DNA of 24,668 nt from a virus. How positions within the stretch are numbered: position 1 is the first letter of the stretch; the number at the start of each line of letters is the position of its first letter. Below, one piece after another: positions 1 to 24,668 of the stretch. Location of the stretch: IMG/VR virus record IMGVR_UViG_3300008267_010481, positions 1 to 24,668 of that record; one strand, given 5' to 3'. Under the pieces are notes generated by a model. That model was not told the origin of the DNA and ran no database searches. It saw only the letters and a program-made list of their open reading frames with translations. Position numbers and translations under genes: made by a program.

Positions 1-1
1 T

Positions 2-304
2 CTTATTGATGAAGGTGCTCAACTGGGAGTTTCAACCCGTGGAATGGGATCTCTCAAGGCCAAGAATGGCTTTCAAGAAGTCCAAGAAGACTTTATGTTG
101 GCTGCAATCGACATTGTTGCAGACCCATCTGCTCCAAATGCTTTCGTCAACGGAATCATGGAAGGAAAAGAATGGGTGTTTAGCAACGGTCTATGGTCTG
201 AAAGAGATTTGATGAATGCTAGAAATTTCATCAAAAAAACTCCTTCAAAGAAGTTAGAAAAAAATATCATCAAGATATTTGAACAACACTTTAGAAATCT
301 CTAA
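2..304 (+). CDS. 21: Prohead core protease gp21, C-terminal part (5' end outside window)
   Basis: This is the last 100 residues of a T4 gp21-type prohead protease, entering the window in frame at base 2 and ending with TAA at 302-304. Gp21 is a serine protease packed in the prohead core; it degrades the scaffold and trims capsid proteins before DNA packaging. The fragment opens with LGVSTRGMGSL, matching the GVSSRG block of T4 gp21 that carries the catalytic serine; here that serine is encoded at 32-34. It is followed by a conserved stretch containing DIVADPSAPNAFVNG. The position directly before the scaffold and capsid genes is the canonical one. The histidine half of the active site lies upstream of the window. 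An internal ATG at 44 would drop the catalytic serine and is not the start. Confidence 0.92.
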   Translation, partial: LIDEGAQLGVSTRGMGSLKAKNGFQEVQEDFMLAAIDIVADPSAPNAFVNGIMEGKEWVFSNGLWSERDLMNARNFIKKTPSKKLEKNIIKIFEQHFRNL

Positions 305-308
305 TAAC

Positions 309-1307
309 ATGTTTGACGAATATACCAACAAAATTTTAATGGAAGCCCTGAACGAGGATGCCGCACCCGGTCTTCCTCCTGTTGGTATGAATCGGTCTTA
401 TCGGCGCACAGCTCCAAAGGCCACCCAATACAAGAGGCAGACAAGCGTTCCTCAATATCTTACGAGAACCCCAAGAGAAAAGTCTCCGGGAATGTGGTAC
501 GGAACCGACACAAGCAAGCCAACTGAATTGGGGGCAATGTACATGCCGGGGCCAGATGCTTATGCTGACCCCAGAACACAAGTTGCTTATGGTAAGTATA
601 AGCAAATGGTTGATCCAATGGTGGATTATGCATTTGGAATGTTCGGTGGAATTCCTGGTCAGATCATAGGACAGGGAGCAAACCAATTTACCAAGAATGC
701 TATTGATAGAATTACACAGAGACAAACACAAATTTCTTCAAAAAATAAAATGTTTGGAGACATTATCCAAAATTTTGCCCCAGCTTTTGCTTCAAAGCTT
801 GTGAATGCTGCAATACAAAATCCAGTAACCATGTATGCTACAAAGCAGATGGTCAAGGCAGATCTTGCAAATCAATATCTCGGTGCTGGGCCAATGAGCG
901 ACGATAACTTTGATAGAATTTCTATGGAGCTTGGTTTAAATGACTCCGAGGCTGAAGTTGCAAAAACTTATGCAGATATGGTAAAGAAGCAAATACCAGT
1001 TATAGGAAACACTGAGGATAGTGCAATTTCAAATGCATTGTCTGCTGCAGAAATTCGCATAGGGGCTCCAAGTTTTCCAAGTTCATCAACTACAAGTAAG
1101 CCAAAAGTTCAAGATCCAATCATGAAAGCTTTAAGCGATAAAATTCCAGATTTGGTAAAAATGGGAATAGATCCTTTGGATTGGACAACGAAGCTTCTTG
1201 GAGCAGATGAGGCAGCAGCTTCAATGGAAAATATGCCAAATAGAGCAAGATCAGTCAAATCAGCCGGTGGCTACCTAATTCCAGGTCAGCAAAAAGGCAT
1301 TTATTAA
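309..1307 (+). CDS. Uncharacterised protein between protease and scaffold genes, candidate prohead/internal head protein
   Basis: A 332-residue protein that I do not recognise. I chose ATG 309, four bases after the gp21 stop; a TTG at 279 in the same frame would add ten residues and overlap gp21. Neither start has a clear Shine-Dalgarno. The N-terminus MFDEYTNKILMEALNEDAAP contains LME and LNE, both fitting the (L/I)xE rule for gp21 cleavage. Residues 20-100 are rich in Pro, Gly, Arg and Tyr. Then comes a Gly-rich helical-looking segment (GMFGGIPGQIIGQG) and a mixed C-terminal half with a Ser/Thr/Pro linker near residues 255-265. There is no signal peptide or enzyme motif. T4 has no gene at this place. 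The context suggests a core or internal head protein; this is inference from position and candidate cleavage sites only. Confidence 0.75.
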   Translation: MFDEYTNKILMEALNEDAAPGLPPVGMNRSYRRTAPKATQYKRQTSVPQYLTRTPREKSPGMWYGTDTSKPTELGAMYMPGPDAYADPRTQVAYGKYKQMVDPMVDYAFGMFGGIPGQIIGQGANQFTKNAIDRITQRQTQISSKNKMFGDIIQNFAPAFASKLVNAAIQNPVTMYATKQMVKADLANQYLGAGPMSDDNFDRISMELGLNDSEAEVAKTYADMVKKQIPVIGNTEDSAISNALSAAEIRIGAPSFPSSSTTSKPKVQDPIMKALSDKIPDLVKMGIDPLDWTTKLLGADEAAASMENMPNRARSVKSAGGYLIPGQQKGIY

Positions 1308-1309
1308 AT

Positions 1310-1317
1310 ACTAAATA
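1310..1317 (+). promoter_or_regulatory. Weak late-promoter-like box before gene 22
   Basis: ACTAAATA matches the T4 late consensus TATAAATA at six of eight positions and is followed by ATT, like the better box before gene 23. It lies 24 bases before the gene 22 ATG, almost the same distance as the gene 23 box from its start. The region is AT-rich, so chance is a real alternative. Confidence 0.3.
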
Positions 1318-1341
1318 ATTTAAGTCTAAGGATTACTAAAA

Positions 1342-2358
1342 ATGAAGAAGAATTTAAAAGAACAACAACAACCAATGATTCCTATGCCTGTCAATGGCGT
1401 TTCATTTACACCAGATGGTAAGACGGACACAATTCCGTCACCTGTTGTAACTGCAAACAACTTTGCCAAGGCCCAGGTTCCAACCCCAGTCGCAGCCATG
1501 GCCGGTGCATTTCCTCCAAATATGAGAGCTCCCGTTTCAACAGAAAACGAAGAAGCTGATGAAATGGAAGATGAGACCGAGGAAGACGAAGATACCGACG
1601 TTACCGAAGTCGATGAAGCTGCCACAGAACAATTCAGAAATGCTTTGATCGCTTTGCTCGGAGAGAATGTTTCATCCGAAGCCATTGCTCAACTCGAAGG
1701 AATTTTTGAAGCAGCCGTAAACGACAAGGTTACAAATCAAGTTAGCGGCCTAGTTGCCCAATTGGATGAAAATGTCCAAACTTACTTGAACGATGTAACC
1801 AACGGATTGGTCGAGAAAGTCGATGACTATCTTGATTACGTTGTCGAAGAATGGATGCAAGAGAACACAGTTGCAGTCGAACAAGGCATCAAGACCCAAA
1901 TTGCTGAAAACTTCATCAATGGTCTCAAGAACCTCTTCGAGAACCACTACATCGATGTTCCAAGCGACAAGTATAATGCTCTTGATGAGCTTTATGCCCA
2001 AAACAGAGCTTTGGAACAAAGCCTAAACGGCACAATCAATGAAAACATGAACCTCAAGAAGGAACTCATGCTCAACGAGTGCGCCACGGTCTTCGTTTCC
2101 GAGAGCCGCGATTTAGCCGATACCCAAGTTTCCAAGCTTCAATCTTTGATGGAAAACGTAACTTTCAATTCAGTTGAAGAATATCAACAAAAATTGTATG
2201 CCATCAAAAACAATTACTTGAATTCGCAAGCTCAATACAACAGACCAGCTCCTCAACAAATCAATGAGGAAATGACCTTTTCGCCAGTTAAAAACGTAGA
2301 AAACACAAGCGTTGATACCTACGTCAGCGCAATCGCAAAACTTAACAAAAAGATATAA
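1342..2358 (+). CDS. 22: Prohead core scaffold protein gp22
   Basis: The 338-residue protein is the main scaffold of the prohead core, around which the capsid shell assembles and which gp21 later degrades. Residues from about 100 onward align by eye with T4 gp22: a SSEAIAQLEGIFEAAV block, a YVVEEWMQENTVAVEQGIK block (T4: HLAKEWLAENK, AVDKGIK), then NLKKELMLNECATVFVSES and a C-terminal VSAIAKLNKK. Most of it is predicted helical and acidic. It is longer than T4 gp22 (269 residues) because of an N-terminal extension: a Gln/Pro-rich start and a strongly acidic run near residues 70-95. Several (L/I)xE sites for gp21 are visible, such as LDE, LNE, LME and INE. AAGGA about 10 bases before the ATG is a usable ribosome-binding site. 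Confidence 0.93.
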   Translation: MKKNLKEQQQPMIPMPVNGVSFTPDGKTDTIPSPVVTANNFAKAQVPTPVAAMAGAFPPNMRAPVSTENEEADEMEDETEEDEDTDVTEVDEAATEQFRNALIALLGENVSSEAIAQLEGIFEAAVNDKVTNQVSGLVAQLDENVQTYLNDVTNGLVEKVDDYLDYVVEEWMQENTVAVEQGIKTQIAENFINGLKNLFENHYIDVPSDKYNALDELYAQNRALEQSLNGTINENMNLKKELMLNECATVFVSESRDLADTQVSKLQSLMENVTFNSVEEYQQKLYAIKNNYLNSQAQYNRPAPQQINEEMTFSPVKNVENTSVDTYVSAIAKLNKKI

Positions 2359-2369
2359 TTTAACAAAAT

Positions 2370-2377
2370 TATAAATA
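2370..2377 (+). promoter_or_regulatory. T4-type late promoter of the major capsid gene
   Basis: TATAAATA is a perfect match to the T4 late promoter box recognised by gp55-bearing RNA polymerase. It sits 25 bases before the gene 23 ATG, leaving a short leader that contains the ribosome-binding site AGGAGA at 2387-2392. A gp55 homologue is encoded at 17211, so the matching factor is present. Confidence 0.82.
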
Positions 2378-2402
2378 ATTTTACTTAGGAGATTTTACTC
2401 AA

Positions 2403-3464
2403 ATGAACTTTCAAGACAACACACCATATGATATCTTAACAGAGAAGTGGAATCCCGTGCTTGATCACGGTGCTCTTCCAAGCATCTCTGATGACTACCG
2501 TAAGAAGGTCACAGCCGTCCTTCTTGAAAACCAAGAACAAGCCATCCGCGCCCAACACCTGACCGAAGACATGTCTTCGAACAACTTGGGCATGCCTACA
2601 AGCTTCACCAACACCGGTGCAGTTTCTGGCTATGATCCTGTTCTCATCAGCCTCGTTCGTCGTTCCATGCCAAACCTCATGGCCTACGACATCTGCGGCG
2701 TTCAACCAATGACAGCCCCAACCGGCCTCATCTTCGCAATGCGCGCTAACTACGGTGGCAACACCTACGGTAGCACCGCTAACTACCGCGAAGCTATGTT
2801 CCAAGAAGCTCAACCACAATACGGTGGCTCTGGATACACATTGGCTGCTGCTGATAAGGGCTCCAATGGCCAATACGGTCTCTGCGGATCTTGCGGTGGT
2901 ACAAGCGGAAACCCATTCTTGCTCCGTGCAGGTGGTGCCGCTAACTTCAGCACATTCCGTGGCCTGTTGACAAGCACAGGTGAAGCTCTTGGTTCGCCAA
3001 CAACCTTCAACCAAATGGCTTTCTCCATCGACCGCGTTGCCGTCCAAGCTCGTACACGTGCTCTGTCCAGCAACTACACCGTCGAATTGGCACAAGACCT
3101 CAAGGCAGTTCACGGATTGGATGCCGAAGCCGAACTCGCAAACCTCCTCAGCACAGAAATTCTTGCTGAAATCAACCGCGAGATCGTTCGTACCATCTAC
3201 TACGTTGCTCGCAGAGGTTCGGTCCAAGGCGACCTTTCCACCGCTGCTGGTGGCGTCTACGATCTTGACCAAGACTCTGACGGTCGTTGGTCTGCCGAGC
3301 GCTTCCGTGGCCTCACCTTCCAAATCGAGCGTGAGTGCAACGCAATCGCCAAGGAAACCCGCCGTGGTAAGGGCAACTTCATCATCTGCGATAGCGATAC
3401 CGCAGCAGCCCTCGCCATGTCTGGCTTCATGAGCCTCAGCCCAGCAATTGCTCCTGTGCAGTAG
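2403..3464 (+). CDS. 23: Major capsid protein gp23, N-terminal three quarters; reading frame broken before the C-terminus
   Basis: Gp23 forms the hexamers of the T4-type capsid shell. The start is set by AGGAGA 11 bases upstream. The first 353 residues look like gp23: ILTEKWNPVLDHG, NLMAYDICGVQPMTAPTG, VELAQDLKAVHGLDAEAEL, EINREIVRTIYYVARRGS, then RGKGNFIICDSDTAAALAMS. The frame ends at TAG 3462-3464 shortly after SLSPAIA. The expected continuation (in T4 some 90 residues including an ADYYxVGYKG-like block and the AGxYYAPYVPL block) is absent, and the final domain continues in another frame (see next entry). Codon use is distinctive, with many C-ending codons: 30 of 60 bases are G/C at 2521-2580, far above the glycan island. 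A broken capsid gene cannot serve a viable phage, so this is either an assembly error or a defective variant. Confidence 0.88.
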   Translation: MNFQDNTPYDILTEKWNPVLDHGALPSISDDYRKKVTAVLLENQEQAIRAQHLTEDMSSNNLGMPTSFTNTGAVSGYDPVLISLVRRSMPNLMAYDICGVQPMTAPTGLIFAMRANYGGNTYGSTANYREAMFQEAQPQYGGSGYTLAAADKGSNGQYGLCGSCGGTSGNPFLLRAGGAANFSTFRGLLTSTGEALGSPTTFNQMAFSIDRVAVQARTRALSSNYTVELAQDLKAVHGLDAEAELANLLSTEILAEINREIVRTIYYVARRGSVQGDLSTAAGGVYDLDQDSDGRWSAERFRGLTFQIERECNAIAKETRRGKGNFIICDSDTAAALAMSGFMSLSPAIAPVQ

Positions 3465-3631
3465 ATCCAAATACGTTCCAACCACGTATTGCATTCAAGA
3501 CCCGTTACGGCGTTGTGGCTAACCCATACGTCCTCAACGGTACAACACCAGACGGTGAAGCTCTCACCCAAGGCTTGAACCAATACTACCGTATCACTCA
3601 AGTAACACACCTCCACGGCAACACCATCTAA
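3455..3631 (+). pseudogene. 23: Out-of-frame C-terminal remnant of gp23
   Basis: In the frame starting at 3455 the translation runs CAVDPNTFQPRIAFKTRYG and on to the end at TAA 3629-3631. This is the typical gp23 C-terminal block (T4: DPKNFQPVMGFKTRYG). It has no start codon of its own and belongs to the gene that begins at 2403, offset by one frame. The junction lies within about 3445-3458. Restoring the frame needs a missing stretch of length 1 modulo 3. Compared with other gp23 proteins about 75 to 90 codons appear to be lost. Confidence 0.85.
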
Positions 3632-3655
3632 TAGGTGACCGTGTGTAAGAACACG

Positions 3656-3690
3656 AAGACCTCCCGAGAAATCGGGAGGTCTTTCATTTT
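3656..3690 (+). terminator. Rho-independent-type terminator after the capsid gene
   Basis: A perfect 12-base-pair stem, AAGACCTCCCGA (3656-3667) against TCGGGAGGTCTT (3672-3683), closes a GAAA tetraloop and is followed by TTTCATTTT. It lies 25 bases after the gp23 stop and before the next gene, so it should end the head-gene transcript. Confidence 0.9.
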
Positions 3691-3692
3691 AC

Positions 3693-3700
3693 CATAAATA
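3693..3700 (+). promoter_or_regulatory. Late-promoter-like box directly before the tail tube gene
   Basis: CATAAATA matches the late consensus TATAAATA at seven of eight positions. Only five bases (TTTTT) separate it from the ATG at 3706, so a transcript started at the usual distance would begin at or next to the start codon. It follows the terminator at once, which fits a new late transcription unit. Confidence 0.5.
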
Positions 3701-3705
3701 TTTTT

Positions 3706-4251
3706 ATGTCCAGCAATCCCTGCCAAGATAACATCAATAACCTTTACGGAAATTATTTTAGTTTCATAATTGACCGTGGAACGGACAAATTGGAACTAAT
3801 GGTTCAGAAGGCAAATCTTCCGGGACTTACCGTTCCAGAACAAGCCCAACCAACAATATTGGGAACCACTATTCCCGTTCCAACCATGACCGTACAGTTT
3901 GAACAATTAAATGTTGAATTTTTGGTTGACAGCAATTTGGCAAACTGGAAGAGCATTTATTCGTGGATTCGTGACATAACAAATATTCAAAATGCAGATG
4001 ACTATGATCTGCAATATCGATACTGGCACCATACTGCTTCTTTGATATTGCATCCAACAATTGGTTGTGATACTCCAAACCCGGTCCTTACTGTACAATT
4101 TAATAATATTATTCCGGTAAGATTATCTGGATTGGTATTCCAGGCTGACGTTGGAGACGCCCCAATATTAAAAGCCACCTGCGTTTTTAAATATTCGTAC
4201 TATGAACTTGAACCAGATGCACCAAGTTCCTTGGGTGCCTCTTACGGTTAA
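3706..4251 (+). CDS. Tail tube family (gp19-like) virion protein
   Basis: A 181-residue protein resembling the gp19-like tail tube family of T4-type phages: an opening strand NYFSFIIDRG, the characteristic VQKANLPGLTVPEQ, then TIPVPTMTVQFEQLNVEFLVD and ANWKSIYSWI, and a C-terminal strand LKATCVFKYSYYELE. This layout (strand, NLPG loop, wide beta-sheet, NWxxIYxWI helix) is typical of tube and tube-like proteins that stack as hexameric rings. It may be the main tube protein or a paralogue; in T4, gene 19 is elsewhere and cyanophages carry tail gene 3 near this place. No Shine-Dalgarno precedes the ATG, matching the idea of a leaderless late mRNA. Its TAA stop shares the palindrome TTAA with the stop of the opposing gene. 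Confidence 0.65.
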   Translation: MSSNPCQDNINNLYGNYFSFIIDRGTDKLELMVQKANLPGLTVPEQAQPTILGTTIPVPTMTVQFEQLNVEFLVDSNLANWKSIYSWIRDITNIQNADDYDLQYRYWHHTASLILHPTIGCDTPNPVLTVQFNNIIPVRLSGLVFQADVGDAPILKATCVFKYSYYELEPDAPSSLGASYG

Positions 4252-4907
4252 ATATAGTCTTCAGGATTATCAGACCAGCTCTCCGGATCCTCCGGGGGGC
4301 TGTCTGGTTTATAAGGCAGTTTCCTGCCCTCTGGTTTGGCTTTATTGCGCTTTCTTTTGGCTGGCTTGGGTTCGGGCTCCTCTTCAGCAAGAGGCTCTAT
4401 AAACGAATCTGACTCGTTTTCCTCCCCATCATCTTCCAATTCGGTTAAAATTTCTACGCCTTCAAAATTTTCAATAAGTTCATTTACAAAATCAACAAAA
4501 TCTTCATTATTGAAAAGATCATTTAAAAGTTTTAATCCGCTTTCTACGGATTCGTGTCCTTCTGGCATTGAACTTATAATTGTCGATGGATCGTTTTGCA
4601 TGGCCATAAAATAAATTTCATACATCTTTTCAAGATCTAATGCTGGTTGGCCAATATAAAGAATTGCTGTTCTTGAAATTGAAATTTCGTATCCTTTTAT
4701 GCTTGACAGATAATTTGTTAATTTAACATATTCAACAATATTACCATCGGGATCTTTACTGTTGTAAAGTTCCATCTTTGCAGGCAGTTTGATTGTTATT
4801 TTGTCGGGCATTGCTTCGCATACCATTCCAATGAGTTCTTCACCGGTGATAAGCTTTACAACTCTAAGTACGCCCGAGAATGAATTCTCAGGAAGTGAAT
4901 CGGACAT
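4248..4907 (-). CDS. Sm-like N-terminal domain protein with acidic/basic tail
   Basis: A 219-residue protein. Residues about 10-90 look like an Sm/Lsm-type small beta-barrel: VLRVVKLITGEELIGMV is the classic first strands with the conserved Gly-Glu turn, followed by ITIKLPAKMELYN and a closing ISRTAILYIGQP strand. Related short proteins occur in T4-like marine phages. The C-terminal half is different: an acidic stretch near residues 145-175, a Lys/Arg cluster (KPAKRKRNKAKPEGRK) and a Pro/Asp/Ser-rich end. Sm-like domains usually bind RNA as rings; here an RNA role is inference. GGAGG eight bases before the ATG is a strong ribosome-binding site. It follows uvsW by 21 bases on the same strand and converges on the tail tube gene. 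Confidence 0.6.
   Translation of the reverse strand: MSDSLPENSFSGVLRVVKLITGEELIGMVCEAMPDKITIKLPAKMELYNSKDPDGNIVEYVKLTNYLSSIKGYEISISRTAILYIGQPALDLEKMYEIYFMAMQNDPSTIISSMPEGHESVESGLKLLNDLFNNEDFVDFVNELIENFEGVEILTELEDDGEENESDSFIEPLAEEEPEPKPAKRKRNKAKPEGRKLPYKPDSPPEDPESWSDNPEDYI
4271..4310 (+). terminator. Direction-biased hairpin ending the tail tube transcript
   Basis: On plus-strand RNA, CAGAC (4271-4275), one bulged C and AGCTCTCCGG (4277-4286) pair with CCGGGGGGCT (4292-4301) and GTCTG (4302-4306), with loop ATCCT, followed by GTTT. Two of the pairs are U-G wobbles, which become A-C mismatches on minus-strand RNA, so the fold favours the plus transcript. It lies 20 bases after the tail tube stop, inside the 3' coding end of the opposing gene. 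The T tract is short, so termination efficiency is uncertain. Confidence 0.5.
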
Positions 4908-4928
4908 ATGTATGTCCTCCCTTCCCTA

Positions 4929-6446
4929 TTATTTATCTTTTGGCAGTTCCATAGACACTATCTTGTAATCAAACTTTTCTTTTTTGTATATCTTCACTCT
5001 TTCTTCAAAATGTTTGAAGACGTGATTTTTGTATGACTTGCTGCAAAGATCATCAACGATGTCAAAAACCTTTAGGGTTTTCTTTTTTGCAGATACACGC
5101 AAGCCTCTACCGATGCTTTGCAGCAAACGGATTACGGATTTAGTAGGTGATGCAAAAATAATATTGTCAAGATTAACAATGTTGATCCCAGCACTAGTAG
5201 TCCCATAGCTGGCCACAAGGATTGCATCTTTTTCCGTGTCGATGACGCGACGGATATATTCTCTTGCGTCTGCATCCGTTTTTCCGTAGATGAGATATAC
5301 TTTTCTATCGCCAGCCGCTGCCTTAATGAGAGCATGCAGGGGCTTCCCCTGTCCTTCGACGTAGTTGAAGAGGACGAGGGTATTTCCCTTGGTGTTGAGT
5401 GCGAGGTCTCGGATGAACTCATTGCGCCTATTATTACTTATTAGCCACTTGATTTCATCTGGATATTTTTGCTTTTTAAGCAATTCTTTTTCTGTTTCAG
5501 TATACTTCAGTAGTATAGCGTCAATGCCAAGCGTGGCAAGCAACCCCTTGTTCATGAGATTCTTGGTCTGTATGAACTGTATTGCTGGACCCAGGATACC
5601 TTCAATGCTTAGACGGTGTGCCTGCGCTTGATCCAGTGTTCCAGTTGTGCCAATGCGAAACCAAGCCTTAGACATTTTTTGACCGATCATGTTTATAGAC
5701 TCAGCTTTGGCTTGATGACATTCATCAAAGATTACTGCATCAAATTGATCAAACCACTCTCTGGGAAGTTTATAAACTGATTGCCACGTAGAAACAATTA
5801 TTTGCTTGTTTGTTTCTTTTTCGGCTCCAGCACTGATTTTGTGTACAAATTTCCTGCAATTCCATTTGGGATCATTCTTTGAATAATCAAAGAAGTCAGA
5901 TTCCATCTGATTTACCAGACCAACTGTCGGGACAAGAATTAATATCTTTTTGTCTGGCTTTATTACGGATAGCACAAAACGGAGCAATACGTATATTATT
6001 AAACTTTTTCCAGATCCTGTCGGGGATATAATCACGCACCGGTGATTGTTTATAGCGTGCATGATCGCTTGTGACTGGTGTGGATGCATCTCTATGCTGT
6101 TCTTTTTTACTGTTACATTCAGTTTCTTGTAGAATGTGTTCAGATCCTCCGGTGCTATGCATATGTCTTTTTTGCTTTCTTTAAAAGCGACAGAGTATTT
6201 TCTTTCGTCAGCAAACTTTTTTAAATAAGTTTTTAGACCCCGAGGAAGTGTGGATGTAAGAATATCATACAGACGAATTTTACCATCCCATATTCTTCTC
6301 TTGAACATGGGCATATATTGGGCACCTGGAACCATAAAGGAAAAATAGTCCCTTAGTTCTTTCTTTATTGCATTGTCTGTTTTGATGTAGTAACGAACTT
6401 CATCATTAGATTCAACTTCAATATCCACATAATATTTAGACCACAC
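4929..6446 (-). CDS. uvsW: UvsW-type ATP-dependent DNA helicase
   Basis: A 505-residue superfamily 2 helicase, matching T4 UvsW (503 residues) along its length. UvsW unwinds R-loops and branched DNA, turns off origin-dependent replication and supports recombination-dependent replication and repair. The N-terminal domain has FKRRIWDGKIRLYD (T4: NPRFRYGNWDGRIRLLD). The helicase core has HPHQSQAI near 121, Walker A SPTGSGKS at 141-148, ILVPTVGLVNQ, DECH at 241-244, TGTTGTL, and a C-terminal LLQSIGRGLR motif VI. The start is GTG at 6446, within the last codons of uvsY; no Shine-Dalgarno is visible, so translational coupling to uvsY is likely. Confidence 0.95.
   Translation of the reverse strand: MWSKYYVDIEVESNDEVRYYIKTDNAIKKELRDYFSFMVPGAQYMPMFKRRIWDGKIRLYDILTSTLPRGLKTYLKKFADERKYSVAFKESKKDICIAPEDLNTFYKKLNVTVKKNSIEMHPHQSQAIMHAINNHRCVIISPTGSGKSLIIYVLLRFVLSVIKPDKKILILVPTVGLVNQMESDFFDYSKNDPKWNCRKFVHKISAGAEKETNKQIIVSTWQSVYKLPREWFDQFDAVIFDECHQAKAESINMIGQKMSKAWFRIGTTGTLDQAQAHRLSIEGILGPAIQFIQTKNLMNKGLLATLGIDAILLKYTETEKELLKKQKYPDEIKWLISNNRRNEFIRDLALNTKGNTLVLFNYVEGQGKPLHALIKAAAGDRKVYLIYGKTDADAREYIRRVIDTEKDAILVASYGTTSAGINIVNLDNIIFASPTKSVIRLLQSIGRGLRVSAKKKTLKVFDIVDDLCSKSYKNHVFKHFEERVKIYKKEKFDYKIVSMELPKDK
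4930..4937 (-). promoter_or_regulatory. Late-promoter-like box before the Sm-like gene
   Basis: Read on the minus strand, GATAAATA matches the late consensus TATAAATA at seven of eight positions. It sits 22 bases before the ATG with GGAGG between, a layout close to that of gene 23. It overlaps the last codons and stop of uvsW (Asp-Lys-stop), which could produce this string by chance. Confidence 0.35.
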
Positions 6447-6873
6447 CGTTCATCATTTTATGCCACTCAATAGCAGACTTTATGTTAAAATTTCTATTGT
6501 TGAGTGATCGTAAAAACTCCTCTACCATTTTGAGTTTTACTTCACTGACAGCAATTTTTGATTTAAGTTCAATTACTTTTGGGTCAGCTTCTACAAATTG
6601 CTCAACATCACTTTTCAACAAAGTGAGATCTGAGGGTTCTTCTTCCCAACTGTCAAGTTCTTCCTTGGAGGCTTTCCCCGTATAAATTTTCCACTTGCGC
6701 AATTTTAAAATTGCCAAGTCGTGCTGTTGTTTTGTCAAAAGTAATTTGACATCTGATAAAATTGTAAGATACTTCGAGTGTATTTGAGGTATCTTAAGAG
6801 ACTCAACACCTAACTCTGTAGAGTCTATTTGAGAGTCTTTAGTAATAAGTTCTTTAAGGTTCTCTAGATTCAT
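6436..6873 (-). CDS. uvsY: UvsY recombination mediator protein
   Basis: A 145-residue protein matching T4 UvsY (137 residues), the mediator that loads UvsX recombinase onto ssDNA coated with gp32. The N-terminus MNLENLKELITKDSQIDSTEL parallels T4 MRLEDLQEELKKDVFIDSTKL, and the C-terminus LNNRNFNIKSAIEWHKM parallels T4 IKSRGFAIKHIQDMRAF. The middle is helical and charged, with RKWKIYTGKAS matching the T4 RLDYYSGRG segment. It is the first gene of the leftward unit and overlaps uvsW by 11 bases. The ATG is preceded only by AAAAG, so no strong ribosome-binding site is seen. The uvsX gene is not in the window. Confidence 0.92.
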   Translation of the reverse strand: MNLENLKELITKDSQIDSTELGVESLKIPQIHSKYLTILSDVKLLLTKQQHDLAILKLRKWKIYTGKASKEELDSWEEEPSDLTLLKSDVEQFVEADPKVIELKSKIAVSEVKLKMVEEFLRSLNNRNFNIKSAIEWHKMMNGVV

Positions 6874-6887
6874 CTTTTATAGATTAC

Positions 6888-6914
6888 TCTATAGTATACT
6901 TTAGATAATGTCAA
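6888..6914 (-). promoter_or_regulatory. Leftward promoter candidate for uvsY-uvsW
   Basis: Reading leftward, TTGACA (6914-6909) is a perfect -35 element and is followed after 15 bases by TATAGA (6893-6888). The spacer is shorter than the 16 to 18 bases usual for sigma-70 and the -10 is imperfect, so strength is uncertain. It would give a short leader for uvsY. Confidence 0.4.
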
Positions 6915-6929
6915 ATAAATATATTTGAC
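6910..6929. repeat. Perfect inverted repeat between the divergent promoters
   Basis: GTCAAATA (6910-6917), AATA, TATTTGAC (6922-6929) is a perfect 8+8 inverted repeat with a 4-base centre. Each arm contains the -35 element of one of the two divergent promoters. A dimeric regulator bound here could cover both -35 boxes at once. The symmetry may also be a by-product of two back-to-back TTGAC elements. Confidence 0.8.
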
Positions 6930-6952
6930 TTTATTTTTTAATAAACTATAAT
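6925..6952 (+). promoter_or_regulatory. Strong sigma-70-type promoter for the glycan island
   Basis: TTGACT (6925-6930), a 16-base spacer and a perfect TATAAT (6947-6952) form a near-consensus host-type promoter. The expected start is near 6959, leaving a leader of about 14 bases with GAGG (6959-6962) before the ATG at 6973. It is the only clear promoter seen before the island, so it may serve several genes. Confidence 0.82.
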
Positions 6953-6972
6953 AACTGTGAGGTCTATTGACG

Positions 6973-7611
6973 ATGATAATTGATTTGCGTGAAATACCTG
7001 TTGTCTGGATAAATTTGGACTCCGCGACCAAAAATGCACAGACAATGGAAGAACGATTTAAAAAATTTGGATTTAAAAATACACATAGAAAATCCGGATT
7101 GATTATTCCACCACCTGAAGGAACAGATCCTTCCATTGCCCATTTTATGGGGTGTGGTCAATCTCATATTGACATTTTGGATGATCAAAACTATGATACT
7201 CCTCTTCTTATTTTGGAAGATGACATAGAGTTTGCTGAAGATTTTAACCCAGTAATTGAACTTCCAGACGATTCTGATGCAATCTATCTGGGTATTTCTC
7301 ATGGTAACAGATATTACCAAACATGCAAAAAAAGCCCAGACTACTTGAGAATATCTGGTATTTTGGCGGCTCATGCAATTTTGTATGTAACAAAAGAATT
7401 TAGAAAAGCCATGTCCGATGTAGGAAAAATGTGTTTATATCAACTTAAAAAACCATGGGATATTGGTACAGCAAACATACAACACAAACACAGAGTTTAT
7501 ACACCAAATAAACCTGTCATATACCAATCAAACGATAGAGAAAGTGCCAATAAATGGCAAAATTTGACTGACAAGCCTCTCGCAAATACATTTACAATTT
7601 TTCCATCATGA
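6973..7611 (+). CDS. Glycosyltransferase family 25-like protein
   Basis: A 212-residue protein like GT25 (LPS biosynthesis) transferases, usually galactosyl- or glucosyltransferases using nucleotide sugars. Visible hallmarks are the opening VVWINLDSATKN (GT25: INLDxxxxR), FMGCGQSHIDIL near 58-69 and the LEDDIEF acidic motif at 81-87 that would bind the metal and nucleotide. The C-terminal part is shorter than in many bacterial members. ATG 6973 is chosen over an in-frame TTG at 6967, because GAGG lies ten bases upstream of the ATG. It is the first gene after the promoter, and its stop overlaps the next ATG (7608). Confidence 0.8.
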   Translation: MIIDLREIPVVWINLDSATKNAQTMEERFKKFGFKNTHRKSGLIIPPPEGTDPSIAHFMGCGQSHIDILDDQNYDTPLLILEDDIEFAEDFNPVIELPDDSDAIYLGISHGNRYYQTCKKSPDYLRISGILAAHAILYVTKEFRKAMSDVGKMCLYQLKKPWDIGTANIQHKHRVYTPNKPVIYQSNDRESANKWQNLTDKPLANTFTIFPS

Positions 7612-8399
7612 TAACATTTAATTTAATGGGTAGATATGGCAGAATGGGAAATCAGATGTTCCAATATGCAACGTTATATGCGATTGCAAAAACAAGGAAA
7701 TATGATTTTGGTGTTCCATATCAAGTAAAATCAGATAACCCTTACCAAAATTTTTGTTTAAATGAATGTTTTCCCAATTTGTCTGCAAAAGACAGTTCTA
7801 ATGTCAGAAATATTCATTCTGCACAAGAAAAAGTATTTACATACAATGCTGGTATATTTGGAATACCCGATAACACAGATGTTGTTGGATATTTTCAAAG
7901 TGAAAAATATTTTAAAGACTATCGACAAGCTCTACTAAAAGAGTTTACGTTTTCGGATAACATCCAAAATAAGGCACAAGACATAAGATCTATCACAAAA
8001 GAGCCCGTAATTTCCATACACTTAAGACTTGGAGATTATAAAAATCTAGTAGGTAAACATCCCGTCTGTGGTATCGAATATTACAAAAATGCCCTCAAAG
8101 AAGTTCCAGAGGACCTTTTGATTGTTGCATTCAGCGATGAACCAAATCTTGCAAAAGAAATTTTTGATGGATTGAACAGAAAATACTTCCTCACTGATAC
8201 AAACGATCAGTACATCGATATGTGTCTGATGACTTTGTGTAATTATCACGTAATTGCAAATAGCAGTTTTAGTTGGTGGGGTGCTTGGTTGTCGGAAAGC
8301 AAAAAAGTAGTAGCTCCCGCCACATGGTTTGGCGAGTCACCAGAAATGCCAAAAAATTGGTCTGACATATATTGTGATGGGTGGACTGTATGCGAGTGA
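7608..8399 (+). CDS. Alpha-1,2-fucosyltransferase-like protein (GT11)
   Basis: A 263-residue protein with all the GT11 hallmarks: GRMGNQMFQYA near 11-21, SIHLRLGDY near 136-144 (the HxRxGDY-type GDP-fucose binding loop) and NSSFSWWGAWLS near 218-229. GT11 enzymes move L-fucose from GDP-fucose to the 2-position of a galactose or related acceptor; bacterial ones act in O-antigen and Lewis-type glycan synthesis. No membrane segment is seen, so it should be cytoplasmic. The length is a little below the roughly 290 residues of bacterial relatives. It starts within the last codons of the GT25-like gene (ATGA overlap). The donor specificity is inferred from the family. Confidence 0.9.
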   Translation: MITFNLMGRYGRMGNQMFQYATLYAIAKTRKYDFGVPYQVKSDNPYQNFCLNECFPNLSAKDSSNVRNIHSAQEKVFTYNAGIFGIPDNTDVVGYFQSEKYFKDYRQALLKEFTFSDNIQNKAQDIRSITKEPVISIHLRLGDYKNLVGKHPVCGIEYYKNALKEVPEDLLIVAFSDEPNLAKEIFDGLNRKYFLTDTNDQYIDMCLMTLCNYHVIANSSFSWWGAWLSESKKVVAPATWFGESPEMPKNWSDIYCDGWTVCE

Positions 8400-9214
8400 A
8401 TGAGCTTTCAGCATTTGGAAGTCCATTTGCTCATGATGTTACTTCATGTATGGGAATACCACCTAGTAATTTTACCTGGGTATTTGACAGACCTTGCTCC
8501 AGCAATATAGAAGTATATCTTGATTATAATATCCTCGGTGGTATGCAAAGTCGTTGTCAAAATAAATTTTTATGGCTTTGTGAATCTCGTGGAATAACCC
8601 CAAACCAACTAGAATTTGTAAAAACAAATTACAGTGAATTAAAAAAAATATATAAAAAAATATTTACCCACGTCACCGAGGTAGTTGATTTGGATGATTG
8701 CTTTGAGTATTGTCCTCCAGCAGCAAATATGACATGGATAAAAAATAGGGGAATCCATAACAAGACAAAATTAATTTCTATGGTATCTTCCGGTAAAAGT
8801 TTTTGCAAAGGCCATGAGTTCAGAAACAAAATGATGGAGAAGTTCAAAGAATCAAATTACAATATTGATTACTACGGAAGATCATTCAATCCTTTTAAAG
8901 TAAAAGAAGACGTATTGAATGATTATTATTTTTCAATAACAATTGAAAATGAAAAGTACTCCAATTACTATACTGAAAAATTAATGGATTGTTTTGCAAC
9001 AGGAACAATACCGGTATACCACGGAACACCAGATCTTCCAAAGATGTTTAATCCAGATGGTGTATTGATACTAGAAGAAAACTTTGATTTTAATTTATTG
9101 ACTTCAGAACTTTATTATGAAAAAATAGACGCAATAAAAGAAAATTATGATTTGTGCATGAAGCACATGTCTGCAGACGATTTTATATACGAAAAGATTA
9201 CAAACTTACTATGA
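8390..9214 (+). CDS. Alpha-1,3/4-fucosyltransferase-like protein (GT10)
   Basis: A 274-residue protein whose C-terminal half has the GT10 donor-binding signature: FSITIENEKYSNYYTEKL at 181-198 followed by GTIPVYHGTPD at 205-215. GT10 enzymes transfer L-fucose from GDP-fucose to GlcNAc or glucose in the 3- or 4-position; bacterial members modify LPS. The N-terminal acceptor half has FTWVFDRPCSSN and FLWLCESRGI. ATG 8390 is chosen over GTG 8381 because GGGTGG precedes it; it overlaps the GT11 gene by ten bases. Having GT11 and GT10 in tandem suggests a difucosylated product or two alternative fucosylation sites. No GDP-fucose synthesis genes (gmd, fcl) are visible, so the host would have to supply the donor. 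Confidence 0.85.
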   Translation: MRVNELSAFGSPFAHDVTSCMGIPPSNFTWVFDRPCSSNIEVYLDYNILGGMQSRCQNKFLWLCESRGITPNQLEFVKTNYSELKKIYKKIFTHVTEVVDLDDCFEYCPPAANMTWIKNRGIHNKTKLISMVSSGKSFCKGHEFRNKMMEKFKESNYNIDYYGRSFNPFKVKEDVLNDYYFSITIENEKYSNYYTEKLMDCFATGTIPVYHGTPDLPKMFNPDGVLILEENFDFNLLTSELYYEKIDAIKENYDLCMKHMSADDFIYEKITNLL

Positions 9215-9948
9215 AAAATTGTTTAATATATCAGCCCTGCGGTCTTGGAGATATTATTTGGCTTCAACCAATTGTCGACAAACTAATCTCAGATGGATAT
9301 AAGATTTATTATCCTGTAATAGATCTGTATTACGACATGCTAAAAGAGCAAATGCCAAAAGAAAATCTTATTTGGGTAAAGGAAAGTGAAGACTTTCCGA
9401 TGAAATCATTCTATGGAACTCACGTCACAAGAAATGACGGAAACAATCTATATCTGCCAATATCTTTTGCCAACTATTACCTGCAAAGATGTTCCGTCAT
9501 GATAAGTAAGTATTATTACATGAATATGCCAATAACAAATTGGCACAAAAATGTAAATATAAAAAGAAATACCGAAAAAGAAAATCGCTTGATCAAAGCA
9601 TACAAAATCGACCTCTCAACTCCATTTGCATTGGTCAATATGGTATACGGTACACCCCCAAATCACGTTTCACGGGCAATGACACTCAGCTCCGATGCAA
9701 GTCAACTGGTCCACATGTCATTTGAAAAGGACCGGGAGCATGGGTTTACTCTCTTTGATTGGATTGGTGTAATAGAACGCGCAGTAGAGATACATACCGT
9801 TGAAACATCATTGTGCTATCTGGTTGATATGTTTGCGAAGACTGATAAAATTTTTATGTATGAAAAGCGACGTGAAAGCGAGCAACATACATATTATGGT
9901 CTCGTTAACCTAGTTTATAGAAATCCAAATTGGAGTTATTTAAATTAA
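9211..9948 (+). CDS. GT9/heptosyltransferase-like (GT-B fold) protein
   Basis: A 245-residue protein starting at ATG 9211 in an ATGA overlap with the previous gene; an upstream TTG at 9154 would overlap that gene by 61 bases. The N-terminus LIYQPCGLGDIIWLQPIVDKL resembles the first Rossmann half of heptosyltransferase-like GT9 proteins (GxGDxxxxxPxxxxL), and EIHTVETSLCYLVDMF near the C-terminus resembles their HTxxTSxxHLA donor-site helix. It is shorter than classical GT9 enzymes (about 320-350), so one half may be reduced. The activity and sugar are unknown; a glycosyltransferase role is inferred from these two motifs and its neighbours. Confidence 0.65.
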   Translation: MKNCLIYQPCGLGDIIWLQPIVDKLISDGYKIYYPVIDLYYDMLKEQMPKENLIWVKESEDFPMKSFYGTHVTRNDGNNLYLPISFANYYLQRCSVMISKYYYMNMPITNWHKNVNIKRNTEKENRLIKAYKIDLSTPFALVNMVYGTPPNHVSRAMTLSSDASQLVHMSFEKDREHGFTLFDWIGVIERAVEIHTVETSLCYLVDMFAKTDKIFMYEKRRESEQHTYYGLVNLVYRNPNWSYLN

Positions 9949-9949
9949 G

Positions 9950-10324
9950 ATGAAAATTGAAGTTTCTAATGGCGAAATAGCCGACAAATACACTATTTTA
10001 AAATTAAAATTAAAACACTGCACTCCAATGAGTGCACAGTATTTTAACATTCAAGAAGAGTATACGATCCTTTTTGAAGCTGTTGATCAATTAAAACTAA
10101 ATCAATCTTTGGTAGAAGATCTTTACGTTATTAATAAAGAACTTTGGGAAATTGAAGATAAAATTAGAGTTTTAGAACAACAACAAGATTTTGGAGAAGA
10201 GTTTGTAAAATTGGCTAGGTCTGTATATATCACAAATGATAAAAGGTTTTTAGCCAAGAAAAAAATAAATACGGATTCAAATAGTAAGCTCTACGAAGAA
10301 AAAATTTTACCAAAATATGATTAA
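9950..10324 (+). CDS. DUF6165 family protein
   Basis: A 124-residue protein that I recognise as DUF6165: MKIEVSNGEIADKYTIL at the N-terminus, VINKELWEIEDKIR in the middle and FVKLARSVYITNDKRFLAKK toward the end. The family is small, mostly helical and usually sits next to glycosyltransferase genes; its biochemical role is not known. Gene order here follows that rule, with a GT-B-like gene before and a DUF5672 gene after, overlapped by eight bases. A helper or scaffold role for a neighbouring transferase is a guess from position only. Confidence 0.85.
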   Translation: MKIEVSNGEIADKYTILKLKLKHCTPMSAQYFNIQEEYTILFEAVDQLKLNQSLVEDLYVINKELWEIEDKIRVLEQQQDFGEEFVKLARSVYITNDKRFLAKKKINTDSNSKLYEEKILPKYD

Positions 10325-11018
10325 TTTAAATGATGTGACAGTCGTGACAATTGATGGAGTTGGTAAAAACTCAGATGCCCTAAAGGCATTGAAGTATACT
10401 TGTAAAAAAATTAATTTTGGAGATGTGTTGTATTTTTCTCCAAAAAATTGGTCTAAAGATAAATTTTATAAATTTATAGAAATACCAAATCTCTCATATG
10501 AAGAGTATAACAGATTTTGTTTAATAGACTTGGTAAAGTATGTGAATACTAATTATGTGCTTATAATTCAAGATGATGGGTTTGTACACAATCCTGAACT
10601 TTGGAGCAACGATTATTTAAAATATGATTATATAGGAGCACCCTGGCCAAAACAACATTTATTTTTTAATACCAAAAGATGGCCAATGGTTCACAAAAAT
10701 CTATGTGAAAGCAATGTGGAATATCACGTAGGTAATGGTGGATTTACCATGAGAAGCAAAAGGTTGCTAGAAGAGGTTGGTAAAATGTATCTGCAAGAGC
10801 ACAAGGATATTCCAGAAGATGTTTTGATATGCATTGGTTTTAGAAAAAAACTAGAAGAGTTAAATTTTAAATTTGCTCCGTACAAAGTAGCTAAAAACTT
10901 TTCTTGTGAATCCATTTATGTGGAAAATGAAATTAATTATGCAGATAACACTTTTGGATTTCATGGTAGAGAGACACACTCAAGTCTGGTTAACCTGCTA
11001 AATACTGTAGAATTATAA
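10317..11018 (+). CDS. DUF5672 family glycosyltransferase-like protein
   Basis: A 233-residue protein with the DUF5672 pattern: YVLIIQDDGFVHNPELW near 81-97, YDYIGAPWPKQ, a VGNGGFTMRSKRLL block near 138-151, PEDVLICIGFR, FKFAPYKVAKNFSCE and a terminal FGFHG. The DD within IIQDDG is the candidate metal and nucleotide-sugar site of a GT-A-like fold. Family members are found in polysaccharide clusters, and the acceptor is unknown. The start overlaps the DUF6165 stop, so the two are probably translated together. Confidence 0.82.
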   Translation: MINLNDVTVVTIDGVGKNSDALKALKYTCKKINFGDVLYFSPKNWSKDKFYKFIEIPNLSYEEYNRFCLIDLVKYVNTNYVLIIQDDGFVHNPELWSNDYLKYDYIGAPWPKQHLFFNTKRWPMVHKNLCESNVEYHVGNGGFTMRSKRLLEEVGKMYLQEHKDIPEDVLICIGFRKKLEELNFKFAPYKVAKNFSCESIYVENEINYADNTFGFHGRETHSSLVNLLNTVEL

Positions 11019-11027
11019 AGGTGATTT

Positions 11028-12020
11028 ATGAATATTTTGATAACTGGCGTAGCCGGATTGTTGGGATCTAGATTAGCAGATTGGATGCTCAAGACATCTG
11101 ATGCAAAAATAATTGGAATCGATGACATGAGCGGGGGGTATGCCGAAAATGTCGATCCAAGAGTAGATCTTCATAAAATAAATCTAGCTTCTTCTGATGA
11201 GTTAGAAAAAATTTTTGAAAAAAACAAACCACAATATGTGTTTCACTTTGCAGCATATGCTGCAGAAGGACTAAGTCCTTTTATAAGGCAATTTAATTAT
11301 GAAAACAATTTAATTGCTACAACAAGATTGATAAATCAATCAATAAAACACGATGTAAAAAGAATAGTATTTACATCAACCATGGCCGTATATGGTGTTA
11401 ACAAACCACCATTTATCGAATCATATCAACAGGCGCCTATTGATCCATATGGCATAGCAAAATATGCATGTGAAATGGATTTAAAAGTTGCAGGTGAACA
11501 ACATAAACTAGATTGGTGCATATTCAGACCACATAATGTTTATGGTGTGAATCAAAATATTTGGGATAAGTATAGAAATGTTTTGGGAATATGGATGTAT
11601 CAGCATATGAATGGAATACCTCTTTCAATTTACGGAGACGGCATGCAAACCAGAGCATTCAGCTATGTTGATGACTGTGTTCCATATTTTTGGAAAGGTG
11701 CAACAGATCCCCAAGCATCCAAACAAATTTTTAATATTGGTAGTGATGACCATTGCAGCATAAATGAAGCGTGCGATACCTTAATTGAAGTAATGGGAGG
11801 TGGTAAAAAAGTTTATCTGGAGCAAAGGCACGAAGTCAAAGATGCGTGGGTATCCCATGAAAAAATTAAAAATTTGTTAAATTTTAAAAACTCCACAGAC
11901 TTAAAAACAGGATTAACCAAAATGTGGAAGTGGGCCAATTCTCAACCAAAGAGAGAAAGAAAACTTTGGTCTTCGTATGAGTTGGACAAGGGCATATATG
12001 ATTTTTGGAAATTGAAGTAA
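11028..12020 (+). CDS. NAD-dependent sugar epimerase/dehydratase (SDR, UDP-glucose 4-epimerase type)
   Basis: A 330-residue extended SDR. The NAD-binding loop is GVAGLLG at 7-13, then IIGIDDMSGG, HFAAYAAEG, the STMAVYG segment with the catalytic serine/threonine, and YGIAK with the Tyr-Lys pair. RPHNVYGVNQN and GDGMQTRAFSYVDDC match the substrate half of UDP-hexose 4-epimerases. The likely job is conversion of a UDP-hexose (such as UDP-Glc/UDP-GlcNAc) for the adjacent transferases; the exact substrate cannot be read from sequence by eye. AAGGTG eight bases upstream gives a fair ribosome-binding site. It appears full length. Confidence 0.85.
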   Translation: MNILITGVAGLLGSRLADWMLKTSDAKIIGIDDMSGGYAENVDPRVDLHKINLASSDELEKIFEKNKPQYVFHFAAYAAEGLSPFIRQFNYENNLIATTRLINQSIKHDVKRIVFTSTMAVYGVNKPPFIESYQQAPIDPYGIAKYACEMDLKVAGEQHKLDWCIFRPHNVYGVNQNIWDKYRNVLGIWMYQHMNGIPLSIYGDGMQTRAFSYVDDCVPYFWKGATDPQASKQIFNIGSDDHCSINEACDTLIEVMGGGKKVYLEQRHEVKDAWVSHEKIKNLLNFKNSTDLKTGLTKMWKWANSQPKRERKLWSSYELDKGIYDFWKLK

Positions 12021-12895
12021 TGAAAGCATTATTGTTCAATCATCATCCCGATTATTTGTGGTATACAAAAACTCTTTTTGAATCTCTTGGAATAGAAACA
12101 GATGTAGCCACTGAAGAGTTGACATATAGTCTTGGCGCAGATTACTGTTCTGTTTCAAAAGATTTTAAATTTCAATGTGGAAAAAATTGGTATGATCCAA
12201 AAACTCTTTTTCCAAATACAAAATTTACTTATAGCAATACTCACGTCGGGTATGATTATTATTTTAGCATAAACCCGACGATAGCAGAAAACCTACCATA
12301 TGATTCAACCAAAAATATTTTTGGTGCAGTTGTAATATGGCATATACTTCAAAGGAATGATTTTAAAAAGTATAAAAAAATAAGTTCCGTGGATTACATA
12401 AAATCATATGGTGGAACCCGACTTACTTATTTTATTCCGCAAAAGGGAGAGTTAAAAGAAAAAAAATATATAACCCAATTGATGGAATCATATAAAACAA
12501 GATATTTTGACGAAATGATGAATTTGAGACAATCACACCCGGTTGTTATTGCCGGTCACCCCGATGCCCCAGATGGTATAGTAGATGATTGGAGTACATT
12601 ATCTCATACCAGACTTCTAGTGCACCATAAAGAATATGGCTCATGCTGCAACGCGGTCATGAAAGCGCTCGATTGTGGTATACCGGTATACATGAGTAGA
12701 GAAAATAGATACAGACTTGGATTTGATGATATACCTGAATTTTGCTTTATTTTCAGTGATGATTACACTATAGCTCAAGCATACGAGATCAGCAATTCTT
12801 TAGATAATTCATCAATACAATCTGAATTTAGAAAAATAAAAAATATAGAAAAGGCAAAAGAAGAGTTTAAACACATATTAAATATAAAGGTGTAA
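12020..12895 (+). CDS. Putative glycosyltransferase (GT-B-like C-terminus)
   Basis: A 291-residue protein starting at ATG 12020, which shares one base with the stop of the epimerase (TAATG); an upstream TTG at 12005 is less likely. I do not recognise the family with confidence. The C-terminal third reads like the donor half of a GT-B glycosyltransferase: HPVVIAGHPDAP, LLVHHKEYGSCCNAVMKAL, DCGIPVYMSRENRYRLG and FIFSDDYTIAQAYEIS, equivalent to the GxxxxEAxAxGxPV pattern, although the usual Glu of the EX7E motif is not evident. The N-terminal half has MKALLFNHHPDYLWYTKTLF. Context in the island supports the guess. Confidence 0.5.
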   Translation: MKALLFNHHPDYLWYTKTLFESLGIETDVATEELTYSLGADYCSVSKDFKFQCGKNWYDPKTLFPNTKFTYSNTHVGYDYYFSINPTIAENLPYDSTKNIFGAVVIWHILQRNDFKKYKKISSVDYIKSYGGTRLTYFIPQKGELKEKKYITQLMESYKTRYFDEMMNLRQSHPVVIAGHPDAPDGIVDDWSTLSHTRLLVHHKEYGSCCNAVMKALDCGIPVYMSRENRYRLGFDDIPEFCFIFSDDYTIAQAYEISNSLDNSSIQSEFRKIKNIEKAKEEFKHILNIKV

Positions 12896-12896
12896 T

Positions 12897-13454
12897 ATGA
12901 ATACATTAAGTGAAGTATATAAAAATAGTTGTGAGCTTGCAATAGCAGAGGGAATGGAACAACACGGTTCTGATAAAGGAACTCACCACAGCTACATTGA
13001 TGTTTATGAAAGTTTATTTTTAAAGTACAAAGATAAAAAAATAAATCTTTTGGAAGTTGGAGTAAACCGTGGCTATAGTTTATACACATGGAAAAATTAT
13101 TTTGTAAATGCAGATAATTTGGTAGGTATAGAATACCAACCTCATATTGTTTACAAAAAAGATGGAGTAAAGTTAATTTATTCTGACATTAATGATGCAG
13201 ACAATGTTAATTCCCAATTAGGTGATATGAAATTTGATATAATCATAGATGATGGAAGCCACAGAATTGAAGATCAGTTTTTTGCATTTGAACTTTTAAA
13301 AGATCGTCTAAATCCTGGTGGAATCTATGTTATAGAAGATATTCAAAATTTAGAGTCAGATATTTTAAAGTTTCAAAAATATTATCCAAAGGTATATGAT
13401 CTGAGGCAAAATAAAAATAGATGGGATGACGTATTATTTGTTTGGGAGAATTAA
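12897..13454 (+). CDS. Class I SAM-dependent methyltransferase
   Basis: A 185-residue methyltransferase. Motif I is INLLEVGVNRGYSLYTW near 49-65 with the glycine-rich SAM loop, acidic strand-2 residue in LVGIEYQP, then FDIIIDDGSHRIEDQF and LNPGGIYVIEDIQ. This resembles macrocin-O-methyltransferase-like and related sugar O-methyltransferases, where the DD pair after strand 4 helps bind a metal. The N-terminal GSDKGTHHSYIDVYESLF block is also typical of that group (substrate-gating segment). AAGGTGTA precedes the ATG. A role in methylating a sugar hydroxyl in the island product is inferred from context. Confidence 0.8.
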   Translation: MNTLSEVYKNSCELAIAEGMEQHGSDKGTHHSYIDVYESLFLKYKDKKINLLEVGVNRGYSLYTWKNYFVNADNLVGIEYQPHIVYKKDGVKLIYSDINDADNVNSQLGDMKFDIIIDDGSHRIEDQFFAFELLKDRLNPGGIYVIEDIQNLESDILKFQKYYPKVYDLRQNKNRWDDVLFVWEN

Positions 13455-14231
13455 ATGAAAATATATGATTGTTTTACTTTTTATAATGAGTTGGATCTTC
13501 TTGAAATTAGACTAAACGAATTAAATGATGTTGTTGATAAATTTGTATTAGTCGAAGCAGAAAAAACACATCAAAATAAAGATAAAGAACTTTATTTTGA
13601 AAATAATAAAACTAAATTTGCTCCTTTTTTACATAAAATAATTCACGTTATTGTACCAAAAGAGCTTTTTGTAGATAATGATGCTTGGTATAATGAAAGA
13701 TTGCAAAGAAAGTGTATCCTGGAAGGCTTAAAAGAGGCTAATGATGAAGATTACTTAATAGTATCTGATTTAGATGAAATACCTTCTAGCGAATCTGTAA
13801 AACAAGCTATAAGTTTTAAACAAACACCTTTATCTTTTGAGCATATTTTGCACTATTATTATTTGAATACACCATTACTTGTAAGTGATAGTGAAAAAAA
13901 TTTAGGTAGCGTTTTATTGGAAAAATCTTTTTTTGAAAAAAATACAGAAATTGTTAGAGATAGAAAAAAACATAGCTTTAATATTGTAAAAAATGCTGGC
14001 TGGCATTTTTCATTTTTGGGAAATGAAAATGTGGTTTACAATAAAATTAAAAATTATGCCCACACGGAGTTTTCTGATTTGGATTCGGAAACGATTAAAA
14101 ACCGTTTAAATAACATGGAAGATCCTTTAGGCCGTAGTAATTGTAGATTGATTTGCAATACGGATTTAGACTATCTTCCAGCATACGTAAAAAATAATTT
14201 ACAAAAATTTGAAAAATATATAAAGAGGTAA
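13455..14231 (+). CDS. Glycosyltransferase family 17-like protein
   Basis: A 258-residue GT17-type protein. Family hallmarks are IYDCFTFYNELDLLEIRLNE at the N-terminus, DKFVLVEAEKTHQNK, ELYFENNKTKFAPFLHKI, NERLQRKCILEGL, and the acidic DYLIVSDLDEIPS near 108-120 that would hold the nucleotide sugar and metal. Characterised eukaryotic members are beta-1,4-N-acetylglucosaminyltransferases; bacterial and phage members are common in polysaccharide clusters and their sugar is not established. It directly abuts the previous stop (TAA then ATG). The gene is very AT-rich: a hand count of 13921-13980 gives 11 G/C in 60. Confidence 0.88.
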   Translation: MKIYDCFTFYNELDLLEIRLNELNDVVDKFVLVEAEKTHQNKDKELYFENNKTKFAPFLHKIIHVIVPKELFVDNDAWYNERLQRKCILEGLKEANDEDYLIVSDLDEIPSSESVKQAISFKQTPLSFEHILHYYYLNTPLLVSDSEKNLGSVLLEKSFFEKNTEIVRDRKKHSFNIVKNAGWHFSFLGNENVVYNKIKNYAHTEFSDLDSETIKNRLNNMEDPLGRSNCRLICNTDLDYLPAYVKNNLQKFEKYIKR

Positions 14232-14233
14232 AT

Positions 14234-15121
14234 ATGAAAAAAGCTTTAGTATTGGGTGCAGGTGGATTTATTGGCGGTCATCTCGTAACTAGACTCAAAA
14301 AAGAAGGTTACTGGGTACGTGGTGTAGACATTAAAGAACACGAATACAAAAAATCAGATGCTGATGAATTTTTTGTACTAGATCTCAGAAATTCAGATAA
14401 TGTTACCAGAGCATTTACCATAGACAGCATTACAGAAACATTTGATGAGGTCTATCAACTTGCAGCCGACATGGGTGGCGCAGGTTACATCTTTACCGGG
14501 GAGCATGATGCAGACGTGATGCATAACTCGGCAATGATTAATTTAAAACTGGATCCAGACAATCCCAAGTGCTCTGAAGATTCTGCTTATCCCGCTGCAC
14601 CCGACAGTGAATACGGTTGGGAAAAACTGTTCAGCGAACGTTTATACCTTGCCTATAACAGAAACTACGGGCTTCCAGTCAGAATTGGAAGATTCCATAA
14701 TATTTTTGGACCATATGGATCATGGAACAATGGAAAAGAAAAGGCACCTGCAGCAGTCTGCAGAAAAGTAGCTTTTTCTGAAGATGGTATTATTGAAATT
14801 TGGGGAGATGGAAAACAAACCCGTTCATTCCTCTATATTGATGACTGTTTAGATACTGTTCGTCGGTTTATGGAATCAGATTTTATGGGCCCGATGAACA
14901 TCGGGTCTGAGGAAATGATTTCCATAAATGGCTTGGCGGAACTGGTTATGGAAATTGCAGACAAAAAGCTAACAGTAAAAAATATACCAGGCCCAACCGG
15001 AGTAAGGGGAAGAAACTCGGACAACACTCTGATGAGAGAAAAATTATCTTGGTGTCCAACTCTCCCTCTTAAGCATGGTTTAGAAAAAACTTATTCTTGG
15101 ATTAATTCATTTAATAAATGA
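14234..15121 (+). CDS. GDP-mannose 3,5-epimerase-like protein with internal in-frame deletion
   Basis: A 295-residue extended SDR closely resembling GDP-mannose 3,5-epimerase-like proteins: GAGGFIGGHL at 8-17, VYQLAADMGGAGYI near 73-86, SAYPAAPDSEYGWEKLFSER near 117-136, RFHNIFGPYGSWNNGKEKAP, then EIWGDGKQTRSFLYIDDC. These enzymes convert GDP-mannose to GDP-L-galactose or GDP-L-gulose. In relatives, about 25 to 35 residues including an SSSACxYP segment (with the catalytic cysteine and SDR serine) lie between the HNSAMINL block and the LDPDNPKCSEDSAYP block. Here the two blocks are fused at about 14543-14551, with frame kept. As written the product should be inactive. It is also richer in G/C than its neighbours (34 of 60 at 14461-14520), suggesting separate acquisition. 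Confidence 0.85.
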   Translation: MKKALVLGAGGFIGGHLVTRLKKEGYWVRGVDIKEHEYKKSDADEFFVLDLRNSDNVTRAFTIDSITETFDEVYQLAADMGGAGYIFTGEHDADVMHNSAMINLKLDPDNPKCSEDSAYPAAPDSEYGWEKLFSERLYLAYNRNYGLPVRIGRFHNIFGPYGSWNNGKEKAPAAVCRKVAFSEDGIIEIWGDGKQTRSFLYIDDCLDTVRRFMESDFMGPMNIGSEEMISINGLAELVMEIADKKLTVKNIPGPTGVRGRNSDNTLMREKLSWCPTLPLKHGLEKTYSWINSFNK

Positions 15122-15128
15122 GACTATA

Positions 15129-15695
15129 ATGAATATAGTTCAAATAGGTGCAAACAGAGCAGACGATGATTTGACGGCTTTAATTTTTGATAAACAGCCA
15201 AAAAAATTTATAATAGTTGAACCAATGCACATTCATAATGAAGCGTTGCTGGCTTGTTATGATTGGATTGAAAATAAAATTATAGAAAATATTGCTATAA
15301 CTGATGATTTGGTAGATAAAATAAATTTTTATTATCATATTGACGACGGCCCAAAATATGAAGTTGCATCACTGGATCCAAAACATATATTGAAACATAG
15401 GTATTCATCAGATGGAATAAAAAAAATAGAAGTTCCATGTTTAACTATTAATAAATTGCTAGAAAAACACAATATCAATACTGTTGATATTCTTTTTGTA
15501 GATTGTGAAGGGTTAGATGATACCATAATAAAAGCAATTGATTTTACAAAATTTAAAATTTATAAAATTTATTTTGAAAATCTTCATTTAAAAACCGACT
15601 TGAATACGTTTTTAAGTGATAAAGGATATGAAATAAATAAAAATGTAGGACAACATGGTTGGATGAATTTAGCAATATTAAAAAAGGAACTTTGA
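15129..15695 (+). CDS. FkbM-type SAM-dependent methyltransferase
   Basis: A 188-residue protein with the FkbM/Methyltransf_21 pattern: NIVQIGANRADDD at the N-terminus (reduced SAM loop), FIIVEPMHIHNEAL as the acidic strand-2 segment, VASLDPKHIL, VPCLTINKLLEKH and VDILFVDCEGLDDTIIKAIDF near 117-137. FkbM-type enzymes often O-methylate sugars or polyketide hydroxyls and are frequent in capsule and O-antigen clusters. It follows the epimerase by seven bases without a strong Shine-Dalgarno, and its stop overlaps the next ATG (TGATG). The acceptor is unknown. Confidence 0.85.
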   Translation: MNIVQIGANRADDDLTALIFDKQPKKFIIVEPMHIHNEALLACYDWIENKIIENIAITDDLVDKINFYYHIDDGPKYEVASLDPKHILKHRYSSDGIKKIEVPCLTINKLLEKHNINTVDILFVDCEGLDDTIIKAIDFTKFKIYKIYFENLHLKTDLNTFLSDKGYEINKNVGQHGWMNLAILKKEL

Positions 15696-16279
15696 TGGAT
15701 CATTTTTATCAAGAAAGTACATTTGGAGAAAACTGGTTTGATTATCCAAATTTATATAAAAAAATTGTAAATTTAGCAAAAGAAAATAGCCATTTTGTAG
15801 AGGTCGGTTCATGGAAGGGCCGCAGTGCATCTTATATGGCTGTAGAAATTATAAATTCTGGAAAAAATATTAAATTTGACTGTGTTGATACTTGGTCAGG
15901 AACCAATGATCCAAATGAAAAAGAGTCTACACCGGAGTATCGTAACGAGCCAACCATATTAAACGATACTTTATTTGATTTATTTTTGAGCAATACCAAT
16001 AAAGTTTCGCATGCAATTAATCCAGTAAGAAAGGCTTCAACCGAAGCAGCCGCATTGTATGAAAACAATTCTTTAGATTTTGTATTTATTGACGCGTGTC
16101 ATACGTATGATTGTGTGACCGCTGATATAAAAGCATGGCTTCCAAAAATCAAAGAAGGTGGTATTTTGGCTGGACATGATATTGGATATGGTCCAGTTAC
16201 AAGAGCCATCCTTGAAAATTTAGAAAATTGTGAACAAGATGGTTCTTGTTGGGTTTATTATAAAATAAATAATAGATAA
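15695..16279 (+). CDS. Class I SAM-dependent methyltransferase (Methyltransf_24-like)
   Basis: A 194-residue protein from ATG 15695, in a TGATG overlap with the FkbM gene and preceded by AAAAGGAA; a longer in-frame start at 15659 lies inside the previous gene and is less likely. It has HFVEVGSWKGRSASYMAVEI near 35-54 (SAM loop), FDCVDTWSG (acidic strand 2), SLDFVFIDACHTYDCVTADI near 126-145 and IKEGGILAGHDIG. The pattern fits Methyltransf_24-type proteins common in glycan clusters. It is the third methyltransferase of the island and is distinct in sequence from the one at 12897. Confidence 0.82.
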   Translation: MDHFYQESTFGENWFDYPNLYKKIVNLAKENSHFVEVGSWKGRSASYMAVEIINSGKNIKFDCVDTWSGTNDPNEKESTPEYRNEPTILNDTLFDLFLSNTNKVSHAINPVRKASTEAAALYENNSLDFVFIDACHTYDCVTADIKAWLPKIKEGGILAGHDIGYGPVTRAILENLENCEQDGSCWVYYKINNR

Positions 16280-16287
16280 AAAATTAT

Positions 16288-17193
16288 ATGAAATATCTAG
16301 TTACTGGTGGCTGTGGATTTATTGGTTCCAATGCTGTTGATTATCTTGTAAATCAAGGACATACCGTTGTTGTGATTGATAATTTATCATCAGATGTTCA
16401 TGATGTTTTTTACTTTAACAACAAAGCATCATATCATCATTATGATGTATTGGATTATGTAATGTGTTCAGATGTTTTTAATAAACATAAACCAGATGTG
16501 GTGTTGCATTTTGCAGCAGAGGCCAGAATACAAAATTGCATAGAAGATCCACAAAAAGCTTTTGAAGTTAATTCTATGGGAACATTGAATATGTTGGCTT
16601 TGTGCAAAAAATATTCAGTAAAAAAATTAATTTTGTCAAGCACATCAGCAATATATGGTAACTCAAGCCAACAACAGACTGAAAGTGCACAACCAGATTG
16701 TTTGAACCCATATTCTTTGAGTAAACTTCACGCCGAAGATTCTTGTCGGATGTATAGTAAACTATATGCGGTGGAAACAATTTGTTTAAGATATTTTAAT
16801 GTTTATGGACCACGAAATCCATCAAAAGGGCAGTATGCCCCAGTAATTGGTATTTTTAAGAGACAAAAAAACTCAGGAGAAAATCTGACCATTGTCGGTG
16901 ACGGAAATCAAACTAGAGACTTTGTGCATGTCTTAGATGTAGTTAAAGCAAATTATTATTTTAGCTTATCGCAAAACCAATATGGTGGAGATGTATTTAA
17001 TGTTGGTACCGGAAAGTCATACAGCATAAATGATATAGCAAATAAAATAGAACCAGACATTACAAAACACATGCATATGCCAGCCAGACTGGGAGAATGC
17101 AGAGATACAAAGGCTCATATTAAAAAAATTGAGTCTGCTTTATCTTGGAAACCGACTATTGATTTGATAGAATGTCTTGACAATGATAATTAA
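16288..17193 (+). CDS. UDP-glucose 4-epimerase-like SDR
   Basis: A 301-residue GalE-like extended SDR: GGCGFIGSNAVDYL at 7-20 (NAD loop), VVVIDNLSS, VVLHFAAEARIQNCIEDP, LILSSTSAIYGNS with the catalytic serine region, YSLSKLHAED with the Tyr-Lys pair, LRYFNVYGPRNP and GDGNQTRDFVHVLDV. It probably interconverts UDP-glucose/galactose or the N-acetyl forms. The C-terminus after LSWKPTID is short and ends in Asp-Asn-Asp-Asn, and the following promoter's -35 overlaps these last codons. No Shine-Dalgarno is visible before the ATG. It is the last gene of the island. Confidence 0.87.
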   Translation: MKYLVTGGCGFIGSNAVDYLVNQGHTVVVIDNLSSDVHDVFYFNNKASYHHYDVLDYVMCSDVFNKHKPDVVLHFAAEARIQNCIEDPQKAFEVNSMGTLNMLALCKKYSVKKLILSSTSAIYGNSSQQQTESAQPDCLNPYSLSKLHAEDSCRMYSKLYAVETICLRYFNVYGPRNPSKGQYAPVIGIFKRQKNSGENLTIVGDGNQTRDFVHVLDVVKANYYFSLSQNQYGGDVFNVGTGKSYSINDIANKIEPDITKHMHMPARLGECRDTKAHIKKIESALSWKPTIDLIECLDNDN

Positions 17194-17204
17194 AGTGATA
17201 TAAT
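17177..17204 (+). promoter_or_regulatory. Consensus sigma-70 promoter for gene 55
   Basis: TTGACA (17177-17182), a 16-base spacer and TATAAT (17199-17204) are both perfect consensus hexamers. Six bases separate the -10 from the GTG start of gene 55, so the expected first transcribed base is at or within a base or two of that codon. The -35 lies inside the end of the epimerase gene. Host polymerase could thus express the late sigma factor and the replication genes downstream without phage factors. Confidence 0.85.
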
Positions 17205-17210
17205 AATATT

Positions 17211-17780
17211 GTGAAAAAGCCAAAAAAGAAGAAATCAAAGCCATCTGATGCTGATTACGTAGACAATCAAGCTCTGTATGATGCTTTAGTAGAATATCGA
17301 AAAAAGTGCAAGGAAGCAGAGAATTCCGGAAGAAAGAAGCCAAAAGTAACGGATTATCTGGGAGAATGCATATTAAAGATAGCTACTAGACTTTCATACA
17401 GACCAAATTTTGCAAATTATCCTTACAGAGAAGAGATGGTGTCTGATGCAGTGTTAAACTGCATAACATACATCGACAACTTTGATCCAAAGAAGTCAAC
17501 CAGCCCGTTTGGGTACCTAACCCAAATATGCTGGTTTTCTTTTGTAAGGATAATAAACAAGGAAAAAAAAGAAAAGTATACTCAGTATAAGTTTGCAGAA
17601 CAGCAGAACAACAAAGATTTTCAAAATTGGTTTAATGAAATCTATGCTGGTGTTGACATTGGAAGAAAAGATTTCTTTGGTCTGACAGACTCAGATATGG
17701 AAAGATTTGACATAATGTGTGCTCCCAAATCTCCAATAAAGAGAAAACGAAGATCCAAAAAAGAGCTTTTTGATCTATGA
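17211..17780 (+). CDS. 55: Late-transcription sigma factor gp55
   Basis: A 189-residue T4 gp55-type sigma factor, which directs host RNA polymerase to TATAAATA late promoters and works with gp45 clamp and gp33. Similarity to T4 gp55 (185 residues) is clearest in the middle: SYRPNFANYPYREEMVSDAV then NCITYIDNFDPKKSTSPFGY, then LTQICWFSFVRIINKEKKEK (T4: [49 protein letters not shown]). The N-terminus is very Lys-rich and the C-terminus is basic (SPIKRKRRSKKELFDL). The start is GTG 17211; there is no other ATG or GTG before the conserved domain that would keep it intact, and no Shine-Dalgarno, consistent with a leaderless mRNA. Its stop overlaps the gene 47 ATG. Confidence 0.93.
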   Translation: MKKPKKKKSKPSDADYVDNQALYDALVEYRKKCKEAENSGRKKPKVTDYLGECILKIATRLSYRPNFANYPYREEMVSDAVLNCITYIDNFDPKKSTSPFGYLTQICWFSFVRIINKEKKEKYTQYKFAEQQNNKDFQNWFNEIYAGVDIGRKDFFGLTDSDMERFDIMCAPKSPIKRKRRSKKELFDL

Positions 17781-18823
17781 AAGCAGTCATATTAAATGAC
17801 ACGCACTTCGGGTATAAGGCAGACTCCCCGATTGTACTTGAATACTTTTTAAAGTTTTTTGAAGAACAGTTGTTTCCCTATTTAAAGGAAAACAACATCA
17901 AGACCATTTTTCATCTTGGTGATGTTTTTGACAGAAGAAAGTATATAAACTTTCGTACTCTCAATATGGTTAGAACTAGGTTCATGGAACCACTGCGTGA
18001 CATGGGAATAAAATGCATAGCTATTTGCGGAAACCATGACACGTATTACAAAAACAACAATAGAGTAAATTCATTGGATGAATTGGTTTCACAATATGCA
18101 AACTGGGAAATCTATTCGGAACCTGCGGTAATAAATACCGCAGCTGGTTGTGTTGCTTTGCTTCCATGGATCAATCCGGAAAATGAAGACGCTGCTGCTA
18201 AATTTATTTCTGAGACAACTTGCAGCGTTCTTCTCAGCCATCTTGAGCTTTGCGGCTTTCAAAGCATTCGTGGTATTTTTATAGAACAGGGGTATGATGC
18301 AAAACACTTTGGAAAGTTTGATTATGTACTTACCGGTCATTATCACGTTAAGTCTAGTCGTGATAATATCCATTACTTGGGTACGCAATATCAAATGGCT
18401 TTTTCAGATGTTTGGGAGCCGAAGGGATTCCACGTATTTGATTTTTCGTCTAGAGAACTTGTATTCATCGAAAATCCTAGAAAACTTTTCTATACGTTTG
18501 ATTATAATGAAGACGAACCAGAAAAGCTGGACTATTCGGTATTCAAGGATTGCTACGTCAAGATCTTTGTCAAGAAGCGCACGAAGGCTGCGCCGTTTGA
18601 AAAATACATGGACAAATTCTATGAAGCGGGCGTGGCAGAGCTTGCCGTCACCGAAGAAGTTAGTGCAAATCCTGAACTCGTTGCGGTGGACGTGCACAAG
18701 GACACTCTACAGTTACTACATGAGGAACTTGGAACCATTAACGAGAAGTCAATCGACAAGCAAATACTTGCCAAGATAATAGACGACGCGTATAATAGTG
18801 CACTGTCAAAGGATGAAGAGTGA
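17777..18823 (+). CDS. 47: Recombination endonuclease subunit gp47 (Mre11/SbcD-like)
   Basis: A 348-residue calcineurin-like nuclease, close in length to T4 gp47 (339). With gp46 it resects DNA ends for recombination-dependent replication and helps degrade host DNA. Metal-binding motifs of the Mre11 family are all visible: NDTHFG (D8, H10), LGDVFDRR (D49), CGNHDTYY (N86, H87, D88), a LLSHLE segment and TGHYHVKS near 194-201. The C-terminal third is the variable capping region. ATG 17777 overlaps the gene 55 stop (ATGA), and its own stop overlaps the gene 46 start (GTGA), so the three genes are probably translationally coupled. Confidence 0.96.
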   Translation: MKAVILNDTHFGYKADSPIVLEYFLKFFEEQLFPYLKENNIKTIFHLGDVFDRRKYINFRTLNMVRTRFMEPLRDMGIKCIAICGNHDTYYKNNNRVNSLDELVSQYANWEIYSEPAVINTAAGCVALLPWINPENEDAAAKFISETTCSVLLSHLELCGFQSIRGIFIEQGYDAKHFGKFDYVLTGHYHVKSSRDNIHYLGTQYQMAFSDVWEPKGFHVFDFSSRELVFIENPRKLFYTFDYNEDEPEKLDYSVFKDCYVKIFVKKRTKAAPFEKYMDKFYEAGVAELAVTEEVSANPELVAVDVHKDTLQLLHEELGTINEKSIDKQILAKIIDDAYNSALSKDEE

Positions 18824-20541
18824 TTGAATTTTTAACTGTTCGCTTCAAAAACTTCGGATCGTTCGGCAACAACTTTTCCGAAATAGATCTCAACACACGA
18901 AAGACTACGCTTGTAACCGGGACCAATGGACACGGAAAGTCTTTTGCGTTGCTTGATTCCCTTTGCTTTGGATTGTTCGGTAAGCCATTCCGTCCCATCA
19001 ACATTCCGCAACTAGTCAACAGCGTAAACGCAAAGGGCTGTGTGGTTGAGATAGAATTCAACAAGGCTGGATCGCATTATCTGGTTCGCCGTGGACTTTC
19101 TCCAAAAATATTTGAAATACACAAGAATGGAGAAATGATAGACCAGAATGCCAAGACAAAAGACTACCAAGAAATGTTCGAGGAACAGATTCTTGGCTTT
19201 GACTATTCTGCTTTCAAACAAGTAGTAATTCTTGGCAAGTCAAACTTTATTCCCTTCATGCAATTGACTCCTGCAGAGCGCAGGAAGATCATAGAAGGTC
19301 TTCTGGATCTTGATATCCTTGCAGACATGAATCAATATGTCAAAGGGCAGCTGGGGTCGCTTAAGGTCAGTATAGCAGAGAATGAATCTCTGGTTAAGAT
19401 CTCACATGAAAAGATCAAGGCACAGAAACAATTCATTGAGCAGGTAAAGAGTCACAATGCTGATGACATCAAGGCCATTGATGAAAAAATTGAATCATTC
19501 GAAGGCAATATTAAACTCAGCAAATCAGAAAAAAATGAGTTTGACAAACAACTGGAAAAACTTTTAGGAGAACAATCAAAGCATCAAAAAATTGTCCAGT
19601 CCCTAAAAGATGTTCCTTTGATGTTGGCCAAGACAGAGGCACTTGAAACCACACTGAAGGAAGAAATAGAGTCGTTGAAGACATCTGCAACATGCAAGTG
19701 CTGTGGGCAGGAGCTTCCGATAGAACAAAAGCAAAAGCATATCCAGGATAAACAAACCAAACTATTGGAATGCCAAAAGGCAATAAAGATTGCCCAAGAC
19801 AAAAACCAAAAACTTATCGATGCCCAAAGTCAATATAATTCCTATAAAGAAGAAATTGACACAATGAATAATGATATCTTGGGAATTAATTATAGAATCG
19901 GCAACGGAGAAGAGAACGTAAAGAGACTGCAGAAAGAAAAGAAAGACAAGCAATTGTCGAGCAACATATCTTCTTTGGAAGAAAGTCTGCGTAAATCTGA
20001 ATCCGAAAAACAAGAACTGGCTAATACCTTACAGACCCTTATTAATGAACAAATTCACTACGATGTTGTCTATGATATCCTCAAGGATGGTGGTCTTAAA
20101 AGCCGCATTATCAAACATTATGTTCCCATCATCAATGGACTCGTCAACAAGTTCCTTGGAAAGCTTAACCTCTATGTTGACTTCACCATCGATGAGGAAT
20201 TCAAGGAAACAATCAAGTCTCGGTACAGAGATGCATTCTCATATTCCTCTTTCTCTGAGGGAGAGAAGCAGCGTATCGATCTGGCCATATTGTTGACATG
20301 GCGCGAGGTTGCCAAGATGAAGAACAGCCTGAACTGCAACCTATTGATCTTTGATGAGATCTTGGATTCCTCTCTGGATGCCTCTGGTACGGAATCTTTC
20401 CTGAAGCTCTTGAACAAGATGAAGAACAAATGTTCAATTTTTATCATTAGCCATAAAGCAGATGCATTGGTTGACAAATTTGATTCTTCCATGCAGTTTG
20501 AAAAGAAAAACAATTTTTCAAAGATAAAGGCAAATATCTAA
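18820..20541 (+). CDS. 46: Recombination ATPase subunit gp46 (Rad50/SbcC-like)
   Basis: A 573-residue SMC-like ATPase, matching T4 gp46 (560). It partners gp47. Walker A is GTNGHGKS at 34-41; the Q-loop region follows near FKQVVILGKSNF. Two long charged coiled-coil arms flank a zinc-hook-like CKCC near 292-295, where dimers would join. The ABC signature is SFSEGEKQRIDLAILLTW near 477-494 and Walker B with the catalytic Glu is LLIFDEIL near 508-515, followed by DSSLDASG and the switch SHKAD. The start is GTG in a GTGA overlap with gene 47; the protein then begins IEFLTVRFKNFGSFG, as expected for Rad50-like N-termini. Confidence 0.96.
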   Translation: MIEFLTVRFKNFGSFGNNFSEIDLNTRKTTLVTGTNGHGKSFALLDSLCFGLFGKPFRPINIPQLVNSVNAKGCVVEIEFNKAGSHYLVRRGLSPKIFEIHKNGEMIDQNAKTKDYQEMFEEQILGFDYSAFKQVVILGKSNFIPFMQLTPAERRKIIEGLLDLDILADMNQYVKGQLGSLKVSIAENESLVKISHEKIKAQKQFIEQVKSHNADDIKAIDEKIESFEGNIKLSKSEKNEFDKQLEKLLGEQSKHQKIVQSLKDVPLMLAKTEALETTLKEEIESLKTSATCKCCGQELPIEQKQKHIQDKQTKLLECQKAIKIAQDKNQKLIDAQSQYNSYKEEIDTMNNDILGINYRIGNGEENVKRLQKEKKDKQLSSNISSLEESLRKSESEKQELANTLQTLINEQIHYDVVYDILKDGGLKSRIIKHYVPIINGLVNKFLGKLNLYVDFTIDEEFKETIKSRYRDAFSYSSFSEGEKQRIDLAILLTWREVAKMKNSLNCNLLIFDEILDSSLDASGTESFLKLLNKMKNKCSIFIISHKADALVDKFDSSMQFEKKNNFSKIKANI

Positions 20542-20544
20542 ATA
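20537..20544 (+). promoter_or_regulatory. Late-promoter-like box before the small CBM-like gene
   Basis: TCTAAATA matches the late consensus TATAAATA at seven of eight positions and overlaps the gene 46 stop codon. Seven bases separate it from the ATG at 20552, a spacing close to the five bases seen at the tail tube gene. Confidence 0.4.
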
Positions 20545-20551
20545 TTTGTAA

Positions 20552-20836
20552 ATGTTCAGAGGAAAATACAAAACCAAAAACCAGTATGGCCAACCCATCT
20601 TTTATCAAAAAGGGGATGCGGTACTGGATCAAGGAAAAGTATATTCCTGTCTGGTTAGCACAAATTTTAGTCCACTTCAACAACCAACGAGCTGGAAAAT
20701 TACAGATATTTCCAACCCATATGGTGGAGCAAATCCACCGATCAATCCAATTGAAAATCAAATTTGGATTTCCGACAGCGGAATCTCTTACATTTATTAC
20801 AAAGATTCCAATGGTTATCAGTGGATTGAAACTTGA
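20552..20836 (+). CDS. Small carbohydrate-binding-like (CBM5/12-type) protein, possible virion component
   Basis: A 94-residue protein. The N-terminal half, IFYQKGDAVLDQGKVYSCL followed by QQPTSWKI, resembles CBM5/12-type chitin-binding modules found in phage fibres and other virion proteins (pattern: Y..GD.V..xGxxYxC...PxxxxxW). The C-terminal half, NQIWISDSGISYIYYKD then YQWIE, resembles a short aromatic-rich end seen on several phage structural proteins. No Shine-Dalgarno precedes the ATG; a late-type box lies seven bases upstream. Placement between genes 46 and 45 separates it from structural genes. An overlapping frame at 20586-20870 is open too but lacks recognisable features. Confidence 0.6.
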   Translation: MFRGKYKTKNQYGQPIFYQKGDAVLDQGKVYSCLVSTNFSPLQQPTSWKITDISNPYGGANPPINPIENQIWISDSGISYIYYKDSNGYQWIET

Positions 20837-20860
20837 TTTAAAAAATACTGAGGTTATAAT
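20833..20860 (+). promoter_or_regulatory. Sigma-70-type promoter before the 50-residue gene
   Basis: TTGATT (20833-20838), a 16-base spacer and a perfect TATAAT (20855-20860) lie directly before the small gene, with six bases between the -10 and its ATG at 20867. This is the same geometry as at gene 55. It could also feed genes 45, 44, 62 and regA. Confidence 0.7.
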
Positions 20861-20866
20861 ACCATC

Positions 20867-21019
20867 ATGAATGAAGATAGTTTTGAAAAGTTTACTAATC
20901 GCCGTAAGAACAAGCCAACGGGGTTTAGCAAAAAGCAACAGAAAAGAAGCATTCGTGGAAATAGACACGAGCAAAAGCAAAAATTGAACGACTCTATGTA
21001 TAGAAAAGACATTGACTAA
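20867..21019 (+). CDS. Small basic protein of unknown function
   Basis: A 50-residue frame from ATG 20867 to TAA 21017-21019, starting MNEDSFEKFTNRRKNKPTGF and ending with SMYRKDID. It is strongly basic with many Lys, Arg and Gln, few hydrophobic residues and no membrane segment. I do not recognise a family. Support comes from its fit exactly between two genes (30 bases after the CBM-like gene, followed by gene 45), a good promoter directly upstream and no competing frame. In T4 small genes also lie between 46 and 45, including the RNA polymerase-binding protein gene rpbA, but I see no clear similarity to it. Nucleic-acid or polymerase binding would be a guess. Confidence 0.6.
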   Translation: MNEDSFEKFTNRRKNKPTGFSKKQQKRSIRGNRHEQKQKLNDSMYRKDID

Positions 21020-21039
21020 TCTACAGAAAGATTTATATT
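21012..21039 (+). promoter_or_regulatory. Sigma-70-type promoter before gene 45
   Basis: TTGACT (21012-21017), a 16-base spacer and TATATT (21034-21039) form another promoter of the same shape. The -10 abuts an ATG at 21040, so transcription would start near 21046, downstream of that ATG. This favours the second in-frame ATG at 21058 as the start for transcripts from here. Confidence 0.55.
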
Positions 21040-21057
21040 ATGAACACTGTGACCAAA

Positions 21058-21711
21058 ATGAGACTTACAAAAGAAACTTATAACATTCTCAAGAATTTTG
21101 CTGCGATCAATTCAAACATCTTGATCAATCCCGGCAATACCTTGAAGACCATGAGCTCCGGTAAAAACATCTATGCCGAGGCTCGCGTAGCAGAGGACTT
21201 TGATGTTGCTGTTCCCATCTGGGATCTAAACAAATTCCTCGGAGTAATCAGCATGTTTGCAAATCCAGATCTGGAATTTTACGAGACCTATGTCGTAATT
21301 TCCAACGGTCGTTCGAGCGTGAAGTATTTCTATTCAGAGCCAACACTTCTTACTGTACCCACAAGAGAAGTGAAGATGCCTAAAACGGCAATTAAGTTTG
21401 ATCTTGATGAAAAGGATCTGAATGAAGTTCTCAAAGCCGCCAATATTCTTCAGGTTAGCGACTTTAACCTTATCGGTGAAAGTGGTAGGTTCTACATCAC
21501 TGTAGACGATGCAAGCCAGAGCACAAGCAACAGTTTTGAGATTGTTTTGGACGAGAACTACAGCGGTCCAGATTTTCAGGGGACCATCAACGTATCCGAG
21601 ATTAAGTTTATTCCAGGATCGTATACCGTGGAATTGACGGATACAGTTATTTCTAAGTTTACGCATAAGAACTTTGATCTATCCTATTACGTCGCAATCA
21701 AGCGGGGATAA
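21058..21711 (+). CDS. 45: Sliding clamp gp45
   Basis: The DNA polymerase processivity clamp, a ring-shaped trimer loaded by gp44/62; it also activates late transcription with gp55. I place the start at ATG 21058, giving 217 residues, because MRLTKETYNILKNFAAINSN aligns with the T4 gp45 N-terminus (MKLSKDTTALLKNFATINSG), and because the promoter just upstream would start transcription after the alternative ATG at 21040, which adds six residues. Other matching segments are AEDFDVAVPIWDLNKFLGVI (T4: SDVIDFDVAIYDLNGFLGIL) and a C-terminal SYYVAIKRG (T4: NYVVALEAD). It ends two bases before the GTG of gene 44. Confidence 0.93.
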   Translation: MRLTKETYNILKNFAAINSNILINPGNTLKTMSSGKNIYAEARVAEDFDVAVPIWDLNKFLGVISMFANPDLEFYETYVVISNGRSSVKYFYSEPTLLTVPTREVKMPKTAIKFDLDEKDLNEVLKAANILQVSDFNLIGESGRFYITVDDASQSTSNSFEIVLDENYSGPDFQGTINVSEIKFIPGSYTVELTDTVISKFTHKNFDLSYYVAIKRG

Positions 21712-21713
21712 AC

Positions 21714-22658
21714 GTGACAGACATCAATAATTTGCTTTGGGTCGAAAAGTATCGACCCAAGACGCTGTCGGATTGCATTCTTCCGGTAGATCTTTCCATT
21801 GTTTTTAATGGGATGATCAAGGAAGGAACCATTCCAAACATGTTGCTGTATGGCAAGGCCGGTACGGGAAAGACTACGGTCGCCCGTGCGCTTGCCAATG
21901 ACATTGGAGCAGACAGCATCATAATCAACTGCTCAGAGGAAAATGGCATTGACACACTTCGCACCAAGATCCGAAACTATTGTTCAACTGTATCTTTGAA
22001 TGGTGGTCTCAAGGTGGTAATCCTTGACGAGTTTGACTACGCCAACCAAAATTCAGTTCAACCTGCTTTGCGTGGTGCTATTGAGGAGTTTTCTAAAAAC
22101 TGCAGATTCATCATGACCTGCAACTACAAAAACAGGGTCATCGATCCACTGCATTCGCGGTGCACTGTAATTGATTTTACAGTTCCCTCGGCGGAAAAGT
22201 CCCAACTAGCAATGGGTGTCCTTAAGCGAGTAGAGCACATCCTAACTACTGAAAAGGTTTCATATGACACTCCAGTTCTTGTTAATCTCATCAAGAAGCA
22301 TTTTCCGGACATTCGCCGCACTATTAATGAGCTTCAGCGGTATTCTTCTTCTGGAAGAATTGATGTTGGCATACTGGCACAGGGTAGCTGCGACTCATAC
22401 AAAGAACTTCTTGGATACATGAAGGCCAAGGATTTTGCATCATGCCGTAAGTGGACGATGCAAAATATTGACCTCAACACTACAGAGTTTTTCCGAAAGC
22501 TGTATAATGAGTTGTATAATGTGCTCAAGCCAAGCTCAATCCCACAGGCAATATTGATTATTGCTGAGTATCAGTATAAGGCTTCATTTGTAGCCGATCA
22601 GGAAATCAATACGATGGCCATGATTGTTCAAATTATGATGGACTGTGAGTTTAACTGA
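21714..22658 (+). CDS. 44: Clamp loader large subunit gp44 (AAA+ ATPase)
   Basis: A 314-residue AAA+ ATPase, matching T4 gp44 (319). Four copies join one gp62 to load the gp45 clamp at primer ends. It begins with NLLWVEKYRPKTLSDCI (T4-like clamp loader N-terminus), Walker A GKAGTGKT at 47-54, Walker B VVILDEFD at 101-108, the SRC arginine-finger motif HSRC at 147-150, and a C-terminal helical collar region. GTG 21714 is the start, helped by GCGGGG about seven bases upstream in the end of gene 45. The stop overlaps the gene 62 ATG by one base. Confidence 0.96.
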   Translation: MTDINNLLWVEKYRPKTLSDCILPVDLSIVFNGMIKEGTIPNMLLYGKAGTGKTTVARALANDIGADSIIINCSEENGIDTLRTKIRNYCSTVSLNGGLKVVILDEFDYANQNSVQPALRGAIEEFSKNCRFIMTCNYKNRVIDPLHSRCTVIDFTVPSAEKSQLAMGVLKRVEHILTTEKVSYDTPVLVNLIKKHFPDIRRTINELQRYSSSGRIDVGILAQGSCDSYKELLGYMKAKDFASCRKWTMQNIDLNTTEFFRKLYNELYNVLKPSSIPQAILIIAEYQYKASFVADQEINTMAMIVQIMMDCEFN

Positions 22659-23038
22659 TGGAACTCAAAGATTATCTCAACAGCATCAATTACAATAAAA
22701 AAGCCTTGATGGACAACGATGAAAAGGCAGAAAAGGTCTATCCACCATATATTGTAAATCGATGTTTTTCGTTTTTTTCAGATACCATATTTCACGCAAA
22801 TGTCGTCAACTGCAATTGGACTCTTGATAAGAAGCTGCAGTTTGATTTTTATAGGCTTTCAATAAGAAAGAATAAGCGGTTTTCTCCTTGGGTCAAAAAA
22901 GAAGCAGATAGCAATGTAGACCTTATAAAACAGGCTTATGGATATACAGAACAGAAGGCTAGAGAAGTCCTAAATATATTGCGTCCAGAAGATATTGAAG
23001 CAATTAAAAAATCCATGGACACAGGTGGAACAAAATAA
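22658..23038 (+). CDS. 62: Clamp loader small subunit gp62
   Basis: A 126-residue protein corresponding to T4 gp62, the non-ATPase subunit of the clamp loader. Matching blocks are VNRCFSFFSDTIFHAN and LDKKLQFDFYRLSIRK (T4: NKCLSGFLDTIMFAN, LDNKMQYDFLINTVRK), RFSPWVKKE (T4: RFSPWLRKE), YGYTEQKAREVLNIL and EDIEAIKKSMDTGG. It is markedly shorter than T4 gp62 (187 residues), as appears common in aquatic T4-like phages, and seems intact at both ends. It shares TGATG with gene 44, so the 4:1 subunit ratio may depend on coupled translation. Confidence 0.93.
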   Translation: MELKDYLNSINYNKKALMDNDEKAEKVYPPYIVNRCFSFFSDTIFHANVVNCNWTLDKKLQFDFYRLSIRKNKRFSPWVKKEADSNVDLIKQAYGYTEQKAREVLNILRPEDIEAIKKSMDTGGTK

Positions 23039-23053
23039 TATAAGGACTGTGCT

Positions 23054-23479
23054 ATGTCGGATGTTTCTGATAAAATTTTTAATAACGTAGGCGTACATAT
23101 TAATCTTCTTGATGATGAAGATTACATGGTAATTAAAGAAACCCTTTCAAGAATAGGTGTTTCGCCTAAAGGTAAAAACATCCTGTACCAGTCCTGCCAT
23201 TTGATCCATAAAAATGATGTTTATATAATTGCACACTTCAAGGAACTTTTTTCTCTGGATGGATTGCCATCAAATGTCTCCGAAGAAGACATAAAAAGAA
23301 GAAATGCCATCGTAAAGCTTTTAGAGGATTGGGATCTCCTTGAGGTAGTTGATAAGAAAAAAATAGAAGACAAGATGCCAATCAACGGCATTAAAATTAT
23401 TAAGTATGGTGAAAAAGAAAACTGGGAATTGATTCCAAAATTTAATCCCGGTACACTGCGTAAATTTTTTAATTCATAA
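23054..23479 (+). CDS. regA: RegA translational repressor
   Basis: A 141-residue RegA homologue (T4: 122). RegA binds the initiation region of many early phage mRNAs, including those of genes 44 and 45, and blocks translation. Matching segments are YMVIKETLSRIGVS and NILYQSCHLIHKNDVYIIAH (T4: FLKVKETLTRMGIA, KVLYQSCHILQKKGLYYIVH), FKELFSLDGLPSNVSEED then AIVKLLEDWDLLEVV, and a C-terminal NWELIPKFNPG. A ribosome-binding site AAGGA lies seven bases before the ATG. It has a longer N-terminus than T4 RegA. Being the last gene of the clamp block is canonical. Confidence 0.95.
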   Translation: MSDVSDKIFNNVGVHINLLDDEDYMVIKETLSRIGVSPKGKNILYQSCHLIHKNDVYIIAHFKELFSLDGLPSNVSEEDIKRRNAIVKLLEDWDLLEVVDKKKIEDKMPINGIKIIKYGEKENWELIPKFNPGTLRKFFNS

Positions 23480-23487
23480 GGAAGCAA

Positions 23488-24668
23488 ATGTACAATTTAA
23501 CTTTGAGCATGATCGTGAAGAACGAGGCTCCAAACATCGAAAGATGCCTCGAATCAGTCGCCCCGTTTATTGATTACTACGTAATTTGTGATACCGGATC
23601 CACGGACAACACAAAAGAAGTAATCAAAAACTTCTTTGAAAAGAAAGGTATTCCGGGAGAAATTTTAGACCATGAGTGGAAACACTTTGGACACAATAGA
23701 ACCTTGGCGCTTAAGGCTTGTCATGGAAAAACCAAATGGGCATTGATGATCGACGCGGATGAGGCATTGATGATCGACGCGGATGATTTTATCAATGGAA
23801 AACTACCCGTAGAAAAATTTGATGATTCTATTGATGGTTATGTTGTTAAGATCAAACGTGGACCATTTGAGTGGTATCGTGCCCAAATTTTTAATCTTGG
23901 CAAAAAGCTTTGGTGGTATGAAGAGCCTTTGCATGAGTATGCTATTTGCGAGCAGCCAATGAAAGTTGAAAAGCTTGAAGGCGATTATGGGTGGGAAGTC
24001 AGAACCGAAGGATGTCGATCCCGTGAATCTGGCGGCGATGACAGAGAAAAGTATCGTAAAGATTACATGTTTCTCAAAAAATACATTGAAGAACATCCTG
24101 ACAATGTAAGAACCCAGTTTTACTTAGCCCAGTCTGCTTTTGATGCTCACATGTTTGATGTTGCAGAACAAGAATATGAAAAGCGGGCCGGAATGGGTGG
24201 TTGGGTGGAGGAAGTATTCTATTCATGGATGCGTGTTGGAATTTGTAGAGAATTACAAGAAAAACCTCTTGAACATGTCATCGACGCCTTTATGAAGGCA
24301 TATGATACCCTACCGACAAGATCGGAACCATTTTGGCAAATGTCATGCATATACAGAAAGCATAACAGACCAAGAAGCGCATTCGTTATGGCGATGCATG
24401 GTCTCCAGATTCCTCTGCCACAAGACAACATTCTTTTCGTGGACACCGGAGTATACACATGGGGAATTTTGGATGAGGTTGCAACAACCGCTGCACACGC
24501 AGGAAAATATCATCTAGGTTTAGAAGCAACAAATAAACTACTATCCGAACCACATCTTCCAGAAGATCAGAGAGAGCGTGTTTCCAACAATAGAAAACTA
24601 TATCTGGAAGCAGTTACAAAATTTAATGTGCAGATCGCAGAACAGCAACAAAAAGTTTTAGAAAAACA
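23488..24668 (+). CDS. GT2-type glycosyltransferase with helical-repeat C-terminus (3' end outside window)
   Basis: An open frame of at least 393 residues running off the window. AAGGA at 23478-23482 places the start at ATG 23488. The N-terminal domain is a GT2, GT-A fold: LTLSMIVKNEAPNIERCLES near 4-23, YYVICDTGSTDNTKEVI, and a WALMIDADE metal-binding DxD block near 83-91. This block is duplicated by a 24-base tandem repeat, giving two consecutive MIDAD motifs. After ELHEYA-like EEPLHEYAIC comes a helical region with repeat-like segments (VRTQFYLAQSAFDAHMFDVA, FWQMSCIYRKHNRPRSAF) suggestive of TPRs. Sugar and acceptor are unknown. It follows regA by eight bases and is a further glycosyltransferase outside the main island. 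Confidence 0.88.
   Translation, partial: MYNLTLSMIVKNEAPNIERCLESVAPFIDYYVICDTGSTDNTKEVIKNFFEKKGIPGEILDHEWKHFGHNRTLALKACHGKTKWALMIDADEALMIDADDFINGKLPVEKFDDSIDGYVVKIKRGPFEWYRAQIFNLGKKLWWYEEPLHEYAICEQPMKVEKLEGDYGWEVRTEGCRSRESGGDDREKYRKDYMFLKKYIEEHPDNVRTQFYLAQSAFDAHMFDVAEQEYEKRAGMGGWVEEVFYSWMRVGICRELQEKPLEHVIDAFMKAYDTLPTRSEPFWQMSCIYRKHNRPRSAFVMAMHGLQIPLPQDNILFVDTGVYTWGILDEVATTAAHAGKYHLGLEATNKLLSEPHLPEDQRERVSNNRKLYLEAVTKFNVQIAEQQQKVLEK
23739..23786 (+). repeat. Perfect 24-base tandem duplication inside the GT2 gene
   Basis: Bases 23739-23762 and 23763-23786 are identical (start GGCATTGATGATCGACGCGG). The unit is eight codons long, so the frame is kept and the metal-binding segment ALMIDADE/D appears twice in a row. 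Relatives have one copy. Confidence 0.95.

Follow-up and report, generated by a model that had tools for sequence, protein, structure and literature searches.

A T4-like phage related to the Kyanoviridae carries, between uvsY and gene 55 (gp55), a run of glycosyltransferase (GT), nucleotide-sugar and methyltransferase genes. We read this island as a functional, exchangeable glycan-assembly cassette whose products would extend the LPS/LOS-type glycan of the infected host, and give this reading a probability of about 0.5. The DNA analyzed, hereafter the window, is 24,668 nucleotides long (IMG/VR record IMGVR_UViG_3300008267_010481, positions 1–24,668). The island is an uninterrupted plus-strand run of 14 genes at 6973–17193, flanked on the left by a minus-strand uvsY (Pfam UvsY, 2.2e-27) and on the right by gp55 (late sigma factor, phrog_234, 2e-52). 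An initial annotation, made from the sequence alone, had recognized this run but counted 13 genes, overlooking one at 12020–12895. It had also described nearly all of the genes as overlapping or abutting, and the junctions between first-start ORFs indeed range from –61 to +9 nt. The GC content of the island is below that of much of the core genome.

Several island genes encode glycosyltransferases. The product of g01 (6973–7611) is GT25-like, with a Pfam match below the cut-off (5.9e-4; 20.2 vs 24 bits); its best PHROG match is phrog_24091, of unknown function (4e-41), and it also matches a glucosyltransferase PHROG at 2.6e-6. Two fucosyltransferase families follow, GT11 in g02 (7608–8399, Pfam 9.5e-24) and GT10 in g03 (8390–9214, Pfam 9.6e-11), and a GT17 enzyme is encoded by g10 (13455–14231, Pfam 1.8e-28). 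No Pfam or NCBIfam family matched g04 (9211–9948), and a PDB profile search returned nothing relevant; its AlphaFold model (pLDDT 81) has a heptosyltransferase-type fold, for which Foldseek returned the GT9 structure 3tov (E 4.5e-6, TMq 0.55), then TibC and WaaC/WaaF, so that the predicted fold suggests a GT9-type enzyme. DUF6165 and DUF5672 proteins are encoded by g05 (9950–10324, Pfam 3.3e-12) and g06 (10317–11018, Pfam 2.3e-23). Two SDRs, g07 (11028–12020, PDB 4zrm 1.3e-41) and g14 (16288–17193, PDB 4zrm 3.8e-52), are of the UDP-hexose 4-epimerase type, and their NCBIfam galE matches (3e-36 and 1.8e-53) lie under the cut-off. The methyltransferases comprise two class I enzymes matching Methyltransf_24, g09 (12897–13454, Pfam 2.7e-8) and g13 (15695–16279, Pfam 3.7e-20), and an FkbM enzyme, g12 (15129–15695, Pfam 8.5e-15). 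The overlooked gene, g08 (12020–12895), matched nothing in Pfam, PHROG or NCBIfam, and an exact-pattern scan of IMG/VR found relatives at three loci only. Its structure model was unusable (pLDDT 34, built from two sequences), hence we claim no family for it; at a guess, it is perhaps a GT-B transferase. None of the 14 proteins has a predicted membrane segment.

Family and structure matches thus bear out the GT11, GT10, GT17, DUF5672 and DUF6165 proteins, the three SDRs and the three methyltransferases of the initial annotation. Of its five recognizable GT families, GT25 reduces to a weak match and GT9 to a predicted fold. The three SDRs, called epimerases there, include one that is specifically a GDP-mannose 3,5-epimerase, g11 (14234–15121, PDB 2c59, 4e-84), in which a gap in the alignment marks 84 nt missing in frame. 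The proposed "doubly fucosylated" product goes beyond the sequence evidence: GT10 and GT11 do belong among the fucosyltransferases, yet neither a GMD nor a GDP-fucose synthase was recognized in the window. GMD-like genes occur in 24 of the 45 islands described below, a count that, like those for GFS and GME, is of short-motif matches.

The 84-nt gap of g11 is absent from all six distinct relatives, and contig L081 is 100% identical to the window over 14434–23762 except for carrying the extra 84 nt. The essential capsid gene gp23 is short here too, at 353 aa versus 471–487 in all seven relatives with gp23 found (nine tried). We therefore rejected a pathway broken at g11 as the main reading. The gaps in g11, at 14547, and in gp23, at 3455, are likelier to be assembly slips than decay, and a real variant is less likely than such slips.

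The island has a fixed address. All 44 related IMG/VR contigs with both flanks found, a set picked for having both flanking genes and resembling the window's rather than a sample of all T4-like phages, carry an all-plus-strand island of mostly glycan genes at the uvsY–gp55 site. Islands are 6.3–15.2 kb long, with 8–19 ORFs each as called by a greedy caller, and coding density is near full, on a single strand, in all 45 islands; as several are near-duplicates, the number of distinct gene orders is 35 and that of distinct upstream regions 38. Genes at the left end recur among relatives. The g01 cluster is present in 37 of 45 islands and stands at the start of 29, whereas the other 16 begin with cluster 6 or 32; the g02 and g03 clusters are found in 33 and 30 islands, respectively. 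The 42 largest clusters comprise 459 ORFs, of which 384 fall in clusters matching glycan, nucleotide-sugar or sugar-type methyltransferase families, a figure that includes two clusters (40 ORFs) with sub-threshold matches and assigns each cluster from one tested member. Twelve of these 42 clusters (69 ORFs) have no Pfam match and one more (6 ORFs) was assigned by fold, while the 98 smaller clusters (136 ORFs) are known only from a tally giving 25 of 85 families. The initial annotation had held that unrelated, random content in relatives would make a working pathway unlikely; the content does differ, but it is not random. Its remark that T4 has nothing like this here made an inapt comparison, as uvsY is presumably not adjacent to gene 55 in T4. 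The proper reference is the cyanophages and a pelagiphage, and among six such named T4-like phages none has an island at the uvsY–gp55 junction.

The left border is the orf219/uvsW/uvsY block (4248–6873, minus strand), which is inverted with respect to cyanophages and HTVC008M; in the six named T4-like phages it is collinear with gp3 and gp55. Among the related loci, several of which come from one contig, uvsW lies on the same strand as orf219 (76/76) and uvsY (90/90), and on the strand opposite gp23 (61/61), as does orf219 relative to gp3 (73/73). Between this block and g01, on the plus strand, lie GTCAA(A/C)TAAATA (6910–6921), which holds a late-promoter-like (A/C)TAAATA, and a sigma70-type promoter, TTGACT-16 bp-TATAAT (6925–6952). 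Both are found, the latter as a strict pattern, in 38/38 distinct upstream regions, compared with 0.005 and 0.08 of 38, respectively, in composition-shuffled controls. The late-type motif (A/C/T)TAAATA also precedes gp23 (12/12), orf219 (16/16) and orf94 (8/8), and is rare or absent upstream of uvsW (0/15), gp47 (1/33), gp46 (1/28) and gp45 (0/23). The pattern is less clear-cut at gp3 (3/7), g07 (4/7) and g14 (3/8), and the motif is not restricted to late genes (g11 2/6, g13 2/6, regA 2/19), while gp21 lacks it (0/12). At the right border, the sigma70-type promoter of gp55, TTGACA-16 bp-TATAAT (17177–17204, plus strand), overlaps the end of g14; a loose version of the pattern occurs upstream of gp55 in 27 of 36 distinct regions, a count made without a shuffled control.

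Within these borders, gene sets are swapped like serotype loci, independently of the flanking backbone. Two contigs with backbones 96.1% identical over 3,513 nt share none of their 16 and 12 island genes when sharing is set at 45% protein identity over 60% of both proteins (two gene clusters are still common at lower identity), whereas a pair with 71.5% backbone identity over 915 nt has 8/8 island genes in common. Across 909 contig pairs, which are not independent, backbone identity and common island content correlate at 0.29. The window and 3300042879_003643, whose backbones are 74% identical, have 13 island genes in common, with dN/dS of 0.03–0.24. Eight of these, g03–g10 (8390–14231, plus strand), form a block that appears to have been exchanged recently with the 3300042879_003643 lineage: protein identity is 87.6–96.0% with dN/dS of 0.03–0.07, and DNA identity in 600-nt steps is 84.7–91.7% inside 8401–14400 and 68.0–85.3% outside, the outside maximum lying in gp23. 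Synonymous divergence is 0.37–0.58 in the block and 0.71–0.81 in uvsW, gp55, gp47 and gp46; however, uvsY (0.45) falls within the range of the block and orf219 (0.59) just above it, which complicates a straightforward reading of these values. In the comparison with 3300046009_010245, dN/dS of the common genes is higher (0.05–0.41), dS being saturated in three. Selection and swapping favor a working pathway over stuffer DNA.

A scan of genome contigs with a GT11 alignment, considering the best 80 of at least 591 stretches, gave as its best match a uvsW–uvsY–island–gp55 phage locus, L171. Its 12 kb contig is binned as Chitinophagaceae, a host assignment that we rejected: no bacterial sequence flanks the locus, and a TTGACA/TATAAT promoter is unlike those usual in Bacteroidota. 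The other 79 of these best 80 matches are only 29–40% identical, hence we see no recent donor among them. Among 20 related records, all fragments, psbA and transaldolase were each found in 0/20, and CsgG in 0/20 records of the window's group, likewise all fragments.

Large T4-like cyanophages are known to carry clusters of a comparable kind, hence the initial annotation's "undescribed system" was too strong. As far as the relevant passages of PMC3037559 and PMC9602691 go, P-SSM2, S-SM2, S-SSM7, S-SCSM1 and DSL-LC02 also have consecutive genes for GT11, GT25, further GTs and epimerases, in some cases with GMD or FkbM genes among them. The island's homologues in such clusters are ~40% (GT11, g02) and 32–35% (g01) identical. 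Three cyanophage clusters that we inspected adjoin hli, pstS/phoA or psbA, with uvsY and gp55 absent from the stretches shown; the window's island is not near hli03, phoH or psbA, and the fixed uvsY–gp55 site (44/44 contigs) sets it apart. In the portions of the cyanophage literature covered, we found no description of fixed-site, whole-cassette swapping or of a shared double promoter. Pelagimyophages, also T4-like aquatic phages, have LPS genes and a host-recognition cluster, and their LPS-type GTs are read, in the part of PMC7029224 concerned, as modifying the host O-chain. In HTVC008M, the uvsY–gp55 junction lacks an island and glycan-type genes lie elsewhere. Bacterial O-antigen and capsule serotype loci (rfb/cps) have fixed borders, conserved ends, a replaceable middle and recombinational switching, all of which the island resembles. 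Unlike them, it is phage-borne and has no Wzx-type flippase or initiating transferase in 20 records (PF01943, PF02397 and PF00953, one flippase and two initiating-transferase families, 0/20 each in larger related records, all fragments). Hydropathy predicts at least two membrane segments in 0/595 ORFs of the 45 islands and a single one in seven. These results support the view in the initial annotation that the glycan-building genes include none for a membrane protein and would probably edit an existing glycan or decorate protein or virion rather than build a capsule. Gtr-type O-antigen conversion in temperate phages is likewise a phage-encoded change of surface glycan, but Gtr systems are two to three membrane-linked genes, unlike the 8–19 ORFs here with no multi-pass membrane protein, and no Gtr family is among the window's matches.

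We infer that the host-type promoter, joined by the late-type motif, would transcribe the genes for 14 proteins, most of them enzymes. The two UDP-hexose 4-epimerase-type SDRs and the GDP-mannose 3,5-epimerase would make nucleotide sugars, from which the GT25-, GT11-, GT10-, GT9- and GT17-type transferases would add sugars singly, with methylation to follow. Of the possible acceptors, the LPS/LOS-type glycan of the infected host seems likeliest: synthesis of the LPS core and of Lewis-type LPS draws on the GT25, GT9, GT10 and GT11 families. Soluble enzymes attach the outer-core sugars at the cytoplasmic face, and the host's machinery then exports the product, therefore no phage membrane protein would be needed. 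A recoated cell might lose the receptor for competing phages and for released progeny, and phages that swap the cassette whole would change glycan type independently of the backbone. Some observations count against the host-LPS reading, namely that the late-type motif fits virion decoration equally well, that no GMD or GDP-fucose synthase is recognized beside GT10/GT11 in the window, and that dN/dS is higher in the comparison with 3300046009_010245. In those parts of the literature that treat such phage glycan clusters, the host-surface reading is a suggestion rather than an experiment.

Alternatively, the acceptor of these cytoplasmic enzymes might be a capsid, tail or decoration protein, the swapped cassette setting the particle's sugar type, which we consider possible but rather unlikely. 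The lack of a multi-pass membrane protein among the 595 ORFs, the gp23-like late-type motif upstream and an exchange of whole sets that resembles antigenic variation all suit such a target. There are viral parallels. Chloroviruses build the glycans of their capsids with fucose and methylation enzymes of their own. Virion glycans of mycobacteriophages are cited in the pertinent part of PMC12619734. Nevertheless, the host-type promoter is as conserved as the late-type motif, and no candidate acceptor protein was identified. In the relevant section of PMC2984593, a pairing of early with late promoters is suggested as the middle mode in S-PM2 and RB49, and timing therefore does not decide between virion and host. 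The stronger proposal of a true phage serotype locus, coating virions with a strain-specific methylated oligosaccharide and switching glycan type by recombination, strikes us as unlikely. Overall, we favor extension of the host LPS glycan over decoration of the virion.

Two other readings fare worse. T4 glucosylates its DNA. Pyle in 2024 reportedly described viral GTs that attach a variety of glycans to DNA, so the transferases could be imagined to glycosylate modified bases. Yet among 20 related records, all fragments, PF00303 (thymidylate-synthase-type hydroxymethylase) and PF00145 (C5 DNA methylase) were found in 0/20 and Tet_JBP (PF12851) in 1/20, with an E of 1e-4 under its cut-off; and PMC2984593, in the section concerned, gives no sign that the DNA of cyanomyoviruses is glycosylated. 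We consider DNA hypermodification very improbable. Another possibility, raised before for the LPS clusters of T4-like cyanophages, is that the island is functionless stuffer, or a transient cargo of host origin, kept for headful packaging; the relevant passage of PMC3037559 leaves functional versus stuffer open. The variable island length and lower GC would suit such cargo, but dN/dS of 0.03–0.24 in 13 common genes, near-full coding density on one strand, the conserved promoter pattern and content of mostly one kind of chemistry do not. Already weakened by the selection data, the stuffer reading seems improbable to us. We favor function because the site is fixed in dozens of relatives, the genes are under purifying selection, the promoter and late-type motif are conserved, and the island is exchanged as a unit.

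The uvsY–gp55 island offers a defined target for assays in which it is lost or replaced. If our reading is true, the glycan type that aquatic phages encode would be able to switch rapidly, which would matter for superinfection, host range or the properties of the particle.

The window, a complete virus record of 24,668 bases that is itself a fragment of a T4-like phage, carries gp21-gp23 and gp3 on the plus strand, orf219-uvsW-uvsY on the minus strand, and then the plus-strand island (6973–17193), to the right of which lie, in order, gp55, gp47, gp46, orf94, gp45, gp44, gp62 and regA. Several of these core names come from blast matches to named phages. Among the matches listed, the highest identities to named phages are ~41% for uvsY, 41% for gp46 and 55% for gp23. 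The island has 14 ORFs, and Pfam matches above the cut-off were obtained for GT11, GT10, DUF6165, DUF5672, GT17, FkbM, two Methyltransf_24 and three SDRs. The GT25 match of the first ORF, g01 (6973–7611), fell below the Pfam cut-off. The fourth, g04, had no supporting family match; its AlphaFold model (pLDDT 81) resembles the GT9 structure 3tov (E 4.5e-6), and also TibC and WaaC/WaaF. The eighth, g08, had no match in Pfam, PHROG or NCBIfam searches. Judged by its match (4e-84), g11 is a GDP-mannose 3,5-epimerase, an enzyme whose product is given in a passage of PMC9602691 as GDP-L-galactose. The window's g11 lacks 84 nt that are present in a second contig, identical over the shared stretch. 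We also noted that gp23 (2403–3464) encodes 353 aa in the window versus 471–487 aa in all seven relatives in which it was found (nine tried), probably reflecting a small assembly gap near 3455; both defects look like assembly slips. Outside the island, the gene after regA encodes a GT2-type glycosyltransferase (23488–24666; Pfam 7.1e-13, phrog_13126) and is cut off by the contig end; window homologues occur in 45 of 160 loci.

Near relatives were found in IMG/VR with uvsY (80 loci kept, from 110 stretches that encode relatives) and with gp55 (80 kept, from 341). The divergent uvsY/island/gp55 order was seen in 44/44 contigs with both genes found on the kept loci, with a uvsY-gp55 interval of 6.3–15.2 kb. 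Together with the window, these 45 islands hold 595 ORFs, every one on the plus strand, covering 97–102% of island length (overlaps counted). By contrast, uvsY, uvsW and gp55 are collinear in six named phages (S-SSM7, DSL-LC02, P-TIM40, S-SKS1, AG-345-L05 and HTVC008M; AG-345-L05 is unannotated and its order was judged from blast positions), and none of the six has a glycan island between uvsY/uvsW and gp55; some have one or a few other genes there (a carbamoyltransferase in S-SSM7). Relative to the named phages, the window's group has the uvsY-uvsW-orf219 block the other way round: uvsW lies opposite gp23 in 61/61 loci and orf219 opposite gp3 in 73/73. The junction that holds the island therefore differs by an inversion.

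Single-linkage clustering of the island ORFs gave 140 clusters. Of the 45 islands, 40 have SDRs, 37 the GT25-like cluster, 33 GT11 and 30 GT10. The first ORF always came from one of three clusters (29, 12 and 4 islands), and GT11 directly followed the GT25-like gene in 30/45. The islands show 35 distinct gene orders. The 42 largest clusters account for 459/595 ORFs. In 29 of them (384 ORFs, a count that takes in DUF5672, DUF6165, a split transketolase and two sub-threshold clusters, GT25-like with 37 ORFs and GT7-type with three) a tested member matched a glycan, nucleotide-sugar, sugar-aminotransferase or sugar-type methyltransferase family; one (6 ORFs) was assigned by fold, and 12 (69 ORFs) had no family match. 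By motif, GMD-like proteins occur in 24/45 islands, GDP-fucose-synthase-like in nine and GME-like in eight. Seven islands carry the transketolase, an unusual companion of glycosyltransferases, split between neighbouring ORFs of clusters 16 and 17 (e.g. 2744–3469 of relative locus L044 and 1772–2647 of L036). Other islands also encode UDP-GlcNAc 2-epimerase (2213–3211 of locus L102) and, by Pfam tally, UDP-galactopyranose mutase, cytidylyltransferases and one ketopantoate hydroxymethyltransferase, so sugar repertoires differ.

This kind of cluster is already known in large T4-like cyanophages, and its uvsY-gp55 placement is a variant. Comparable clusters are found in P-SSM2, S-SM2, DSL-LC02 and S-CAM9, and passages in PMC3037559 and PMC9602691 add S-SSM7 and S-SCSM1; some hold homologues of the window's GT11 and g01. 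Where inspected, however, the cyanophage clusters adjoin hli, pstS/phoA or psbA. Pelagimyophages also bear LPS genes, according to part of PMC7029224. None of the titles and abstract openings listed by the literature searches describes a glycan cassette at the uvsY-gene 55 junction.

Upstream of the islands, the 38 distinct regions all show a host-type promoter pattern: TTGAC and one further base, then 16 or 17 bp, then a TATA-type -10 (0.08/38 in composition shuffles). GTCAA(A/C)TAAATA lies just upstream of this pattern in 38/38 (shuffles, 0.005). Within 70 bp upstream of each gene in relatives, (A/C/T)TAAATA, which we read as a late-type motif, precedes gp23 (12/12), orf219 (16/16), orf94 (8/8) and g01 (19/19), and is rare or absent at uvsW (0/15), uvsY (1/32), gp47 (1/33), gp46 (1/28), gp45 (0/23), gp44 (0/20) and g02 (0/20). 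Since gp3 (3/7), g07 (4/7), g14 (3/8), g11 (2/6) and g13 (2/6) are intermediate and gp21 scores 0/12, the split is clear, not perfect. The small gene between gp46 and gp45 (20552–20836) gives a weak CBM_5_12 match (0.0018, under the cut-off); unlike its neighbours, it is preceded by the late-type motif in 8/8 relatives. In the part of PMC2984593 concerned, the cyanophage late motif is published as NATAAATA, and early-plus-late promoters in S-PM2 and RB49 are a suggested middle mode. At the right border, gp55 has its own host-type promoter, overlapping the g14 end in the window; the loose pattern precedes gp55 in 27/36 distinct regions, a figure without a shuffled control. On this reading, the island would form one transcription unit, bounded by the two promoters.

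Neither a complete Wzx/Wzy pathway nor DNA modification is supported: among 20 larger related records, PF01943, PF02397, PF00953, PF00303 and PF00145 each scored 0/20 and PF12851 1/20, below cut-off. These records are fragments of 47–137 kb, in which a missing match does not prove absence. By hydropathy, none of the 595 island ORFs is predicted to have more than one membrane segment; seven, none of them in the window, have a single one. The enzyme families fit a scheme in which sugars would be transferred stepwise in the cytoplasm. GT25, GT9, GT10 and GT11 serve in making LPS core and Lewis-type LPS, where soluble enzymes are enough and export of the product is left to the host. For this reason the favoured reading, at a probability of about 0.5, is that the phage remodels its host's surface glycan. 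Decoration of the virion by the same enzymes, which fits the same island anatomy, we regard as rather unlikely; no sequence evidence separating it from host-glycan remodelling was found. As to the host, psbA, transaldolase and CsgG each occurred in 0/20 related fragments. The sole high-identity match to a bacterial genome, among the best 80 of at least 591 stretches, was the phage itself and was rejected as evidence of a host. Positions 1–12277 of JAFMEV010000049.1, in a GTDB Chitinophagaceae MAG, are this phage locus end to end, apparently a binning contaminant.

Backbone identity correlated weakly with shared island content (0.29 over 909 non-independent contig pairs). Contigs 3300042540_000949 and 3300046010_004062 are 96.1% identical in backbone over 3,513 nt and have no common island gene (of 16 and 12) at 45% protein identity; between 3300037041_000544 and 3300042309_001081, 8/8 island genes are common despite a backbone identity of 71.5% (915 nt). 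The window and 3300042879_003643 (backbone 74.2% over 3,501 nt) have 13 common island genes at a median of 91%. Of these, g03–g10 (8390–14231) are 87.6–96.0% identical with dN/dS of 0.03–0.07, compared with 64–83% for outer island genes and 59–89% for flanking core proteins. In 600-nt steps, DNA identity is 84.7–91.7% inside 8401–14400 and 68.0–85.3% outside, where the highest value falls in gp23. Against 3300046009_010245, dN/dS of common genes is 0.05–0.41, with dS saturated in three. Judging from these dN/dS values, the cassette genes seem to be kept by selection. The identity contrasts between island and backbone suggest that the cassette moved recently between diverged backbones, an exchange that resembles bacterial serotype loci.

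Follow-up and report, generated by a model that had tools for sequence, protein, structure and literature searches.

A GT10 glycosyltransferase gene linked to GDP-mannose 3,5-epimerase in T4-like phages may encode an L-galactose-transferring enzyme

A GT10 family glycosyltransferase gene in the sugar-gene island of a T4-like phage belongs to a clade which differs from known GT10 enzymes in being linked to GDP-mannose 3,5-epimerase (GME) instead of gmd/fcl. The DNA that we analysed (hereafter, the window) comprises an entire virus record of 24,668 bases, is identical to that record in sequence, and the record is a fragment. Our judgement tips, by a little past even, towards the explanation that the GT10 and GME form a module for making and using GDP-L-galactose within an exchangeable glycan island, and that the neighbouring GT11 is separate from it. 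GME would convert host GDP-D-mannose into GDP-L-galactose (and some GDP-L-gulose), and the GT10, a homologue of GT-B fucosyltransferases, would move L-galactose onto a glycan acceptor. The GT11 would belong to the island's constant border, have no link to either donor pathway, and probably draw on host GDP-L-fucose. The product would most likely modify a surface polysaccharide, either host LPS/capsule during infection or a virion glycan. Chemically, L-galactose is 6-hydroxy-L-fucose, and GDP-L-galactose is known from in vitro work to be a substrate for fucosyltransferases, one of them a plant alpha-1,3 enzyme (PMC8787198); thus, transfer of L-galactose by a GT10 would need no new chemical principle. 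Judging from the promiscuity of known fucosyltransferases, the GT10s of the window's clade would probably accept GDP-fucose as well. Family, fold, conserved residues, GME identity and co-occurrence were computed, and from them we infer enzyme activity, donor choice, acceptor and location; our confidence in GDP-L-galactose as the GT10 donor is moderate, about one half.

The sugar-gene island spans approximately positions 6967-17193 and is surrounded by T4-like core genes, namely uvsY, uvsW, gp55, gp47, gp46 and the capsid gene gp23. Its features are collected in Table 1. The preliminary description had proposed tandem GT11 and GT10 genes sharing ten bases, and the two open reading frames indeed overlap by exactly that length; an alternative GTG start at 8381 would extend the GT10 to 277 aa. 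The gene for the GT25-like protein is the constant neighbour upstream of GT11 and is syntenic in relatives, and the gene at 9211..9948 is a frequent, non-constant companion of the GT10 subtype. The distance from GT10 to GME is about 5 kb in the window as well as in the related contigs L004, L015 and L032. As a candidate regulator we considered the wcaG RNA motif (RF01761), which precedes the sugar islands of S-SM2 (L002 17581-17676) and S-SCSM2R (L003 10035-10132) and was missing from the window, L004, L006 and L007; it was rejected.

Table 1. Coordinates of features of the sugar-gene island within the window
Feature	Position	Strand	Basis
GT25-like protein	6967..7611	+	PF01755 20.2 bits, below cut-off 24; phrog_24091 E 4e-41
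GT11 family glycosyltransferase (alpha-1,2-fucosyltransferase-like), 263 aa	7608..8399	+	PF01531, phrog_2644, AlphaFold
GT10 family glycosyltransferase (alpha-1,3/4-fucosyltransferase-like), 274 aa from ATG	8390..9214	+	PF00852, 2nzw, 9s6a, AlphaFold
Island gene without assigned function	9211..9948	+	in 5/8 GME cassettes, 0/17 gmd cassettes
NAD-dependent nucleotide-sugar epimerase, GalE-like (not gmd, fcl or GME)	11028..12020	+	4zrm UDP-glucose 4-epimerase E 1.3e-41; gmd/fcl models far below cut-off
GT17-family glycosyltransferase	13455..14231	+	PF04724 E 1.8e-28
GDP-mannose 3,5-epimerase homologue (GME), in-frame 84-bp deletion at 14547/14548	14234..15121	+	2c59 E 4.1e-84, gap at chain 128-154
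FkbM-type methyltransferase	15129..15695	+	PF05050 E 8.5e-15
UDP-glucose 4-epimerase-like protein	16288..17193	+	4zrm E 3.8e-52; TIGR01179 181.6 bits, below cut-off 262

The family assignments proposed for the tandem pair held up in profile searches, as both proteins score above the curated Pfam cut-offs and their AlphaFold folds agree. The GT11 matches PF01531 with E 9.5e-24 (84.6 bits, cut-off 23.9) and phrog_2644, a PHROGs phage family labelled 'glycosyltransferase', with E 3e-79. The donor-site signatures pointed out earlier, HLRLGDY in GT11 and IENEKYSNYYTEKL in GT10, are both present with invariant key residues, far beyond chance. In the GT11 signature, an HxRxGDY motif, H138, R140 and D143 are invariant among 54 sequences. 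The GT11 model has a pLDDT of 95.4, and its top folds (FUT8, POFUT1, NodZ and AtFUT1) represent the wider GDP-fucose transferase superfamily. The protein thus shares with GT11 alpha-1,2-fucosyltransferases and phrog_2644 the profile, the HxRxGDY motif and the fold of the alpha-1,2/1,6/protein-O-fucosyltransferase superfamily. It differs from the known GT11 enzymes in that a sequence search against solved structures gave no match, and the alpha-1,2 linkage is putative. NCBIfam provided no name for either GT10 or GT11. On profile and predicted structure, we assign this protein to the GT11 family and fold with high confidence.

The GT10 matches PF00852 with E 9.5e-11 (42.1 bits, cut-off 23.9), and no family was found for it in PHROGs. 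Among solved structures, its sequence matches H. pylori FucT (HpFucT, 2nzw; E 1.5e-7) and an Arabidopsis GT10 (9s6a; E 2e-9). In the donor motif, E186, N187, E196 and K197 are invariant among 46 sequences and Y193 is conserved at a level of at least 90%. Residues N240, Y246, E249 and K250 of HpFucT, which are donor-site residues, align with N187, Y193, E196 and K197 of the window protein, and E65, also invariant in the 46 sequences, is a candidate counterpart of the HpFucT catalytic base Glu95. The AlphaFold model (pLDDT 91.4) retrieved GT10 enzymes as all of its top seven Foldseek matches, including Arabidopsis FUT11, H. pylori FucT and human FUT9. Ranked by Z score, FUT9 leads (Z 15.5, rmsd 4.0 over 242 residues), but other GT-B families score nearly as high against the model, so that the fold by itself does not single out GT10. 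Profile, GT-B fold and the donor residue set are therefore shared with the GT10 alpha-1,3/4-fucosyltransferases (HpFucT 2nzw/2nzx/2nzy, human FUT9, Arabidopsis FUT11), whereas the window protein is shorter (274 aa) and only 14-19% identical to them over the fold. Membership in the GT10 family and fold, as judged from the profile and the model, is assigned with high confidence. Beside the donor motif, GME-linked and gmd-linked GT10s differ at columns 184 (T/A versus V), 192 (N/T versus K/S) and 198 (L versus I). We rejected these columns as a sequence signature of donor choice, since the rows are related and about 270 columns were available; they are a lead, not evidence.

Three epimerases are encoded in the island, and only that at 14234-15121 is a GME homologue, being by far closest to plant GDP-mannose 3,5-epimerase (Arabidopsis GME, 2c59); those starting at 11028 and 16288 are GalE-like. 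None of the epimerases of this 24.7-kb fragment reaches the cut-off of either TIGR01472 or NF047922 (gmd/fcl), for the third one among the best 25 models listed. The preliminary description had stated that gmd and fcl were missing, which is true of the window, and the statement reaches no further than this 24,668-base fragment, the record and the window being the same. Its idea that GDP-L-galactose comes from a neighbouring epimerase fared well in so far as the island contains a GME, the GT10 subtype co-occurs with GME, and gmd is absent; it had to be narrowed to one epimerase of the three, and the window copy of that one lacks part of its active site. Residues S143, C145, Y174, K178, N203, K217, R243 and R306 of GME are listed as catalytic or binding (PMC8787198). 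When compared with Arabidopsis GME and with MfGM35E, a bacterial GDP-mannose 3,5-epimerase (PMC6678494), the intact phage relative L006 retains every one of them, as does the L004 alignment, whereas the window copy misses two of the eight through a deletion of 28 residues (84 bp) containing the equivalents of S143 and C145. Our literature search found no assay of a phage GME enzyme.

The deletion in GME is not the only one in the window. About 180 nt are missing from the major capsid gene gp23 (2403-3690), with a frame change near 3461, and all compared relatives (e.g., L004, L016, L018) are intact there; no such deletion was found in the other large window genes that we scanned. Over 9.3 kb, contig L091 (9,413 bases) matches the window at 100% identity apart from having the 84 bp; the deletion site was compared with L091 1-400, and the partial GME of this contig contains the SSACMYP segment as well as the downstream residues. 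We also considered the 84-bp deletion as a shared trait of this phage type and rejected it, as a degenerate junction pattern matched only unrelated sequences in viral contigs and the compared relatives are intact. Since two such deletions occur in one contig, one of them in an essential gene, both are probably assembly errors, and the 84-bp deletion may yet be a real variant. From the sequences, the identity of GME is of high confidence for the relatives, and the window copy is broken as sequenced.

The near-exclusion of GME and gmd across phage records is new here. Among 50 related records GME is found in 19 and a good gmd in 24. A gmd gene accompanies GME in 1 of the 19 GME records and is present in 24 of the 31 without GME (Fisher p 8e-7, a value to be read as descriptive and not as coming from independent trials, since related and often fragmentary records went into it). 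In these counts G027, a 25th gmd truncated at a contig end, was taken as gmd, and the weaker gmd-like genes of G013 and W19 (233 and 164 bits) were left out. The sole record with both genes is S-SCSM1, a phage for which gmd, fcl, GME and fucosyltransferase genes have already been published (PMC9602691).

This division is followed by the GT10 tree. Of its 73 rows, the clade of ten which includes the window consists of eight GME rows, no gmd row and two of unknown label (SH-aLRT 98). As a control, we counted GME/gmd label changes on several gene trees built for one common set of records from the window's clade (17-25 per gene). The GT10 tree required a single change, against a mean of 6.9 after shuffling, and none of 200 shuffles was as low. 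The GT11 tree required six, about chance (72/200 shuffles as low), and the trees of GT25 (7), uvsW (8) and gp55 (5) were all about chance too. Since the label changes at the chance rate on the uvsW tree, phages with nearly the same uvsW differ in cassette, as can be seen in L022 and L052 or in L004 and L033. Among the cassette families, the GT10 subtype is the best tracker of GME (8/8 GME versus 2/17 gmd cassettes, descriptive p 4e-5), while the other genes are mosaic among GME cassettes (5/8, 4/8, 3/8). Block transfer alone is thereby a less likely cause of the association, and cassette linkage could explain a part of the GT10-GME co-segregation.

Gene neighbourhoods are consistent with this picture. 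In seven records GT10 is the immediate neighbour of GME, with GT10 first in L006, L019, L022 and L057 and GME first in S-SM2, Sf-CH8 and S-T4; in L082, S-CAM9 and SynMITS9220M01 GME directly adjoins GT11, with no GT10 found nearby. Thus, the gene next to GME repeatedly comes from a GDP-fucose-type family. Several findings count against the GT10-GME module: the S143 and C145 equivalents missing from the window GME, the separation of about 5 kb from the GT10, the gmd phages L027 and L049, whose GT10s are related to the window type (54-61% identity), and the S-SM2 branch, where GME-linked and gmd-linked GT10s are close to each other. Many gmd phages (L016 10783-12460, L020, L023, L033, L071 and others) have a tandem pair of different GT10 genes after GT11, the second type being very divergent from the first.

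Marine cyanophages are already known to carry GT10 and GT11 genes, usually at a distance from each other (S-SM2, S-T4, Sf-CH8, S-SSM7, Sf-FS3), and the pair itself is not new. The cyanophage glycan islands (those five, S-SCSM1 and P-SSM2) resemble the window in being T4-like and in carrying GT10 and/or GT11, epimerases, and GT25-like and other transferases. They differ in gene order, with GME upstream of GT10 instead of downstream as in the window's clade, and the islands of that clade lie beside uvsY and are devoid of psbA in the 23 records searched. psbA was present in both psbA-type relatives. A cyanobacterial host for the window phage is thus not supported by the psbA search; we found no host marker for it, and a Polynucleobacter-like host, suggested by the bacterial locus L109, is only a guess.

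We also looked for the association in cells. Scanning GTDB contigs, we obtained 75 GT10 loci: six have GME in the vicinity, nine have gmd and/or fcl, none has both, and 60 have neither donor gene close by. Exclusion around these loci was rejected as stand-alone evidence (p 1.0). Some of the bacterial bins contain phage DNA, clearly in L110 (JAFMEV010000049.1, Chitinophagaceae MAG; uvsW, uvsY, GT25, GT11) and probably in L112 (NZVE01000057.1, Rhodobacteraceae MAG; GME, GT10 and several GT11). The clearest cellular case is the complete genome of Sphingorhabdus sp. 109 (L155), in which GT10 lies about 4 kb from GME. There, searches of the genome gave no gmd match (best 59 bits), no fcl beyond GME itself and weak paralogues, and no match to the fucose pyrophosphorylase of fucose salvage. 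GME is uncommon in the phylum of this bacterium, being found in 8 of 200 genomes, that one included. The nearest cellular GT10 (56%) belongs to a Polynucleobacter MAG (L109), in a locus with GT11, GT25-like and other island homologues. This chromosomal glycan locus holds homologues of GT10, GT11, the GT25-like gene, DUF6165, the 9211 gene and a methyltransferase, and it adjoins putative heptose-nucleotide genes, as read from ORF sequences only.

How the two transferases obtain their donor can be read differently. Both may be ordinary fucosyltransferases using host GDP-L-fucose, with GME serving another transferase of the island. Users of GDP-fucose typify GT10 and GT11, the donor-site residues are conserved, GT11 is found equally with gmd and with GME, and the Polynucleobacter MAG has full gmd and fcl genes, so that such a host could supply GDP-fucose. 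This would leave it unexplained why the GT10 subtype is the best tracker of GME and its tree follows the GME/gmd label, why GT10 directly adjoins GME in both gene orders, and why Sphingorhabdus has a GT10 with no GDP-fucose pathway detected; we regard it as possible but rather doubtful. That the island is in decay, the window GME being dead and GT10 and GT11 relics, is what the 84-bp deletion in the GME active site would suggest if taken by itself. The intact GME of the otherwise identical 9.4-kb contig L091, the gp23 deletion, which makes both look like assembly errors, and the lack of such lesions in the other large genes scanned render decay very unlikely.

The preliminary description had also imagined the two enzymes jointly making a difucosylated motif, alpha-1,2 plus alpha-1,3/4, of the Lewis b/y kind. 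There is family precedent for Lewis b/y synthesis in Helicobacter and mammals, and GT11 and GT10 are adjacent in the window and in many relatives. Comparison with other islands did not support this idea. In most of the 80 GT11 loci that we collected from viral contigs, the genes run uvsW-uvsY-GT25-GT11 and then give way to variable cassettes, in which some type of GT10 usually comes first, and GT11 stays put while the GT10 subtype changes. As GT11 is a constant border gene beside quite different cassettes, its adjacency to GT10 does not mean joint action on one disaccharide. Moreover, a distance of 7-15 kb separates the two genes in S-SM2, S-T4 and Sf-CH8, and no family for type 1/type 2 chain synthesis was found among the island proteins scanned. 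A Lewis b/y product is therefore very unlikely. We thus return to a GT10-GME module using GDP-L-galactose, with GT11 outside it. The further-reaching proposal, that this GT10 lineage is dedicated to GDP-L-galactose and that GME and GT10 constitute a portable L-galactosylation module in phages and a few bacteria (Sphingorhabdus), is tentative and stands somewhat short of an even chance.

GT10 is regarded as a family of GDP-fucose users. If true, the pairing of a natural clade with an enzyme that makes GDP-L-galactose would be a donor specialisation that is undescribed as far as the literature we searched shows; a search for a bacterial L-galactosyltransferase under that name found none. An L-galactose-using GT10 would then be a tool for the synthesis of L-galactosides. 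A caution for annotation also follows: the donor pathway should be looked for before fucosylation is assigned to GT10 and GT11 genes. If the GT10-GME pair is indeed swapped for GT10 with gmd/fcl, near-identical phages would differ in one surface sugar, L-galactose versus L-fucose, that is, in one hydroxyl group. Such a sugar exchange would be a testable case, perhaps of a response to host receptors or to competing phages.
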